Below, piece by piece: positions 1 to 64,000 of a stretch of DNA of 64,000 nt (positions are counted from its first letter, which is position 1; each line of letters opens with the position of its first letter). The translations under genes and the position numbers were made by a program. Source of the DNA: an uncultured Ulvibacter sp. (GTDB lineage: Bacteria > Bacteroidota > Bacteroidia > Flavobacteriales > Flavobacteriaceae); the NCBI GenBank assembly GCA_938041335.1, contig CALIAF010000004.1, positions 1 to 64,000 of the forward strand, written 5' to 3'. The notes under the pieces were generated by a model. The model was given only the letters and a program-made list of their open reading frames with translations, searched no databases and had not been told where the DNA came from.

Positions 1-1
1 A

Positions 2-37
2 CAAAAAAATCCCCAACCTAAAATAAGATTGGGGATT
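2..37 (-). terminator. Rho-independent terminator of dnaK
   Basis: A perfect 9-bp inverted repeat (8-16 with 29-37) read on the minus strand gives a stem AATCCCCAA/TTGGGGATT followed by a run of seven T residues. It lies about 23 bases after the dnaK stop codon, the expected position for its transcription end. Confidence 0.85.
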
Positions 38-59
38 CTAATATAATAATTGAAGTAGC

Positions 60-1961
60 TTATTTAACTTCCTCGAAGTCTACATCCTCTACATCTGCAT
101 TTTCTTCAGCTCCTGCGTCTGCCGTAGGCTCTCCTGTTGGAGCTCCTTCTTGACCTTCTGCTTGTGCTTTGTACATCTCTTCGCTAGCTGCTTTCCACGC
201 TTCATTGATTTTATCAAGCGCCGGCGTGATCGCATCAACATTCTTCGTTTCGTAAGCTGCTTTAAGCTCAACTAAAGCTTCTTCAACGGGCTTCTTGTTA
301 TCTTCAGAAATCTTATCACCAAACTCTTTTAACTGCTTTTCCGTCTGGAAGATCATTCCGTCTGCTTCGTTAATTTTGTCTGCTGTTTCTTTCAACTTCG
401 CATCTGCATCTGCATTAGCAGCTGCTTCTTGCTTCATCTTTTCAATTTCCTCATCTGTTAATCCAGAAGACGCTTCTATACGAATGTCTTGTTTCTTACC
501 AGTAGCTTTATCCTCTGCACTTACCTTGATGATACCATTGGCATCAATATCAAAAGTAACTTCAATTTGAGGTACACCACGCTGAGCTGGTGGGATATCA
601 CTTAAATGAAAACGACCAATGGTCTTATTGTCGTTTGCCATAGGACGTTCCCCTTGCAATACGTGAATCTCTACACTTGGCTGATTGTCTGCTGCTGTTG
701 AGAATACTTGACTCTTTTTAGTTGGTATCGTCGTGTTTGCTTCAATCAGTTTTGTCATTACGCTACCCATAGTCTCAATCCCTAGAGATAATGGTGTTAC
801 ATCTAATAACAATACATCTTTTACATCTCCTGTTAAAACTCCACCTTGTATGGCAGCACCTACCGCTACCACCTCATCTGGGTTTACTCCTTTAGAAGGC
901 GCTTTTCCGAAGAACTTCTCTACTGCTTCCTGAACTGCAGGAATACGCGTAGATCCACCTACTAAAATTACTTCATCAATATCGCTATTCGTCAATCCTG
1001 CAGCTTTCATTGCAGTCTGGCAAGGCTCTATCGTTCTTTTTACTAAATCGTCAATTAATTGCTCAAACTTAGCACGCGTTAATGATTTAACAAGGTGCTT
1101 AGGCCCGCTAGCTGTTGCAGTTACATACGGCAAGTTGATTTCTGTTTGTGCAGAAGAAGATAATTCAATCTTCGCTTTTTCTGCAGCCTCTTTTAAACGT
1201 TGTAATGCCATAGGATCTTTACGAAGGTCCATGTCATTCTCTTTTTTAAAGTCGTCTGCTAACCAGTTGATAATTTTTTGATCTACATCATCACCACCTA
1301 AGTGTGTATCACCATCTGTAGATAATACCTCAAATACACCATCTCCTAATTCTAGAATAGATACATCATGCGTACCACCACCAAAATCAAATACTACGAT
1401 TTTTTGGTCTGTATTTTTCTTATCAAGTCCGTATGCTAATGCCGCCGCTGTAGGCTCATTAATAATACGCTCTACAGTTAATCCAGCAATTTGTCCAGCT
1501 TCTTTAGTTGCTTGACGTTGGCTATCATTAAAGTAAGCAGGTACTGTAATTACCGCACGTGTTACTTCTTGTCCTAAATAATCTTCTGCTGTTTTCTTCA
1601 TTTTCTGAAGAATCATCGCACTTAATTCTTGTGGCGTATACAAACGACCATCAATGTCTACACGAGGTGTATCGTTATCCCCTTTTACTACTTTATAAGC
1701 AGCTCTTTCTGCCTCTTTAGTAGATTCAGTATACTTATTACCCATAAAACGCTTGATCGAAGCCACCGTTTTTGTTGGGTTAGTTACCGCCTGTCTTTTT
1801 GCAGGGTCACCTATTTTAATTTCGCCGCCTTCTACAAAAGCGATCACAGAAGGTGTTGTTCTTTTACCCTCTGCATTAGGGATTACAGTTGGCTCACTAC
1901 CTTCCATCACCGAAACGCAGGAGTTGGTTGTACCTAAGTCAATTCCAATAATCTTACTCAT
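60..1961 (-). CDS. dnaK: Molecular chaperone DnaK (Hsp70)
   Basis: A full-length Hsp70 of 633 residues: the ATP-dependent cytosolic chaperone that binds exposed hydrophobic peptides with DnaJ and GrpE. The N-terminal ATPase domain opens with [11 protein letters not shown] and carries the second phosphate loop as FGGGTHDVS near residue 197, where most homologues have F in place of H. The VGGSTRIP adenosine loop lies near residue 340, followed by the substrate-binding domain ([25 protein letters not shown]) and a helical lid. The tail ends in a disordered acidic stretch with EDVDFEEVK, typical of bacterial DnaK. It stands alone here; grpE and dnaJ are not beside it. A strong terminator follows. 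The identification is secure. Confidence 0.98.
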
Positions 1962-2439
1962 ATCTATTATGTATTTAAATTCTAATTCTTTTTATGTGTA
2001 CTTCGGAAATATGAATCACTCGAAGACGATTCTCTTAAGACAAGTTTTATGCCAACGAGAGGTGACTGACAAGGTGACACCTTGAAATCGAAAATGAAAT
2101 CGAAAACGAACTTGAATAAAGTGTTTAAATACTGTGTGAATGCAGTTCTGTCATTCTGAACTTGATTGAGAAAGTGGCAGATTTTTTTAATTAGTGCTTA
2201 GTAGTGAGTAGTGAAAACATTGTAAAATGAAATTAGTAATCTAGGCTAATCCCTAAGTGAGGCACGAACGTCCCGAAGCGTCCGGAGGGAAAAGCCCGCA
2301 TCCACTGTCAACCTGAGCAGCCCGTCCCGAATTTATTGCGAGGGGCTAATAGTCCAAAACCGAAACAAATGACCTAAACAATAAAATCGAACACATTTGC
2401 CAAGAAAAATAAGTATCTTTCATTTTAAACCAAATAATT
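1962..2439. other. Repeat-bearing intergenic spacer
   Basis: This 478-base gap holds no credible gene. It contains a 15-base near-palindrome (CAAGGTGACACCTTG near 2070), a direct repeat of AAATCGAAAA type just after it, a short AGTAGTG-type tandem (about 2205-2217), and two GC-rich segments resembling dispersed intergenic repeats: TGTCATTCTGAACTTGA near 2149 and a TGTCAACCTGAGC-type copy near 2308. The latter sits in an unusually GC-rich stretch (2262-2350). The dnaK promoter should lie within the first 100 bases, but I could not fix it. Confidence 0.5.
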
Positions 2440-2775
2440 ATGAAACACAAAGCAAAAGACTGGACAAAAACAGAATTACAAATCTATATTTTATTGATGT
2501 GTGCCAATGCAGATAAAAAAGAAACCGAAGAGGAGATAGCTATTATAAAATCTAAAGTTGATATCGAAACCTTTAAGAAAATGGAACAACTTTTCAGAAA
2601 TGATTCTGAAGAAAAAAGACTAAAAAAAATAGATAGAAATATTCATCAACACGTATATAGCGCATTAGAACTTAGCATTTTTCAGCAAGAGGTATATAAG
2701 ATTTTCTTTTCGGACGGAAAGTTTACAATGATGGAGAAAAGGCTAGACTGGACACTAGATAATATCCTATACTAA
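2440..2775 (+). CDS. Small TerB-like all-helical protein
   Basis: A 111-residue cytosolic protein, mostly helical, highly charged, with no signal peptide or membrane segment. The pattern 'IYILLMCANADKKETEEE' followed by 'FFSDGKFTMMEKRL' resembles the two acidic metal-binding helical hairpins of TerB-type (tellurite resistance/COG3793) proteins, in which an A-x-A-D and a D-G-x acidic turn are repeated. No ter operon surrounds it, so a role in tellurite resistance should not be assumed. The start ATG follows an AT-rich leader. Function unknown; family placement is by pattern only. Confidence 0.6.
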   Translation: MKHKAKDWTKTELQIYILLMCANADKKETEEEIAIIKSKVDIETFKKMEQLFRNDSEEKRLKKIDRNIHQHVYSALELSIFQQEVYKIFFSDGKFTMMEKRLDWTLDNILY

Positions 2776-2871
2776 TGGTACAGAGCATACTATTATCATT
2801 TTTATGTTGATTCTTTATTCCCTGTTGCATTCTAATAAAAGTAGACTATCTTAGGTGCTTAAAATTTCACT

Positions 2872-4143
2872 TTGACACAAGCAACATCAAACAAAAAACC
2901 CTGGCATTATATCGCATTATTAATCCTTGCTGGCGAAGCTGTCTTTATCCTTCCCTTTGTGCTAGCGAGAGTTTTTAGAGCGACTGTACTTGATGTCTTT
3001 AATGTGACTAACACAGAACTTGGCTATTGTTTTTCTATTTATGGCTTGGTGGCCTTGGGCTCCTATTTAATAGGTGGTCCGCTTGCAGATCGTTTTCCTC
3101 CTCGTAAATTAATGGGCGCGGCATTAGTGCTAACAGCGGCCGGAGGCTTAGTTTACGCCAATGACCCCTCATTAACAACACTTAAGATTTTATACGGCTA
3201 TTGGGGCTTTACTACCATATTTTTATTCTGGGCTGGCATGATAAAAGCTACCCGCTTTTGGGGTGGCAGTGACAGTCAAGGAAAAGCTTTTGGTTTTCTC
3301 GATGGTGGTCGCGGTTTAGTGGGTGCCTTGTTTGGGCTATTGGGTGTTTTTATTTTCTCCTTATTTGTAAGTGATACTGCTTCAGAAATTGATGGATCAA
3401 ATAGTGCAGCAGCGTTCCAATCTGTCATCCTTGTTTCGTCAGCAATCGTAGCGACTATTGGCGTGATTGTTTTCTTCTTTCTGAAAATAAAAAGTAGCAA
3501 TGAAAAAGAAATATTAAAAGAACGCATCACATTTCAGAATATAAAAGAGGTACTGCGATTAAGAGCAGTATGGTTGCTAATGATCATTATTTTGTGCGCC
3601 TATGTAGGATATAAAATTACAGACATCTTTTCTTTATATGCAAGTGAAGTAATGGGCTATACAGAAGTAGAGGCAGCAAAAACCGGAACCTTCTTATTAT
3701 TTATTAGACCTATAGTAGGTGTTCTTGTTGGTTTTCTAGCAGATCGCTCTAGAGCTTCTTTATATTTATGTATTGGGTTTGCACTCTCTATCGTTGGCGC
3801 TTTCTTATTTGCTTCTGGATATATAGCTAGTAGTGATGCATTGTTTTTCTCGACTATTGTGATTACAGCTGTTGGCGTTTATGCAGCACGTGTGCTCTAT
3901 TTTGCCGTAATGAAAGAAGGAAGAATTCCGCTAGCATTAACTGGTACTGCCGTAGGTGTGATCTCATTTATAGGCTACACTCCAGACATTTTTGCAGGAC
4001 CAATGATCGGCTACTTTCTGGATGGTTGGAAAGGAGTGCAAGGACATTCATATGTATTCTATACGCTGGCAGGTTTTTCCTTTGTTGGGTTTTTAGCGTC
4101 CATAGCATATCATAGACATTTCAGAAATAATAAAGCATCTTAA
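2872..4143 (+). CDS. Major facilitator superfamily transporter
   Basis: A 423-residue inner-membrane transporter with about twelve hydrophobic segments. The loop between segments 2 and 3 has the MFS signature-like GGPLADRFPPRKLMG, and a second copy in the C-terminal half reads GFLADRSRAS. The layout (aromatic W near segment 3, 'FWAGMIKATRFWGG' loop) is like nitrate/nitrite-porter-type or uncharacterised MFS members common in Bacteroidota; the substrate cannot be read from sequence. It begins with TTG at 2872; no ATG is suitably placed, since the next in-frame Met would remove the first two membrane segments. The following lipoprotein gene starts 18 bases after the stop, so the two are probably cotranscribed. 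Confidence 0.85.
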   Translation: MTQATSNKKPWHYIALLILAGEAVFILPFVLARVFRATVLDVFNVTNTELGYCFSIYGLVALGSYLIGGPLADRFPPRKLMGAALVLTAAGGLVYANDPSLTTLKILYGYWGFTTIFLFWAGMIKATRFWGGSDSQGKAFGFLDGGRGLVGALFGLLGVFIFSLFVSDTASEIDGSNSAAAFQSVILVSSAIVATIGVIVFFFLKIKSSNEKEILKERITFQNIKEVLRLRAVWLLMIIILCAYVGYKITDIFSLYASEVMGYTEVEAAKTGTFLLFIRPIVGVLVGFLADRSRASLYLCIGFALSIVGAFLFASGYIASSDALFFSTIVITAVGVYAARVLYFAVMKEGRIPLALTGTAVGVISFIGYTPDIFAGPMIGYFLDGWKGVQGHSYVFYTLAGFSFVGFLASIAYHRHFRNNKAS

Positions 4144-4161
4144 TGCTATTAAAATTGCAAA

Positions 4162-4545
4162 ATGAACAACACTACTTTTTTAAAAATATTCTTCATCTTC
4201 TTTGCGGTAGTTTTACTTAAAGGTTGCAAAAAAAGAACAATCCTTCCAGATCCTTTAGCAGCAGGATGGAAAGGGAATGCGGTTTGCGAAGTGATTGAAG
4301 AGAATGATAAACTGCGAACTTTAAAATGCACCTTCCCACCAGGGGTGGGTCACGAAAAGCATTATCATCCTCCTCACTTTGGGTATACCTTAGTAGGCAG
4401 TACATTTAGAATCACTAATGACAAAGGTACTAGAGAGGTGAATGTAAAAACAGGAAGCCATTTTTCTAAAGAAATAGAAACAACACACGAAGTGGTCAAT
4501 ATTGGCGATAGCACGGCGGTTTTTTTAATTATGGAGCCTAAATAA
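4162..4545 (+). CDS. Cupin-fold lipoprotein
   Basis: A 127-residue protein with an N-terminal hydrophobic segment ending in a lipobox (VLLKGC, Cys at about 22), so it is likely anchored in the envelope. The mature part is one small cupin barrel: motif 1 is GVGHEKHYHPPHFGYTLVG, with three candidate metal-ligand His residues, and motif 2 is GSHFSKEIETTHEVVNIGD with a further His. Small cupins bind metals and act as sensors, isomerases or dioxygenases; no substrate can be named. It follows the MFS gene by 18 bases, suggesting one unit in which the cupin may handle or sense the transported compound (inference). Confidence 0.75.
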   Translation: MNNTTFLKIFFIFFAVVLLKGCKKRTILPDPLAAGWKGNAVCEVIEENDKLRTLKCTFPPGVGHEKHYHPPHFGYTLVGSTFRITNDKGTREVNVKTGSHFSKEIETTHEVVNIGDSTAVFLIMEPK

Positions 4546-4729
4546 ACATTTGATAAAACGCAGGGCTAAATTTTTTTGTTCTTTTTAATAGCGGGCCATA
4601 GCATATCATTCTTATTTCAGAAAATAATAGTATTCGACCAAATACCATTTTTTGCCCTTATAATCACTTGGTTTTTAAAATATTATATGGTTTAATTATT
4701 TATATTTATAAAAACTAAAACCTTGACAC

Positions 4730-4954
4730 ATGACTTTTAAAACAAGCCTACTATTACCCCTTCTTTTCCTCGCCTTTGCTGGCTGTAACACAAACACTGC
4801 TTCTAAAGAAGAAATTGCTGAAAAAGAACGTATTGCATTCGAAAAGACTGCAGATTCTTTAGAACAAGAAAGCATAAAAAGGGATACACTTAATGCTAAC
4901 ATTAAAAATACTAGCGACGAAATTGATGCGCTATTAAACGAGATTAACAACTAA
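4730..4954 (+). CDS. Small helical lipoprotein
   Basis: 74 residues. A signal peptide with lipobox (LAFAGC, Cys at about 19) is followed by a Glu/Lys/Asp-rich stretch with heptad-like spacing (AEKERIAFEKTADSLEQES), probably a short coiled coil. No family recognised. The stop lies 14 bases before the next gene, a secreted Lys-rich protein, so the two are probably transcribed together. Envelope location is inferred from the lipobox; function unknown. Confidence 0.65.
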   Translation: MTFKTSLLLPLLFLAFAGCNTNTASKEEIAEKERIAFEKTADSLEQESIKRDTLNANIKNTSDEIDALLNEINN

Positions 4955-4968
4955 TAAACCCCACTTAT

Positions 4969-5658
4969 ATGAAACTTAAAATTATTATAGTATTGATACT
5001 AACCGCTTTTATTAGCTTTTCTGCTCAATCTCAAAATGGCAAAAGCCAGAATAAAAATAAGGGTAAGAAAGAAATGGTTAACAATAAAGCAGAGCAAATG
5101 AAAAATAAAAATGCTCAGAAGCAAGACAAAGAAATACAAAAAGCAAAAGAAAAAGGCAAAGAAAAGATAGAAGACCTCAAAGAAAATAAAGAAAAAATTT
5201 ATTCGGATAAGGATCATGATAAAAGTGATGATGATGGGAACTTTTCAAAAGATGACGACGATTTTGACACGGAACACAAAGACGGTGACAAAGACGGTGA
5301 CAAAAGAAAAAAAAGCAAGAACAAAAACAAAGGCAAAGAAAAATCTAATAACGGAAACGCCTACGGTAAGGACAAACAAGGCCTAGAAGGTCGCGAATTT
5401 GGGCAAGAGCGAGCAAGACAAGCCAAATTAAAAAATACAGAAACAAACGAGAAACTTAAAGAGACGGTAATCATCACACAGACGAAGCTACCTACTTTTC
5501 AAGAACGAATAGAAAAGGCAAAAAACATATTGTTGGAACAAAAACCTCAACTTTCTACAGAGGTGTTTCAAGAAAAATCAATGAAATTAGAAGAGGCGGT
5601 GCGTAAAATGTCAACACTAGAGAAACTAGTTTCAGATGCAAAAGCATTAAAAGAATAA
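4969..5658 (+). CDS. Secreted Lys/Asp-rich low-complexity protein
   Basis: A 229-residue protein with a clear signal peptide (cleavage after FSAQSQ). Residues about 20-130 are nearly all Lys, Asn, Glu, Asp and Gly: first a strongly basic part (GKSQNKNKGKKEMVNNKAEQ), then an acidic Asp-rich centre (DHDKSDDDGNFSKDDDD and three HKDG/KDGDKDGD turns), then a basic part again. The Asp-x-Asp-x-Asp-Gly spacing could bind calcium but is not a canonical EF-hand. The last 80 residues look helical (coiled coil). No homologous family recognised; a structural or ion-binding periplasmic or surface role is only a guess. It pairs with the small lipoprotein upstream. Confidence 0.65.
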   Translation: MKLKIIIVLILTAFISFSAQSQNGKSQNKNKGKKEMVNNKAEQMKNKNAQKQDKEIQKAKEKGKEKIEDLKENKEKIYSDKDHDKSDDDGNFSKDDDDFDTEHKDGDKDGDKRKKSKNKNKGKEKSNNGNAYGKDKQGLEGREFGQERARQAKLKNTETNEKLKETVIITQTKLPTFQERIEKAKNILLEQKPQLSTEVFQEKSMKLEEAVRKMSTLEKLVSDAKALKE

Positions 5659-5672
5659 TACGTAATACTAAA

Positions 5673-5706
5673 CCTAACGTCGATTTAATCTTATCTCGGC
5701 GTTAGG
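5673..5706 (+). terminator. Stem-loop after the Lys-rich gene
   Basis: CCTAACGTCGA (5673-5683) pairs with TCGGCGTTAGG (5696-5706), giving 11 pairs with one G-U, loop of 12. It lies 15 bases past the stop codon at 5658. The T-run after it is weak (CTTATTAC), so termination efficiency is uncertain. Confidence 0.5.
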
Positions 5707-5909
5707 CTTATTACAAACCAAACCTGTCTTACATTTCTCTCCTCTTTTTCAGTCACCAGTAAAGCCTGTCCCTGAGCTTTATTTTTAAAGTGTATACACC
5801 ATATTCTTGGTTCTTTCCTCCTTCTTCTATTTTCCCTTTGTTAAAAATTCTTCATGAATTCCCTCCATTCTTCATTGGTCATTCAAATAAAACATCATAC
5901 ATTTATTCT

Positions 5910-8111
5910 ATGACAGAAGAAGCGCACGAAATAGAAAACAAAGCCATCGCGCAGGAGTATAAAAACTTGCTCAAGATTAGCTATCGCAATTTAACTGCGG
6001 CAGATAAAAAGTTGATCCGTTCTGCCTTTGAGGTCGCTGTAGATGCGCATAAAGAGCAGCGCCGAAAAAGTGGAGAGGCATATATTTTTCATCCTATTGC
6101 TGTAGCAAAAATTGTGGCAGCAGAGATTGGCCTGGATGCCACCTCTATTGCTTCTGCATTATTACATGACGTTGTTGAAGACACTTCGTACACCTTGGCA
6201 GATCTTGAACAGCTTTTTGGGGAGACGGTGGCGCGTATTGTTGATGGACTTACTAAGATTGAAAAGTTGTCAGTGGATGGAGATGTATCCATGCAGGCAG
6301 AGAATTTCAGAAAAATGTTTCTTACCCTTAATGATGACATACGTGTTATCATTATAAAAATTGCAGATCGTTTACACAACATGCAAACGATGGACTCCAT
6401 GCCAGACTATAAACAGGTAAAAATAGCTTCGGAAACTTTATATATCTACGCACCGCTCGCCCATCGAATAGGGCTCTATAATATTAAAACACAACTGGAA
6501 GATCTTGGGTTAAAATATACCGAACCCGAAGTCTACGCAGACATACTAGGAAAAATAAAAGAGAGTAAAGAAGAGCAAGACGTCTATATTGAGACCTTCT
6601 CAAAAACAATAAAAGACAGTTTAAATGATGAAGGGCTAAACTATGATATTAAGGGCAGGCCGAAATCAATTTTTTCTATAAGACGTAAAATGCGCGCACA
6701 AACGGTCACGTTTGATGAAGTCTACGATAAGTTTGCCGTACGTATTATATATAAGAGTGACTTAGCCAACGAAAAATTTCTGGCCTGGAAAATTTACTCT
6801 ATCGTAACAGATCATTTTAGACCTAATCCCGTGAGACTTCGGGATTGGATATCATCACCAAAGTCAACTGGATATGAGGCGCTACACATTACCGTGATGG
6901 GCCCAAAAGGACGTTGGGTAGAAGTCCAAATACGCAGTGAGCGAATGAACGAGATTGCAGAAAAAGGATTCGCTGCGCATTTTAAATACAAGAATAAAAA
7001 TAGTGATGATGGTGGGCTAGACTCATGGCTCAATAAACTACAAGATACTTTAGAAAATCAAGATATTAGTGCCGTAGATTTTGTTGAAGAATTTAAACTC
7101 AATCTTTATGCAAAAGAGATTTACGCCTTTACGCCTAAAGGTGATTTATACTCCTTACCAAAAGGAGCTACCGCATTAGACTTCGCCTTCCAGATTCATA
7201 CTGAAGTGGGCATGCATACACGAGGGACAAAAGTGAATGGTAAATTAGTCCCGCTAAGTCGCGAACTTGTAAGCGGAGATCAAGTAGAAATCATTACAAG
7301 TGAGAATGCAAAACCAACCAATAACTGGCTAAATTATGCCACAACAGGTAAGGCAATTTCAAAAATAAAAACCGCTTTGAATGCCGATAAGAAAATGATC
7401 GCATTAGAAGGAAAGGAAGTCTTGATTCGTAAACTCAAATCGCTGAAAATTTCGTTAGACGAAAAAACAATCAATCAATTAGTAAGCTATTTCAAGTTAA
7501 AAACGAGCTTAGATTTATTTTTTAGAGTGGGTTCTGGTATTATAGACAACAAACAGCTCAAAGAATTTGCGGCGACTAGAAGCAATGCACTGGTAAGTTT
7601 CTTTAAAAAAATTAGAAAACCTACCACTCCGCCAGATGTCAATAAGGAAGAAATCACAGAAAAATTTGATCAATTAGTATTTGGAAAAGAAGAACAAAAA
7701 TTAGATTATAAACTGTCTAAGTGTTGTAATCCTATTCCGGGTGATTCTGTTTTTGGGTTTACAACCATAAATGAAGGAATTAAAGTACACAAGAAAAATT
7801 GCCCCAATGCCGTACAACTGCAAGGCAATTATAACTATAGAATTTTACAAGCTACTTGGATAGATTCTACACAACGCGAGTTTAAATCTGAGCTACAACT
7901 AACAGGGATTGATACTATTGGTCTTGTTAACGAAGTGACAAAAGTAGTCTCAAACAACCTTAACATTGACATGCGAAGTGTACATTTTGATAGTAATGAC
8001 GGTGTTTTTAAAGGTAAAATTGTAGTGGTCGTAAAAAACAAAAATAGTCTTGATAACTTGGTTCAAAACATTAAGAAAATAAATGGTATTGATAAAGTAA
8101 CAAGGGCATAA
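5910..8111 (+). CDS. spoT: Bifunctional (p)ppGpp synthetase/hydrolase (Rel/SpoT)
   Basis: A 733-residue long RSH enzyme that makes (p)ppGpp from ATP and GDP/GTP and hydrolyses it, governing the stringent response. The hydrolase HD domain is intact: H61, HD at 86-87 (ALLHDVVED) and D153 (ADRLHNM). The synthetase domain (about 240-360) has GRPKSIFSIRRKM, a FAVRIIY strand and STGYEALHITV. A TGS domain (EIYAFTPKGDLYSLPKGATA) lies near 400-460, the conserved-cysteine element KLSKCCNPIPGD near 640, and a C-terminal ACT domain ends the protein. I start at ATG 5910 (MTEEAHE); an upstream extension to 5790 would add 40 Phe/Pro-rich residues unlike this family. Single long RSH genes are usual in Bacteroidota, so both activities are expected. 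Fur and purA follow closely. Confidence 0.95.
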   Translation: MTEEAHEIENKAIAQEYKNLLKISYRNLTAADKKLIRSAFEVAVDAHKEQRRKSGEAYIFHPIAVAKIVAAEIGLDATSIASALLHDVVEDTSYTLADLEQLFGETVARIVDGLTKIEKLSVDGDVSMQAENFRKMFLTLNDDIRVIIIKIADRLHNMQTMDSMPDYKQVKIASETLYIYAPLAHRIGLYNIKTQLEDLGLKYTEPEVYADILGKIKESKEEQDVYIETFSKTIKDSLNDEGLNYDIKGRPKSIFSIRRKMRAQTVTFDEVYDKFAVRIIYKSDLANEKFLAWKIYSIVTDHFRPNPVRLRDWISSPKSTGYEALHITVMGPKGRWVEVQIRSERMNEIAEKGFAAHFKYKNKNSDDGGLDSWLNKLQDTLENQDISAVDFVEEFKLNLYAKEIYAFTPKGDLYSLPKGATALDFAFQIHTEVGMHTRGTKVNGKLVPLSRELVSGDQVEIITSENAKPTNNWLNYATTGKAISKIKTALNADKKMIALEGKEVLIRKLKSLKISLDEKTINQLVSYFKLKTSLDLFFRVGSGIIDNKQLKEFAATRSNALVSFFKKIRKPTTPPDVNKEEITEKFDQLVFGKEEQKLDYKLSKCCNPIPGDSVFGFTTINEGIKVHKKNCPNAVQLQGNYNYRILQATWIDSTQREFKSELQLTGIDTIGLVNEVTKVVSNNLNIDMRSVHFDSNDGVFKGKIVVVVKNKNSLDNLVQNIKKINGIDKVTRA

Positions 8112-8135
8112 AAGTCTTATTTTTAACCCTTGAAA

Positions 8136-8591
8136 ATGAGTACAAAAACAGCACATAAAAATCAGGAAATCGTAAAGCAGGTTTTCACGGCCTTTCTAGA
8201 AGATAACGGTCACAGAAAAACACCAGAGCGATACGCCATCTTACAAGAAATTTACGATCAAGAAGAGCATTTTGATATAGAGTCACTCTATGTTAATATG
8301 AAGAACAAAAACTATCGCGTGAGCCGCGCTACCTTATACAACACCATAGAGTTGTTATTAGATTGTAAGTTAGTACGTAAACATCAGTTTGGTAAAAATC
8401 AGGCACATTTTGAGAAGTCTTATTTTGACAAACAGCACGATCACCTCATTTTAAATAGTGGTGAAGTGATAGAGTTTTGCGACCCACGAATACAGAATAT
8501 CAAAAAGACAATAGAAGAAGTATTTGATGTAGAGATTACAAATCACTCCTTATACTTCTACGGAAATAAGAAAAACACGACCAATACTTAA
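8136..8591 (+). CDS. Fur-family transcriptional regulator
   Basis: A 151-residue winged-helix repressor of the Fur/PerR/Zur family. The DNA-binding part reads [15 protein letters not shown]...[20 protein letters not shown]; the dimerisation part has the metal motif [19 protein letters not shown]. The usual first CxxC pair that follows HDHL in classical Fur is absent (ILNS), as is the second CxxC near the C terminus, so the structural zinc site looks lost. Which metal or peroxide signal it senses is open. I start at ATG 8136; a TTG six bases upstream is possible. It lies 24 bases after the (p)ppGpp enzyme gene and 3 bases before purA, so the three are likely one transcript. Confidence 0.88.
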
Positions 8592-8594
8592 ATT

Positions 8595-9866
8595 ATGGCA
8601 GTAGACTTACTACTAGGATTACAATGGGGAGACGAAGGCAAAGGAAAAATTGTTGATGTCCTCACAGCAGATTATGATATTATCGCTCGCTTTCAAGGAG
8701 GCCCTAATGCAGGACACACCTTAGAATTTGATGGCATAAAGCACGTACTGCGTACGATACCCTCAGGCATTTTTCATAAAAAAGCGATGAACGTGATCGG
8801 AAACGGTGTCGTGATTGATCCTGTCGTTTTTGTAAAAGAGTTAGAAGGTTTAGATCAATTTAACATTGATTATAAAGCAAAACTAATCATCTCTCGTAAG
8901 GCACACCTTATTTTACCTACCCACAGATTGCTAGACGCAGCAAGCGAAGCCTCTAAAGGAAAAGCAAAGATTGGCTCTACACTTAAAGGTATTGGCCCAA
9001 CGTATATGGATAAAACCGGTAGAAACGGAATCCGTGTAGGAGATTTAGAATTGACCAACTGGAAAGAAAAATACAGAGCACTTGCTAATAAGCACGAGGC
9101 AATGATTGACTTTTACAATGTAGATGTTCAGTATGATCTAGATGAGATGGAAGAAGAGTTTTTCACTGCCGTGAAAATATTAAAAACATTAACCTTTATT
9201 GACAGTGAAGAATACTTGAACCAAGCCATGAAAGCTGGAAAAACTATTCTTGCCGAAGGAGCTCAAGGTTCCTTATTAGATATTGATTTTGGGACCTATC
9301 CATTTGTAACCTCATCTAACACCACCGCAGCTGGTGCTTGCACAGGTTTAGGGATTGCCCCAAATAAAGTAAAAGATGTCTACGGAATCTTTAAAGCATA
9401 CACTACTCGCGTAGGTTCTGGACCATTCCCAACTGAGTTATTTGATAAAGTAGGAGCAGAAATGTCTAGAATAGGTCGCGAAGTAGGTGCAGTGACGGGA
9501 AGGCCAAGGCGTTGTGGATGGCTAGATTTGGTAGCTCTTAAATACACTTGCGAAGTAAATGGAGTGACACAGTTAATGATGATGAAAGGCGATGTACTTT
9601 CTGGATTCAAAAAATTAAAAGTGTGTACAGAATATAAATATAAAGGAGAAACAATTTCTCATCTACCATATAATATAGAACCTGAGAATGTAACTCCTAT
9701 TTATACTGAGTTTGACTGCTGGAAAGAAGACTTGACTAAGATGACGGACCCATCACAATTCCCTAAAGAACTTGACGCTTATATAGACTTCTTAGAAAAA
9801 GAATTAAACATTCCTATCAAAGTAGTTTCTGTTGGTCCTGATAGAACACAGACGATACATAGATAA
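8595..9866 (+). CDS. purA: Adenylosuccinate synthetase
   Basis: 423 residues, the normal length. It catalyses GTP-dependent joining of aspartate to IMP, the first committed step to AMP. The N-terminal phosphate loop WGDEGKGKIVD (about 11-21, catalytic Asp13-type), the GGPNAGHT IMP loop, the GIGPTYMDKTGRNGIR segment, the GAQGSLLDIDFGTYPFVTSS region, the VTGRPRRCGWLD motif and the C-terminal GTP-binding SVGPDR are all present. The start is only 3 bases after the Fur-family gene. A 12-bp terminator hairpin follows at 9903. Confidence 0.97.
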   Translation: MAVDLLLGLQWGDEGKGKIVDVLTADYDIIARFQGGPNAGHTLEFDGIKHVLRTIPSGIFHKKAMNVIGNGVVIDPVVFVKELEGLDQFNIDYKAKLIISRKAHLILPTHRLLDAASEASKGKAKIGSTLKGIGPTYMDKTGRNGIRVGDLELTNWKEKYRALANKHEAMIDFYNVDVQYDLDEMEEEFFTAVKILKTLTFIDSEEYLNQAMKAGKTILAEGAQGSLLDIDFGTYPFVTSSNTTAAGACTGLGIAPNKVKDVYGIFKAYTTRVGSGPFPTELFDKVGAEMSRIGREVGAVTGRPRRCGWLDLVALKYTCEVNGVTQLMMMKGDVLSGFKKLKVCTEYKYKGETISHLPYNIEPENVTPIYTEFDCWKEDLTKMTDPSQFPKELDAYIDFLEKELNIPIKVVSVGPDRTQTIHR

Positions 9867-9902
9867 TTTTAGTAACATACAGACGTTACTAGTTTAACAA
9901 CA

Positions 9903-9935
9903 AAATACACGAATACTTTAAATTCGTGTATTTTT
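9903..9935 (+). terminator. Rho-independent terminator of purA
   Basis: AAATACACGAAT (9903-9914) pairs perfectly with ATTCGTGTATTT (9922-9933) around a 7-base loop, with T-rich sequence completing the tail (TTTTTGTTT). It closes the spoT-fur-purA unit. Confidence 0.8.
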
Positions 9936-9958
9936 GTTTATTGCTAATATATCCTTGA

Positions 9959-11776
9959 TTGAATAAAAATCTATACATATTTATTTTCTTATTTGTTCCT
10001 TTCTTCGGAAATGCACAAGTTGTTGTGGACACACTCAAGCAACAGATTAAGGTGCAATCTGGGTATATTGATATTAAGCCAGAATTACCAGATGCCATTG
10101 TATACACCAAAGATGCAGATGGTCAAGTATATATAGAACACGAAGGGATTGAGATGTGGTGTGATCAAGCTTATTTGTATACAAAAGACAACTTTGTCAA
10201 GGCTTATGGTGCTGTAAAAGTGACACAAGGCGATAGTATTAAAATGAATAGCGCCTACGCAGAATATAATGGGAATACCAAGTTTGCTTTTGCCAGTGGC
10301 GAGGTGGTAATGAACAACCCTCAAACCACTTTAAAAACCGACACCCTCTACTTTGATCGTATTAAACAACAAGCATTTTACAGAAGTGGCGGTACCGTAA
10401 TAGATACAGCCAGCACCTTAACCAGTCGTGTAGGTCGCTACTACGCAGAAAAAAAGAAGTACTCGTTTTTATCTAATGTTAAGATTGATAATCCTGAGTA
10501 TACCGTAAACAGTGAACAGCTCGATTTTTATTCAGAGACTGGAGGCGCATACTTGTACGGAGAGTCTACCATTGTAAGCGAGACCAGCACCGTGTATTGT
10601 GAGCGTGGTTATTATGATACCAGAGGAGATACGGGTTATTTTGTTAAAAACTCGCGAGTAGATTATAACAATAGAATATTATACGGTGATAGTATCTATT
10701 TTGATAGAAACAAAGGTTTTGCCTCTGCTACAAACAATATTAAAGTTTTAGACACCGCCAATCAAAGTACCATTAAAGGGCACTATGCCGAAGTGTTTAG
10801 AAAAAAAGATTCTGTTTTTATCACAAAACGAGCCATTGCAGCCACCTTGCGCGACAATGATTCTATTTATGTACACGCAGATACCTTACGTATTACCGGA
10901 AAAACGGAAAACAGAATCTTAAGAGGATATTACAAAGCACGATTATTTAAGAAGGGAACACCAGAAGAAGGAAGCACCAGTGGTAAGTCCGATTCTATTT
11001 TTATCAACGAAAAAGCGGGGATCACTAAACTCCTCACTGATCCTATTTTATGGATGGGAGAAAACCAAATGACAGGAGATACCATTCACATTTTAAGCAA
11101 CACGGTCACAGAAAAACTAGACACCCTTAAAGTATTTAAAAATGCCTTTTTGGTACAAAAAGACACCTTGAACAGTTATAACCAAGTAAAAGGAGAACGC
11201 CTTATTGGGCTTTTTACTAATAATGAACTAGACACCGTTAACATTGATAAAAATGTAGAGGTGATTTTCTATCTCTATGGCGATGATGGAAAATTAACTG
11301 GTATTGACAAAACAACATCAAGTAGCTTACAACTCACCTTAGAGCATCAAGAAATTGTAGGTACTCGTTTTATTAATAGGGTTCCAGGTAAGATTTACCC
11401 TCCTTCAAAATTACCCGAAAGCGATCGTATTTTAGCCAAGTTTAATTGGCGAGGTGATGAACGGTTGTTAAGCAAAAAAGACTTGTTTTTAGGAAAACCC
11501 GCTCCATTTTTACCTAAAATAAAAGGTATACCGCTTCCTGAAGACGAAGGTGCCTTTTTTGATGAGCCCGCTGAAGGCGAAGATCCATTAGAAATTCCTG
11601 AGAATTCTAAGCTGAAACCCAAAGATTTTACAAATCGCCCTGAGGATCAAATACCCTTAAGGGAAAACGTAGATGAAAAGAAGGTCCTGAATCAAATTAA
11701 GAATGACAGCTCAGAAAAATCCAATGATGGTAAGGATGAGAAAATAGTGAAGGACAAAAAAGATAATGATAATTAA
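9959..11776 (+). CDS. OstA-like LPS-transport protein
   Basis: A 605-residue secreted protein with a signal peptide (LYIFIFLFVPFFGNAQ). The body is a run of OstA/LptA-like beta-jelly-roll repeats (for example VEHEGIEMWCDQAYLYTKDNFVKAYG-type segments and SAYAEYNGNTKFAFASGEV), the fold that carries lipopolysaccharide through the periplasm. It has two to three LptA-like domains followed by a Pro/Glu/Asp/Lys-rich tail from about residue 520. Bacteroidota commonly encode such OstA-like proteins apart from the full LptD barrel. The start is TTG at 9959: an in-frame TGA lies immediately upstream and the signal peptide begins at this codon. The next gene, an aminotransferase, starts 6 bases after the stop. 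Confidence 0.8.
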   Translation: MNKNLYIFIFLFVPFFGNAQVVVDTLKQQIKVQSGYIDIKPELPDAIVYTKDADGQVYIEHEGIEMWCDQAYLYTKDNFVKAYGAVKVTQGDSIKMNSAYAEYNGNTKFAFASGEVVMNNPQTTLKTDTLYFDRIKQQAFYRSGGTVIDTASTLTSRVGRYYAEKKKYSFLSNVKIDNPEYTVNSEQLDFYSETGGAYLYGESTIVSETSTVYCERGYYDTRGDTGYFVKNSRVDYNNRILYGDSIYFDRNKGFASATNNIKVLDTANQSTIKGHYAEVFRKKDSVFITKRAIAATLRDNDSIYVHADTLRITGKTENRILRGYYKARLFKKGTPEEGSTSGKSDSIFINEKAGITKLLTDPILWMGENQMTGDTIHILSNTVTEKLDTLKVFKNAFLVQKDTLNSYNQVKGERLIGLFTNNELDTVNIDKNVEVIFYLYGDDGKLTGIDKTTSSSLQLTLEHQEIVGTRFINRVPGKIYPPSKLPESDRILAKFNWRGDERLLSKKDLFLGKPAPFLPKIKGIPLPEDEGAFFDEPAEGEDPLEIPENSKLKPKDFTNRPEDQIPLRENVDEKKVLNQIKNDSSEKSNDGKDEKIVKDKKDNDN

Positions 11777-11782
11777 GAAGCT

Positions 11783-12976
11783 ATGAAAGAAGACTTCTTT
11801 ACCTATCAAGCGCAGACTACTCCTCACCCACTTGCCATGAATGTCTCTCACGCAAAAGGGAGTTATATTTATGACACTGATGGCGCAAAACATTTAGATT
11901 TTGTGGCTGGTGTTTCTGCTTGTAGTTTGGGGCATTGCCATCCACGCGTTACGGCAGCAGTTAAAAACCAAATAGACAAATATGCTCATGTAATGGTGTA
12001 TGGCGAGTATATACAAGAGCCAGCAGTGCAACTTTCACAATTATTAGCACAGCTTTTACCTAGTTCTTTAGAAACTACCTACCTCGTTAATAGCGGCACC
12101 GAAGCTATCGAGGGCGCTATGAAACTAGCAAGAAGAGCTACGGGCAGAAAAGAGATACTGTATGCTAATAATGCCTACCACGGAAATACCATGGGTGCAC
12201 TATCTGTGATGGGATTTGAAGATCGCAAAAAACCTTTTGAACCCCTCGTGCCTGAATGTCGTGCCATTACTTTTAATAATGTTCAGAACATTTCAGAAAT
12301 TACAGAGACCACCGCCGCGGTTATTTTAGAAACGATACAAGGTGGTGCTGGGTTTATTGAACCCATAAACGATTTTCTTAAAAAAGTAAAAACGCGTTGC
12401 CAAGAAGTTGGTGCACTCTTAATTCTTGACGAAATTCAACCCGGTTTTGGGCGTACTGGTAAACTCTTTGGTTTTATGCACTTTGACGTTGTGCCAGATA
12501 TACTGGTAATGGGTAAAGGGATGGGCGGCGGTTTACCTATTGGTGCCTTTACGGCTTCGAGAGATTTAATGGCACTTTTAAGTGACAATCCGAAATTAGG
12601 GCATATTACCACTTTTGGCGGCAATGCAGTGATCGCTTCGGCGGCATTAGCTACGCTGCAAGAGATTACAGAAACTTCTTTAATGAAAGACATCGAGGCA
12701 AAAGAAGCACTTTTCCGTAGTCATCTTACCCATCCTATGATTAAAGAAATAAGAGGTCGTGGTTTAATGTTAGCGCTACTTGTAGATTCTGGTGCGATTG
12801 CTTCGGAAACTATAATGAGATGCAAAACGCGCGGTCTCATTTTATTTTGGCTGCTATTTGAGCCAAAAGCAATAAGAATCACCCCTCCTTTGACTATTTC
12901 GGAAAAGGAAATAGTAGAAGGTTGCAAGATTATAATTGAAGTATTAGATGAATTAACAGAAGAATCTGCAAATTAA
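11783..12976 (+). CDS. PLP-dependent class III aminotransferase
   Basis: 397 residues of the acetylornithine/ornithine-type aminotransferase family, fold type I. Visible landmarks are VNSGTEAIEGAMKLARRATGR (PLP phosphate contact region), NAYHGNTMGALS, the cofactor Asp in LILDEIQPGFGRTG and the Schiff-base Lys245 in VMGKGMGGGLP. The C-terminal RITPPLTI motif is present. It lacks arginine-biosynthesis neighbours, so the amino donor and acceptor are undetermined; many flavobacterial genomes carry this gene directly after the OstA-like gene, as here (6-base gap). Cytosolic enzyme, family certain, substrate not. Confidence 0.88.
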   Translation: MKEDFFTYQAQTTPHPLAMNVSHAKGSYIYDTDGAKHLDFVAGVSACSLGHCHPRVTAAVKNQIDKYAHVMVYGEYIQEPAVQLSQLLAQLLPSSLETTYLVNSGTEAIEGAMKLARRATGRKEILYANNAYHGNTMGALSVMGFEDRKKPFEPLVPECRAITFNNVQNISEITETTAAVILETIQGGAGFIEPINDFLKKVKTRCQEVGALLILDEIQPGFGRTGKLFGFMHFDVVPDILVMGKGMGGGLPIGAFTASRDLMALLSDNPKLGHITTFGGNAVIASAALATLQEITETSLMKDIEAKEALFRSHLTHPMIKEIRGRGLMLALLVDSGAIASETIMRCKTRGLILFWLLFEPKAIRITPPLTISEKEIVEGCKIIIEVLDELTEESAN

Positions 12977-13049
12977 ACAATTGTTTTTCAGCAATTTACA
13001 TTCTTAAAATTCTGTTAATAACATTTTAACAACAATAGTGGTATACCTA

Positions 13050-13078
13050 TTGAGCTGTATACAATCCAAGTATCTTTA
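13050..13078 (+). promoter_or_regulatory. Candidate promoter for the TPR gene
   Basis: TTG (13050-13052), an 18-base spacer, and TATCTTTA (13071-13078) match the Bacteroidota TTG-N17-20-TAnnTTTG pattern except for the last base. It lies 28 bases before ATG 13107. Confidence 0.4.
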
Positions 13079-13106
13079 AAATAGTCAGAAACTTTACCCC
13101 CTTTGT

Positions 13107-14504
13107 ATGCAAAGACCAGGCGAGCAATCTAACCTATCTCTCACGCGTTTTGAATCCATGTTGAAAACTAACGACGTGTACTTCTTTGACGCTGAAGAAT
13201 TTGAAACAATAATCCATCACTATCTAGAGATTGGTAAAATTGCACTGGCTAAAAAAGCCACCAAACTCGCACTCGAACAACATCCATCTGCATCAAGTCT
13301 TAGACTTTTTCAGGTTGAGATGTTCATTTTTGAAGATAAATTAGATCAGGCAGAGGGCTTACTTGAAGAACTTCAATTATTAGAACAATCTAATGAAGAG
13401 ATTTATATTCAAAAAGCAAATATCTGTTCGCGTAGAGATAATCACACAGATGCAATATCCTTTTTAGAACGCGCTTTATCTTTAACTGATGACCAGGCAG
13501 ATGTATTATCATTAATAGGTATGGAATATTTATTTCTTGATGATTACACAAATGCTAAGTTTCAATTTATGAAATGCTTAGAATTTGATGAACAAGACTA
13601 TTCTGCACTTTATAATGTAATTTATTGTTTTGACTATTTAAAAGAGAGCGAAGCTGCCATAGATTTTCTCAATGATTTTCTAAACAAAAATCCATATAGT
13701 GAAGTAGCTTGGCACCAGATAGGAAAGCAATATTATTTTCTGAAAGATTACAAAAAGGCACTTGCGGCTTTTGATTTTGCCATTATTAGTGATGACGCCT
13801 TTATTGGCGCCTATCTTGAGAAAGGTAAAACCCAACAAAAATTAAAAAATTATGCAGGAGCTATTGAGAGTTATACGGTAACTCTTGGGCTGGACGACCC
13901 CACTTCTTTTGCCTTATTGAGAATAGGTAAGTGCTATGAAAAGTTAGGTGAGATGGAACTGGCACTTCAGTTTTATTTAAAGTGCGTTGAAGAAGATGGG
14001 CTTTTAGACAAAGCTTGGACAGCAATCACTGATTATTATTTTAGAAAAAAGGATTACCAGAAGTGCTTATACTATATAGACAAAGCGTTAAACATTGACA
14101 GTGAAAATGTACTCTACTGGAAAAGATACGCGACCATTTGTAAAAAACTCAACCTTTTTGAAGAAGCAGAGCACGGCTATAGGCGTACTCTAGAATTAGG
14201 AGATATAGAAATTGAAACTTGGATTGCACGTACCGACTTATTAATTCATTTAGGCGAGTTTAATTCTGCCATAAAAAACCTCAACCAAGCGACTGAGTTA
14301 TTCACCAATCATCCAGAAATTGAGTATCGATTAGGAGGTTTATATTTTCATTTAAACGAACAAGCAAAAGGGCGCTTTCATTTAAATAATGCACTGAGAG
14401 AAGACGCTGAGTACGTGATCATTCTTGAAGAATTATTCCCTGTGGTCTACGAAAATCAATTGGTGAAACAATTAATCTCAAATCACCAAAATGCTTCTCT
14501 TTAA
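13107..14504 (+). CDS. Tetratricopeptide-repeat protein
   Basis: 465 residues made almost entirely of TPR helix pairs; about ten repeats can be followed, for example KKALAAFDFAIISDDAFIGA, CYEKLGEMELALQFYLKCVE and YQKCLYYIDKALNIDSENV. There is no signal peptide, membrane segment or catalytic domain, so it is probably a cytosolic scaffold. The N terminus (QRPGEQSNLSLTRFESML) is not TPR and includes a short acidic stretch. This gene is commonly found near DUF368 genes in flavobacteria; the partners are unknown. It is separated from the next gene by 189 bases that include a weak stem-loop. Confidence 0.85.
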   Translation: MQRPGEQSNLSLTRFESMLKTNDVYFFDAEEFETIIHHYLEIGKIALAKKATKLALEQHPSASSLRLFQVEMFIFEDKLDQAEGLLEELQLLEQSNEEIYIQKANICSRRDNHTDAISFLERALSLTDDQADVLSLIGMEYLFLDDYTNAKFQFMKCLEFDEQDYSALYNVIYCFDYLKESEAAIDFLNDFLNKNPYSEVAWHQIGKQYYFLKDYKKALAAFDFAIISDDAFIGAYLEKGKTQQKLKNYAGAIESYTVTLGLDDPTSFALLRIGKCYEKLGEMELALQFYLKCVEEDGLLDKAWTAITDYYFRKKDYQKCLYYIDKALNIDSENVLYWKRYATICKKLNLFEEAEHGYRRTLELGDIEIETWIARTDLLIHLGEFNSAIKNLNQATELFTNHPEIEYRLGGLYFHLNEQAKGRFHLNNALREDAEYVIILEELFPVVYENQLVKQLISNHQNASL

Positions 14505-14534
14505 ATGGAAGTGGTTTAAATTGTTATGTTCTAG

Positions 14535-14560
14535 CTAAAATTATTGATTTTAGTTTATCT
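14535..14560 (+). terminator. Weak stem-loop after the TPR gene
   Basis: CTAAAAT (14535-14541) pairs with ATTTTAG (14547-14553), followed by TTTATCT. The stem is short and AT-rich, so this is a weak terminator candidate. A second small hairpin (GGTGC-ATA-GCACC, 14575-14587) lies just downstream. Confidence 0.35.
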
Positions 14561-14669
14561 CAAGTCTTTTTTGAGGTGCATAGCACCGCTACAAAACAAT
14601 AAAAAGGCGAAATATGAATTAAAAAGAATAATTTTCTGGCAAATGGAAAAAGATTAAATCACTTCATTG

Positions 14670-14677
14670 TACTTTTG
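14670..14677 (+). promoter_or_regulatory. Promoter -7 element TACTTTTG
   Basis: An exact TAnnTTTG match 16 bases before ATG 14694. No good -33 TTG was found at the usual distance, so this rests on the -7 element alone. The same octamer occurs before the SAM hydrolase gene and at mnmE. Confidence 0.4.
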
Positions 14678-14693
14678 AGGTAAAACGAACCTT

Positions 14694-15677
14694 ATGCCTT
14701 CAAGAAATTTACTACAATATGCTACTGTTTTATTTAAAGGTCTCGCTATGGGTGCAGCAGATGTTGTACCGGGAGTTTCGGGTGGAACAATCGCTTTTAT
14801 TTCTGGGATTTACGAAGAACTCATAGAAACCATACACAGATTAGATTTTGGTTTTTTTAAACACTGGAAAAGGGAAAGCTTTAGTAGTGCCTGGAAGGAG
14901 TATAACATAGGTTTTTTAATAGCCCTTTTTGGCGGAATTTTAATTAGTGTTTTATCCCTATCAAAAGTGATTTCGTATTTACTCGAAGTCCACCCTATAT
15001 TAGTCTGGTCATTCTTTTTTGGACTTGTCATTGCCAGCATTCTATTTGTAGGTAAACAAATTACAACTTGGAATGGTAAAGTTATTATTGCCACTATTCT
15101 TGCCATTGCTTTTTCCTATTTTATTACCATCGCAGAACCTTTAGGAACACCAGACAGCATGTGGTTTTTACTTTTTGCAGGCTTCATTGCAATCATCGCC
15201 ATGATTTTGCCAGGTATATCGGGAGCCTTTATCTTATTGCTTTTAGGAGCTTATACTGGGGTTATTGGTATTCTCAATGGTCTAAGAGACGGAGTAACAA
15301 ACTTAGACTGGGAGCTGTTTTCTGGAGCATTTATTAAACTTGTCGTTTTTGCTTTGGGAGCCATAGTAGGATTAAAGGTTTTTTCTGGGGCTTTAAACTG
15401 GTTATTTAAAAACCATAAAAATCTAATCCTGGCCATCTTAACTGGTTTTATGATAGGAGCACTTAACAAGATATGGCCATGGAAAGAAGTACTATCCACT
15501 AGAATAAACAGTCACGGTGAAGAAGTTACCTTTTTAGATAGAAGTATTCTTCCATCAAGTTTTGATGGAGCACCGCAAGTGCTATTTGCTATTGGAATGG
15601 CAATAACAGGGTTCTTAGTTATCTTTTTAATGGAGCGCTTTGCAAACTCAAAAAAGAACCGCGCAGAAAAAAGTTAA
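14694..15677 (+). CDS. DUF368 membrane protein, undecaprenyl-phosphate translocase family (first copy)
   Basis: 327 residues with about eight to nine hydrophobic segments. It has the two inverted family signatures: FKGLAMGAADVVPGVSGGT near residue 20 and AMILPGISGAFILLLLGAY near 170. Known: DUF368 proteins (PopT) recycle the lipid carrier undecaprenyl phosphate across the inner membrane. That assignment here is by family. A second DUF368 gene begins 1 base after the stop, and aroE overlaps that one, so the three are surely one transcript. The first copy lacks the charged loop seen in the second before its C-terminal segment. Confidence 0.9.
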   Translation: MPSRNLLQYATVLFKGLAMGAADVVPGVSGGTIAFISGIYEELIETIHRLDFGFFKHWKRESFSSAWKEYNIGFLIALFGGILISVLSLSKVISYLLEVHPILVWSFFFGLVIASILFVGKQITTWNGKVIIATILAIAFSYFITIAEPLGTPDSMWFLLFAGFIAIIAMILPGISGAFILLLLGAYTGVIGILNGLRDGVTNLDWELFSGAFIKLVVFALGAIVGLKVFSGALNWLFKNHKNLILAILTGFMIGALNKIWPWKEVLSTRINSHGEEVTFLDRSILPSSFDGAPQVLFAIGMAITGFLVIFLMERFANSKKNRAEKS

Positions 15678-15678
15678 A

Positions 15679-16704
15679 ATGCACGAACAAAGATCCAGGT
15701 CAGATAAATTATGGTTGGTCCTTAAGGGCCTAGCTATGGGTGCTGCAAATAAAGTGCCTGGTGTATCTGGTGGTGTGGTTGCATTTGTTGCTGGTTTTTA
15801 TGAAGAGTTTATAGGGTCATTACAAAAAGTAAATAAAAAAGCCTTTGCACTTTTATTTAGCGGTCGTTTTAAAAGTTTCTGGCAATACATAAACGGACCC
15901 TTTTTAGGACTTCTTATTTTAGGGATGATCATCAGTTATTTTAGTGTCTCAAAACTATTAGATTATCTCATCATACATTATGAACTTTATGTATGGAGCG
16001 CCTTTTTTGGGATGATTATTGGTTCCATTTATTATATCGCAAAAGACTTTGGCGAATGGAATCGTAAATACATCGCTTACCTCCTGTGTGGTATCATTGC
16101 AGGTGTTAGTATTAGCTTTCTAGAGCCAGCAAAAGCAAACGACCATCTTATATTTGTATTCTTTTGCGGTATTATTGGAGTTAGTGGCATGACATTACCA
16201 GGGCTATCAGGATCTTTTATTCTTATACTTCTAGGCAATTATGTCTTACTATTAGTAGACTCAGTAAATGCATTGTATGATACAGTAGTAAATATTTTTC
16301 AATGGGATTTTAGTTTTACAGATAATGCAGAACGCGTTCGTTTACTAAAAGTGATTGCCATGTTTTCTTTGGGCTCTATTGTTGGGCTCGTATCGCTCTC
16401 GCATTTATTAGGATATGTTATTAAAAAATATAAATCTGCCACGTATGCAGTAATAATAGGTTTTATTGCTGGTTCTCTTGGTGTTGTTTGGCCATGGAAA
16501 GAAAAACTTTTTGTCTTATCACCTCTTGGAGATAAACAGCTTGACGCCAACGGACGTGCTATTATTTCGGGTTACGAACGTTATTTTCCGGATCAATTTT
16601 CGACCGAGGTAGTAATAGCGATTGTTTTTATCATTATTGGTATCTTTATCGTTTTAAGTTTAGATTGGTACCAAAAAACTACAACCCCCCCCGCACATGG
16701 CTAA
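15679..16704 (+). CDS. DUF368 membrane protein, undecaprenyl-phosphate translocase family (second copy)
   Basis: 341 residues, paralogous to the gene before it, with LKGLAMGAANKVPGVSGGV near 20 and GMTLPGLSGSFILILLGNY near 170. In the first motif N replaces the D of copy one (AANKVPG against AADVVPG), a possible functional difference. About nine membrane segments. I place the start at ATG 15679, one base after the previous stop; a TTG at 15640 would overlap the upstream gene. The stop overlaps the first 8 bases of aroE. Tandem DUF368 pairs may translocate related carriers or act as a heterodimer; this is inference. Confidence 0.88.
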   Translation: MHEQRSRSDKLWLVLKGLAMGAANKVPGVSGGVVAFVAGFYEEFIGSLQKVNKKAFALLFSGRFKSFWQYINGPFLGLLILGMIISYFSVSKLLDYLIIHYELYVWSAFFGMIIGSIYYIAKDFGEWNRKYIAYLLCGIIAGVSISFLEPAKANDHLIFVFFCGIIGVSGMTLPGLSGSFILILLGNYVLLLVDSVNALYDTVVNIFQWDFSFTDNAERVRLLKVIAMFSLGSIVGLVSLSHLLGYVIKKYKSATYAVIIGFIAGSLGVVWPWKEKLFVLSPLGDKQLDANGRAIISGYERYFPDQFSTEVVIAIVFIIIGIFIVLSLDWYQKTTTPPAHG

Positions 16705-17428
16705 ATATGGTCTTATTGGAAAAAAATTGGAGCATTCTTTCTCCATAGAATATTTCAGAAATAAGTTTAGAAAAGAAGAAAGAAGGGATACTTATGAAAA
16801 TATCGAACTAGAATCTGAAGAAGAATTAAAAAGGTTTATAGATAAAAATGCAGCTAACTATAAAGGCTTTAACGTTACCAGTCCATATAAAGAAGCTATT
16901 ATTCCTTTGTTAGATCGTTTGGATAACGAGGCAAAAGAAATAGGAGCAGTGAATACAGTGAAAGTTTCTTCGACCAATAAACTCATTGGCTATAATACCG
17001 ACCATTATGGTTTTGCGCTTAGTTTAAGTGACTCTATGCCCATAAAAGAAAAAACTGCATTAATTCTGGGTACAGGTGGAGCTTCAAAATCTGTAGCCTA
17101 TGTCTTAGAAACTTTGGGCTTTGACTACAAATTTGTTTCTCGTAATGGGGTAGGTGACGTTTTAAGATATGAAGACATAACAACACCTATAATGGCGAGT
17201 CATTATTTAATAATTAACAGTACACCGTTGGGTACATATCCTGATGTGCTTACCTGCCCTAGTCTACCTTATCAAAGCATCACCAAAGATCATTTTCTTT
17301 TTGATCTTGTTTATAACCCTAGTGAAACTGAATTTTTAAAAAGAGGTTTTGTTAATGGCGCAAAGGTTTGCAATGGCCTTTCTATGTTAGAACATCAAGC
17401 TAAAAAAGCGTGGAGTATCTGGCAATAG
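16697..17428 (+). CDS. aroE: Shikimate dehydrogenase
   Basis: 243 residues. It reduces 3-dehydroshikimate to shikimate with NADPH in aromatic amino-acid biosynthesis. The substrate-binding residues are SFS (14-16), Lys65 in NVTSPYKE and Asp102 in GYNTDHYGF; the dinucleotide loop is GTGGASKS (125-132); INSTPLGTYP and the C-terminal NGLSMLEHQAKKAW motif complete the family pattern. The protein is slightly shorter than E. coli AroE (272). The start overlaps the end of the second DUF368 gene by 8 bases, implying translational coupling. Confidence 0.95.
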   Translation: MAKYGLIGKKLEHSFSIEYFRNKFRKEERRDTYENIELESEEELKRFIDKNAANYKGFNVTSPYKEAIIPLLDRLDNEAKEIGAVNTVKVSSTNKLIGYNTDHYGFALSLSDSMPIKEKTALILGTGGASKSVAYVLETLGFDYKFVSRNGVGDVLRYEDITTPIMASHYLIINSTPLGTYPDVLTCPSLPYQSITKDHFLFDLVYNPSETEFLKRGFVNGAKVCNGLSMLEHQAKKAWSIWQ

Positions 17429-17451
17429 TGCCCTATAAAGCTCAATATATC

Positions 17452-17482
17452 TTTGTGTTCTCTTAGGTTGTTAGTATCTTCG
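17452..17482 (+). promoter_or_regulatory. Flavobacterial promoter for the DUF349 gene
   Basis: TTTG (17452-17455), a 19-base spacer and TATCTTCG (17475-17482) match the Bacteroidota -33/-7 promoter closely (last T replaced by C). The transcript would start near 17488, about 30 bases before ATG 17519. TATCTTTG at 17448-17455 is a second overlapping -7 candidate. Confidence 0.55.
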
Positions 17483-17518
17483 CAGCCTCTTAATTATAGA
17501 CCCTTAACATTGAAAAAA

Positions 17519-19633
17519 ATGTCTGAAGAAAATAAAATTCCAGAAACAGAAATTACAAAGATCGAAGAAACGGGTAGTACACCAGCTTCAGAAATTTTAA
17601 AGGAGGAAACTTCTGCCCCTGAAGAAACAATAGCTGCAAGCGCTTCAGAAATTTTAGAAGTTGAAAAAACTCCTGCTGTTGAAACAACAAAAGCCGAAGT
17701 TACTATAGAAGAAGTAATCGAACTTGATGTGACTCCAGCTCCTATAGAGGCTGTTACTGAAGAGAAAAAAGAAGACGAAGAAGACGATCAAACTGATGAC
17801 GTTGAAGAAGTTGAAGAAGAAGAAAGTGAAGATGACAACGAACAGGAGATTGAAGAAGTAGATTACGCAACTTTAGATCAAAAACAATTAGTAACGCATT
17901 TAGGTAAACTAATTGAAAATCATTCTTTCAAAAAAATAAAAAATCAAGTTGAATCCATTAAAAACGAGTTTAACGACCAGTTTAATGCCGAGACAGCAAA
18001 AGTTAAAGAAACCTTTTTAGCCGAAGGCGGAAACATTATAGATTTTCACCATACCTCTAGCCTAAAAAAAGAGTTTAATGGATTATATGGCGCTTATAGG
18101 AAAGAGCAGAAAGCCTTTTATTCTTCTTTAAAAAAGGAACAAGAAAACAATCTTGTAAAAAGAGAAGCGGTTGTAGAAGAACTCAAATCACTTTTTGATA
18201 ATGGGAAAACGGTTAGACAAAACTATAACACCTTTAGATCATTACAAGATCAATGGAATGAAATTGGACACATACCAAGAGATGCCTATAATATAGTATG
18301 GAATAACTACAAACACCATAGAGATACGTATTACGGGCTCATGGATCTTGACCGCGAAACTCGTGACTTAGATCACAAGTTCAACCTAGATAAAAAGTTG
18401 AAGTTGATACTACGCGCACAAGAGCTTGCTAAACTTGACAATGTTTCTAAAGCTTTTAGAGAACTACAATTATTGCATAGAATCTGGAAAGACGAAACTG
18501 GTCCGGTATCTAGAGAATACAGTGAAAAAGTATGGGATGAGTTTTCTGAACACACAAAAATTGTTCACGATAAGAAAGATGCACTTGATGCAGAAAAAGA
18601 AAAGCTATTTGTAGTAAATCTTGAAAAGAAACAAGAGCTAATCACACAATTAAATGAAGTTACCGCTCGTGGAGCCAACAGCCATAAAGACTGGCAAGCG
18701 TCGATAAAGGAGATAGAAGCACTAAGAGAGCAATTTTTTAAGTCTGGAAGAGTACCTAAAAGCGATGATAAAAAAGTGTGGGGCGAGTTTAAAAACGCAA
18801 CTCGTGAATTTAATAGAGCTAAAAATGTGTTCTATAAATCGCAAAAAGACGAGCAATACACGAATCTAGATAAGAAGAAGGAACTTATTGCTGTTGCAGA
18901 AGCTAACAAAGACAATGAAGATGTTGAAGGCACCATTAACTTGATGAAGAAAATCCAGAGCGATTGGAAAAAGATAGGCCATGTGCCTAGAAAAGACAGC
19001 GATAAAATCTGGAAACAATTTAGAGGAGCTTGTAATCACTTTTTTGATCGCATAAGCGCGAAAAAAGAAGAAGCAAATCAAGGAGAAGTAGATAACCTTG
19101 AAACAAAGAAGACGGCATTAGATGCATTAAAAGCATTAAAATTAAGTGGAAACCAGAAAGACGATCTTGCATTAATTATGGGTAAGGTTGGTGAATGGAA
19201 AAATATAGGCCGTGTACCATATAAGAGCAAAGGGATAGACCAAAAGTTTAATGAAGCGGTTGATGGCCTCTTTGGGAAACTTGATATGGATAAGAAAGAG
19301 ATGGAGATGATCAAGTATGAAAATCGCATCAATACTATCTTATCGCAAGATGACACGCGTGCATTGCGCAACGAAGAGTTTTTCTTAACTAAAAAGGTAG
19401 AAGAAACTCGCAATGAGATGCTTCAACTGCAAAACAATCTTGAGTTTTTTAAGCATGTTGCAGATGATAATCCTTTAGTAAAAGACGTTCACAAGAATAT
19501 CGCGAAGCATAAAGAAGATCACCAGTTATGGAAATCAAAACTTACCAAGCTAAGAAACTTGTGTAAGCCAAAACCAGCACCGGTAGAAACAACAGAAGTA
19601 CAAGGCGAGGAAGAACCAACTGCGGAAGCTTAA
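17519..19633 (+). CDS. DUF349 repeat protein with acidic N terminus
   Basis: 704 residues, start at ATG 17519 (MSEENKIPE). The first 125 residues are disordered and rich in Glu, Thr, Ala and Pro, with an 'ASEILEVEKTPAVETTKAE' repeat style and a run of Asp/Glu near 100-120. The rest holds five DUF349 helical repeats, each with the hallmark W-x-x-[IT]-G-x-[VI]-P-[RK] turn: WNEIGHIPR, WKDETGPVSR (divergent), a FFKSGRVPK version, WKKIGHVPR and WKNIGRVPY. No catalytic motif or membrane segment. DUF349 proteins are widespread in this lineage with no settled role. The methyltransferase gene begins 1 base after the stop. Confidence 0.85.
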   Translation: MSEENKIPETEITKIEETGSTPASEILKEETSAPEETIAASASEILEVEKTPAVETTKAEVTIEEVIELDVTPAPIEAVTEEKKEDEEDDQTDDVEEVEEEESEDDNEQEIEEVDYATLDQKQLVTHLGKLIENHSFKKIKNQVESIKNEFNDQFNAETAKVKETFLAEGGNIIDFHHTSSLKKEFNGLYGAYRKEQKAFYSSLKKEQENNLVKREAVVEELKSLFDNGKTVRQNYNTFRSLQDQWNEIGHIPRDAYNIVWNNYKHHRDTYYGLMDLDRETRDLDHKFNLDKKLKLILRAQELAKLDNVSKAFRELQLLHRIWKDETGPVSREYSEKVWDEFSEHTKIVHDKKDALDAEKEKLFVVNLEKKQELITQLNEVTARGANSHKDWQASIKEIEALREQFFKSGRVPKSDDKKVWGEFKNATREFNRAKNVFYKSQKDEQYTNLDKKKELIAVAEANKDNEDVEGTINLMKKIQSDWKKIGHVPRKDSDKIWKQFRGACNHFFDRISAKKEEANQGEVDNLETKKTALDALKALKLSGNQKDDLALIMGKVGEWKNIGRVPYKSKGIDQKFNEAVDGLFGKLDMDKKEMEMIKYENRINTILSQDDTRALRNEEFFLTKKVEETRNEMLQLQNNLEFFKHVADDNPLVKDVHKNIAKHKEDHQLWKSKLTKLRNLCKPKPAPVETTEVQGEEEPTAEA

Positions 19634-19634
19634 A

Positions 19635-20267
19635 ATGGCGTCTTGCCTACTCTGTACATCATCTAAGGTATCCATTTATAGAAATATAAAGATGGGTACC
19701 TTTTTTAATTGTGATGCATGTGGCGTAGTCTTTAGAGACCCACAAACTTTTTTAAATCGTACTTCGGAAAAGTCACGTTATGACAAGCACAAAAACGATA
19801 TTAAAAACAAGGGCTTTCAAAATTCAGTTAGGCCATTGTTTGACAGAGTTTTAAATCACTTTCCTAGTAGTGCAAAAGGCTTAGATTATGGCTGCGGAAA
19901 TGGGCCAGTTGCGGCATCTATGCTGCAAAAAGAAGGATATAACATTACATTGTACGATCCATTTTATATGCCAGACAAGACTGTTTTGGAAAAAACGTAC
20001 GATTTTATTGTTTGTAACGAAGTGATGGAGCATTTTTATGACCCATTTAATGAGTTTCAGAAACTAAACAGTTTATTAAAACAAAATGGTTTGCTCATAT
20101 GCCAAACGGGAATATTAAGTGACACAATAGATTTTGACAACTGGTATTATAAAAACGACCCTACTCACGTTGTTTTTTACACGCAAACGTCTATAGCATG
20201 GATAAAAGAACATCTAGGCTTCTCATCTGTGGAAGTAGATAAGAATTTAATCACATTTCAGAAATAA
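19635..20267 (+). CDS. SAM-dependent methyltransferase with N-terminal zinc knuckle
   Basis: 210 residues. The N terminus has two Cys pairs (CLLC at 4-7 and CDAC near 26-29), a probable small zinc ribbon. The rest is a class I methyltransferase of the Methyltransf_23 type: LDYGCGNGPVAASMLQKEGY is the SAM loop, 'VCNEVMEHFYDP' is the motif after beta-4, and a GLLICQTG strand follows. Zinc-knuckle methyltransferases often act on sugars or small metabolites, but the substrate is unknown. The gene starts 1 base after the DUF349 stop, so the two are cotranscribed; it converges on purC with only 19 bases between stops. Confidence 0.85.
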   Translation: MASCLLCTSSKVSIYRNIKMGTFFNCDACGVVFRDPQTFLNRTSEKSRYDKHKNDIKNKGFQNSVRPLFDRVLNHFPSSAKGLDYGCGNGPVAASMLQKEGYNITLYDPFYMPDKTVLEKTYDFIVCNEVMEHFYDPFNEFQKLNSLLKQNGLLICQTGILSDTIDFDNWYYKNDPTHVVFYTQTSIAWIKEHLGFSSVEVDKNLITFQK

Positions 20268-20286
20268 AACATTTAGACAAAAGATA

Positions 20287-21234
20287 CTATTGAAAGTAAT
20301 TAGACACGTTTTTCGTAATTCTTTCTTCAATATTGCTTAGATCTGCTCGCACAAAAGCATCTCCTGTGATGTTTTCATATAACTCAATATAGCGATCAGA
20401 TACGGCAGAGATGTACTCATCTGACATTTCTGGTACGGTCTGCCCTTCTAGTCCTTGAAAATTATTTTGTATTAACCACTGTCTCACAAACTCTTTAGAT
20501 AATTGTTTTTGTGCTTCGCCCGCATCTTGTCTCTCTTGATACCCTTCTGCATAGAAATATCTTGAAGAATCTGGCGTGTGTATTTCATCAATAAGAACAA
20601 TCTTTCCGTCCATAGTTTTTCCGAACTCATACTTCGTATCAACTAAAATAAGACCCCGGTTATCTGCAATTTCCGACCCTCTTTGAAATAATTTTCTGGT
20701 GTAGTCCTCTAGAACAAGATAATCTTCTTCAGAAACAATCCCTCTTTTTATAATGTCTTCTCTAGAAATATCCTCATCGTGATCGCCCATTTCTGCTTTG
20801 GTCGCAGGTGTAATTATAGGTGCAGGAAATTTGTCATTCTCCTGCATACCCTCTGGCATAGCTACTCCGCATAGTATTCTTCTTCCCGCTTTATATTCTC
20901 TAGCGGCATGACCACTCATATACCCTCTAATGACCATCTCTACTTTAAAAGGTTCACAAGCGCGACCTATAGCAACATTTGGATCTGGAGTTGCAATGAG
21001 CCAATTAGGGACTAGATCTTCTGTGTCACGCATCATCTTTGTGGCAATCTGGTTTAAGATTTGTCCTTTATATGGTATTCCTTTAGGCATCACCACGTCA
21101 AAAGCACTTAATCGATCTGTTGCCACCATTAACAAGAGATCATCTTCTAAAGTGTACACAGATCGTACTTTACCGTGATAGACATTTTTTTGTCCTGGAA
21201 AATTAAAGTCCGTTTTAATGATCGTTTTATTCAT
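20287..21234 (-). CDS. purC: Phosphoribosylaminoimidazole-succinocarboxamide synthase
   Basis: 315 residues, the long SAICAR synthase form common in Bacteroidota and eukaryotes. It joins aspartate to CAIR with ATP in purine synthesis. Recognisable parts are [35 protein letters not shown], the [17 protein letters not shown] segment, [11 protein letters not shown] and [15 protein letters not shown]. It lies downstream of phoH on the same strand with a 52-base gap, so they may form a unit, and it converges on the methyltransferase gene. Confidence 0.96.
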
Positions 21235-21286
21235 TGCTAAATTTTATTTTTTTTTTAGTTCAAGTGCAGGATCGATTTCGATTGCA

Positions 21287-22240
21287 TCAATCTAAATTCT
21301 CAATATTTTTATATGCCTTAATTACTTCTTTAACAAGCTTGTGACGTATTACGTCTTTATCATCTAAAAAGATAATTCCAACTCCTTTTACATCTTTTAA
21401 AACAAGTAATGCTTCTTTGAGTCCAGATATAACGCGTCGTGGTAGATCAATTTGTCCTGGATCTCCAGTGATCATAAATTTTGCGTTCTTGCCCATACGA
21501 GTTAAAAACATTTTCATCTGAGCGTGGGTTGTATTTTGCGCTTCATCGAGAATTACAAAGGCATTGTCTAAAGTTCTACCTCTCATAAAAGCTAAAGGAG
21601 CAATCTGGATCGTGCCATTTTCAATAAACAGTTCTAGCTTTTCTGCCGGAATCATATCGCGCAGTGCATCATATAATGGTTGCATATACGGATCTAATTT
21701 TTCTTTCAGATCTCCAGGTAAAAAACCTAAATTTTCTCCTGCTTCGACTGCAGGCCTGGTTAAGATAATACGTTTTACTTGTTTTTCTTTTAGTGCTTTT
21801 ACAGCGAGGGCAACACCAGTATATGTTTTACCAGTTCCTGCTGGTCCTACTGCAAAAACCATATCGTTGGTTTTTGACAATCCAACAAGTTTTCGTTGGT
21901 TGGCAGTTCTAGGCTTCACAATTTTACCGCTCACCCCGTGCACCAGAATATCATTACTACTCATAGGAGTTTCATAATCTGCTTTGCTATCACTTAAAAG
22001 TACGCGTTCTATTACATTCTCATCAATCTTATTATACTTTGCGTAGTGTTCAAAAAGCATTTCCATCCTTTTATCAAACTCCTCTAAAACCGCTTCATCT
22101 CCATAGGCTTTGATCTTGCTACCTCTTGCAACAATTTTAAGTTTAGGAAAATACTGTTTTATCAAGGCAATGTTAGCACTCTGCTCCCCAAAAAAATCTC
22201 TTGGGCTAATATCTGTAAGTTCTAGAATGAGTTCGTTCAA
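21287..22240 (-). CDS. phoH: PhoH-like P-loop ATPase
   Basis: 317 residues. The N-terminal part (1-95) resembles a KH-like nucleic-acid-binding region. The ATPase domain has Walker A GPAGTGKT (132-139), the RPAVEAGENLGFLPGD segment, Walker B VILDEAQN and a sensor motif ITGDPGQIDLP. PhoH/YbeZ-family proteins act in RNA metabolism, often beside the YbeY endonuclease, which is not adjacent here. It is divergent from the SAM hydrolase gene; the gap holds a large inverted repeat. Confidence 0.94.
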   Translation of the reverse strand: MNELILELTDISPRDFFGEQSANIALIKQYFPKLKIVARGSKIKAYGDEAVLEEFDKRMEMLFEHYAKYNKIDENVIERVLLSDSKADYETPMSSNDILVHGVSGKIVKPRTANQRKLVGLSKTNDMVFAVGPAGTGKTYTGVALAVKALKEKQVKRIILTRPAVEAGENLGFLPGDLKEKLDPYMQPLYDALRDMIPAEKLELFIENGTIQIAPLAFMRGRTLDNAFVILDEAQNTTHAQMKMFLTRMGKNAKFMITGDPGQIDLPRRVISGLKEALLVLKDVKGVGIIFLDDKDVIRHKLVKEVIKAYKNIENLD

Positions 22241-22256
22241 AAGCGGTTTGTTTTAG

Positions 22257-22326
22257 ATACACATTTAAACATATAATGTCTTAATAATTTACTTCTTTTT
22301 GCGGCATTATATACTTAAATGTGTAT
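22257..22326. repeat. 22-bp inverted repeat in the phoH/SAM-hydrolase divergent gap
   Basis: ATACACATTTAA-A-CATATAATG (22257-22278) mirrors CATTATATACTTAAATGTGTAT (22305-22326), 20 of 22 positions pairing, 26 bases apart. Both arms lie between the two divergent starts, so it could be an operator for a dimeric regulator or a hairpin in a leader. Confidence 0.6.
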
Positions 22327-22376
22327 AACAATTAATAGCTTATGTAAATATAGTTTTTACAATGCTAAAAGTGCCT

Positions 22377-22384
22377 TACTTTTG
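22377..22384 (+). promoter_or_regulatory. Promoter -7 element TACTTTTG
   Basis: An exact TAnnTTTG match 37 bases before ATG 22422; a T-rich TTTTT tract at about 22354 sits where the -33 element would be, but no TTG is there. Confidence 0.4.
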
Positions 22385-22421
22385 TAGTAGTAATTGTTAA
22401 CAAAGTATCAACAGCTTTACG

Positions 22422-23255
22422 ATGCCCATCATTACATTAACCACAGATTTTGGAGAGAAGGATCACTTTGCGGGTGCGGTAAAAGGTGCTATTTATGCAG
22501 AGTTAGATGCTATACGTATTGTAGATATCTCACACTCTATATCTCCTTTTCATACGGCAGAAGCTGCATATATAATACAAAGTGCTTATCGTAACTTTCC
22601 GGCAGGTACCATTCATCTTATTGGTATTGATAGCGAGCTCAACCCAGAGAATAAACATATTGCCGTTTTGCTTGATGGTCATTATTTTATATGTGCAAAT
22701 AATGGTATTATCTCCATGCTCGCTAATGAAATCGTACCAGAAAAAATTGTAGAAATCAATATCCACGATCACATAATTAGTAATTTTCCAGTATTGGATG
22801 TGTTTGTAAAAGTAGCCTGCCACATAGCTAGAGGAGGTACACTCGAGGTTATTGGTAAACAAATTGAGCAAATCAAACAACTTAACGGACTCAATCCCGT
22901 AGTGCAAACTGAAGGAAAACAGATTATAGGCAATGTAATTTATATTGATAACTACGGAAACGTTATCACAAACATCACTAAAACGCTATTTGAAAAAGTA
23001 GGCAAAGGTCGCGATTTTAAAATCACTGCACGCCGTGCAACATTTAATACATTGCATACTCATTATAGTGATGCTATTAACTTTGACCAACCGAAAGGAA
23101 AAAGAGAAGAAGATGGCAAAAAGATAGCCCTCTGGAACAGCTCTGACTATCTGGAGCTGGCTATTTATAAAAGTAATCCCACCACTGTAGGCAGTGCTTC
23201 TACCCTATTTGGCTTAGAATATCGAGATAGTGTCACCATAAGTTTTAGTTTATAA
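22422..23255 (+). CDS. S-adenosylmethionine hydrolase (DUF62, SAM hydroxide adenosyltransferase)
   Basis: 277 residues of the fluorinase/chlorinase-like superfamily. Members of this type add water to SAM, releasing adenosine and methionine. The N-terminal ITLTTDFGEKDHFAGAVKG motif with conserved Asp9, the VDISHSISPF segment and the C-terminal IDNYGNVITNI motif match the SAM hydroxide adenosyltransferase group; the halogenase-specific loop is not visible. Cytosolic. It is followed 45 bases later by a small monooxygenase-fold gene. Confidence 0.9.
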   Translation: MPIITLTTDFGEKDHFAGAVKGAIYAELDAIRIVDISHSISPFHTAEAAYIIQSAYRNFPAGTIHLIGIDSELNPENKHIAVLLDGHYFICANNGIISMLANEIVPEKIVEINIHDHIISNFPVLDVFVKVACHIARGGTLEVIGKQIEQIKQLNGLNPVVQTEGKQIIGNVIYIDNYGNVITNITKTLFEKVGKGRDFKITARRATFNTLHTHYSDAINFDQPKGKREEDGKKIALWNSSDYLELAIYKSNPTTVGSASTLFGLEYRDSVTISFSL

Positions 23256-23300
23256 GGATACTCTTTATCGCCAAATGTTAAACATTAATCCGCTACCGCT

Positions 23301-23597
23301 ATGTTCACCCGTATTGTTAAAATGGAATTTAAACCTGAAAACATCACAACATTTTTAGAAGATTTTGAGTTGGTAAAATCTAAAATTAGAAATTTTGAAG
23401 GCTGCCTTCATTTGCAATTATGGCGAGATAAGCGTAACCCGAACATCTTCTTTACACATAGCAGATGGCAAGAAGAATCTAATCTTGAAAAGTATAGACA
23501 TAGTGATTTATTTAAAGGGGTTTGGGCAAAGACAAAACCTTTGTTTGAACAGAAAGCGGCGGCTTGGAGCGTAGATGTTGTAGAAGATATTGGATAG
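23301..23597 (+). CDS. Antibiotic biosynthesis monooxygenase (ABM) family protein
   Basis: 98 residues forming one ferredoxin-like ABM barrel: strand RIVKMEFKPENITTFLEDF, then NFEGCLHLQLWRD, IFFTHSRWQEESNLEKYRHS and a C-terminal LFEQKAAAWSVDVVE. Small ABM proteins include haem-degrading enzymes, quinol monooxygenases and many of unknown role; the haem-oxygenase residues are not obvious. It follows the SAM hydrolase gene on the same strand. Confidence 0.8.
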   Translation: MFTRIVKMEFKPENITTFLEDFELVKSKIRNFEGCLHLQLWRDKRNPNIFFTHSRWQEESNLEKYRHSDLFKGVWAKTKPLFEQKAAAWSVDVVEDIG

Positions 23598-23947
23598 TTA
23601 AATGTGAGGTTTAGAGGGCTAAAAAAAAACAGCGCTTTCGGGTGACTAAGACTCCGAGTCAAGTTCGCAATGACAGGTCAGTATTTAAAAACGCTCTGAG
23701 CATCTAAACTGAAATTAACAAAGATGGAATCTTTTATATTTTGGCCCGAGCTAGACACAATAATGTAGCCTATAAAAACTACCATTATCGTGATAACTTT
23801 TAATAACATTACTTTTTAAATGGTATGTTTTAAAATATATTTGTTTGTGAATCGTGTCGCTCTTTTAATTTTATTATTTCATTACAAACCAAGCGATTAC
23901 CCTTCATTTAAAAGATAAAATCACAGCAATAGAACCCATATACAACA
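23598..23947. other. Intergenic spacer before dnaN
   Basis: 350 bases with no credible gene. A degraded dispersed repeat (read on the minus strand as TGTCATTGCGAACTTGACTC) lies at about 23653-23675. A TAnnTTTG match, TATATTTG (23836-23843), is a weak dnaN promoter candidate 104 bases before its ATG, with no clear -33 element. The rest is AT-rich and unremarkable. Confidence 0.45.
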
Positions 23948-25066
23948 ATGAAATTTATCGTATCCAGCTCATATTTACTTAAAAAACTTCAGGTTTTAGG
24001 AGGTATTATTAACAATAACAACACCTTGCCCATTCTTGATAATTTTTTGTTCGAACTCCATGGCAATGCGCTTAAAGTTTCGGCGTCAGATTTAGAATCT
24101 ACAGTAACGTCTATGCTCGACGTGGAAAGCAGCGAAGAAGGTAATATTTGTATTCCGGCACGTTTATTACTGGATACACTTAAAACGTTTCCAGAGCAGC
24201 CGTTAACATTTACAATTGAAGACAATAACACCATAGAGATTAGTTCTAATCACGGTAAATATGCATTAGCTTATGCAGATGGAGCAGAGTTTCCTAGTGC
24301 TATAGAGCTTAAAGATCCTTCTTCTACTATCATTCAAGGAGATATTTTAGCTACTGCGATTAGCAAAACAATTTTTGCAAGCGGTAATGATGATTTAAGA
24401 CCGGTAATGAGTGGTGTGTTTTTCCAGTTTGGGACAGACGGCTTAACTTTTGTGGCTACTGATGCACACAAACTTGTAAAGTATACACGTGAAGATGTTA
24501 AGGCTTCAGAAACGGCAGAATTTATTATGCCTAAAAAACCACTTAATCTTTTAAAAAGCATCCTTTTAGGAAGCGAAGATGAAGTTGCAATAGAATACAA
24601 CGATAGCAATGCAAAATTTAGCTTTGACGGTACAGAATTAATCTGTCGCTTAATAGACGGTAAATACCCGAACTATGAAGCGGTAATCCCAAAAGAGAAC
24701 CCGAATAAACTAACCATCTCTCGCAATCAGTTTTTAAACTCTGTACGTCGTGTTTCTATTTTCTCAAATAAAACCACACACCAGATCCGATTAAAAATTG
24801 CTGGAGCAGAATTAAATATCTCTGCAGAAGATATTGATTACAGCAATAAAGCAGAAGAACGTCTTACTTGTGATTATCAAGGTGACGATATGCAAATAGG
24901 GTTTAACTCTCGTTTTTTAACCGAAATGCTAAACAACCTCACTTGTGATGATGTTTCATTAGAAATGAGTCTTCCTAACCGCGCAGGTATTTTAACCCCA
25001 GTAGATGGCTTGGATGAAGGCGAGAGAGTTACCATGCTTGTAATGCCGGTGATGTTGAATAGCTAA
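23948..25066 (+). CDS. dnaN: DNA polymerase III beta subunit (sliding clamp)
   Basis: 372 residues, the normal length for the clamp that encircles DNA and tethers the replicative polymerase. The N-terminal MKFIVSSSYLLKKLQVLGGI, ILDNFLFEL, the central FASGNDDLRPVMSGVFFQF segment, and the C-terminal VMPVMLNS (family consensus for the last strand, usually VMPMRL) identify it. Three clamp domains are visible by length and repeats. It is not next to dnaA or gyrB. A terminator follows at 25089. Confidence 0.97.
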   Translation: MKFIVSSSYLLKKLQVLGGIINNNNTLPILDNFLFELHGNALKVSASDLESTVTSMLDVESSEEGNICIPARLLLDTLKTFPEQPLTFTIEDNNTIEISSNHGKYALAYADGAEFPSAIELKDPSSTIIQGDILATAISKTIFASGNDDLRPVMSGVFFQFGTDGLTFVATDAHKLVKYTREDVKASETAEFIMPKKPLNLLKSILLGSEDEVAIEYNDSNAKFSFDGTELICRLIDGKYPNYEAVIPKENPNKLTISRNQFLNSVRRVSIFSNKTTHQIRLKIAGAELNISAEDIDYSNKAEERLTCDYQGDDMQIGFNSRFLTEMLNNLTCDDVSLEMSLPNRAGILTPVDGLDEGERVTMLVMPVMLNS

Positions 25067-25088
25067 AATAAATAAACACTTTTTAGAA

Positions 25089-25120
25089 AAAAAATACCCC
25101 TCAGTGGGTATTTTTTGCTT
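25089..25120 (+). terminator. Rho-independent terminator of dnaN
   Basis: AAAAAATACCC (25089-25099) pairs with GGGTATTTTTT (25106-25116) around a 6-base loop, with T-rich sequence following. Confidence 0.8.
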
Positions 25121-25133
25121 TTAGCAGGTAGCA

Positions 25134-25141
25134 TAGTTTTG
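25134..25141 (+). promoter_or_regulatory. Promoter -7 element TAGTTTTG
   Basis: A TAnnTTTG match 27 bases before ATG 25169, with TTTG at 25114-25117 upstream at a slightly short 16-base spacing. It would drive the lipoprotein-receptor pair. Confidence 0.35.
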
Positions 25142-25168
25142 ATCTTATTAATCTAAACTAAATTACCA

Positions 25169-26056
25169 ATGCAAATTAGACTTATTTACTTATTAGTTAC
25201 ATTGCTTTTTATTCAATGCAGTGTTGATGAAAACGAAACAATTAGCAATACCAATACTACATCGCAATATGAAAACTTAAAAGTGCAAAACAAAGCCTCT
25301 AATCTCAATATGAATAGTGGTCATCAAGATTTATTTGTTGGTACAATTGTCACAACAGACTTTAATTTTCACGAGAAAATTTATATAAAATTAAATAAAA
25401 ATAATTCTGTTTATGCTCAAGTTATTACTGTGGACAACACTATTTTTAATTTTGAAGGAAAAAAAGTGTCTGGTAAGAAGAACGTATATAAATTTAATAG
25501 CATAATTGGTTCTTTCTCTGCAAAAATAGAACGCAATAACCTTATCGTAAAAGATGCTATTATTAACAATACTGAAGCAGTTATTCAGGTAGCAAAAAGC
25601 ACTGCAACAAACAGACGTATGCCCTCATTAGGAAGCTTTATAAGCAACGATGGGAGTGTTTCGGGTACTTGGGATTTTATGTTTCAACCTTCAAGTTCGC
25701 TGGGTTATGCAATGACTTCACTAACTATTGTAAAAAATGGCGGAGGCACATTTGTTTTGCCTATAGGTAATGGTGATTATCAACGAGCATGCAGCACTCC
25801 AAGTAGCCCAGTACCTATAGGGGTTATTAATTCAAGTTACTTTAATATCCAAAGTGTAAATAGTAATTTAATGCTTGCTGGTAATATATTGAATTATATT
25901 TTTGTAGCTAATCGATTAGAAAATGTTAATGTAGGATGCATTGATGCACCTTCTACAAACTTAGATATTGCTGCAAATACCTGGTCCTATAACGGAATTG
26001 ATGGCACCTCAAATATAATCACAAGTAGTCTTCCAGATTTCAGTGGATTTGAATGA
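25169..26056 (+). CDS. Lipoprotein of unknown function, paralogue A (upstream of TonB receptor)
   Basis: 295 residues. A short signal with lipobox (LLFIQC, Cys at 17) anchors it. The body looks beta-rich. Shared blocks with the second copy at 28411 include D/KGLFVGT-x-VT-x-D-x-x-FHxKI, IGSFxAxI, the RRxPSLGxFxSNDGxxxGTWDF segment, SLTIVKNGG and YQRxC. Four Cys besides the lipid Cys may pair. No family recognised. It lies 92 bases before a TonB-dependent receptor and is closed by a strong terminator, so the receptor is transcribed separately. Likely an outer-membrane or surface protein that works with the receptor (inference). Confidence 0.65.
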   Translation: MQIRLIYLLVTLLFIQCSVDENETISNTNTTSQYENLKVQNKASNLNMNSGHQDLFVGTIVTTDFNFHEKIYIKLNKNNSVYAQVITVDNTIFNFEGKKVSGKKNVYKFNSIIGSFSAKIERNNLIVKDAIINNTEAVIQVAKSTATNRRMPSLGSFISNDGSVSGTWDFMFQPSSSLGYAMTSLTIVKNGGGTFVLPIGNGDYQRACSTPSSPVPIGVINSSYFNIQSVNSNLMLAGNILNYIFVANRLENVNVGCIDAPSTNLDIAANTWSYNGIDGTSNIITSSLPDFSGFE

Positions 26057-26068
26057 ATGAATTAGACA

Positions 26069-26100
26069 AAATAAAATCTCCCAAAAGGGAGATTTTATTT
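26069..26100 (+). terminator. Rho-independent terminator after lipoprotein A
   Basis: AAATAAAATCTCCC (26069-26082) pairs perfectly with GGGAGATTTTATTT (26087-26100), 14 pairs around a 4-base AAAA loop. Confidence 0.85.
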
Positions 26101-26148
26101 GTATTAAACTATTTGTTTTATTACCAGCTTTTGTAACTTCACTCACAC

Positions 26149-28257
26149 ATGAAATATTACATCGCTACCATTATTTTTTTATGTTTTTTTTCTGAAATAG
26201 GAAATGCCCAAAATGATACCATCCCAAAGAATACTAGAGGAAATGATTTCTTACTTGTTTCTGAAAAATTAGAACCCATACTTTTATCTGCTTCATACCA
26301 AAAAACTTCTGGGGTTTTAATTCCCACAGAAAGGATTAGCGCCCGTACAATTAGTTCCTTTACTCCTGTTGATCTAGTAGATGCCATCAATCAAACTTCT
26401 GGTGTTTACATCCAAAGTGGCGCGATAAATACGAACAGAATTACCATACGCGGTGTAGGTTCTCGTACCCTTTTTGGCACCAATAAGATTCGTGCTTATT
26501 TTAATGGAATCCCAATTACCAATGGCGGTGGCGAAACAAACATCGATATCTATGACACGAATAGTCTATCTGCTATAGAAATAGTGAAAGGGCCAAAAGC
26601 CACACAATACGGTAGTAATCTGGGCGGTACATTGTTACTTTCAACAAAAGAAACATTAAAAGAAGGTACAGCAATATCAACCACATTTAGCGCTGGTTCT
26701 TATGGCCTTTTTAAAAACACTACAAGCGCAAATTACAAAGATGAAAACCTTAGCATTTATGCTAGTTATGGACACTTAAAATTAGACGGGTATCGTGATA
26801 ATAATCAATACAATCGGAATAGTATATTAACCTATACGGAGTTTAAAGTGAGCCCTAAGTTTACCCTAGGCGCTCTTATCCAGCATTATGATAACAGGGC
26901 AGAAATATCCAGCTCTTTGTCCCAAACTGCTTTTAATGAAGACCCCACTCAAGCTGCGTTTACTTGGGGGCAAGCCAAAGGCTTTGAAGCTAATAATGAA
27001 ACATTAATTGGTATTACAGCAAGCACAGAAATAACTAAAAAATTTAGTAATACAACCAGTGTATTTTACAAGTATCTTGATCATTATGAACCAAGACCTT
27101 TTAACATTCTGGACGAAATCACAAATGGATACGGAGCAAGGAGCATTTTTGCAAAGAAATATACAGCGCTAGATAGGACTTCAACATTAAGTTTTGGGGT
27201 CGAGTGGTATCAAGATGAGTATCAGTGGCAAACGCTTGACAATTTATACGAGGCCAATAATGGTAACGGATCATTAGAAGGCCAATTAATAAGTGATAAT
27301 CAGGAAAAACGAAGCCAGTTTAATGTTTTTGGCACCACTACCCTCTCTGTTTCAGAAAACTGGAAAGTAGAAGCGGGATTAAATATAAATAAAACGCAAT
27401 ATAAATATGTAGATGTATTTAACACCACAGATCAAAACGCAAGTGCAGACAGAAACTTTGATCCCATTTTTGCACCTAATTTGAGTGTGTCTTTTACTGC
27501 AACAGATCACATCAATATCTTCGGAAATGTGAGTCGAGGGTTTAATTATCCAAGTATTGAAGAAACCCTAACACCAGATGGAGTAATCAATCCAGACATT
27601 GGCCCCGAAAGAGGATGGAATTATGAAGTAGGTAGCGACCTGCGTTTTTTTGAGAATACATTACGCTTAAAGAGCTCCCTTTATCTATTATCTATTGATG
27701 ATCTAGTTGTAGCAGAACGCATAGGTGATGATCAATTTATAGGTAGAAACGCAGGGAAAACCCATCATCGTGGGATAGAATTACAAATGCAGTATGTGCA
27801 GCACCTCAACTCCAGGTTATTCATGAACGCCTATGTAAACGCAGATTTTAACTCGCATAAATTTATTGACTTTGTAGACGAAGATGATGACTTTTCAGGA
27901 AACGATTTAACCGGAATTCCGAAGGAAAAAATAACAATGGGGTTTTCACTACAACACGCTATAGGCTTTGATGCAACACTATCGTTTAGACATATAGGAA
28001 GTCAACCAATTACAGATGCAAATACCTTATATAGCGACGCGCATCAATTAGTTTTTACCAAAATAGGATATAAAAGAGAACTCTTTTCTGGGATGACGCT
28101 TCACATTTCCGCAGGGATCAATAACCTTCTAGATACTAGTTATGCATCTTCAATTTTAATAAACGCTTCTGCTTTTGGTGGTAATGAACCTCGCTATTTT
28201 TATCCCGGACAACCTCGTAATTTCTATTCAAGTGTTCGTTTGCGCTATAATTTATAA
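26149..28257 (+). CDS. TonB-dependent outer-membrane receptor
   Basis: 702 residues with a signal peptide (EIGNAQ cleavage). A plug domain (about 45-155) has RISARTISSFTPVDLVDAIN, GVYIQSGAINTNRITIRGVG and EIVKGPKATQYGSNLGGTLL; a 22-strand barrel follows, ending in an aromatic SVRLRYNL. There is no CarboxypepD-like N-terminal domain and no SusD partner, so it is a metal/siderophore-type (FecA/FhuA-like) rather than glycan receptor. The ligand is unknown. Its neighbours on both sides are paralogous lipoproteins, a rare arrangement. The 153-base gap to the next gene holds no terminator I could find. Confidence 0.88.
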   Translation: MKYYIATIIFLCFFSEIGNAQNDTIPKNTRGNDFLLVSEKLEPILLSASYQKTSGVLIPTERISARTISSFTPVDLVDAINQTSGVYIQSGAINTNRITIRGVGSRTLFGTNKIRAYFNGIPITNGGGETNIDIYDTNSLSAIEIVKGPKATQYGSNLGGTLLLSTKETLKEGTAISTTFSAGSYGLFKNTTSANYKDENLSIYASYGHLKLDGYRDNNQYNRNSILTYTEFKVSPKFTLGALIQHYDNRAEISSSLSQTAFNEDPTQAAFTWGQAKGFEANNETLIGITASTEITKKFSNTTSVFYKYLDHYEPRPFNILDEITNGYGARSIFAKKYTALDRTSTLSFGVEWYQDEYQWQTLDNLYEANNGNGSLEGQLISDNQEKRSQFNVFGTTTLSVSENWKVEAGLNINKTQYKYVDVFNTTDQNASADRNFDPIFAPNLSVSFTATDHINIFGNVSRGFNYPSIEETLTPDGVINPDIGPERGWNYEVGSDLRFFENTLRLKSSLYLLSIDDLVVAERIGDDQFIGRNAGKTHHRGIELQMQYVQHLNSRLFMNAYVNADFNSHKFIDFVDEDDDFSGNDLTGIPKEKITMGFSLQHAIGFDATLSFRHIGSQPITDANTLYSDAHQLVFTKIGYKRELFSGMTLHISAGINNLLDTSYASSILINASAFGGNEPRYFYPGQPRNFYSSVRLRYNL

Positions 28258-28410
28258 AAAACCGCCCAGTATAAAAGCGCCCGTGTAATCGCCTTAAAAA
28301 CAATAGCTTACCGTTCATCTATAAATTTTACTTTTTATCTATAAAATAGATGCGTTTTATCATATAAAAGCAGTAACATTGCGTTCAACTAAATTTAAAA
28401 CCAAATACTT

Positions 28411-29274
28411 ATGAAATTTAAATTACTAGCAATCGCAATCGCAATTGCATCTATACAATGTAGTGTAGAAGAAACCGCTACCTTAGACAATGAAAGTCAA
28501 GACTTGCAATACGAGCAAAACCTTAATTTATCAACACAATTACCAACAGCGTCGCTTGACAATAGCAATAAAGGGTTATTTGTTGGTACTGTTGTGACTT
28601 CAGATTTATCGTTTCACCAAAAAATATTTATTAATATTGAGAATGATGGCAACATCAACGCACAGATTTCTAGTGATACAGAAAAGATGTATTTACTTAG
28701 TGGTCAAAAGCTAGCGAACACGAAAAATGCATATGCCTTTTCTGGTGACATAGGTAGCTTTACGGCAACAATAGTTAATAATGAAGCTGTGATTACAAAT
28801 GCAGCACTAGAAAATAAAGTAGCGGTAATAAATACCATAAAAAGTACGAGCACACGCAGAGGGATTCCATCTTTAGGAACATTTGCTAGTAATGATGGCA
28901 CATTGACTGGAACTTGGGATTTTACGTGGTCAGTTTCAAGTCCTGATAGTTATTCTAGTGAAAATCTTACCATAGTAAAAAATGGTGGCGCTAGCTTTAG
29001 TCCGCAAATAGTTCCTGCTCAATATCAAAGAGTTTGTATCCCTGAACCTAAAGGACTTACTGTTGTATTTGCTTTAAGTACGCAATCTTATGGTGGTACT
29101 GAAATTTTAGGAATGCCGTTAAATTATACGGTAACAGGAAATTCTCAAGATTTTGTTTTCGATTGCATAAATGAACCACAATCTCCTATTTTCTTGACAC
29201 AAAATTTATGGGACTGGAATGGAAATATTGGAACCGTAAACTTAGATCAATTAAGCTTACCAAGTTTTAATTAA
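28411..29274 (+). CDS. Lipoprotein of unknown function, paralogue B (downstream of TonB receptor)
   Basis: 287 residues, clearly related to the lipoprotein gene at 25169. Lipobox AIASIQC (Cys at 17), a GLFVGTVVTSDLSFHQKIFI block, GDIGSFTATIVNN, RRGIPSLGTFASNDGTLTGT, NLTIVKNGGASF and a Cys-containing AQYQRVC. The Arg-Arg before PSLG is kept. The conservation of the central block against divergent ends suggests duplication followed by divergence, with the centre as the functional core. No family recognised. It ends at a strong bidirectional terminator. Confidence 0.65.
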   Translation: MKFKLLAIAIAIASIQCSVEETATLDNESQDLQYEQNLNLSTQLPTASLDNSNKGLFVGTVVTSDLSFHQKIFINIENDGNINAQISSDTEKMYLLSGQKLANTKNAYAFSGDIGSFTATIVNNEAVITNAALENKVAVINTIKSTSTRRGIPSLGTFASNDGTLTGTWDFTWSVSSPDSYSSENLTIVKNGGASFSPQIVPAQYQRVCIPEPKGLTVVFALSTQSYGGTEILGMPLNYTVTGNSQDFVFDCINEPQSPIFLTQNLWDWNGNIGTVNLDQLSLPSFN

Positions 29275-29298
29275 AATACATACTCTCTTTTTTAATAA

Positions 29299-29333
29299 AA
29301 TAAAAAGTCCCGCTAATTGCGGGACTTTTTATT
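29299..29333. terminator. Bidirectional terminator
   Basis: AATAAAAAGTCCCGC (29299-29313) pairs perfectly with GCGGGACTTTTTATT (29319-29333), 15 pairs around a 5-base loop, with T-runs on both strands. It serves lipoprotein B (plus) and the hydrolase gene (minus). Confidence 0.85.
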
Positions 29334-29344
29334 AGCGATTATTC

Positions 29345-30244
29345 TTATTGAAGCTGTCTCATTACAAAATCCATCACTCGCTTATAATACCCCTCACCCC
29401 CTACTTCACCTACATTTAGATGCCCTGCTCCTTTTACTAGCTCAAAGGTTTTATGTGTGGCTGCCAGATTTTTAAATAGCAGCTCTCCATACGTATATGT
29501 GATGCGTTCGTCTTGATCACCGTGCGCTAAAAACATAGGTTGGGTTATATTTTTTACGGCATTTTCTGGACTTACCTTTTTTGGATCAAAATCTGCGATT
29601 ACCCCTGCTCTTGCTATTACATAATCTGTTAAAAACCGAAGCCCTATTCCCGCAGAAAACCGTTTTTGATAATCGTACACAATTTGCTCAAGATTAATAA
29701 ATGTACTTTCTACAATGCCAAATGCAATACGTTTGTCTTGCTCCATCGCCTGTATAGCAATGGCACCGCCCATGGAGCTGCCCCAAATTCCTACTTTTAA
29801 TTCTGGGAACTCTTGGTTTAAATAGTGTACAATCAATGAAATATCTTCTTTTTCTTTAAAGCCATAGGTGGTGTATTTACCACCACTACCGCCGTGTGCT
29901 CTATTGTCTAAAACAATGGCATTGTACCCGTCTTCTGTTAACTTTGATGCTAAGGGGAAAAAGTGTTCTTTAGCACCACCGATACCATGAACTAAAATTA
30001 GTGTCGCTTTTGGTGTATCACTTAAAGGTTTAAATAGATACCCTCGCAAGGAGTCTTGTTGTTCTAGTGCAATAGCAATAGAACTATAATTTAATGAAAC
30101 CGAAGCCGGATCTACATCAAGAAGTAACCGTTTAGGTTGTAATATGGCATATGGAAGCACATAAGTAGTTAATAAAAAAGCAGTGACACTCAAGAGTATC
30201 ACTACGATTAATAGTTTTTTATACATTCTTTTTACATATCTCAT
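29345..30244 (-). CDS. Membrane-anchored alpha/beta hydrolase
   Basis: 299 residues. An N-terminal hydrophobic helix (about 10-33) anchors it, probably facing the periplasm. The hydrolase fold shows ATLILVHGIGGAKEHF (oxyanion region), the nucleophile elbow GIWGSSMGGAIA with Ser, the acid in HGDQDERIT and the base in KGAGHLNVG. The form resembles BAAT/peptidase S9-like or YqiK-type hydrolases; the substrate is unknown. Start at ATG 30244; an internal ATG six codons later is also possible. It may be cotranscribed with the DUF4870 gene upstream on the same strand (12-base gap). Confidence 0.85.
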   Translation of the reverse strand: MRYVKRMYKKLLIVVILLSVTAFLLTTYVLPYAILQPKRLLLDVDPASVSLNYSSIAIALEQQDSLRGYLFKPLSDTPKATLILVHGIGGAKEHFFPLASKLTEDGYNAIVLDNRAHGGSGGKYTTYGFKEKEDISLIVHYLNQEFPELKVGIWGSSMGGAIAIQAMEQDKRIAFGIVESTFINLEQIVYDYQKRFSAGIGLRFLTDYVIARAGVIADFDPKKVSPENAVKNITQPMFLAHGDQDERITYTYGELLFKNLAATHKTFELVKGAGHLNVGEVGGEGYYKRVMDFVMRQLQ

Positions 30245-30256
30245 GTAGGCAATGCG

Positions 30257-30637
30257 CTAAGAGATAAATGGGTAGGTACAAAATAAACTTGGTGCCTCTC
30301 CATTACTTGCCTTCACCGCATTTACAATGGGTAATACAAATGAAATAACGCCTACAAATATTAAACCTAAAATTCCTAATCCAAAAGCAAATATTAGCGG
30401 CACACTAATACAAGCTAAAAGAAACATCGTGATTTGAAAATTAATAATTGATTTTCCGTGTTCATCCATTCCTTCTACTTCATCTTTCTTGGTAAGCCAA
30501 ATAATTAAAGGAATTAAAAATCCACCAAAACCTGTCATATAACTAAGGAGCTGGCTGATATGTGTGAACATTAATAATTGGTTATCTACTTTTTGCGCGT
30601 TTTGTGTTTGCTGTGAGTTTTGAACTACGATTTCCAT
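30257..30637 (-). CDS. DUF4870 small membrane protein
   Basis: 126 residues, start at ATG 30637 (MEIVVQNSQQTQNAQ). The body is FTHISQLLSYMTGFGGFLIPLI, a W-x-T-K-K-D-E cytosolic loop with MDEHGKSIINFQIT, then two further membrane helices, which is the DUF4870 pattern of three to four membrane segments. The C-terminal 'APSLFCTYPFIS' is unusual for the family, which normally ends with a YPL/F-x-I tail without Cys. Function unknown. A longer upstream reading to 30736 would add 33 residues with no helical-membrane character and I reject it. Confidence 0.8.
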   Translation of the reverse strand: MEIVVQNSQQTQNAQKVDNQLLMFTHISQLLSYMTGFGGFLIPLIIWLTKKDEVEGMDEHGKSIINFQITMFLLACISVPLIFAFGLGILGLIFVGVISFVLPIVNAVKASNGEAPSLFCTYPFIS

Positions 30638-30759
30638 ATTGATTGATTTTTTTTGATTGTACTTATTTGTAGTGTTTTTTTCTGAAATGTTACGAAATAT
30701 TTTTCGAACTCTTAAAATTTCCGAAGCATCTATCACCTATTTCACGACCAAATTTCATG

Positions 30760-30767
30760 TACTTTTG
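30760..30767 (+). promoter_or_regulatory. Promoter -7 element TACTTTTG at the mnmE start
   Basis: An exact TAnnTTTG match ends 4 bases before ATG 30772. If transcription starts about 5-8 bases after the element, the mRNA would be nearly leaderless. An in-frame ATG at 30757 overlaps this element and would be outside the transcript, which favours 30772 as the true start. No clear -33 element was found. Confidence 0.4.
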
Positions 30768-30771
30768 TAGG

Positions 30772-32169
30772 ATGATTCAAGACACCATAGTAGCCCTTGC
30801 TACGCCTGCAGGAGCAGGTGCTATTGCAGTAATCAGACTATCCGGTGGCGATGCAATACCAATCGCTTCTGCTATGTTCCATTCTGTTTCTGGAAAAAAA
30901 TTAAAAAATCAGCCTAGCCACACCGTTCATTTGGGTCATATAAAAGATGAACAACGTATTGTAGATGAAGTGCTCACTTCTATCTTTAAAAACCCTAAGA
31001 GTTACACGGGAGAAGATGTGGTAGAAATCTCTTGTCACGGGAGTAACTATATACAACAAGAAATCATACAATTATGTCTTCGGAAAGGTGCTCGAATGGC
31101 AACTGCGGGCGAGTTTACACTGCGTGCTTTTATAAACGGAAAAATGGACCTGAGTCAAGCCGAAGCTGTTGCAGACCTTATTGCCAGTGACTCTGAAGCT
31201 TCACACCAACTAGCCATCCAGCAAATGCGTGGTGGTTTTTCTAATGAGATTAAAGTGCTTAGACAAGAACTCCTTGATTTTGCCTCGCTCATAGAATTAG
31301 AATTAGACTTTGCTGAAGAAGATGTAGCTTTTGCAAATAGAGATGAATTTCAAAAACTAATCATTCGAATCACTCAAGTGCTAAAAAGATTGATAGATTC
31401 TTTTGCCACGGGTAACGTACTCAAAAATGGAATTCCTGTAGCGATCGTAGGTGAACCCAATGTGGGAAAATCTACTTTGTTAAACACTTTACTAAATGAA
31501 GAACGCGCCATTGTTAGTGATATCGCTGGTACCACAAGAGATACCATAGAAGATGAACTTAATATAGGAGGTATCGCCTTCCGTTTTATTGACACTGCAG
31601 GGATTAGGGAAACTAGTGACACCATCGAAGGCTTAGGCATTAAGAAGACCTTTGAAAAAATGGAACAAGCACAAGTAGTCTTGTTTTTAATACATGCAGC
31701 TGCCCTTATTAAGGACACCTCAGCATTTCAGATTGAAATAGAAAAAATAAAAAATAAGCATCCTCAAAAGACACTTGTTGTTGTTGCCAATAAAATGGAC
31801 ACGGTTGAAACCAAACACCTTTCAGAAATTGAAAATATACCTTTACCACAAAAGACGGTTTTAATCCCTATTTCTGCAAAAACAGGACAAGGTGTTGAAT
31901 CATTAAAAAACACATTACTAGATTTTGTAAATACAGGTGCCTTACGTAACAATGACACCATTGTCACTAACTCTCGTCACTATGATGCTTTATTAAAGGC
32001 CTTAGAAGAGATTGTTAGAGTGCAAGAAGGTATTGATAATAACCTTACCAGTGATTTAATGGCTATAGATATACGCCAAGCGCTGTATCATTTTGGTGAG
32101 ATTACTGGCGAGATTACAAATGATGATTTGCTGGGTAATATTTTTGCTAATTTCTGTATTGGAAAGTAA
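30772..32169 (+). CDS. mnmE: tRNA modification GTPase MnmE
   Basis: 465 residues. With MnmG it forms 5-(carboxymethylaminomethyl)uridine at the wobble base of some tRNAs. The N-terminal formyl-tetrahydrofolate-binding domain starts with MIQDTIVALATPAGAGAIAV. The GTPase domain lies near 215-375: G1 GEPNVGKST (about 226-234), G3 DTAGI, G4 NKMD, G5 SAK. The C-terminal catalytic motif FCIGK ends the protein. The 18 bases coding this motif, TTCTGTATTGGAAAGTAA (32152-32169), are the kind of site used for integration by SGI1-type islands. A degenerate second copy lies at 42678. Start at ATG 30772. Confidence 0.96.
   Translation: MIQDTIVALATPAGAGAIAVIRLSGGDAIPIASAMFHSVSGKKLKNQPSHTVHLGHIKDEQRIVDEVLTSIFKNPKSYTGEDVVEISCHGSNYIQQEIIQLCLRKGARMATAGEFTLRAFINGKMDLSQAEAVADLIASDSEASHQLAIQQMRGGFSNEIKVLRQELLDFASLIELELDFAEEDVAFANRDEFQKLIIRITQVLKRLIDSFATGNVLKNGIPVAIVGEPNVGKSTLLNTLLNEERAIVSDIAGTTRDTIEDELNIGGIAFRFIDTAGIRETSDTIEGLGIKKTFEKMEQAQVVLFLIHAAALIKDTSAFQIEIEKIKNKHPQKTLVVVANKMDTVETKHLSEIENIPLPQKTVLIPISAKTGQGVESLKNTLLDFVNTGALRNNDTIVTNSRHYDALLKALEEIVRVQEGIDNNLTSDLMAIDIRQALYHFGEITGEITNDDLLGNIFANFCIGK
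32128..32169 (+). repeat. 3' end of mnmE, left copy of a 42-bp direct repeat (attL-like)
   Basis: The last 42 bases of mnmE, coding LLGNIFANFCIGK-stop, recur at 42654-42695 with 34 of 42 bases identical. The inner 18 bases correspond to the known integration site of trmE-targeting islands. Confidence 0.55.
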
Positions 32170-32342
32170 ATTAATTAAAGATCGTTTTCCTCAAATTCAT
32201 GAGATAAATATGAGGTAAACAAAACTATTTTTTTAATGAACATTCATATATAGTTTGATTTCACGGCTATGCGTGAGGTTTTTAGTAGTAATTATTAAGA
32301 TATTGCACTTGAAAGAAAATTAATATTTAAAAAAAACTTGCT

Positions 32343-33794
32343 ATGAAAAAGACATTAACAACCTCTTTACTATTGTTAGCTTTTACTTGTAATATGCTAG
32401 CACAAGAAATCGAAATGGAACTCTACTTATCTACCCCAGACATCCAAGGATCTGACGGTGGAGACAGTCAATTTTTAGACATAGACAATGATGGCGATAA
32501 TGATATGATTATTGCAGGTAGAAATGGTGCTACACTAACAACACTTTATAGAAATGATGGAGAAGGAAATTTTACTGAAACTAATGCTGGTGTATTTACC
32601 GGTGTAGCATTTGGTGAGATAGTAACGAGTGATGTAGATGCCGATGGAGATATTGACCTATTTATTATGGGACAAACTCAAGGAGGATTAAACGCATCTA
32701 ATTTATTTTTTAATGATGGAACAGGAACATTCACGCTCATCACAAGTTCAAATATTGAGGCTCTAAGCGGAGACGGTGCTGAGTTTGGTGATATAGATAA
32801 TGACGGTGATGATGATCTTATAATTAGTGGTTATAATGATGCGAGCAATCAAACTACTAAGATGTATACAAACGATGGGCAAGGTGTTTTTACTCTAATG
32901 AGTACACCGCAATTTGACGGCTTATCAGGAAGGTATAGATTTATTGATTATGATAATGATGACGACATTGATGTCATCTTTACCGGATCAAATGAAACAG
33001 AAATCCCTATGACCAATCTATATACCAATAATGGATCTGGTGTTTTTAGCATTGTAGCAAACACTGGATTAAACAATTTAAGTGGTGGTGATATTGCTGT
33101 GGGTGATACAGATGATGATGGTGATCTTGATATACTAATTTGTGGAGCAGACTCAGAAAACGAAATTATTACTCAATTATTTATTAATGATGGTTCGGGA
33201 AACTTTGAGCTTATAGATAATACAATATTTAATGATGCCGCATTTGGTGAGGCCTCATTTAATGACTTTGATAACGATGGGGATCTTGATGCATTTGTCA
33301 TTGGTACCGGTAATGGTGGTTTAGTTGGTGAGGATGGAGAAAATACAATCTTAGGTAGTATTTATCAAAACGAAGGTGACAACAACTTTATTCTTGCACA
33401 AGAAATTATAGGAGGTTATTTTTCGCATCACGCTGTTGCAGACATTGATGGAAATGACACACTTGATCTTGTTTTAGGTGGCACAACTATAGGAGATCCT
33501 GCTAGGGGTTCATTTTTGTATAAAAACATTACAAAAATTATCTTGGGGGCGCAAGATCATACCTTAAATAGTGACTTTATTTTGCACCCAAACCCAGCGC
33601 AAAACAGTGTTACAATAGAAACTGCGGGCAATAAAACGGGGACTATTGAAATTTACTCAGCATTAGGACAACTTGTACATTCAGCTCTGTTGTCTGAAAA
33701 TAAAATACCACTTAATCTAACAGACGGAACTTATTTTGTGAATTTAAAAACTAATGATAATTATCAAGTGAAAAAGTTGATAATTAAAAAGTAA
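32343..33794 (+). CDS. FG-GAP/VCBS repeat protein with T9SS sorting tail
   Basis: 483 residues with a signal peptide (CNMLAQ). The body carries about seven beta-propeller blades of FG-GAP/VCBS type, each with a calcium-binding DxDxDGDxD turn (for example DIDNDGDNDMIIAG, DVDADGDIDLFIMG, DTDDDGDLDILICG). The last 75 residues (SDFILHPNPAQNSVTIETAG...LIIKK) are a type A T9SS C-terminal sorting domain, so the protein is exported across the outer membrane and probably attached to the surface. Cell-surface adhesion or glycan binding is plausible. It opens the accessory block that begins at the mnmE 3' end. Confidence 0.85.
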   Translation: MKKTLTTSLLLLAFTCNMLAQEIEMELYLSTPDIQGSDGGDSQFLDIDNDGDNDMIIAGRNGATLTTLYRNDGEGNFTETNAGVFTGVAFGEIVTSDVDADGDIDLFIMGQTQGGLNASNLFFNDGTGTFTLITSSNIEALSGDGAEFGDIDNDGDDDLIISGYNDASNQTTKMYTNDGQGVFTLMSTPQFDGLSGRYRFIDYDNDDDIDVIFTGSNETEIPMTNLYTNNGSGVFSIVANTGLNNLSGGDIAVGDTDDDGDLDILICGADSENEIITQLFINDGSGNFELIDNTIFNDAAFGEASFNDFDNDGDLDAFVIGTGNGGLVGEDGENTILGSIYQNEGDNNFILAQEIIGGYFSHHAVADIDGNDTLDLVLGGTTIGDPARGSFLYKNITKIILGAQDHTLNSDFILHPNPAQNSVTIETAGNKTGTIEIYSALGQLVHSALLSENKIPLNLTDGTYFVNLKTNDNYQVKKLIIKK

Positions 33795-33818
33795 AACAAA
33801 ATCCTCAATACTTAAATC

Positions 33819-33854
33819 AAATCCCATTTGTACATTGTGACACATGGGATTTTT
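33819..33854 (+). terminator. Terminator between convergent genes
   Basis: AAATCCCAT (33819-33827) pairs with ATGGGATTT (33844-33852), followed by T-rich sequence. It separates the FG-GAP gene (plus) from the LytTR regulator gene (minus); the A-rich side could serve the other strand too. Confidence 0.6.
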
Positions 33855-33884
33855 GCTGTGTATTAAAACATAGCAAATAATCAG

Positions 33885-36443
33885 TCAAAATTGAATCTTC
33901 TCTAATTCACTTAAATACGTCTCGCCAACTGGTATTTTATTATCTTTTATAAACACCCAATTTCTCCCTTTACTTGATACTTGGTCTATTCTAATAATAT
34001 AAGAGCGATGTATTCGTAAATATTCTAACGCATCTGGAGTCGTTGCAATAAAATCACCAATTTTACAACGAATCGTGTAGGTCTTATCTTTTGTTGAAAT
34101 ATCTAAATAATTACCTTCTGATTTTACATACAAAATAGTTCTACTTGGGATTTTAAAATCTTCTCCATTAGATCTAAAATAGTAAAACCGTTCTTTTCTC
34201 TTTAAACGCTTAATAGATAATCTAATTAGCTCTCTAATAATGGCTTGATCATACGTAAGCACTCGAATTTTAAAAAATAGATAAACCAGACCAGAGAATA
34301 GAATGGCGCAAATACCATAGAACCACCAACTTTTCCAGAATGGGGGTTGTATTTGAAAATCATAATTTATAAAATGATTACTAACAGAATTTGAGACTTT
34401 AGCTTTGGCTTGAAAAGTATATTTTCCTGGGGATAACGATGGGAAACTAATGTTTCTATACTTTGAAGATTTCCATACGGTATCAACTTCTTTTAATCGA
34501 TATAAATAGTCAATATTACCTGCGTTTTTATGAGATATTGCTTGAAGGGTAAAGTCTATTGTATTCTGATTGTGTTTTAATTTTGTGTCATAGCCAAAGA
34601 TTGAGTTAGAATTTGCTGTAACATCATCAAGAGTTAATGATAAGATTTCTGACACTGCTTTTTCTTCTAAAACTTCCTTTTTAAAATAGCATAACCCTTT
34701 CTTTGTTGCTACCCAAACTGTATCATTAATAATTTCAATATCATCTATGTCATTGCTTAATAAGCCATCGGCTTTAGTGATCGTAGTAACATCATATCTA
34801 TTATTAGATGTAAAAGCAATTCTATTTAACCCCGCATTGGAACAGGCCCAAATAGTAGAGTCATTTTCTATATGTATTTCACTTATAATGTTATTAGTAA
34901 GACCATGTTTTTTATTAATCGTATATATACTATCACCGTAAACGATAACTCCAGCTCCCTGTGTTGCCATATATACAGTATTGGTTTCTTTATTAAGATC
35001 TATATCATCTATTCTTAGTTTTAAACTTTTAATGGGGTGATACGCTTTTACAGAATCATCTTTTTGAATATGCAAACCTGATGAAGTACCTATTAATAAT
35101 TCGCCGTTATACATACATATATCTTGAATTTTATAATCAATTTCAAAATACTTAATACTATCATTTATTATTTTATAATATCTGTTATTGGTAGATGACA
35201 TTAATGGATGCCCTATATGTTCCGGAAGCTTATTGGCACCAACATAATATGATGTTTGTGTTGTATAATTGACAAAATTAGCATCACTATAACCATATAG
35301 GTGATTATTTATAGGATCAAATTCAACGATAGCATTATGATCATTTGATCCTTTGTACAATGTATTTAGTTTATTATTCGAAATATTTGCAATATCGCCA
35401 TTACTTAAACCAGCATATAAGCTATTCTTATTATCTTTTACTAAAGAGGATATATGTTCTTCAGAAAAGGCCTTTATGTCTGGGTTTTTAATGTAGAATA
35501 TACCATCATCTAGAGTACTAAACCAGTAACTCCCTTCTCGGTCTATTAATAAACTAGTAACGGATTTTTTGGGTAAAAATGTTTCTAGAATTGTTCCTGA
35601 TACATCTCTAATTACAGCCCCCCTGTTATAATAACCCACTAAAAATGAATGATCATTAACACGCTTAATACCAGTTGTTTTTAGTTCGGTTTCATAATAC
35701 CTAATATCAACACTTTTTGAGACAAGGCCTAGTTTTGCACCAATAAAAATGGATTGTTCTCTATTTAAGATAGCGAGATCCATTCTAGGAGTAGGGAAAT
35801 TTTCTGGAGGAAGCACCACTACTTCATCTGTTGATTTGTAATCATTGCAAAGAGAAAAAAATAATTTTTCTCTAGTGTGAATACCTATACTAGCACTTTG
35901 ATTTTCTCCTAATTGATCAGCACTTATATCATAATCAAAATGTTTTATTAAATCACCTTCTTTTGTAATCTCGATAAAACCACAAACTCCATAGCCCCCA
36001 ATAAATACGGTATCATTCTCATCAATAACAATACTCTTAATAAGACTACTCGAATTCAATTGTTCTTTTAAAATAGTATTGTACTTAAACGCTGTAAAGC
36101 CATCAAATTCTTCATTAAAATAAAAAAGACTTTGACTATAATATCCATAGAACCATACTTGCCCATTTTCTTGAGGGAAGAAATCTAAAATCGTATTGTC
36201 TGGCAAACCATCTTGAGTGGTAAAGTTTTCAAATTCGTACCCATTATATCGTGACAGCCCTTTATCTGTTGCAAACCAAATGTAGCCTTGTTTGTCTTGA
36301 TATATATCATAAATTTCAGAGCTTGGCAAACCATCATCTACGCCAAAATGGGTGTAAATATGCGTTTGCGAATAGCTTGTTTGAACAATAAAAAACAGGG
36401 CTAATATGTAGTAGTATACCTTCAAAGAAAATGATTTAGGCAA
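33885..36443 (-). CDS. Two-component-propeller sensor with LytTR DNA-binding output
   Basis: 852 residues. A signal peptide or leader helix is followed by a long periplasmic beta-propeller region with Reg_prop repeats (YDIYQDKQGYIWFATDKGLSRY, NGQVWFYG, VNDTVWVATKKGLCYF), then a Y_Y_Y domain (YRLKEVDTVWKSSKY, LSPGKYTFQAKAK), one membrane helix near 715-735 and a C-terminal LytTR domain (TILYVKSEGNYLDISTKD, RIHRSYIIRI). It lacks the histidine kinase found in classical hybrid two-component systems, so it would couple a periplasmic signal to DNA binding in one membrane protein. It is divergent from the LRR surface gene, the likely target (inference). Confidence 0.85.
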   Translation of the reverse strand: MPKSFSLKVYYYILALFFIVQTSYSQTHIYTHFGVDDGLPSSEIYDIYQDKQGYIWFATDKGLSRYNGYEFENFTTQDGLPDNTILDFFPQENGQVWFYGYYSQSLFYFNEEFDGFTAFKYNTILKEQLNSSSLIKSIVIDENDTVFIGGYGVCGFIEITKEGDLIKHFDYDISADQLGENQSASIGIHTREKLFFSLCNDYKSTDEVVVLPPENFPTPRMDLAILNREQSIFIGAKLGLVSKSVDIRYYETELKTTGIKRVNDHSFLVGYYNRGAVIRDVSGTILETFLPKKSVTSLLIDREGSYWFSTLDDGIFYIKNPDIKAFSEEHISSLVKDNKNSLYAGLSNGDIANISNNKLNTLYKGSNDHNAIVEFDPINNHLYGYSDANFVNYTTQTSYYVGANKLPEHIGHPLMSSTNNRYYKIINDSIKYFEIDYKIQDICMYNGELLIGTSSGLHIQKDDSVKAYHPIKSLKLRIDDIDLNKETNTVYMATQGAGVIVYGDSIYTINKKHGLTNNIISEIHIENDSTIWACSNAGLNRIAFTSNNRYDVTTITKADGLLSNDIDDIEIINDTVWVATKKGLCYFKKEVLEEKAVSEILSLTLDDVTANSNSIFGYDTKLKHNQNTIDFTLQAISHKNAGNIDYLYRLKEVDTVWKSSKYRNISFPSLSPGKYTFQAKAKVSNSVSNHFINYDFQIQPPFWKSWWFYGICAILFSGLVYLFFKIRVLTYDQAIIRELIRLSIKRLKRKERFYYFRSNGEDFKIPSRTILYVKSEGNYLDISTKDKTYTIRCKIGDFIATTPDALEYLRIHRSYIIRIDQVSSKGRNWVFIKDNKIPVGETYLSELEKIQF

Positions 36444-36692
36444 ATGTAATGGTATTTAAAATAGGGCTGATAATTACTGTTCTGTGTTCATCACTTTTAT
36501 AGACCTGTTTATCACAATCTCCATAATAACGGTGTTTAAGGAGGCTAAATAATCATTTTTTAAATTTAACTAATCAATTATTCATTCTATCACTTTTTTC
36601 TATGGTGTTCGTCACAAACCTACTTTTTGATGTTTTTTCTTACAATTCTAAGTCTAGTTTTGGTTTAAAATAATATTAAAACAAATTTAATT

Positions 36693-38906
36693 ATGAAAAA
36701 GAACTTACTTATTTTATTTGCCCTATTTATAACTGCTATAGGGTATTCTCAGTCTTTTACGGAAAATTTTATTACGTATAATGTACAGAATAATACCCAA
36801 CTTAATAAAGTGCTAATTTCTGATTATGATATAGCAGGGGGACCTATAGTTAACATTCCCGCTACGGTTACTAATGGCGGTGTAACTTATAGTGTCACAA
36901 TTATTTATAACGGTGCTTTTGCGCAAAAGCAATTAACCAGTGTTACCATACCAAATACGGTAACCGAAATATGGGCTAGCGCTTTTGGTTGGAATCAATT
37001 AACAACGGTAGTAATTCCGGACTCTGTTACGTCTTTATATGCTGGTGCATTTCAAAGTAATCAATTAACTAGTGTTACGCTGCCAGAAAACTTAACAACT
37101 ATTGGTAATGATTCGTTTAAAAACAATCTATTAACAAGTGTTACTATTCCATCTTCTGTGAACGATATTCAAGAAGAAGCATTTAGAAATAACGTTTTAA
37201 CTAGTGTTACTATTCCAAATACGGTAACAAGTTTAGGCACTTCAACTTTTGCAAATAATCAATTAACAAGTGTTACTATTTCTAATGGTTTAACAACCAT
37301 TGGGAATTCAGTTTTTAGAAGTAACCCATTAACAAGTGTTACTATTCCAAGTTCTGTAACTAGTATAGGTGATAGTGCTTTTCGCGATAATCAATTAACG
37401 ACTGTTAACTTTTCAAATGGCCTATTAAGTATTGATTTTGGAGCCTTTCTTAATAATCAAATAACAAGTATTACATTTCCTGATAGTATTACATCTATTG
37501 GCACCTCTTCTTTTTTTGATAATCAAATAACAAGTGTAATAATTCCTGATAGCGTAACAAACATTGGTAATTTTGCCTTTCTAGAAAATCAATTAACTAG
37601 TGTTACTCTTGGTAATAATGTTGGGAACATTGGAGATAGGGCTTTTAACGATAATCAATTAACGAATATTACCATTCCAAGTAGCGTTACGACTATTGGC
37701 GATAGAGCATTTAAAAATAATCCATTAACAAGTGTGGTGTCAGAAGCAATGATTCCACCTACAATCACAACAGGAGGGTTCAATGATGCTTTTAGTGAAG
37801 ATCGTAGTAGTATTCAATTAACAATACCAGCCAATACATTAGGAGCTTATGTTACAGATACAGGAGCTTTATGGACTGGTTTTAATAGCGTTACAGAAGA
37901 CTTTCAAGTAGGCAATAATTTTGTGAGCGATTTTATTACTTATGAACTCACAACAGCTACAACCATTTCTGCAATAGACTATGACACTGCTGGCGGTGCT
38001 GTGGTTGATGTTCCTGCTACAAAAATAAACGGTGTGCTTACCTATGATGTAACTCAAGTAGGCGATTTTGCTTTTGCAAGTAATTCCTTAACAGAAGCGA
38101 CACTAGCAAGCAGTATCACAAACATAGGCCAGCAAGCCTTTGTTGATAATGAAATAGCAAGTATCACAATTCCTGATGGAGTTACAAACATTGGTCAAGG
38201 TGCTTTTGCGCTTAATAACCTTACCATTATCGTGACTCCAGATAGTGTAACTAGTATAGGAGATAGCGCTTTTGAGAGCAATTCAATCGCTAGTGCAACA
38301 CTGCCTAATACGCTTACAACAATAGGCAATAACGTGTTCACTAATAATAGTTTAACAAGTATCACTATTCCAGATACTGTAACAAGTATAGGTATTGGTG
38401 CTTTTTATGAAAATCAATTAACTAGTATTACCATACCTGAAAATGTTAGCACTATTGGAGCTAGTGCTTTTGGCGACAACCTACTTACAACAGTAACAAC
38501 TGAAGCTATAATACCCCCTACCATAACGACCACTGGCAACGCTACTGATACTTTTGGCGATGATCGCAATACTATAGATTTATTTATTCCAGGTGGGACG
38601 TATGATGCCTATGTGACAGATACTGGCGCTTTATGGACCGGTTTTAATTCTGTGACAGATCCATTTTTAGGTACTTCGGATGTCTCTTTGTTAAATGATT
38701 TAGTACTTATAAATACTTCGGAAATGTTACAAATCATTACCAATGGTACTGCAACATTACAAAGGTATCAGGTCTTTAATATTTCCGGAGCACTCGTAAA
38801 AGAAGGAACTGATCCTTCTGTTGAAATTAGTAATCTATCTAACGGGTTCTATGTCATAGCACTAACATTTGACACAGGCTCAATTATTAAAAAGTTTGCT
38901 AAATAA
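36693..38906 (+). CDS. BspA-type leucine-rich-repeat surface protein with T9SS tail
   Basis: 737 residues with a signal peptide (ITAIGYSQ). Two matching modules follow. Module 1 has an entry segment (FITYNVQNNTQ...), 12 LRR_5 repeats of 22 residues each such as LTSVTIPSSVTSIGDSAFRD, and a cap with LGAYVTDTGALWTGFNS. Module 2 (from about residue 412) has the same entry (DFITYELTTAT...), 6 repeats and the same cap (DAYVTDTGALWTGFNS). A type A T9SS sorting domain (ISNLSNGFYVIALTFDTGS) closes the protein. BspA-like LRR proteins bind host or matrix proteins; this one is probably an adhesin. It is divergent from the propeller/LytTR gene. Confidence 0.85.
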   Translation: MKKNLLILFALFITAIGYSQSFTENFITYNVQNNTQLNKVLISDYDIAGGPIVNIPATVTNGGVTYSVTIIYNGAFAQKQLTSVTIPNTVTEIWASAFGWNQLTTVVIPDSVTSLYAGAFQSNQLTSVTLPENLTTIGNDSFKNNLLTSVTIPSSVNDIQEEAFRNNVLTSVTIPNTVTSLGTSTFANNQLTSVTISNGLTTIGNSVFRSNPLTSVTIPSSVTSIGDSAFRDNQLTTVNFSNGLLSIDFGAFLNNQITSITFPDSITSIGTSSFFDNQITSVIIPDSVTNIGNFAFLENQLTSVTLGNNVGNIGDRAFNDNQLTNITIPSSVTTIGDRAFKNNPLTSVVSEAMIPPTITTGGFNDAFSEDRSSIQLTIPANTLGAYVTDTGALWTGFNSVTEDFQVGNNFVSDFITYELTTATTISAIDYDTAGGAVVDVPATKINGVLTYDVTQVGDFAFASNSLTEATLASSITNIGQQAFVDNEIASITIPDGVTNIGQGAFALNNLTIIVTPDSVTSIGDSAFESNSIASATLPNTLTTIGNNVFTNNSLTSITIPDTVTSIGIGAFYENQLTSITIPENVSTIGASAFGDNLLTTVTTEAIIPPTITTTGNATDTFGDDRNTIDLFIPGGTYDAYVTDTGALWTGFNSVTDPFLGTSDVSLLNDLVLINTSEMLQIITNGTATLQRYQVFNISGALVKEGTDPSVEISNLSNGFYVIALTFDTGSIIKKFAK

Positions 38907-38919
38907 AAACAAAATATAC

Positions 38920-38965
38920 AATCCAGAGATAGTACATTTTGGGGAAGGTGTACTATAGCTGGATT
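38920..38965 (+). terminator. Large stem-loop after the LRR gene
   Basis: A 17-base arm (38920-38936, AATCCAGAGATAGTACA) pairs with 38949-38965 at 15 of 17 positions, loop of 12. No strong T-run follows, so it may be an mRNA-stabilising hairpin rather than a terminator. Confidence 0.45.
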
Positions 38966-38993
38966 AAGTAATACAGCAATTAAAACAAATACC

Positions 38994-39560
38994 ATGAAAA
39001 AAATACAAATAGTAATAGCGGTCATTTACATCGCCACACTAACATCTTGTGGAGGTGGATCGAGCCATCAGGCAGCCACTGCCGAAGGATTTACAGCTAT
39101 TGAACAAGCGTTAAAAAGCAAATTTGGTGATGATGCCTATTACACAGATCTATCTGTTACATACAATGCTTCTGTTGGAAATATTATAGGAGTAACCGTT
39201 ACAGAAGACCCAGCATCCTTACAAATGGGACAATGGAATGAAATGCAAGGCACTTGGACACAAAACTCAGATATCACTCTTGAAATTCCCAAAGGAACCA
39301 ATGCAGAAGAGTATATGTTTCAGTTAAACGACAATATCAATCTCACCAAATTAGGAGGATTAATTGAGACATCAAGTAAAAAGCTAACCCTCGAAAAAAA
39401 TATTGAGCATCCAACTTTGGCTATTGCCTATATATCTTTTCCAGATAATGGAGACATCGCAAAAGCCAATTATAATATCAAATTAAAGCCAGAAAACGGA
39501 GGCACTTCTTTTAATTTCTCTTATTCGCTAAATGGAGCGTTAATTGAAATGGATTACTAA
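38994..39560 (+). CDS. Small lipoprotein in the surface-gene block
   Basis: 188 residues. Lipobox LTSCGGGSS (Cys at 19). The mature part is mixed alpha/beta (FTAIEQALKSKFGDDAYY, GNIIGVTVTEDPASL) without a recognised domain, membrane segment or repeat. It lies between the LRR gene and the 17-residue-repeat gene, all on the plus strand, and ends 52 bases before the latter. It may be an envelope partner of one of them. Unknown function. Confidence 0.65.
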   Translation: MKKIQIVIAVIYIATLTSCGGGSSHQAATAEGFTAIEQALKSKFGDDAYYTDLSVTYNASVGNIIGVTVTEDPASLQMGQWNEMQGTWTQNSDITLEIPKGTNAEEYMFQLNDNINLTKLGGLIETSSKKLTLEKNIEHPTLAIAYISFPDNGDIAKANYNIKLKPENGGTSFNFSYSLNGALIEMDY

Positions 39561-39612
39561 GCATCAAAAGCAAAATTATAAATACTCAATTTGATTATTA
39601 TAAAGCACCTCT

Positions 39613-42129
39613 ATGGAAAAGGCACATCATACTAAAAGACTTTCTAATTTTATTAGCGTGGTACTATTGGTATCCCTTTTTGGATGTGATGCATACGGGC
39701 AAGTAGGTATCAATACCATTGACCCTCAGGCTTCTTTAGATATTAGAGCTTCAAACCAATCTACACCTTCAAATACAGATGGAATTTTAATACCAAAAAT
39801 AGATAGTTTCCCAACTGTAAACCCCTCTGCTAGTCAAAATGGAATGCTCGTTTTTTTAACATCAGATAATGTTTTTTATTATTGGGAGAATAGCACAACT
39901 ACTTGGATCGCTCTAGCTTCAGGAGGAAATGTAGATCGAGTAAATGATTTAGTTGATGGCAAAAGCGATCTGGATGGCACAGAAAATGGTTCCTCGGTGT
40001 TTTTAGGAATAAATGCAGGTGCGAATGATGATGCTACAGATAATAGAAATGTTGGTTTCGGTTTTGAAGCTTTAACTTCTAACACAACTGGGAGTAACAA
40101 TTTAGCAAGCGGTTACCGCTCCTTAAATGCAAATACTACAGGTAATGATAATATAGCCATTGGATTAGAATCTTTATCTTCTAATACAGCAGGATGGTAT
40201 AACTTGGCAATTGGTAATTATTCTTTGTTTTCTTCAACTGCAGGATTTCATAATATTGCAATAGGTCGCTCTACTTTATACACTAATACAACAGGCGGAA
40301 GCAATGTAGCAATCGGTAATGCGGCTTTACAAAGCAATACAACAGGGGATCTTAATATAGCGATTGGCTACCTTTCGTTGTTTGCTAATACAACCGGAAA
40401 TAGCAACGTAGCCAATGGTTCTGAATCTTTGTCTTCTAATACAACTGGTTTTCATAATTTGGCAATAGGGCATCGTTCTTTATGGTCTAATACAACAGGT
40501 GAGGGTAATCTAGCATTTGGCGTGAACTCTTTAAGAGATAATACCACTGGTATTTATAACATAGCTAGAGGATCTGCATCTTTGCATAACAACACGACAG
40601 GTAATTACAATATAGCAACGGGTCAGTCTGCTTTATATAATAATACAACAGGTGATAATAACATAGCAAATGGGTATCAATCTTTATATAATAATACAAC
40701 AGCCGATAACAATATAGCAGATGGGTATCAATCTTTGCAAAATAATACAACAGGTGCCAGTAACATAGCCACTGGATATCAATCTTTGCGACATAACACG
40801 ACAGGTTCTAATAATATAGCTACTGGAAATCAATCTTTACAAGCTAATACAACAGGTGTACATAATATAGCTAGTGGTTCTCAATCTTTATACACCAACA
40901 CTTCTGGCAGTAATAACATAGCAACCGGGAATCAAACTTTGCGACTTAATACCACAGGTAGTAATAACACGGCCAATGGTGATAGCGCTTTACGCACTAA
41001 TACAACAGGTGATAATAACATAGCGACTGGATATCAATCTTTATATTCTAATACAACAGGTAGTACTAATATAGCACACGGAGATAGGTCTTTACGCACA
41101 AATTCCATTGGTAGTAATAATATAGCAACTGGCTCTCAATCTTTATTTTCTAATGTTAATGGCAGTTATAATATTGCACAAGGCTTTGAACCTTTGTTTA
41201 ATAATATATCTGGTTGGAATAATGTAGCAGTTGGTTTTAAATCTTTACATGCAAATACTACGGGCTCTAACAATATTGCATATGGACTTTTTTCCTTAAA
41301 CAGTAATACTACAGGGAGTAACAATATAGCCATAGGTTCTCAATCTTTACAAAATAATACAATAGGTAGTAATAACATAGCCATTGGTTATCAAGCAGGT
41401 ACTAATGAAGTAGGAGACAATAAATTATATATAGAAAACACATGGAATAATGCAGATAGTGCTTTAGTTTATGGCGAATTTGATACTGACATCATTAGGT
41501 TTAATGGAGCAATAGAAGTTGGTGTACCCGGAGATTCAAGTTATTTAGAAATTTCAAATTTAGGTAGTAATAATTTAGGTTTAGATGGAAATATAATACC
41601 AGTATCAGGATCAGCTTCAGGCTTTGATTTAGGCAATAATAATGCTGCAGAACATTGGGATGATGTCGTTGGAAATAGTCTCATCACTTTTTCAGATAGA
41701 AGCACAAAAAACAATATCAAATTGCTAGAATACGGTCTTTCAGAAATCATGAAACTCAAACCGGTTACCTATCAATATAAAAAAGAAATAAGCCCTAATG
41801 ACAGAACAAGAATAGGTTTAATTGCCCAAGATGTAGAAAAAATAGTACCAGAAGTAGTTATTACAGAAGACGTTGATTTTAATACCGTAACAGGAGAGGT
41901 AGTTCGTGAAAAGTCAGATATAAAAGCAATGGCCTATTTAGAATTACTCCCTGTTCTAATCAAGGCAGTGCAAGAACAACAGGAAATGATTAAGAAACAA
42001 CAGGATGAAATGGAAAGGCAAATACTAATCGTTAAAACCCAAAACACCAAAATCGAATACTTAGAATCACAGCTTAAAAAACAACAACAGGAAATTGACG
42101 CTATTAAAAAACTTTTAAAAAAATCGTAA
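39613..42129 (+). CDS. Repeat fibre protein with endosialidase-type chaperone domain
   Basis: 838 residues. The N terminus is hydrophobic and can be read either as a lipoprotein (SLFGC) or as a signal peptide cut after YGQ before VGINTIDPQASLDI, a common opening of flavobacterial surface proteins. Residues 145-586 are 26 uninterrupted 17-residue repeats of type NNIATGYQSLYSNTTGS, close to trimeric autotransporter head repeats. A linker leads to a Peptidase_S74 (endosialidase intramolecular chaperone) domain, SDRSTKNNIKLLEYGLSEIM...RIGLIAQDVEKIVPEVV, and a final coiled coil from about 785. S74 domains trimerise and often cut themselves off; a trimeric beta-roll fibre on the surface is inferred. 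No T9SS tail. Confidence 0.82.
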   Translation: MEKAHHTKRLSNFISVVLLVSLFGCDAYGQVGINTIDPQASLDIRASNQSTPSNTDGILIPKIDSFPTVNPSASQNGMLVFLTSDNVFYYWENSTTTWIALASGGNVDRVNDLVDGKSDLDGTENGSSVFLGINAGANDDATDNRNVGFGFEALTSNTTGSNNLASGYRSLNANTTGNDNIAIGLESLSSNTAGWYNLAIGNYSLFSSTAGFHNIAIGRSTLYTNTTGGSNVAIGNAALQSNTTGDLNIAIGYLSLFANTTGNSNVANGSESLSSNTTGFHNLAIGHRSLWSNTTGEGNLAFGVNSLRDNTTGIYNIARGSASLHNNTTGNYNIATGQSALYNNTTGDNNIANGYQSLYNNTTADNNIADGYQSLQNNTTGASNIATGYQSLRHNTTGSNNIATGNQSLQANTTGVHNIASGSQSLYTNTSGSNNIATGNQTLRLNTTGSNNTANGDSALRTNTTGDNNIATGYQSLYSNTTGSTNIAHGDRSLRTNSIGSNNIATGSQSLFSNVNGSYNIAQGFEPLFNNISGWNNVAVGFKSLHANTTGSNNIAYGLFSLNSNTTGSNNIAIGSQSLQNNTIGSNNIAIGYQAGTNEVGDNKLYIENTWNNADSALVYGEFDTDIIRFNGAIEVGVPGDSSYLEISNLGSNNLGLDGNIIPVSGSASGFDLGNNNAAEHWDDVVGNSLITFSDRSTKNNIKLLEYGLSEIMKLKPVTYQYKKEISPNDRTRIGLIAQDVEKIVPEVVITEDVDFNTVTGEVVREKSDIKAMAYLELLPVLIKAVQEQQEMIKKQQDEMERQILIVKTQNTKIEYLESQLKKQQQEIDAIKKLLKKS
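40045..41416 (+). repeat. 51-bp coding tandem repeat, 26 full units and one partial
   Basis: The 17-residue repeat is coded by 26 units of exactly 51 bases from 40045 to 41370 without any insertion or deletion, then a partial unit. The consensus is N-[NH]-[IL]-A-x-G-x-x-[SA]-L-x-x-N-T-T-G-[SD]. Sequence between units varies at the DNA level, so expansion is old or under protein-level selection. Confidence 0.9.
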
Positions 42130-42400
42130 AGCGGTCGATGCGTTGAGTTATTTTTAGTTTCCAATTAAATGTTTCAAATAATCTCATTAAAATAAGAACG
42201 TTCTAAAACAATAAAAAACAACTAAACATCAATTTTAGTTTTAGTCATTTCGCTGTCATTACAGACACTTATTTTTCACAGAAGAAGGCTATAGACAATA
42301 TAAAAAACGAATAACTAAGGCATCAAGAGAATGACACTACCAAAGTCAAGTTATTAAACATCCTTTCCTCCAGTTTCTCGAGCTTTAACTACAAAAGCTC

Positions 42401-42650
42401 CGAAGAAAAACTCAAAAAGCAAATAGTTTAGCAAAACAATTGAATCATAAAAAAGGGGATGCAAAAAGCTTTTTAAGGTTAGGTATTCAACATCAAAAAA
42501 ATCAGAATTGGATGAAGCTGAAGCATTGACCTGAAAGCGCTTAAACGATAGTAAGAAATAAACGATCAAGCTGCTATTGACGCTTCACACACTAATTTGG
42601 GTAATGTAGCACATTATAACAAAGTTTTGAATTCTAGTAAAAAAAACAAC
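42401..42650 (+). pseudogene. Decayed tetratricopeptide-repeat protein
   Basis: Three reading frames in succession spell a plausible TPR sequence. From 42404 in one frame the translation includes QKANSLAKQLNHKKGDAKSF and LGIQHQKNQNW; from 42508 in a second frame it reads LDEAEALT, then a stop, then KRLNDSKK; from 42558 in a third it reads INDQAAIDASHTNLGNVAHY. This order (A-K-Q-L, L-G-x-x-H, D-E-A-E-A-L, L-G-N-V-A) is that of consecutive TPR helices. At least two frameshifts and several stops show it is dead. It runs in frame into the mnmE 3'-end remnant. Confidence 0.55.
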
Positions 42651-42653
42651 AAT

Positions 42654-42695
42654 TTGCTGGGTACTATTTTTGCACACTTTTGTGTTGGGAAGTAG
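42654..42695 (+). repeat. Degenerate copy of the mnmE 3' end (attR-like)
   Basis: TTGCTGGGTACTATTTTTGC and the following bases code LLGTIFAHFCVGK-stop, against LLGNIFANFCIGK-stop in mnmE. DNA identity is 34 of 42, protein identity 10 of 13. The core 18 bases (42678-42695) match the mnmE core at 14 of 18. It is separated from mnmE by 10.5 kb of accessory genes. Confidence 0.6.
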
Positions 42696-42806
42696 ATAAA
42701 AACTGCGCTGCCCACTTCCTTATTGTTTTATAACTTTAACAAATCTCTATATTTACAGAATATGTTGTGTGTCGCATTGCGAACAAACTCATCTTAACAA
42801 ACGTGT

Positions 42807-45179
42807 ATGGCAAACGATAATGATCAATTAAACAGTTTAAATAAAAAGATTGAACAATTGCTTGAGCAACAAAGTCATCTCGCAAATGAGGTCAATATTT
42901 TGCGAAAAGAGATGAATATTTTGCGTCCAAGTAAAGCGCATGATCTCCAAAACACAGTATTAGAAAAAACTGCAGCAACAAATGTAACACCGCCAATACC
43001 TCCTGCAGAAAAAACTACACCATCACAAATTGCTTCTCAAAAACAAGCAGCCGCTCTTCAGCAAATCAAACCAATCTCAAAACCAAAGCCTAAAAAACCA
43101 AAACGGAAGTCTGATCTTGAAAAGCTTATTGGCGAAAGTATTATTAATAAGATTGGTATTGTAATTCTTATCATTGGTGTAGGTATAGGTGCGAAATACT
43201 CTATAGATAATGAGTTAATTAGCCCGCTTACAAGAGTTATTCTAGGATACTTAACCGGTATTGGCTTATTAGGTGTTGGGATGAAGTTAAAAAAGAAATT
43301 TGAACGTTTTAGCGCGGTACTCGTTAGTGGCGCAGTATCCATTCTATACTTTATCACTTTTTTTGCATACGATTTTTACGGATTAATACCACAAACCTTA
43401 GCATTCGGGCTAATGGTGGTCTTTACTGTCTTTGCTATAGCAGCTGCATTAAATTACAATAGACAAATAATAGCCCTCTTGGGGCTGGTAGGTGCTTATG
43501 CGGTGCCCTATCTGCTTAGTGATGGCTCAGGGAAGGTTTTAATTATGTTTAGCTATATGGCACTTATAAATGCGGGTATTTTATTCATTGCCTTTAAAAA
43601 ATACTGGAGAGCCTTATTCTATACTGCCTTTGCACTCACTTGGCTTATTTTTATGTCATGGTACTTTTTTGAATATGATCAAGAAATTCATTTCACTCTG
43701 GCATTAGTATTCCTTACTATATTTTTCATCACTTTTTATGTGACGTTCTTAGCTTATAAATTGATTAAGAAAGAGAAATTTAATATCGGAAATACTGTAT
43801 TTCTCTTAATTAATTCTTTTATTTTTTATGGTTTAGGATATGCCATACTCAATGAACACGAGACTGGCAGCCAACTTTTAGGACTTTTCACGGTGGCAAA
43901 TGGCCTTATTCATTTTATTGTCTGCGTACTGGTTTTCAAAAACAAACTAGCAGACAAGAATGTATTCTATTTTATTGCAGGGCTGGTTACGGTATTTCTT
44001 ACGCTCGCATTTCCGGTGCAACTAGACGGTAATTGGGTGACCTTATTCTGGATCGCAGAAGCCGTGATCTTATTCTGGATAGGAAGAACAAAAGGCATTA
44101 CTTTTTACGAACAGCTGTCCTATGCATTAATGGCAATTGCATCTTTAAGTCTATTTCAAGACTGGGCAAACGCCTATGACAGCTATTATTATTTGGAAAA
44201 CACTGCACCAAAGGCTTTTACGAATATTCAGTTTTTAAGTAATTTAATTTTCGCAGCGGGATTTGGCTGTATTATCTATATTATGCGACAAGAGAAGTAT
44301 AAAACTGATTTTACAACCAAAAACTGGATGCCTTTAATAGCCTCTATTCTCGCACCTGTGGTGTTCCTTTTTGTGGTGTATACTACTTTTAGATTTGAAA
44401 TTGCCAATTACTGGGACACCTTATCCGTCGCGTCAGCGTTAACTGTCGTTCCAGAAGGCAGAAACTATAGCAGCTATCTACAGAATCAAAATTATGATCA
44501 TTTTAAAATAGTATGGACCGTACTATATACCCTCTTTTTTGTGTCTCTACTTTCTTTAGTTAATATTAAAAAGTTGAAAAGTCAAGTTTTAGGGATTATC
44601 AATTACATACTCAACATACTGGTGCTATTAGTCTACCTGATCATAGGGCTCTATTTTATTAGCGAATTAAGGGAGCATTATATAGACCAAGTACAGGGAG
44701 AATATTATCATATAGGCACCTTTAATCTATGGATACGATATATTAGTTACGTATTTGTTGCTGTACTTTTATTTGCCATTTATAAATATGGCAAACAGCA
44801 GTTCATGAAATTTTCTAACAAGGTGATTTTTGAGGTGATACTGGTAATAACCGCATTATGGATTGTCAGCAGCGAATTATTACACTGGTTAGACATGGCA
44901 GATTACGCTTCGTCGTACAAGCTAGGATTGAGTATCTTATGGGGTGTGTTCTCATTAATGCTTGTTATCATTGGTATTTGGAAAAACAAAAAATACCTAC
45001 GCGTGGGCGCAATGGTGCTGTTTGGGATTACACTAATTAAACTTTTCTTATATGATATTGCTTCATTAAATACCATATCTAAGACCATTGTATTTGTTTC
45101 TTTGGGTATTTTACTGCTTATTATTTCCTTTTTGTACAATAAATTTAAAGACAAAATCATAGATGACACTAATAAATAA
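42807..45179 (+). CDS. DUF2339 polytopic membrane protein
   Basis: 790 residues. The N-terminal 60 residues form a coiled coil (LNSLNKKIEQLLEQQSHLAN), followed by a Pro/Lys linker (KPISKPKPKKPKRK) and then about 22 to 24 hydrophobic segments to the end. That layout, with GESIINKIGIVILIIGVGIG at the start of the membrane part, is the DUF2339 family. Known only as envelope proteins of unknown activity. The stop overlaps the start of the DUF3999 gene by 17 bases; that pair recurs in Bacteroidota, pointing to a shared envelope function. Confidence 0.88.
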   Translation: MANDNDQLNSLNKKIEQLLEQQSHLANEVNILRKEMNILRPSKAHDLQNTVLEKTAATNVTPPIPPAEKTTPSQIASQKQAAALQQIKPISKPKPKKPKRKSDLEKLIGESIINKIGIVILIIGVGIGAKYSIDNELISPLTRVILGYLTGIGLLGVGMKLKKKFERFSAVLVSGAVSILYFITFFAYDFYGLIPQTLAFGLMVVFTVFAIAAALNYNRQIIALLGLVGAYAVPYLLSDGSGKVLIMFSYMALINAGILFIAFKKYWRALFYTAFALTWLIFMSWYFFEYDQEIHFTLALVFLTIFFITFYVTFLAYKLIKKEKFNIGNTVFLLINSFIFYGLGYAILNEHETGSQLLGLFTVANGLIHFIVCVLVFKNKLADKNVFYFIAGLVTVFLTLAFPVQLDGNWVTLFWIAEAVILFWIGRTKGITFYEQLSYALMAIASLSLFQDWANAYDSYYYLENTAPKAFTNIQFLSNLIFAAGFGCIIYIMRQEKYKTDFTTKNWMPLIASILAPVVFLFVVYTTFRFEIANYWDTLSVASALTVVPEGRNYSSYLQNQNYDHFKIVWTVLYTLFFVSLLSLVNIKKLKSQVLGIINYILNILVLLVYLIIGLYFISELREHYIDQVQGEYYHIGTFNLWIRYISYVFVAVLLFAIYKYGKQQFMKFSNKVIFEVILVITALWIVSSELLHWLDMADYASSYKLGLSILWGVFSLMLVIIGIWKNKKYLRVGAMVLFGITLIKLFLYDIASLNTISKTIVFVSLGILLLIISFLYNKFKDKIIDDTNK

Positions 45180-46401
45180 AATCACAACATGCGTTCTTCT
45201 TTGCTTTCAGACAGCACTTTTTGCACAAATGCAAGCCTATGATTTTCAGCGTGAATTATCGGGGATAGAAAAGGAATGGCATGCGGTTATTATTCCTTCT
45301 GAAATGTTCTCCCATGTAAAACAAAATCTATCTGATGTACGTATTTATGGCATTTCAGAAGAAAACGACACTATTGAAGCACCCTATATTTTAAAGATAA
45401 AAGGGCCTTCAATTGAGCAAACTGCTGTAGTGTTTAGGCTGATCAACGAAAGCAAAGCCAATAATGGGTATTACTATACTTTTGAGATCCCTAACAGACT
45501 GTCTATCAATACTATTAAACTAGAATTTGAACGCACTAACTTTGACTGGAGCCTGCATCTTGAAGGGAGTCAAGACCAAAAAGAGTGGTTTACTATTAAA
45601 GATGATTATAGAATTCTGTCTATTAAAAATGAGCAAACAGATTACAAATTTACCACGCTTACCTTCCCAGATTCTAAATTCGTTTATTATCGTATAAGAG
45701 TTAAAAGCAAGGATAATCCTAAGTTAAAAAAAGCGACAATAAAACAAATAAAAAAGAACGAAGGGAGCAGTATAGATTATCATATTACTTCTTTTAAAAC
45801 AGAAGAAAACAGTACTAAAAAACAAACGATAAGTCATCTTACATTAGCCCACCCAGTGCCCTTAAACCAGCTTAAATTTAACATAGCAACTACTCAAGAT
45901 TATTATCGAAATATGTCTATAGAATATTTGGTAGATAGCATAAAGACAGAGAAAGGCTACAAATACAATTATCGCAGGTTAGGCAGCGGAACGCTTAATT
46001 CTATTGACGACAATAGCTTTAATTTAAACGGTAAGATGGTCCAAAATATTAAAGTCATCATTGAAAACAACGATAATGAACCTTTAAAAATCACGTCTAT
46101 AGAAGCAAAGGGCAATACCCATCAATTAACCGCTAGATTTAGCACCCCGGCAACCTATTACCTCACGTACTCAAATGCAAAAGCGAATACCCCTAAATAT
46201 GACATCACCCGTTTTCAGGAAAAAATACCAATAACACTCACCCCCTTAAACATAGGGAATCAAGTTTCTATTTCTAGAGAAAATACAGTGAAAAAATCAC
46301 CGCTTTTCGAAAATGAAAAATGGCTATGGGCCATTATGATTCTTATCGTTTTAGTACTAGGATTATTTACGTACAAAATGTTTTCTGCGCAGAAAGAATA
46401 A
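45163..46401 (+). CDS. DUF3999 envelope protein
   Basis: 412 residues with a signal peptide (TALFAQ), a beta-rich periplasmic domain (HAVIIPSEMFSHVKQNLSDV, FEIPNRLSINTIKLEFERTN, a discoidin-like DWSLHLEGSQDQKEWF stretch) and one C-terminal membrane helix (WLWAIMILIVLVLGLFTYKM). DUF3999 proteins are nearly always coded after DUF2339, as here with a 17-base overlap. Probably forms a complex with the polytopic partner. Activity unknown. Confidence 0.85.
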   Translation: MTLINKITTCVLLCFQTALFAQMQAYDFQRELSGIEKEWHAVIIPSEMFSHVKQNLSDVRIYGISEENDTIEAPYILKIKGPSIEQTAVVFRLINESKANNGYYYTFEIPNRLSINTIKLEFERTNFDWSLHLEGSQDQKEWFTIKDDYRILSIKNEQTDYKFTTLTFPDSKFVYYRIRVKSKDNPKLKKATIKQIKKNEGSSIDYHITSFKTEENSTKKQTISHLTLAHPVPLNQLKFNIATTQDYYRNMSIEYLVDSIKTEKGYKYNYRRLGSGTLNSIDDNSFNLNGKMVQNIKVIIENNDNEPLKITSIEAKGNTHQLTARFSTPATYYLTYSNAKANTPKYDITRFQEKIPITLTPLNIGNQVSISRENTVKKSPLFENEKWLWAIMILIVLVLGLFTYKMFSAQKE

Positions 46402-46465
46402 CTACTTGTAATTCTTTAACTTTTCACCCTAATTTCTCACTACAATTTTTCACCATTTGCGTTAG

Positions 46466-48571
46466 ATGAATATAAACAAGCTACAAACTCCCATAGAATA
46501 CTTAAAAGGTGTAGGCCCAAACAGGGCAAGCCTTTTAAGGACAGAGCTTGGTATTCATACTTTTCAAGACTTATTAAACCTGTTTCCTAATAGATACATA
46601 GATCGCACCAAGTACTACAAGATAAATGGTTTACAGCGCAATAATGCAGATGTTCAGATTGTAGGGAAGATTACTCACCTTAAGATGGTAGAGCAAAAAC
46701 GCGGTAAACGACTTGTAGCTACCTTTAGAGATGAAACTGGAGTGATGGAGCTCATCTGGTTTAGAGGACATAAATGGATAAAAGAGAACCTAAAGGTCAA
46801 TGAGCCTTATGTGATCTTCGGAAAGGCCAAGTGGTTTAACAGTAGCTTCTCTATGTCACACCCAGAGATGGAATTATTAAAAGAACACAAAAACAAGTTG
46901 CGCTCATCTATGCAACCCATTTACCCAAGCACCGAAAAACTAACCAATAGTGGCATCACAAATAGAGTGGTCAATGGATTGATGGAACAACTCTTTCTGG
47001 AAGCCAAAAATGCCTTTGTAGAAACCCTCTCCAAACCCCTTATAGAAGAGCTTAAATTACTCTCAAAAAGCGAAGCCATTTTTAACATTCATTTTCCAGA
47101 AAATGGGGAGCGATTAGGGCGTGCAGAATACCGTTTGAAATTTGAAGAATTATTCTACATACAATTACAATTAATACGTAAAAATCTTATCCATAAATCT
47201 AAAATTAAAGGGTACCCCTTCCCTAAAGTGGGGGAGCATTTTAATACCTTTTACAATCATCATTTACCCTTTGAATTAACCAGTGCTCAAAAACGAGTGG
47301 TCAAAGAAATTAGGCAAGACCTAGGCAGCAATGCCCAAATGAACCGCCTTTTACAGGGAGATGTAGGTAGCGGTAAAACCATTGTAGCCCTATTATCAAT
47401 GCTCATAGCACTTGACAACGGTTTTCAGGCTTGTTTAATGGCGCCAACTGCAATTTTGTCAGTTCAGCACTATAATGGATTATTAGAGTTATGTAATAAA
47501 TTGAAAATCAGTATTTCACTACTCACTGGTTCAAGTACTACTTCACAAAGAAAGGCGATTCATGAAAGTCTAGAAAATGGCACTTTAGACATCCTAATAG
47601 GAACGCATGCTTTACTTGAAGACAAGGTGAAATTTAAAAATTTAGGACTCGCAATCATAGATGAGCAACACCGTTTTGGGGTGGCACAACGGAGTAAATT
47701 ATGGCATAAAAACGAGTTGCCGCCACACGTATTAGTGATGACTGCTACCCCTATACCTCGCACCCTTGCCATGAGTGTTTATGGCGATCTCGATATTAGT
47801 GTTATTGATGAGTTACCACCGGGCAGAAAAGACATCAAAACAGTGCATCGTTTTGACTCCAATAGACTTAAAGTTTTTAAGTTTTTAAAAGACGAAATTG
47901 CCTTAGGCAGACAGGTCTATATTGTCTACCCATTAATACAAGAAAGTGAGGCTTTAGATTACAAAGATTTAATGGACGGTTATGAGAGTGTAGTTAGAGA
48001 TTTTCCACAGCCAAAATACCAGATTTCAATTGTTCATGGACAGATGAAACCTGCAGATAAAGAGTTTGAAATGAACCGCTTTATCAAAGGAGAAACGCAA
48101 ATAATGGTGGCTACTACGGTTATAGAAGTTGGAGTGAATGTTCCTAACGCATCTGTAATGGTGATTGAGAGCGCAGAACGGTTTGGTCTATCACAACTAC
48201 ATCAATTGAGAGGTCGTGTAGGTCGTGGTGCAGCACAGAGTTATAACATATTAATGACCAGCCATAAATTATCTGCAGACGCAAAAACACGCTTGTCTAC
48301 AATGACCAGTACCACAGATGGCTTTGAGATCGCAGAAATGGACCTTAAACTCCGTGGCCCAGGTGATATTATGGGCACACAACAAAGCGGTGTGCTTAAT
48401 TTAAGAATAGCCGATATTGTAAAGGACACAGAGATTTTAAAAATTGCTAGAAGCTATGCTTTTCAGGTGTTAAAGGCAGATCCTAATTTAAATGTACCAG
48501 AAAATGTAAGTATAAAAAATACGTTTGCACAACTGATCAAATATAAAAATATCTGGAACTACATCTCTTAA
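46466..48571 (+). CDS. recG: ATP-dependent DNA helicase RecG
   Basis: 701 residues, normal length. It remodels stalled replication forks and Holliday junctions. The N-terminal wedge (OB fold) holds PNRYIDRTKYYKINGL and FRDETGVMELIWFRG. The helicase core has Walker A GDVGSGKT (about 299-306), the DEQH box in IIDEQHRFGVAQRSK (about 398), motif III MTATPIPRTL, motif V VATTVIEVGVNVPNA and motif VI QLRGRVGRG. The TRG-like motif that follows is present. Not clearly in an operon; a 64-base gap separates it from the DUF3999 gene. Confidence 0.96.
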   Translation: MNINKLQTPIEYLKGVGPNRASLLRTELGIHTFQDLLNLFPNRYIDRTKYYKINGLQRNNADVQIVGKITHLKMVEQKRGKRLVATFRDETGVMELIWFRGHKWIKENLKVNEPYVIFGKAKWFNSSFSMSHPEMELLKEHKNKLRSSMQPIYPSTEKLTNSGITNRVVNGLMEQLFLEAKNAFVETLSKPLIEELKLLSKSEAIFNIHFPENGERLGRAEYRLKFEELFYIQLQLIRKNLIHKSKIKGYPFPKVGEHFNTFYNHHLPFELTSAQKRVVKEIRQDLGSNAQMNRLLQGDVGSGKTIVALLSMLIALDNGFQACLMAPTAILSVQHYNGLLELCNKLKISISLLTGSSTTSQRKAIHESLENGTLDILIGTHALLEDKVKFKNLGLAIIDEQHRFGVAQRSKLWHKNELPPHVLVMTATPIPRTLAMSVYGDLDISVIDELPPGRKDIKTVHRFDSNRLKVFKFLKDEIALGRQVYIVYPLIQESEALDYKDLMDGYESVVRDFPQPKYQISIVHGQMKPADKEFEMNRFIKGETQIMVATTVIEVGVNVPNASVMVIESAERFGLSQLHQLRGRVGRGAAQSYNILMTSHKLSADAKTRLSTMTSTTDGFEIAEMDLKLRGPGDIMGTQQSGVLNLRIADIVKDTEILKIARSYAFQVLKADPNLNVPENVSIKNTFAQLIKYKNIWNYIS

Positions 48572-48754
48572 GTCTCTTCCCTAAAAATTTAGTCTATTCA
48601 CTTAATTAATTTTAAACTTAAAACTCCATTTCTTAGTTTTATGTAATGATGGATGCACATTAATAGAACATAAAAACAAGAGCTAAGCATAACCAGTTGT
48701 TAATAAGTTGATTTTTAATGCTCTAAAAGATTTTATACATTCACATCACTAACA

Positions 48755-48816
48755 CTAACCGGAGACCAGAAACCATAAACGGGGCGAGACCGAAAAGCCA
48801 TACGAGTAGGACAACC
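48755..48816 (+). ncRNA. GC-rich leader RNA upstream of DUF805 gene
   Basis: Within an otherwise AT-rich 259-base gap, 60 bases of mixed, GC-rich sequence (CCGGAGACCAG, CGGGGCGAGACCG, CATACGAGTAGGAC) end 15 bases before the DUF805 start. Conserved RNA motifs named after DUF805 have been described upstream of such genes in Bacteroidota, and the position fits. I could not derive a convincing secondary structure by eye beyond a short GGC/GCC pairing (48783-48785 with 48797-48799), so the match is by position and composition, not by structure. Confidence 0.45.
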
Positions 48817-48830
48817 AAATTTTATTAATT

Positions 48831-49205
48831 ATGAAATGGTATAAAAAAGTACTAAGTCAGTATACAGATTTTAAGGGACGTGCGCGTCGCAAAGAGTATT
48901 GGATGTTTGTTTTGTTTAATGTGATATTTGCAGTTGCGGCTGTGATTCTAGACAATGTATTAGGGATTACTTTTAGCCCAGAAATGCCTTATGGCTTTAT
49001 TTATTTGTTATATGCACTTGCTGTTTTAATCCCTGGCATCGCAGTGGCTGTAAGACGACTACATGATATGGGCAAAAGCGGATGGTGGTATCTCATTGCC
49101 TTAGTACCACTTATAGGTGGAATCTGGCTTATTGTATTACTTGCCACAGATAGTGAAGCTGGTGATAACCAATGGGGGCCTAACCCAAAAGCAGGTGAGA
49201 TGTAA
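48831..49205 (+). CDS. DUF805 inner-membrane protein
   Basis: 124 residues with about four membrane helices. The family signature is clear: the N-terminal FKGRARRKEYWMFVLFN and the RRLHDMGKSGWWYLI motif before helix 3, ending with GDNQWGPNP. YhaH/YhaI-type proteins of this family have no established role. The gene stands alone, preceded by the GC-rich leader described separately and followed by a terminator at 49221. Confidence 0.9.
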   Translation: MKWYKKVLSQYTDFKGRARRKEYWMFVLFNVIFAVAAVILDNVLGITFSPEMPYGFIYLLYALAVLIPGIAVAVRRLHDMGKSGWWYLIALVPLIGGIWLIVLLATDSEAGDNQWGPNPKAGEM

Positions 49206-49220
49206 ACCAAATCATTTTAT

Positions 49221-49253
49221 AAAAAACCGTTTTCATTTGAAGACGGTTTTTTT
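49221..49253 (+). terminator. Rho-independent terminator of the DUF805 gene
   Basis: AAAAAACCGTTTTCA (49221-49235) pairs with TGAAGACGGTTTTTT (49238-49252) with one G-U, and the T-run continues. Likely works on both strands. Confidence 0.75.
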
Positions 49254-49308
49254 ATGCCGAAATTTTATAGATTGAAATACTATCTTTACACGAAACAATA
49301 GTAAAAAC

Positions 49309-49797
49309 GTGAAAACCGCTACACTAGCCGAAATAAAAAAAGAATTTAAACATCGCTCACCAGAAGAAATTACGGCGTTATGCTTGCGTTTAGGCCGTTT
49401 TAAGAAAGAAAACAAAGAGCTCCTCACCTATCTACTCTTTGAAGCGGATAACGAAGAATCATACCGCCAGAGCATTAAAGAACTTATTGACGGAGGCTTT
49501 GACGGCATTGAAGTCACTAGAGTCTACCTTATTAAAAAGAGAATCAGGAAAATACTTAAAGAAACAAAAAAGTACATCCGTTATTCTGGCAACAAAGAAA
49601 CCGAAGTGGAGCTCCTACTCTACTTTTGTGCGGTGCTGAAAGACTACAAAACAGTGGTTAAAAGAAACAGCGTAATCCGAAACATCTTTGAAAGACAATT
49701 AGAATACATAGGTAGAAAGATCCCCGCCTTGCACGAAGATTTACAGTTTGATTTTAATGAGGAGTTAGAGGAGTTAATGGGAAGTCGTGAGTCGTGA
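49309..49797 (+). CDS. Small helical protein, DUF6155-like, ending in a tandem repeat
   Basis: 162 residues, GTG start at 49309 (no suitable ATG). All-helical and charged: LAEIKKEFKHRSPEEITALC, LLTYLLFEADNEESYRQSIK, KILKETKKYIRYSGNKETEVELLLYF. The pattern fits a small cytosolic family annotated DUF6155 in flavobacteria, by recall rather than search. The natural C terminus seems to be ...EELEELMGSRES; the final residues and the TGA stop are coded inside a 7-bp tandem repeat that runs to 49850, so the stop position depends on repeat number and phase. Function unknown. Confidence 0.65.
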   Translation: MKTATLAEIKKEFKHRSPEEITALCLRLGRFKKENKELLTYLLFEADNEESYRQSIKELIDGGFDGIEVTRVYLIKKRIRKILKETKKYIRYSGNKETEVELLLYFCAVLKDYKTVVKRNSVIRNIFERQLEYIGRKIPALHEDLQFDFNEELEELMGSRES

Positions 49798-49850
49798 GTC
49801 GTGAGTCGTGAGTCGTGAGTCGTGAGTCGTGAGTCGTGAGTCGTGAGTCG
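49784..49850 (+). repeat. 7-bp tandem repeat (GTCGTGA)n
   Basis: Nine full copies of GTCGTGA and a four-base partial copy, without error. The first two copies code the last codons and stop of the gene before it. Because the unit is not a multiple of three, any copy lost or gained inside the gene shifts the frame. A shorter relative (AGTAGTG-type) occurs near 2205. Confidence 0.95.
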
Positions 49851-49907
49851 AAAATTAAAAAACAGTATTTGTAACCTGGAACATTTCAGAAGAAAAACCC
49901 TAAATTT

Positions 49908-50282
49908 ATGATCACTATCTACCATAATCCGCGTTGTAGCAAATCGCGCCAATGTCTAGTATTACTGGAAGAATCTGTTGCTTCACACCTGTCCGATACT
50001 GCACTAGAAAAAGCCCAAATTAATACAGTTAAGTATATCGATGATCCTTTAGATTTTGACACCCTCTCTAGTGTTATCAATAAATTAGGGATTACACCAC
50101 TAGAATTAGTACGTAAAAATGAAGTCATCTGGAAAGAACAATTTAAAGGCAAAACGTTAAGCGATAAAGAAGTTATAACCGCAATGATTACTCACCCAAA
50201 ATTAATGGAAAGACCCATTATTGTTAATGGAGATAAAGCAGTGATCGGCAGGCCTCCTTCACGCGTGTTAGAAATCTTGTGA
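49908..50282 (+). CDS. arsC: Arsenate reductase-like protein (ArsC/Spx family)
   Basis: 124 residues of the thioredoxin-like ArsC/Spx family. The active-site element is HNPRCSKSRQC with Cys10, and the trailing residues include RPIIVNGDKAVIGRPP, which carries the Arg contacts seen in glutaredoxin-dependent arsenate reductases. No ars operon surrounds it, so arsenate may not be the true substrate; many genomic homologues are stand-alone like this. Cytosolic. Confidence 0.82.
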   Translation: MITIYHNPRCSKSRQCLVLLEESVASHLSDTALEKAQINTVKYIDDPLDFDTLSSVINKLGITPLELVRKNEVIWKEQFKGKTLSDKEVITAMITHPKLMERPIIVNGDKAVIGRPPSRVLEIL

Positions 50283-50335
50283 TTTAGCATTCGCCTTTTA
50301 ACAAAACATTACCAAATTCTTGCGAGGGACCCTTC

Positions 50336-50343
50336 TATTTTTG
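50336..50343 (+). promoter_or_regulatory. Promoter -7 element TATTTTTG
   Basis: A TAnnTTTG match 29 bases before ATG 50373. A TTG at 50320 is too close (13 bases) to be its -33 partner. Confidence 0.35.
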
Positions 50344-50372
50344 TAGTCTAAGAAGAAAATCTAATCACTTCA

Positions 50373-52832
50373 ATGAAAATATTTCTTACTATTTGCTTGT
50401 CTTTTTTTACGCTCTTTGCCACCGCACAAGGACCTAAGTCCACCAAAGAAATCACAGTTACCGGAAAAGTACTAGAAGAAGGTGTTAATGTACCACTAGA
50501 GTATGCAACGGTTTCATTTATTGACGCCAACGGTAAAGTGGTTACCGGTGGGATTACAGATCTTAAAGGAGTATACAACATTCAAGTGGCTGCCGGTATT
50601 TACACCGTAAAGTACGAGTATATCTCTTTTAAAAACAAAGAAATTACAGGTCAAAATCTTACTTCAAACACCACCTTACCAGATGTATATCTCGAAATAA
50701 ACTCTGCCAGTCTTGACGAAGTGGTGGTACGTGCAGAAACGACAGAGGTACAAATTAGATTAGACAAGAAAATATACAATATTGGTAAAGACCTTACTAC
50801 CAGCGGTGCTACCGTGAGTGACGCATTAAGTAATGTTCCTTCTGTAACTGTAGATGTAGACGGAGCGATTGCTCTTAGAGGAAATGAAAATGTTCGTATT
50901 TTAATTAACGGAAAACCATCTGCTATTGCAGGTTTTGGCTCTACAGATGCTTTGCGTCAGTTACCAGCAGATGCAATAGAGCGCGTAGAGGTTATTACTT
51001 CTCCTTCTGCTCGTTATGATGCAGAAGGAACAGCGGGAATACTTAATATTATTCTAAGAAAAGAAAAGACCCTAGGTTTTAACGGCTCTATTCAGGCTAA
51101 TATTGGTGATCCTGCTTTATATGGTCTCTCCGGAAATGTGAACCTACGTACAAACAAGTTTAATGTCTTTAACACCACTGGAATTAATTACAGAAAAAGA
51201 CCAGGAAATGCATTTTTTAACAATGAATATCTTTCAGAAGGCGTTGCCAATACTTTTGTTACAGAAACACGGGAATATGATAGGCTAAATAAAAGCTTTA
51301 ATACAAATCTAGGAATGGAATATTTTCTAACAGAACAATCCTCAATCACGGGTTCTGTTTTTCTTAGGTTAGGTGATAGCGATGATAAAACAACTAACAT
51401 AACAAACGAATTTGATGATCCTTCTGTTTTAGAGATATCGAGAGTTCGTACCGAGTTAGAAAATGAAGAAGACATTAGCGTTCAAGGATCTCTTAATTAT
51501 GTAAATAAATTTGACAAGAACGGTCACGAACTATCAGCAGATTTTCAATATGAAATTGATAAAGAGAAACAAAGATCAACTATTCTAGAAAGTAACACGT
51601 TCCCAGATGAACTTCGATTGCCTACAGAAATAGTGCGCACTGATGAAGATGGTACAGAAATTTTATTCCAATCAGACTACGTAAGGCCGATAGGAGAAAA
51701 TGCGCAGTTTGAAGCTGGTTTTAGAATTAATCTTGAAGAAACAAAAACAGACTTCGAGCTTTTTGAAGAAGCTAGTTTAACCAATGATTTTATAAGAGAT
51801 AACGGCCTATCAAACATTTTTACTTATAATGAAGATGTGTATGCAACCTACCTGCAATATGGTAATAAAGTGGGAGAAAAGTTTAGTTTTCTTTTTGGAT
51901 TAAGAGCAGAGAACACCATACTTACTGGAGAAGTTGTAGCGAATGAAAATACCACTATTGGATTTGACCCAAACTTTAACAACTCTTATTTTGGTCTTTT
52001 TCCTACGGCTAATCTTTCTTATGAAATTGGCGAACGTGAAAATATCACATTAGGATACAACAGAAGGATTAATAGGCCTCGAGGCTATTTTGTTAATCCT
52101 TTTCCTTCAAGATCTAGTGAGACTAACGTCTTTCAAGGTAATCCTGGCCTCGCACCAGCATTTGCGAACGCATTTGACTTAGGATATTTAAAAAGCTGGA
52201 AAAAAATCACACTTACCACTTCCATCTATTATCAAAAAGAAACAGATGCTTTTGAGCGAATACAAGAAGACACTGGTGAGTTAACTCCTAATGGTATTCC
52301 AATTATTAGAACCATCCCTATCAACCTATCATCAAACAATCGCTATGGTTTTGAAGCAGGAATATTATATAACGCCATTAAATGGTTAAGGCTCAATGGA
52401 AGTTTTAATTATTTTAACTTTAAAAGTGAAGGGAGCTTCAATGGAGTTGCGTATGGCACAGAAAACAGTAGTTGGTTTGCGCGTGGGAGTGCTAAGGTAT
52501 CACTGCCTGCAAAAATAGACTGGCAGACGAGTGCCAATTACCGTGGCCCTAGAAACAATGCTCAAACAGAGAGTGAAGGTATCTTTTCAATGAACCTAGC
52601 ATTTAGCAAAGACCTTTTTAAAGACAATGCAACTATTGGCCTTAATGTAAGTGATCTCTTTAACAGTCGTAAGCGAATCTCTAGGACAGAAACAGAAACT
52701 TTTTTACAAGAGAGCGAATTTCAATGGAGACAGCGCCAAGTTACTCTGTCTTTCACCTATCGCTTTAACCAGAAAAAGAAACGCGAACGAGGCGGAGAAC
52801 GTGGCGGTGATGATGGCGGTTTTGAAGGATAG
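50373..52832 (+). CDS. TonB-dependent receptor with CarboxypepD-like N-terminal domain
   Basis: 819 residues. Signal peptide (LFATAQ), a CarboxypepD_reg-like domain (EVTGKVLEEG-like 'TVTGKVLEEGVNVPLEYATV' to about 110), a plug (SDALSNVPSVTVDVDGAIAL, EVITSPSARYDAEGTAGILN) and an outer-membrane beta-barrel of the OMP_b-brl_3 type ending at TFSFTYRFNQKK-like sequence. After the last strand comes a charged tail rich in Arg, Glu and Gly (RERGGERGGDDGGFEG), about 16 residues, which would lie in the periplasm or at the barrel edge; such tails are seen in flavobacterial relatives. No SusD partner is adjacent; the ligand is unknown. Confidence 0.88.
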   Translation: MKIFLTICLSFFTLFATAQGPKSTKEITVTGKVLEEGVNVPLEYATVSFIDANGKVVTGGITDLKGVYNIQVAAGIYTVKYEYISFKNKEITGQNLTSNTTLPDVYLEINSASLDEVVVRAETTEVQIRLDKKIYNIGKDLTTSGATVSDALSNVPSVTVDVDGAIALRGNENVRILINGKPSAIAGFGSTDALRQLPADAIERVEVITSPSARYDAEGTAGILNIILRKEKTLGFNGSIQANIGDPALYGLSGNVNLRTNKFNVFNTTGINYRKRPGNAFFNNEYLSEGVANTFVTETREYDRLNKSFNTNLGMEYFLTEQSSITGSVFLRLGDSDDKTTNITNEFDDPSVLEISRVRTELENEEDISVQGSLNYVNKFDKNGHELSADFQYEIDKEKQRSTILESNTFPDELRLPTEIVRTDEDGTEILFQSDYVRPIGENAQFEAGFRINLEETKTDFELFEEASLTNDFIRDNGLSNIFTYNEDVYATYLQYGNKVGEKFSFLFGLRAENTILTGEVVANENTTIGFDPNFNNSYFGLFPTANLSYEIGERENITLGYNRRINRPRGYFVNPFPSRSSETNVFQGNPGLAPAFANAFDLGYLKSWKKITLTTSIYYQKETDAFERIQEDTGELTPNGIPIIRTIPINLSSNNRYGFEAGILYNAIKWLRLNGSFNYFNFKSEGSFNGVAYGTENSSWFARGSAKVSLPAKIDWQTSANYRGPRNNAQTESEGIFSMNLAFSKDLFKDNATIGLNVSDLFNSRKRISRTETETFLQESEFQWRQRQVTLSFTYRFNQKKKRERGGERGGDDGGFEG

Positions 52833-53127
52833 TATTGGGCGCCATTATTCTATGAACTATATGGGGCAATCCTAATCTTCAGACCAAAGTAGACTCTTTT
52901 AGTTTTATTCACGACAAAGTATGTCTCTATCTATCTGAACTTAAGCGATGTATCATTGTAAAGTTTAAATCGCGCAAACTCTCATCTTTAATACCTTTAT
53001 TCCACACGGATGCCTAAACAATCTTGAAAAACTCAATAGCAAACGTAACCGCTGTTTTTGAGAGAGACACTTCTTAGTTTATTTCTCATTTAAAAAACAT
53101 AACGGCTACAAAAGAAAATGGGGAAAT

Positions 53128-54195
53128 CTAATTATGCTTTAGCACCCACAACTCAACCTCTTCTGTGGCTCGCCAGTGTTGATCTCGCTTAGTTTTAGTA
53201 GACGCAGCGCTTACCTTTTTTGTATATCTTTTTTCTAATTGAAACCGATTACCCTCGGCCAATTCTATAGCAATAGGATGTGATGTGGTCACTTTTGTAA
53301 TAAGCGCCAAATTTGAGAAAATGACAACTAGTTTTCCATCCGGAGAAAGTCTTTTCTTAGCTTCCGCAAAAAACTCCGGGAACAACGTATTGTCATAGTA
53401 AATCGCAGCATCCATGCCGTCCACATCTCGCGTAGCAGGCAACCACGGCGGATTAAACACAATCAACTCGGTTTCTTTTTTCCAAGCAGCAAAGAGATGT
53501 CCTACATCTAGTTCAATTTTTCTGGACAGTTTTGTGGTTCCCATAAACTCGGCTAATCCTACTATCGCATTTGGGTTCGTATCTGTGGCAAAGACTTTCT
53601 GGAATCCATGCAGTACCATTTGCAGCGACAAAACGCCACAACCCACACCCACATCTATGGCCGTTTTTTTAGGACCATCATAATACTTCAACCAATTGTC
53701 AAAGAGGATTAAATGCTCAAAGCGCGTAGGAAAGTACACGCCGTAATAAGGGCGTAATTTATTACGCAGCACTGGAATATTAATCCCATTATGATACCAT
53801 TGCCAGGAGCTATTTAAACCCTGAACTTCGGGAAAACTCAATGCAAAATGTTTGTTATCTGGGTAAAATTTCTCTAACCATCCTATGCTGGGCGCCTTCT
53901 TTACCAGAAGCAGTTGATCCTTAACTTCTAACAATATTAAATTTGAAAAGGTATGATACGCCTCACGATATTCACGCTGCTCCCTTAACGTTTTATTAGG
54001 GAGTTTTCGTCTCAAATATTTATGAATCTCTTTTAACAATAAAATCCCGTCGCTGTAATATTCATTAATTAATACAGTCTCTCCTGCTGCTAAAGTCTCT
54101 ATAATTGGCTTTACCTCCGTTTCTTTCTGAAACGTCTTTTGATTTTTATTAATCGCAACAGGCCTAGGTTTATTAATTTTTATATCGGTATTCAT
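53128..54195 (-). CDS. HemK/PrmA-like methyltransferase with N-terminal extension
   Basis: 355 residues. The first 140 or so residues are not part of the methyltransferase and look helical, with an early positively charged stretch. The core has AIDVGVGCGVLSLQMVLHGF (SAM loop), ATDTNPNAIVGLAEF and the catalytic N-P-P motif in LIVFNPPWLPATRD, typical of amino- or N6-methylating class I enzymes such as HemK/PrmB or rRNA N2/N6 methyltransferases. Target unknown. It converges on no gene: a 295-base gap lies before it, and another methyltransferase gene follows upstream on the same strand. Confidence 0.85.
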   Translation of the reverse strand: MNTDIKINKPRPVAINKNQKTFQKETEVKPIIETLAAGETVLINEYYSDGILLLKEIHKYLRRKLPNKTLREQREYREAYHTFSNLILLEVKDQLLLVKKAPSIGWLEKFYPDNKHFALSFPEVQGLNSSWQWYHNGINIPVLRNKLRPYYGVYFPTRFEHLILFDNWLKYYDGPKKTAIDVGVGCGVLSLQMVLHGFQKVFATDTNPNAIVGLAEFMGTTKLSRKIELDVGHLFAAWKKETELIVFNPPWLPATRDVDGMDAAIYYDNTLFPEFFAEAKKRLSPDGKLVVIFSNLALITKVTTSHPIAIELAEGNRFQLEKRYTKKVSAASTKTKRDQHWRATEEVELWVLKHN

Positions 54196-54280
54196 AAATG
54201 CGTTTATCTTTTTGATAATATAGACAAATAATTTTCATCACTTCGGAAATAGAAAAGGTTTAATTCTATAAATAATTTAA

Positions 54281-54952
54281 TTAGAACATGGTATACAAGG
54301 TAGTTCGTATTTCTCCTTTTCTAGCATCTAATGGAATAGAAAGCAGCTCTCTTTCTTGCTTGACCTTAAGATTAAATGGTGAAACAAGTAGGTTGAGTCC
54401 GCTTTTCTTTTTCATTCTTGTTCCTTGTCCAGAAATAATGTTAAGGTTAGGCGTAAAAGTGCCTTCAGGGACATGTTCTGTTACAATCACGTATTTAAAT
54501 TGATGTAACTTTTTACAAATAGTTAAAATTTCGGCATTAGAGAGGTGCTGTAATACTTGTCTTAGTATAGCACAATCTCCAGCTGGCAAATCATCAGCGA
54601 CAATATCAAGACATCTAAAGGCTAAATTTGCCACAATAAACCGCTCTTTGTTATGTGCAATGAGGTCGGGCACTATGTCTACTGCAACGTATTGCTGGGT
54701 ATGACTCACCAATTGTCTACCCACATTAAAATCACCGCAGCCCAAATCGCAAAGGCTAATCGGGCTTTTAAACGAATTTAAAAAAGTAGTAATTGCAGCG
54801 ATATAAGGTGCTACAATCTTTTCTAAATGCGAGCCCTCACCAGAATAAAATGCTGTTGCATTATCTCCCCATAAATTTTGCTCATAAACCTGTATCATCG
54901 CCTCCTTTGTAGGCCAAGGTTTTTTTATTTTATTGGTTTCCTTATCTTTCAT
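54281..54952 (-). CDS. Class I SAM-dependent methyltransferase
   Basis: 223 residues. SAM loop SLCDLGCGDFNVGRQLVSH, acidic ribose-binding YVAVDIVPDLIAHN, and a motif-IV-like AILRQVLQHLSNAEI. The N terminus (KPWPTKEAMIQVYEQNLWG) is shared with a group of uncharacterised flavobacterial methyltransferases. The last 50 residues are basic. Substrate unknown. On the minus strand, TATTTTTG (54977-54984 on the plus strand) matches a -7 element 25 bases before the start. Possibly cotranscribed with the following methyltransferase gene (85-base gap). Confidence 0.8.
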   Translation of the reverse strand: MKDKETNKIKKPWPTKEAMIQVYEQNLWGDNATAFYSGEGSHLEKIVAPYIAAITTFLNSFKSPISLCDLGCGDFNVGRQLVSHTQQYVAVDIVPDLIAHNKERFIVANLAFRCLDIVADDLPAGDCAILRQVLQHLSNAEILTICKKLHQFKYVIVTEHVPEGTFTPNLNIISGQGTRMKKKSGLNLLVSPFNLKVKQERELLSIPLDARKGEIRTTLYTMF

Positions 54953-55087
54953 TTTTTATGAGGTGATACTCATTTTCAAAAATACAAACTTAAACGGGTG
55001 CGGTTTCCACTTAAATGTACAAGATTTTCTTTTGATTCATTTTCTTTTATTAATTTAGAGCTACTCAATTAAAATAGAATAAAAATT

Positions 55088-55699
55088 ATGAATAAATTAT
55101 TGATTATTATTATTTGCTGTATCAGTGCAACTCAATTTGTACATGCTCAAGAACACACGGTATTACAACCACAATTAAAATTAGATATAGAAGTAAATGG
55201 TGAGAAGCATCAAATAATAGATGGTGAGACTATTACTGTTAATGGAAATACGATAAAGGTAAGTTCTTCAGATAATATGACTTTTAATTATGGAGCATTA
55301 AAATTTGACTACCCTAAAAATTTCTCATTTGAATATGAAAGTGATACTGGATATCAAAACTGGTCTTTAGACGGAAACAATTTAGTGATTATGTATTTTA
55401 AATTTGATGCCGAAGTTGGACTTGATGATTTTATTAACCAAATGATATCTCAGTTTGGTGAAGAGAACTCAAAAGTTACAGATAAAGAAATACAATTAGG
55501 AGATATAGCACTAAATGGAAAAAGAATAGACATCCATATTGTTGGTGCAAATTTAACCTATGATATGTATCTACTAGATGCTGGAGATGACGCGACTCAT
55601 TTCTTGTCCCTACAAGACACAAAAAACGATGATGGATCAGACTCTAAAGAATATATAGATACGCTGGAGATAATGGACAAAACCATTAAGATTAAATAA
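55088..55699 (+). CDS. Secreted hypothetical protein
   Basis: 203 residues with a signal peptide (FVHAQ). The rest is beta-rich with repeated hydrophobic strands, for example KLDIEVNGEKHQIIDGETIT and DIALNGKRIDIHIVGANLTY, and an acidic region near 165-195. Not a lipoprotein and no T9SS tail. No family recognised. It stands between divergent and unrelated genes; nothing in context suggests a role. Confidence 0.6.
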   Translation: MNKLLIIIICCISATQFVHAQEHTVLQPQLKLDIEVNGEKHQIIDGETITVNGNTIKVSSSDNMTFNYGALKFDYPKNFSFEYESDTGYQNWSLDGNNLVIMYFKFDAEVGLDDFINQMISQFGEENSKVTDKEIQLGDIALNGKRIDIHIVGANLTYDMYLLDAGDDATHFLSLQDTKNDDGSDSKEYIDTLEIMDKTIKIK

Positions 55700-55915
55700 G
55701 AGTTATTCATGTGATAACAAGTAATGATTGCCCCAGTCTATATCTAAAATAATAGAATAAAGTTAGTAGCCATACGCACTGGACTACTGCTATTTATTAG
55801 TACTTACCAAACTCATATAATAAAAAAATAAAAATCCTTTGAAGTTCTCATTCAACCTGTAGAAACTAATACAGAAGAAAAAAATTATCTTTAATACCAC
55901 AAAAACAACTTTAAC

Positions 55916-56368
55916 ATGAAAGACATCTTTTCAAAACCAGTAACAGACGAAGTAATAGCGCGTCTCAACAACTTAGAACCAGCTTCGCAACCTAGTTGGG
56001 GCAAAATGAGTGTAGACCAAATGCTGGCACACTGCAGTGTTACTTATGAGATGTTATATGAAGACAAGCACCCTAAGCCAAAAGGCTTCCAGAAATGGAT
56101 GATGAAGGCCTTTGTTAAAAAAATAGTGGTTAGCGAAAAGCCGTATAAGAAAAACAATAGAACAGCACCTGCTTTTATTATTACCGCAGAAAAAGATTTT
56201 AGTTCAGAAAAAAACAGGCTCATTGCGTATCTCAAAAAAACACAAGAATTAGGTGGTGACCATTTTAATAATAAAGAAAGTCATTCTTTTGGGCCTTTGT
56301 CTAAAAACGAATGGAACAATATGTTTTACAAACACTTAGATCATCATTTGACACAGTTTGAGGTTTAA
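55916..56368 (+). CDS. DinB-fold (DUF1569-type) protein
   Basis: 150 residues. The conserved opening WGKMSVDQMLAHC with His and the closing SFGPLSKNEWNNMFYKHLDH with further His residues provide the three histidines that bind a metal in the DinB/YfiT four-helix-bundle superfamily; DUF1569 members share the 'MSVDQM(L)AH' and 'HF/H-x-x-HL' pattern. Some are thiol transferases; the activity here is unknown. A terminator at 56388 follows, shared with the convergent small gene. Confidence 0.8.
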   Translation: MKDIFSKPVTDEVIARLNNLEPASQPSWGKMSVDQMLAHCSVTYEMLYEDKHPKPKGFQKWMMKAFVKKIVVSEKPYKKNNRTAPAFIITAEKDFSSEKNRLIAYLKKTQELGGDHFNNKESHSFGPLSKNEWNNMFYKHLDHHLTQFEV

Positions 56369-56387
56369 ACTACATTTATAAATGCAA

Positions 56388-56420
56388 AAAAAACCGCCTA
56401 TTTTACAATAGGCGGTTTTT
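56388..56420. terminator. Bidirectional terminator
   Basis: AAAAACCGCCTAT (56389-56401) pairs with ATAGGCGG and its T-run (56408-56420), 13 pairs around a 6-base loop; A- and T-runs on both sides let it serve both the DinB-fold gene (plus) and the small membrane gene (minus). Confidence 0.8.
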
Positions 56421-56437
56421 ATATTTCTATATCAAGA

Positions 56438-56605
56438 TTACTCTTGCTCTAATTTCTTTGCTTCACGCTTTAATTTAAAGTTCTCTAGTAATTGCCCACC
56501 TATCCAATAAGGGATAATTGACACTAGAAATATCATTAACCAAAACCCTATCGTTAGTATCGTTAAGAAAGCTAAAAATCCTAAATATTGGTCAAAATCA
56601 AACAT
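56438..56605 (-). CDS. 55-residue single- or double-pass membrane protein
   Basis: An ORF below the usual length cut-off. It reads from ATG at 56605 to TAA at 56438. Residues 8-31 are hydrophobic (GFLAFLTILTIG, FWLMIFLVSIIPYW) and the tail is basic-acidic (ENFKLKREAKKLEQE). Two pieces of independent evidence support it: a near-perfect promoter (TTTG-N18-TATCTTTG) ends 23 bases before its start, and a terminator follows 18 bases after its stop. Small membrane proteins of this shape are common in flavobacteria; function unknown. Confidence 0.6.
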   Translation of the reverse strand: MFDFDQYLGFLAFLTILTIGFWLMIFLVSIIPYWIGGQLLENFKLKREAKKLEQE

Positions 56606-56627
56606 AGCGTGTGTTATTAAGTTTAGG

Positions 56628-56657
56628 CAAAGATAAGTAGTATTTTACAAAAACAAA
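56628..56657 (-). promoter_or_regulatory. Promoter for the 55-residue membrane protein gene
   Basis: Read on the minus strand: TTTG (56657-56654), an 18-base spacer and TATCTTTG (56635-56628), an exact match to the Bacteroidota promoter consensus. Transcription would start near 56622, about 17 bases before the ATG at 56605. Confidence 0.6.
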
Positions 56658-56718
56658 ACCCCCTATTGAAAAAGAAATGGAGTTTTTAACAAGTTTTCAA
56701 CGGCTTTTACCCTTCTTC

Positions 56719-58647
56719 TTAAAAGTTAAGCGCCAGACCTAATCTTAGGTTACGACCTCTTGTTTGGTACCTGTACAATTCTTCATATTCTGCATCAAGT
56801 ATGTTGTTAACTGCTGCAAACAGACGTAGTTCTTTTAAAACCTGCGTACTCACGTTAAAATCTAAAACATTAAACGCATCTAAAGTAATAGCTTCGCTCA
56901 TAAAAGTATCAGGATTAAAGAACGAGTCTGCACGTTCACCAGTCATTTGAAAATTGAAACCAAAAGAAGTTTGATCACTTAATGCATACCCAATAGTAGC
57001 GTTTACTTTGTGTTCTGGAATACGCAATGCAAAACGCTCTTCTACTTGGGTATTGGTGTAGTTTGCGGTCAATGACAATTGCTTTGTTACCTGATACCCT
57101 AACTCTACTTCTACTCCACTTGCTGTAAACTCTTCGGAAATATTCTGGTATTGATAGATAAAATTATCTGCATCAACAGTCACAAAATCAACAAAGTTTT
57201 GCTCATTTCGGTTAAAGTAAACAGCACTAGCGCGTAGCTTATTAATTCCTGTAAATTCTAAACCTCCCTCAAGTGTCGTGTTTTCTTCAGGTTGTAATTC
57301 TAGATTACCATATAAAGGATCATGTAATTGAAATAAAGAAGGTGTGATGTATGCCGTACTGTAAGAAGCTAAGGCTTTTAGTTTACTTTCTCCTAAGGCA
57401 AACTGATATGATGGATTTACATTGTAAACAATATGCGACCCATAATCACTATGTATATTTAGCCTTGCTCCTGCACTAGCAGTAAAAGCTCCTTTATTAA
57501 AAGTTGCGTTTACATAAGGATCAATAATATTAAAAGTAGCAGTCTCAGCATCAACATTTTGAGCAAAAGCAGTCTCTCCAAAAGGAATACTAAAAGAATT
57601 AAAACTACTCGTGTTATAGTTTAACCCAACTAATGCAGTAATATTTGAAGTAAAACGATAGGTCAGGTAATTATCTAAACTATATAATTTAGAATCAAAT
57701 TTACTGGGAAAACTACTCTCTGTATCTCTTTTGATCCAACTAAAACTATCATTAAAAACATATTCTCCTTTTGCGTATTGCCAAACAAAGTTACCACCAG
57801 TGCGAAGCTGGCGCGTTTCAGAAAGAAAAGCGGCGTCTGTGTAACTAAAGTCATCAAATGCTGCATCAAATTCGTCTACACTAAAAAACTGACTGAACTT
57901 AATATTTTTATTAATTCTAGCACCTAGCGTGATTTTTGCGTTATAACGCTCATAAGGATCACTCTCAAAAGCATCCTCGCCTTCTGGCGCAGCTATGGCA
58001 GATAAACCATCTACATAACGATGGTTAAAATCTAAGTCGTATGTAAACCAGTTAAGTGTTCCACTTACTTTTGCCGCATTTGTAAATTCATTTGCAGCAA
58101 ATTTCTCATTTTCTTTATCTGCAGCGTTATTGGTCCCAACAGTTGTCATAAAGGTTCCAGAAATCTTCTTTGAAGCTTCTTTTTTAGTTGTAATATTAAT
58201 CACTCCCGCTCCTGCTCCTGAACCATATAATACACTTGCCGCTCCTTTAACTATCTCAATTTTTGCAATAGAAGAGACCGGAAGCAAACGCAAATCAAAA
58301 TCGTTGGCAATACTAGACGGATCATTTACTTGCACCCCATCTATTAGAATCACCACTTGACCGTTACGTCCACCTCTTACAAAGTATCCTAGATTTTGAC
58401 CGTCGTTACTTCGGCTTCCATTTATTTCAATTCCAGAAACGGCATTGATAATTGTTGCAAGGTTTTCGCCCTGTTTAGCTTCAAGATCTTTGGCGGTAAT
58501 TACAGTAACAATCTTACCACTCTGGTCCCGAGGTTTTAAAATTTTTGTATCTAAATACACAGAATCTAAGGCTTCTACTTTAGAAACCTGCTGTGCTGAT
58601 AGTCCAGCAGTTGCTATCATGGCGACAGCACAAATTAATTTTCTCAT
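56719..58647 (-). CDS. btuB: Cobalamin TonB-dependent receptor (BtuB-like)
   Basis: 642 residues, ATG at 58647 (MRKLICAVAMIATAGLSAQ signal peptide); a GTG at 58659 could extend it by 4 residues. Plug domain: SGKIVTVITAKDLEAKQGEN, IINAVSGIEINGSRSNDGQN, GGRNGQVVILIDGVQVNDPS, EIVKGAASVLYGSGAGAGVI. The barrel closes with YQTRGRNLRLGLALNF. A cobalamin riboswitch lies in its leader and the divergent genes code a BtuFCD-like ABC transporter, so vitamin B12 or a corrinoid is the likely cargo. The receptor sequence alone would not give the ligand. Confidence 0.88.
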   Translation of the reverse strand: MRKLICAVAMIATAGLSAQQVSKVEALDSVYLDTKILKPRDQSGKIVTVITAKDLEAKQGENLATIINAVSGIEINGSRSNDGQNLGYFVRGGRNGQVVILIDGVQVNDPSSIANDFDLRLLPVSSIAKIEIVKGAASVLYGSGAGAGVINITTKKEASKKISGTFMTTVGTNNAADKENEKFAANEFTNAAKVSGTLNWFTYDLDFNHRYVDGLSAIAAPEGEDAFESDPYERYNAKITLGARINKNIKFSQFFSVDEFDAAFDDFSYTDAAFLSETRQLRTGGNFVWQYAKGEYVFNDSFSWIKRDTESSFPSKFDSKLYSLDNYLTYRFTSNITALVGLNYNTSSFNSFSIPFGETAFAQNVDAETATFNIIDPYVNATFNKGAFTASAGARLNIHSDYGSHIVYNVNPSYQFALGESKLKALASYSTAYITPSLFQLHDPLYGNLELQPEENTTLEGGLEFTGINKLRASAVYFNRNEQNFVDFVTVDADNFIYQYQNISEEFTASGVEVELGYQVTKQLSLTANYTNTQVEERFALRIPEHKVNATIGYALSDQTSFGFNFQMTGERADSFFNPDTFMSEAITLDAFNVLDFNVSTQVLKELRLFAAVNNILDAEYEELYRYQTRGRNLRLGLALNF

Positions 58648-58654
58648 AATAAAC

Positions 58655-58668
58655 CCCACGAAGGTGGG
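58655..58668 (-). promoter_or_regulatory. Hairpin just before the receptor start codon
   Basis: On the minus strand CCCAC-CTTC-GTGGG (58668-58655) ends 7 bases before the ATG at 58647. It could block translation initiation, acting as the expression platform of the riboswitch. This role is inferred. Confidence 0.4.
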
Positions 58669-58756
58669 TATCTTTTAAAACGGAAATACAAGGAGAGATA
58701 ACGCAATAGGCGCCTCAATTCCTCAAACTTTTATCCCGAAAGTTGAACAATGTAGA

Positions 58757-58920
58757 TTTCTGGCAGGTCTCCTGGCTCGTCTCGTGACACCTTCCCGCCC
58801 TAAGGCAGTGGTATTAAGAATCACTAGTTTACATCTTGTAAACCGACTTACAGTTGCGGGAACAGCTTGGGAGTATTCACCCAATTCCCTTTTAAGAACA
58901 GCTTGTGTTCACCTAAAATC
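58757..58920 (-). ncRNA. Cobalamin riboswitch
   Basis: Read on the minus strand the element has the conserved parts in order: AAGGGAATTGGGTGAA, the AAGCTGTTCCCGCAACTGTAA core, ACCACTGCC, GGGAAGG and the B12 box GAGCCAGGAGACCTGCC. It lies in the leader of the receptor gene, 110 bases from its start codon, and is preceded by a -7 element at 58926. It would shut the receptor off when coenzyme B12 is abundant. Confidence 0.95.
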
Positions 58921-58925
58921 TGCGG

Positions 58926-58933
58926 CGAAAGTA
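58926..58933 (-). promoter_or_regulatory. Candidate promoter for the riboswitch transcript
   Basis: On the minus strand TACTTTCG, a TAnnTTTG match with one change, lies just upstream of the riboswitch's first conserved bases. No clear -33 element. Confidence 0.4.
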
Positions 58934-58984
58934 CAACATATTAATATATGCGACACCTACTTTTATATTAAAGATGAGAACGGT

Positions 58985-58992
58985 TACCTTTG
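58985..58992 (+). promoter_or_regulatory. Candidate promoter for the ABC transporter operon
   Basis: TACCTTTG matches TAnnTTTG; the predicted transcript would start near 58998, 16 bases before ATG 59014, leaving no room for a riboswitch on this strand. A T-rich TTTTA at 58961 is the only -33 candidate. Confidence 0.45.
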
Positions 58993-59013
58993 CGATCGCT
59001 TTAAACCATTTTT

Positions 59014-60162
59014 ATGTTTTGTGCCAAAATATTTTGGAGATTATCCATTGTGCTTTTAATTACTACCTCGTTACTTAGTTGTAAGGAGAATGTTAAAAAG
59101 GTGGAAGTTAGTACTGCTATTCCAACAGTAATAAATTACGCCAAAGGCTTCCAAATAGAAGCTCTGGAAGAACTCACCTTAATAACCATCACAAACCCGT
59201 GGCCATCTGCAGATAAGAATTTTACTTATGCTTTGGTTAAAGATGCGGCTTCGGTAAAAAACTTAGAAAGACAATTTGACGCCGTAGTAAAAGTCCCCCT
59301 TGAGCGAGCCGTAGTGACTTCAACCACTCACATCCCTTCATTAGAAATGCTAGATGTAATAGAAACATTGGTTGGGTTTCCGAGTATGGATTATATCTCT
59401 TCAGAAAAAACAAGAAAGCTTATTTCCGAAGGAAAAATTAAAGAAATAGGTAAAAACGAATCAATAAACACAGAGATTCTAATTGATTTAAACCCGCAAG
59501 CAGTGATTGGCTATGGCATAGATGGGAACAATCCTACTTTTAATACAATCGAAAAATTAGGCACACCTGTATTGTATAATGCAGATTGGACAGAAAAACA
59601 TCCATTGGGCAAAGCAGAATGGATAAAGTTTTTTGGTGCACTCTACGGAAAAGAAAAACAAGCAGATAGCATTTTTTCCAGAATCGAAAGCGATTATCTA
59701 GCGGCTCAAAAGGTTGCAAAATCGGCCACTACTACTCCATCCGTTCTTAGTGGTGCAATGTATAAAGATGTATGGTATTTGCCGCAAGGTGATAGCTGGG
59801 CAGCTCAGTTTATTGCAGATGCCAATGGGCAGTACTTATGGGCAAACTCATCAGGAACGGGTAGTATTGCGCTTAATCTAGAGTCCGTTTTAGAAAAAGG
59901 ACAAGCCGCTCAGGTATGGATTGGCCCAGGACAGTTTACTAGCACAGAACAAATGGCAGAGATGCATCGTGTTTATACACAATTTGATGCTTTTAAAAAT
60001 GACAACGTTTACAGCTTTACTACAAAAAAAGGAGCTACTGGTGGCGTACTTTATTACGAGTTAGCACCCAACAGACCAGATATAGTGCTCAAGGACATTA
60101 TTAAAATATTACATCCAGAATTGTTGCCAGAACACGAACTATTTTTCTTTAGTAAAATTTAG
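59014..60162 (+). CDS. btuF: Cobalamin-type ABC transporter substrate-binding lipoprotein
   Basis: 382 residues. Lipobox TSLLSC (Cys at 23). The rest is a class III periplasmic binding protein: two lobes joined by a long helix, with RAVVTSTTHIPSLEMLDVIE, IDLNPQAVIGYGIDGNNPTF, LGTPVLYNADWTEKHPLGKA and DVWYLPQGDSWAAQFIADAN. It would pass the corrinoid from the receptor to the permease. Its substrate is inferred from the riboswitch on the divergent receptor gene and from the permease and ATPase downstream; siderophores are the alternative for this family. The 101-base gap to the permease gene holds a large inverted repeat. Confidence 0.85.
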   Translation: MFCAKIFWRLSIVLLITTSLLSCKENVKKVEVSTAIPTVINYAKGFQIEALEELTLITITNPWPSADKNFTYALVKDAASVKNLERQFDAVVKVPLERAVVTSTTHIPSLEMLDVIETLVGFPSMDYISSEKTRKLISEGKIKEIGKNESINTEILIDLNPQAVIGYGIDGNNPTFNTIEKLGTPVLYNADWTEKHPLGKAEWIKFFGALYGKEKQADSIFSRIESDYLAAQKVAKSATTTPSVLSGAMYKDVWYLPQGDSWAAQFIADANGQYLWANSSGTGSIALNLESVLEKGQAAQVWIGPGQFTSTEQMAEMHRVYTQFDAFKNDNVYSFTTKKGATGGVLYYELAPNRPDIVLKDIIKILHPELLPEHELFFFSKI

Positions 60163-60165
60163 CAA

Positions 60166-60225
60166 TGTCACACTGAGCCTGTCGAAGTGCAATTGTGAAT
60201 GGTCTTCGACAAGCTCAGACTGACA
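60166..60225. repeat. Dispersed palindromic repeat between btuF and btuC
   Basis: TGTCACACTGAGCCTGTCGAAG (60166-60187) and CTTCGACAAGCTCAGACTGACA (60204-60225) form a 22-bp inverted repeat with 19 pairs. Degraded relatives occur near 2149, 2308, 23660 and 62200. It may act as an mRNA end or processing signal between the two transporter genes. Confidence 0.8.
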
Positions 60226-60263
60226 ATTTTATTATATTAAAAACTCTACTTTTACAATACTAA

Positions 60264-61298
60264 ATGACCCACCACCAACCTTCATATAAAAAACCCTTAC
60301 TCTTGTTGGCTTTGCTAACCATAATGGCCATTTTTATTAATATAAGTTTGGGTTCTGTAAGCATCCCTTTTAAAGAAGTTATTGCAGGTTTATTTACCGG
60401 CACTACTAATAAAACATCTTGGGATTACATTCTCTTTAATTATAGAATACCTAAGGCAATCACTGCAATTGCAGCCGGTGGCGGTCTTGCCATTTCTGGT
60501 TTATTAATGCAAACCGTATTTAGAAATCCTCTGGCAGGTCCTTTTGTTCTTGGCTTAAGTAGCGGTGCAAGTCTTGGGGTTGCCCTATTAATATTAGGGG
60601 CGGGTGCCTTTGGAGGTATTTTCGGAATCTTACTCGGAAACAGTTGGAGCTTAGTGATTGCAGCAGCTTTGGGTAGTTTTTTAGTATTACTTGCCGTTCT
60701 TGCAGTGACCCTAAAAGTAAAAGACACGATGGCGATTTTGATCATCGGGTTAATGTTTGGTAGTGTTACTGCCGCCGTTGTTGGGGTGCTCTCCTATTTT
60801 AGTAATGCAGAACAGTTACAACAGTATATTTTCTGGTCTTTTGGTAGTTTAGGCGATCAATCATGGACAGGTATCGCGATACTTATCACTTGTTTTATTG
60901 TTGGATTAGTAATTGCCCTAGCCACCTCAAAATCGTTAAACGCATTATTACTAGGTGAAAATTATGCAAAGTCTATGGGGCTGAATATTAAAAAACAAAC
61001 ACTATTTATCATTCTTGCAACCAGTATTCTAGCAGGAAGTATTACAGCATTTGCAGGGCCTATTGCATTTGTAGGGCTGGCAGTGCCGCACCTTACACGC
61101 CAAATTATTAAAACATCAAATCACTTAATTTTAATTCCTGCAGTCACATTAATGGGTGCGATTTTACTCTTAGTTTGCGACACGATTGCACAAATTCCAT
61201 TTAGTGAATACACATTACCTATTAATGCCGTTACCTCCATGGTAGGTGCACCCGTAGTAATCTGGTTATTAGTACGTAAACGTAAACTCTTATTTTAA
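60264..61298 (+). CDS. btuC: Cobalamin-type ABC permease (FecCD family)
   Basis: 344 residues with about ten membrane helices. Family landmarks: YRIPKAITAIAAGGGLAISG, LMQTVFRNPLAGPFVLGLSS, the coupling-helix region ANYAKSMGLNIKK-like 'GENYAKSMGLNIKKQTLFII', GPIAFVGLAVPHLTRQII and the C-terminal LPINAVTSMVGAPVVIWLLV. Cargo inferred as for the binding protein. The stop overlaps the ATPase start by one base (TAATG), so translation is coupled. Confidence 0.88.
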   Translation: MTHHQPSYKKPLLLLALLTIMAIFINISLGSVSIPFKEVIAGLFTGTTNKTSWDYILFNYRIPKAITAIAAGGGLAISGLLMQTVFRNPLAGPFVLGLSSGASLGVALLILGAGAFGGIFGILLGNSWSLVIAAALGSFLVLLAVLAVTLKVKDTMAILIIGLMFGSVTAAVVGVLSYFSNAEQLQQYIFWSFGSLGDQSWTGIAILITCFIVGLVIALATSKSLNALLLGENYAKSMGLNIKKQTLFIILATSILAGSITAFAGPIAFVGLAVPHLTRQIIKTSNHLILIPAVTLMGAILLLVCDTIAQIPFSEYTLPINAVTSMVGAPVVIWLLVRKRKLLF

Positions 61299-62092
61299 TG
61301 GCTTCGGAAACGCCACATACACGCATTGCGATCCAAGATTTAAACATTGGTTTTACTTCAAAAAAGGAGCAAAAATCTATCGCCAAAAACATTACTTTTT
61401 CTTGTAAAGAAGGCGAATTAATTGCGATTATTGGCCCCAACGGAATCGGTAAATCTACTTTGATACGAACCGTGACTGGAATGCAAAAGCCCATTTCTGG
61501 TCGTATTACTATTTCCGAAGTAGCAATGAGCGACCTCTCACCGCATGCACTAGCATCTCAAATAAGTGTTGTACTCACAGAGGCGCCAGCCTCAAAAAAC
61601 GTGACGGTTTATGAACTCATCGCCTTAGGGAGACAACCATACACCAACTGGTTGGGAGTGCTTTCTCAAGCAGATAAAGATGCCGTGAGTCGAGCCATCA
61701 CAATTACCGAAACAACAGCACTGCAGCATAAAAAGTGTTTTGAATTAAGTGATGGAGAACTTCAGCGTGTGCTAATTGCAAGAGCTTTAGCTCAAGATAC
61801 GCCTATTATAATACTAGATGAACCCACTTCGCATTTAGACTTATACCATAAGGCTTACGTGCTCAAATTACTACAACGTCTTTGTAAAGAACAAGGAAAA
61901 ACCATATTGTTTTCTACCCATGAAATAGGAATTGCACTATCGCTTGTAGATAAAATGTTAGTGCTTCAAGAAGGTGGAATATCATTTGACACCCCTACTT
62001 GCCTAGCCCAACAAGGAATTTTTAATACCCTTTTCCCTAGCAATACGATTGATTTTGATACAGACACAATGCAGTTTCGTGTTAATAATTAA
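61298..62092 (+). CDS. btuD: Cobalamin-type ABC transporter ATPase
   Basis: 264 residues. Walker A IIGPNGIGKST (about 45-55), Q-loop region, signature ELSDGELQRVLIARALAQDT (LSDGE where the canonical motif is LSGGQ, a variant common in this subgroup), Walker B PIIILDEPTSHLD and the switch His in STHEIGIA. The first 40 residues (ETPHTRIAIQDLNIGF) are usual for BtuD/FecE proteins. Start overlaps the permease stop by 1 base. Completes the transporter with the two genes before it. Confidence 0.88.
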   Translation: MASETPHTRIAIQDLNIGFTSKKEQKSIAKNITFSCKEGELIAIIGPNGIGKSTLIRTVTGMQKPISGRITISEVAMSDLSPHALASQISVVLTEAPASKNVTVYELIALGRQPYTNWLGVLSQADKDAVSRAITITETTALQHKKCFELSDGELQRVLIARALAQDTPIIILDEPTSHLDLYHKAYVLKLLQRLCKEQGKTILFSTHEIGIALSLVDKMLVLQEGGISFDTPTCLAQQGIFNTLFPSNTIDFDTDTMQFRVNN

Positions 62093-62320
62093 TCTAGTAT
62101 TATCGGGTCAATTTTTATTTGATTAGTATCTTTATACGGTGAGAGATGAACAGTGAATAGCGAGCAGAAAGAAAGATTAATTGAAGCTCCTGTCTGGTGG
62201 AGTACTTCGACTACGCTCCGTATAAACTAAAGTTGAAACCACTTTAACAATCACACTGTCAAACGCCAGTCTAAACTATAAATACAATAACCTAATAATA
62301 AACATCAATACAAGCTACTC

Positions 62321-63715
62321 GTGAACCAAACTGTTATTTATTTTCTTGTAACCATTGTCGCTATAATCGTTGGTGCAATTATTGGGCATTTCATTGCAAA
62401 ACTGAAACAAAAGGCAGCATCTAGTGCTCTTAACGAGCGTCTGCAACAACACGAATTAAACCAAGAACGACTTGCTGGAGAATATGAAGAAAAGCTTCTT
62501 GCGGTTTCTGATCGTGCTTCATTACAAGAAGAAAAATTTAGTGTTCAGTATGAAAATGTAGTCGCAGAACGTGAAAACATTAGAAAAGAGAAAGACTTCT
62601 TGCATCTAGAGCTCACTAAACGCAATGGAATAGTAGAAAATCTTGAAGAAAAATTAAGAGGAGAACGCAACGAGGTAGAAAAATTACAAGAAAAATTTAC
62701 CAAAGAATTTGAAAACCTAGCTAATAAAATTCTCGATAATAAGTCGGAAAAATTTACAAAGCAGAATAAAGAAAATATAGATGTTATCTTAAAACCGCTT
62801 CAAGAAAAAATTGAGAAGTTTGAAAAGCGAGTGGATGATACTCATAAAGAAAGCCTTACTGGACAAGCGATGCTTAGACAGCAAATTATTGGGCTTAAAG
62901 AACTTAATGAACAGATGAGTAAAGAGGCTACAAACCTCACAAAAGCCCTTAAAGGGGATAGTAAAATACAAGGAAACTGGGGAGAACTAGTTCTAGAAAA
63001 AGTTCTTGAGAAAAGTGGTCTTGAGAAAGATCGTGAATATTTTGTACAGCAAAGTTTTACAACAGCAGATGGTAAACGGGTATTGCCAGATGTTGTCATA
63101 CATCTACCCGATAATAAACGCATGATTATTGACAGTAAAGTGTCTTTGGTCGCTTATGAGCGTTTTGTAAATGAAGAGGATGATGAAATACAAGTGCGTC
63201 ATTTAAGCGAACATCTAACTTCATTAAAACGTCATGTAGACCAATTAAGTGAGAAAAATTATCAGGATCTCTATGAGATGGAAAGCCCAGATTTTGTGTT
63301 GCTCTTTGTACCCATTGAACCTGCCTTTGCCATTGCAATTAATAAAGACCCAAGTATTTACAATAAAGCTTTTGAGCAAAATATTATTATTGTGACTCCT
63401 TCCACCTTATTAGCTACACTACGTACCATTGACACCATGTGGAACAATGAGAAGCAACAGCGCAATGCCATTGAGATTTCTAGACAGGCGGGAGCCTTGT
63501 ATGATAAGTTTGAAGGACTCATTAAAGACTTAACTGGAGTAGGCAAAAAGATGGATGATGCAAAGGGCGACTACTCTAACGCAATGAACAAACTCTTTGA
63601 AGGCCGCGGAAACCTTATCACTAGTGTTGAAAAATTAAAGAAAATGGGAGCCAAAGCAAAGAAGTCTTTACCAGAGAAGATTATTAAACGTGCTGAGGAG
63701 AATGAATTGGAATAA
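62321..63715 (+). CDS. rmuC: RmuC-family DNA recombination protein
   Basis: 464 residues, GTG start at 62321. One N-terminal membrane helix (VIYFLVTIVAIIVGAIIGHF), then a long coiled coil (about 30-190) with ARG/GLU-rich heptads, then the RmuC domain with GNWGELVLEKVLEKSGLEKD, RVLPDVVIHLPDNKRMIIDS (the conserved IDSK motif follows), and FVPIEPAF. RmuC proteins limit DNA inversions and resemble nucleases (PD-(D/E)xK-like fold); D in PDVV and the DSK motif are in place. Not in an operon with the transporter; a 228-base gap lies between. Confidence 0.9.
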   Translation: MNQTVIYFLVTIVAIIVGAIIGHFIAKLKQKAASSALNERLQQHELNQERLAGEYEEKLLAVSDRASLQEEKFSVQYENVVAERENIRKEKDFLHLELTKRNGIVENLEEKLRGERNEVEKLQEKFTKEFENLANKILDNKSEKFTKQNKENIDVILKPLQEKIEKFEKRVDDTHKESLTGQAMLRQQIIGLKELNEQMSKEATNLTKALKGDSKIQGNWGELVLEKVLEKSGLEKDREYFVQQSFTTADGKRVLPDVVIHLPDNKRMIIDSKVSLVAYERFVNEEDDEIQVRHLSEHLTSLKRHVDQLSEKNYQDLYEMESPDFVLLFVPIEPAFAIAINKDPSIYNKAFEQNIIIVTPSTLLATLRTIDTMWNNEKQQRNAIEISRQAGALYDKFEGLIKDLTGVGKKMDDAKGDYSNAMNKLFEGRGNLITSVEKLKKMGAKAKKSLPEKIIKRAEENELE

Positions 63716-63723
63716 AACTAAAA

Positions 63724-64000
63724 ATGAATTTAAGGGCAAATAATACGGAATTAAAAAATCCACAATGGAACGACATTATTTGCGCATTCGATAGATTAGA
63801 CGGTAGAGATAATGGACATATATGCTTAGAAAGCAAAAATGGAGATTATGTACAATGTGCTGGTTGGAGAGAAAAATTGACTGTTGAATATAGATTAAAC
63901 GCTAAACCAAAATTTAAACATTACGTGATTGGCAAAGCAGAAGGCAAAAGCCCTCTTAAGGTTAGTTGGGTTTTACTTCAAACTAGTGGCGGAATTATGG
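63724..64000 (+). CDS. Hypothetical protein, cut by the window edge
   Basis: Starts at ATG 63724, 8 bases after the rmuC stop, and is open to the window end (92 codons seen). The translation begins MNLRANNTELKNPQWNDIIC and contains an acidic, aromatic-rich segment (DRLDGRDNGHICLESKNGDY). No signal peptide, membrane segment or recognised family in the visible part; its short distance to rmuC suggests cotranscription. Confidence 0.55.
   Translation, partial: MNLRANNTELKNPQWNDIICAFDRLDGRDNGHICLESKNGDYVQCAGWREKLTVEYRLNAKPKFKHYVIGKAEGKSPLKVSWVLLQTSGGIM

Follow-up and report, generated by a model that had tools for sequence, protein, structure and literature searches.

The mnmE locus and the adjoining block

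The window, a 64,000-nucleotide stretch of DNA from an uncultured Ulvibacter sp., contains the gene for the tRNA modification GTPase MnmE (30757–32169, forward strand; NCBIfam TIGR00450 equivalog, 403 bits). Integration is considered here at the 3′ end of this gene. Its last 42 bp (32128–32169, forward strand) form the left repeat, and the final 18 bp of these (32152–32169) are the core used by flavobacterial mnmE elements. A worn copy of the same tail, the right repeat, is found on the forward strand at 42654–42695, with its core at 42678–42695, and the two repeats enclose a 10.5-kb block of accessory genes, largely for surface proteins.

The block begins with a gene for an FG-GAP repeat protein with a T9SS sorting tail (32343–33794, forward strand; Pfam PF13517 and PF18962), which has a paralogue elsewhere in the same genome (G000:C12, 34% identity). 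This is followed on the reverse strand by a Reg_prop/Y_Y_Y propeller protein with a LytTR DNA-binding domain (33885–36443; Pfam), for which no close homologue was found in 10 congeners, the best match being 25% over 473 residues. Three further genes lie on the forward strand: a BspA-type LRR protein (LRR_5; 36693–38906; Pfam PF13306); a 188-aa putative lipoprotein (38994–39560), which matched no Pfam family and is present in only this one of 11 genus genomes; and a fibre-like protein with an S74 chaperone domain (39613–42129; Pfam PF13884), partial relatives of which (43–46%) are found at other places in the congeners G005 and G006. A non-coding or decayed stretch with stops in all frames (42130–42651) joins directly to the right repeat, and the resident gene on the right, encoding a DUF2339 membrane protein, follows at 42807–45179 on the forward strand (Pfam PF10101).

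Pfam supports the FG-GAP, Reg_prop/Y_Y_Y/LytTR, LRR_5, Peptidase_S74 and DUF2339 assignments of the initial annotation, but not its decayed TPR gene: the three frames of 42430–42695, with X at stops, matched no TPR family at E values up to 1, and the putative remnant matched none of the ORFs of the compared loci. By eye this stretch resembles frameshifted TPR units.

No mobile-element genes were found in the block. The lack of an integrase there, already remarked on in the initial annotation, is upheld by a tblastn search of 32170–42695 with a 386-aa mnmE-type integrase (best E 0.65), and no full-length mnmE-type integrase was found anywhere in the window's assembly. The G+C content of the block (0.30–0.36) is only slightly lower than that of its flanks (0.33–0.38) and is not decisive as evidence on origin. 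The ~170 bp that follow mnmE in the window yielded no left-end motif shared with other loci.

The two repeats

Alignment of the repeats confirms that they are identical at 34 of 42 positions, in direct orientation, and end at the stop codon; it likewise confirms that their 18-base ends share 14 of 18 bases and that the right copy encodes LLGTIFAHFCVGK-stop. The homology does not end at the core, since 22 of the 26 bp upstream of it are also identical to mnmE. When the last 45 bases are compared there are 9 differences, one of them outside the last 42. By BLAST against 20 kb of downstream DNA, the repeat spans 49 bp at 81.6% identity (32126–32174 and 42652–42700; E 4.5e-9). A search of the 3.25-Mb assembly with the mnmE tail finds, apart from mnmE itself, a single good match, the right copy (E 1.7e-6); the next-best match has an E value of 0.14. 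Among 25,400 random placements, the maximum upstream identity was 18/26. Scored with an 18-base matrix of mnmE ends, the right copy reaches 21.7 bits. Across 124 loci, in which several genomes are present twice, the highest values are 15.1 for reversed sequences and 20.2 for minus-strand sites, which leaves the core by itself little above the top minus-strand site.

The differences between the repeats are unevenly placed: none falls in the left 11–12 bases, the 8 mismatches of the 42-bp repeat all being found in the part further right. Both copies use the synonymous codons TTG CTG GGT, which are shared by none of the congener mnmE ends seen, and an inspection of synonymous sites by eye left a resident and a foreign origin of the tail tied. 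The repeats have diverged by ~0.22 substitutions per site, a figure taken over 42 bp, which is too short for dating, and meaningless if the tail is foreign. Because mnmE in the window and in G005 (88% identity) differ with a dS of 1.5, the right copy would be younger than the split between the two if it derives from the resident mnmE. The proposal that the island is old is thus doubtful.

Comparison with congeners

The block is absent from the closest congener, G005. The expectation that mnmE would there be followed directly by the DUF2339 gene was not borne out, as the interval in G005 holds two other ORFs, of 119 and 521 aa, over 2.2 kb. The 119-aa gene adjoins mnmE in both G005 and G006, and was not found in the whole of the window's own assembly (G000). 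On the DUF2339 side, the DNA of the window is collinear with G005 from 43062 onwards. Judged by the lipoprotein, the LytTR gene and this collinearity, the block appears to be species-specific.

The mnmE 3′ end in Flavobacteriales

Comparison of loci across the order indicates that the 3′ end of mnmE is a site-specific integration hotspot in Flavobacteriales. Of 74 loci, 30 have a homologue of a tyrosine integrase in the 5 kb following mnmE, and none of 76 has one upstream. The integrases carry Arm-DNA-bind_5 and Phage_int_SAM_5 domains, and in a phylogenetic tree 41 of 42 mnmE-adjacent integrases fall in one group, with 12 others outside it (support 93/96, which is below the tree tool's 95/80 star); the mnmE-adjacent integrase of G014 lies outside the main group on a long branch. 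The SGI1-like use of the mnmE end that had been suggested for this locus has a flavobacterial counterpart, in which the integrase gene adjoins mnmE and the 18-base core resembles that of SGI1. No report of an mnmE/trmE hotspot or of mnmE-targeting elements in Bacteroidetes or Flavobacteria was found in the openly licensed PMC literature.

Elements at this site have been transferred horizontally between genera. They are 90–95% identical over 6.0–6.5 kb between genera with mnmE genes 72–80% identical, and one element starting at the mnmE stop codon is up to 95% identical across genera with mnmE at 74%. For the common element, the crossover was placed within the last ~12–18 bp of mnmE. Downstream second copies of the 18-base core, presumed to mark island ends, were present in 6 of the 19 genomes first examined and, among 80 named loci, nearly all of which offered at most 10 kb of downstream sequence, in 5. 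In six cases (L102, with a Fic gene, L138, L115, G018, G037 and G038) no integrase lies between mnmE and the core copy.

The right copy in the window differs from these. In 24 other right copies from 19 genomes, upstream identity to mnmE is 3–14 of 26 bases. With homology that extends beyond the core by another 26 bp of mnmE coding sequence, the copy is not an ordinary 18-base attR.

A DNA search of 148 genomes for extended second copies, with up to five candidates scored per genome, gave matches at E≤0.001 in five genomes, the window's own included. Those in G023 and G037 were rejected as their own mnmE ends, and that in G051 as covering a different, AT-rich part of the query; the remaining genome is G109. 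In a protein search of 299 genomes, at least one displaced mnmE tail was present among the matches listed, in G260, where a 3′ piece of mnmE (tblastn residues 347–470 at 54%) lies on another contig, far from mnmE.

Origin of the block

How the block arrived beside mnmE is not settled, and its fit to the class of mnmE elements is imperfect. The reading we tentatively prefer, with a probability of roughly 0.45, is that it is the remnant of an element integrated site-specifically at the mnmE 3′ end, with an atypical right end. A tyrosine integrase would have joined a circular element to mnmE by recombination between a matching site on the element and the gene's last ~12–18 bp; the element would restore the end of mnmE while its far side became marked by a second copy. 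The integrase and mobility genes would since have been lost, leaving cargo between worn repeats as a scar like that of a cis-mobilizable element. The 26 or more extra mnmE bases in the right end would most simply have been acquired when the element earlier excised imprecisely with a piece of a former host's mnmE. In favour of such a scar is a repeat far above chance, in direct orientation, ending at the stop codon and lying at a hotspot, together with the integrase-less precedents at other mnmE loci and the species-specificity of the block. Against it, the upstream identity of 22/26 falls outside the range of other right copies and beyond the crossover of the common element, the block has no integrase or mobility gene, no full-length mnmE-type integrase was found in the assembly, and the 119-aa gene expected to the right of the insertion is missing; the FG-GAP and S74 families also have relatives elsewhere in the genus and need not have been imported, and G+C content sets the block little apart from its flanks.

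A close rival, somewhat less probable, does without an integrase. Here the mnmE tail would have been copied astray by ordinary illegitimate recombination, or have come in on a transformed foreign fragment, and this right copy would have been placed beside the DUF2339 gene when the interval was rebuilt and the 119-aa and 521-aa genes were replaced. This would account for homology that begins well upstream of the core and for the loss of the 119-aa gene, and the shared TTG CTG GGT is what a duplicate made in this lineage would be expected to show. Longer mnmE tails do get displaced, as the ectopic piece in G260 demonstrates. However, chance alone would have had to give the duplicate its direct orientation, its end at the stop codon and its position, which is both the outer boundary of accessory DNA and a proven integration hotspot.

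It is unlikely that a different, unseen integrase recombined ~45 bp before the mnmE stop codon, inside the identical stretch TTTGCTGGGTA, so that the element supplied the present mnmE tail and the resident tail was displaced to become the right copy. The identical left end of the repeats, with every difference to its right, is the pattern expected of strand exchange at that place, but the run comprises few bases, and the ends of alignments favour identity in any case. Moreover, when the final 150 bases of mnmE were compared by BLAST with downstream DNA of 117 loci, many of only ~10 kb, no other locus showed a repeat starting ~45 bp upstream. Chance resemblance or convergence, which the slight lead of the core score over the best minus-strand site might favour, is nearly refuted by the assembly-wide E value and by an upstream identity that no random placement reached.

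Significance

In Proteobacteria, insertion at the 3′ end of mnmE is a known route by which multidrug-resistance islands spread. The same gene end is in heavy, recent and cross-genus use in Flavobacteriales, with an integrase lineage tied to it, and we consider this hotspot a more valuable result than the block in the window. Defence genes and other cargo of marine Bacteroidota can simply be sought in the DNA directly after mnmE, and the choice of the FCIGK-stop end by integrases from different phyla raises a question open to testing. The window itself offers a concrete case of a possible scar at odds with the usual att anatomy.

A wider picture, doubtful when taken as a whole, would be that the last 18 bases of mnmE are a hotspot common to two phyla, at which a distinct flavobacterial integrase lineage disseminates defence genes and further cargo, in part as integrase-less single-gene cassettes and as tandem arrays, and that the element in the window captured and moved the mnmE coding tail of a former host, the target's own end now being part of the mobile unit.

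Comparison with known systems

The flavobacterial mnmE elements, such as those of Winogradskyella wandonensis (L163), Meridianimaribacter flavus (L134), Arenibacter sp. F26102 (L171) and G031, resemble the window in their target gene end, direction, far-end mnmE copy and the accessory cargo between. They carry an integrase just after mnmE, and their attR, where seen, has only ~18 bp of mnmE, whereas the window has no integrase and a right copy with 26 more mnmE bases. The integrase-less mnmE cassettes (the Fic cassettes L102 and L138, and G018, G037 and G038) likewise have accessory DNA between mnmE and a core copy, with no integrase between. These measure 0.6–4.3 kb, compared to 10.5 kb in the window, and their right copies have ordinary 18-base homology.

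Outside the phylum, the SGI1 family is characterized by its int/xis genes, by mobilization through IncA/C plasmids and by AcaCD sites. Its target is the same mnmE/trmE gene end, again with an 18-bp terminal target (PMC6531882, PMC7449626).

Cis-mobilizable elements (CIMEs) consist of att-flanked cargo without a recombination module of its own. If its repeats are att sites, the window would resemble these elements, with flanked cargo that carries neither an integrase nor a mobile-element gene, any mobility in trans being putative.

A degenerate second copy of the mnmE 3' end

As the initial annotation had proposed, the 42 bases that end mnmE (32128–32169) recur at 42654–42695, with 34 of 42 positions identical overall and 14 of 18 in the core, the last 18 bases of the gene. 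By BLAST against 20 kb the repeat measures 49 bp (81.6% identity, E = 4.5e-9), and in the whole assembly the right copy is the sole good second match to the mnmE tail (E = 1.7e-6; next match 0.14). All eight differences lie to the right of the left 11–12 bases, which are identical. In the 26 bases 5' of the core, 22 positions match the genome's own mnmE, compared to 3–14 in 24 right copies from 19 other genomes (eight loci that were duplicate ids of the same genomes having been removed beforehand); random placements gave a mean of 7.4 and a maximum of 18 (n = 25,400). Because so many upstream bases match here, the right copy is a degenerate stretch of the mnmE tail, at least 44 bases long, and not an ordinary attR.

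Gene content and synteny of the block

The 10.5 kb between the repeats contains the FG-GAP, LytTR-propeller, LRR, lipoprotein and S74 genes originally described, but the TPR pseudogene was not confirmed, and an integrase is missing from the block. The 188-aa lipoprotein is present in one of 11 genus genomes, and congener matches to the LytTR-propeller protein are distant only. Proteins related to the FG-GAP and S74 products are encoded elsewhere in this genome and in congeners (28–46% identity, mostly partial), so part of the cargo belongs to gene families that are usual in the genus. Among the mnmE loci compared, the best match of the LRR gene is 27%.

In the closest congener (G005; MnmE 88%), two ORFs of 119 and 521 aa, in that order, separate mnmE from the DUF2339, DUF3999 and recG-like genes, which are collinear with those of the window. 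A relative lacking the block had been expected to have mnmE directly beside DUF2339; the block is indeed absent from G005, but the two ORFs intervene. Since it is absent there, the block is specific to the window's lineage, but G005 does not offer a clean empty site. In G006 and L165, too, mnmE is followed by the 119-aa gene; the gene is carried by two of 11 genus genomes and is absent from the window's whole assembly (96.9% complete). DUF2339 matches occur in only three of the 11 (the window's assembly, G005 and G009); in G009 the match sits on a contig 4.2 kb long, and that genome gave no true mnmE hit.

Core copies and integrases beside mnmE in relatives

Neighbourhoods of mnmE were compared in relatives' genomes and 80 named loci. 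The core approximates TTYTGYATHGGNAARTAR. A same-strand second core lies downstream of mnmE in 6/19 genomes (up to 76 kb examined per genome) and in 5/80 named loci, nearly all of which have at most 10 kb of downstream DNA and one of the five being the same genome as G018. The named loci gave zero minus-strand core matches and zero in the reversed control. A weight-matrix scan found a few minus-strand core-like sites downstream of mnmE, up to 20.2 bits, which may be chance or inverted insertions.

The core pattern is present in 266 of 299 genomes scanned. Ten genomes, picked among the matches listed, form a chosen, non-random sample, since they were selected for at least two same-strand copies on one contig. 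G092 (L207–L210) has four same-strand copies in 64 kb, two sharing the next 26 bases; this is a probable tandem array of insertions. Bases 3' of the core are also repeated in G092, G233, G099, G024 and G037, as in tandem insertions.

In G031 and Arenibacter sp. F26102 (L171), the first larger gene after mnmE encodes a tyrosine integrase of 384–386 aa with Arm-DNA-bind_5, Phage_int_SAM_5 and Phage_integrase domains. Of 74 named loci with 2.5 kb or more of downstream DNA, 30 have a homologue (tblastn E < 1e-8) no further than 5 kb past mnmE; on the upstream side, 0 of 76 have one over the same distance. When 35 relatives are searched with the G031 integrase, its four top matches (G041, G047, G012, G017) are all located 0.6–0.9 kb past mnmE. 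When the 42 integrases adjacent to mnmE are placed in a tree with 12 others, 41 of them fall in one group (support 93/96, just below the tool's threshold); that of G014 lies outside, on a long branch. In G028 (L075, 2.2–16.1 kb) the mnmE-type integrase is broken and is followed by genes resembling, by eye, a metal-efflux cluster; the stretch ends in a core copy at +14 kb.

A transferred element and other arrangements

Eight named loci from several Flavobacteriaceae genera (Winogradskyella wandonensis L163, Meridianimaribacter flavus L134, L132, L127, L156, L161, L120 and L129) share an element that begins at, or within ~60 bp of, the mnmE stop. Its DNA is 77–95% identical over ~6.0–9.9 kb, against 71–80% for mnmE of the same loci (L163 versus L134: 95.3% over 6.5 kb, mnmE 73.6%). 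These comparisons show horizontal transfer, and the mnmE stop marks its boundary. Because TTY TGY vary among the eight while ATCGGGAAGTAA is common to seven, the crossover lies in the last ~12–18 bases of mnmE. The backbone encodes HTH_17 proteins, DUF6617, BT4734-like_N and DUF3987/PriCT_2 primase-like proteins; the W. wandonensis cargo includes a 703-aa Piwi-domain protein (L163:19162–21270).

Other arrangements were also seen. L102 (11652–12620) and L138 (~11613–12575), from two genera, apparently carry the same single-gene cassette between mnmE and a core copy, with no integrase; its Fic domain is Pfam-confirmed in L102 and the L138 N-terminus is similar. L089 (G038) has two successive mini-cassettes of ~0.6 and ~1.0 kb, ending 0.6 and 1.6 kb after mnmE, each in a core copy, with no integrase seen. 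The island after mnmE in L067 (G023; 2765–15612) has PADLOC matches to type I restriction subunits and to a phospholipase effector, plus a weak one of Argonaute type, with a core copy ~24 kb downstream. G260 has a displaced mnmE 3' end (L233, C4:537491–537851; tblastn residues 347–470, 54%) on another contig than its intact mnmE, preceded by a pseudouridine synthase-like gene (by eye).

Origin of the block

Its extended right copy, together with the lack of an integrase and of the 119-aa gene, keeps the window from being a clean member of the mnmE hotspot class. The favoured reading, at a probability of roughly 45%, is that an element carrying an extra piece of mnmE would have been inserted by an integrase at the mnmE end, its mobility genes being lost afterwards. 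Nearly as good is an integrase-free duplication of the mnmE tail, as longer displaced tails exist elsewhere, such as that in G260. An integrase crossing over ~45 bp upstream would account for the identical left 11–12 bases with every difference to their right, yet is unlikely. Chance resemblance of the repeats is nearly excluded.

Comparison with known systems

No report of an mnmE hotspot in Bacteroidota was found in the openly licensed PMC literature. The mnmE 3' end is described as the integration target of SGI1 and MGIVchHai6 (PMC7449626; PMC5704250; PMC8409611). The flavobacterial mnmE elements have this target in common with SGI1 and MGIVchHai6.
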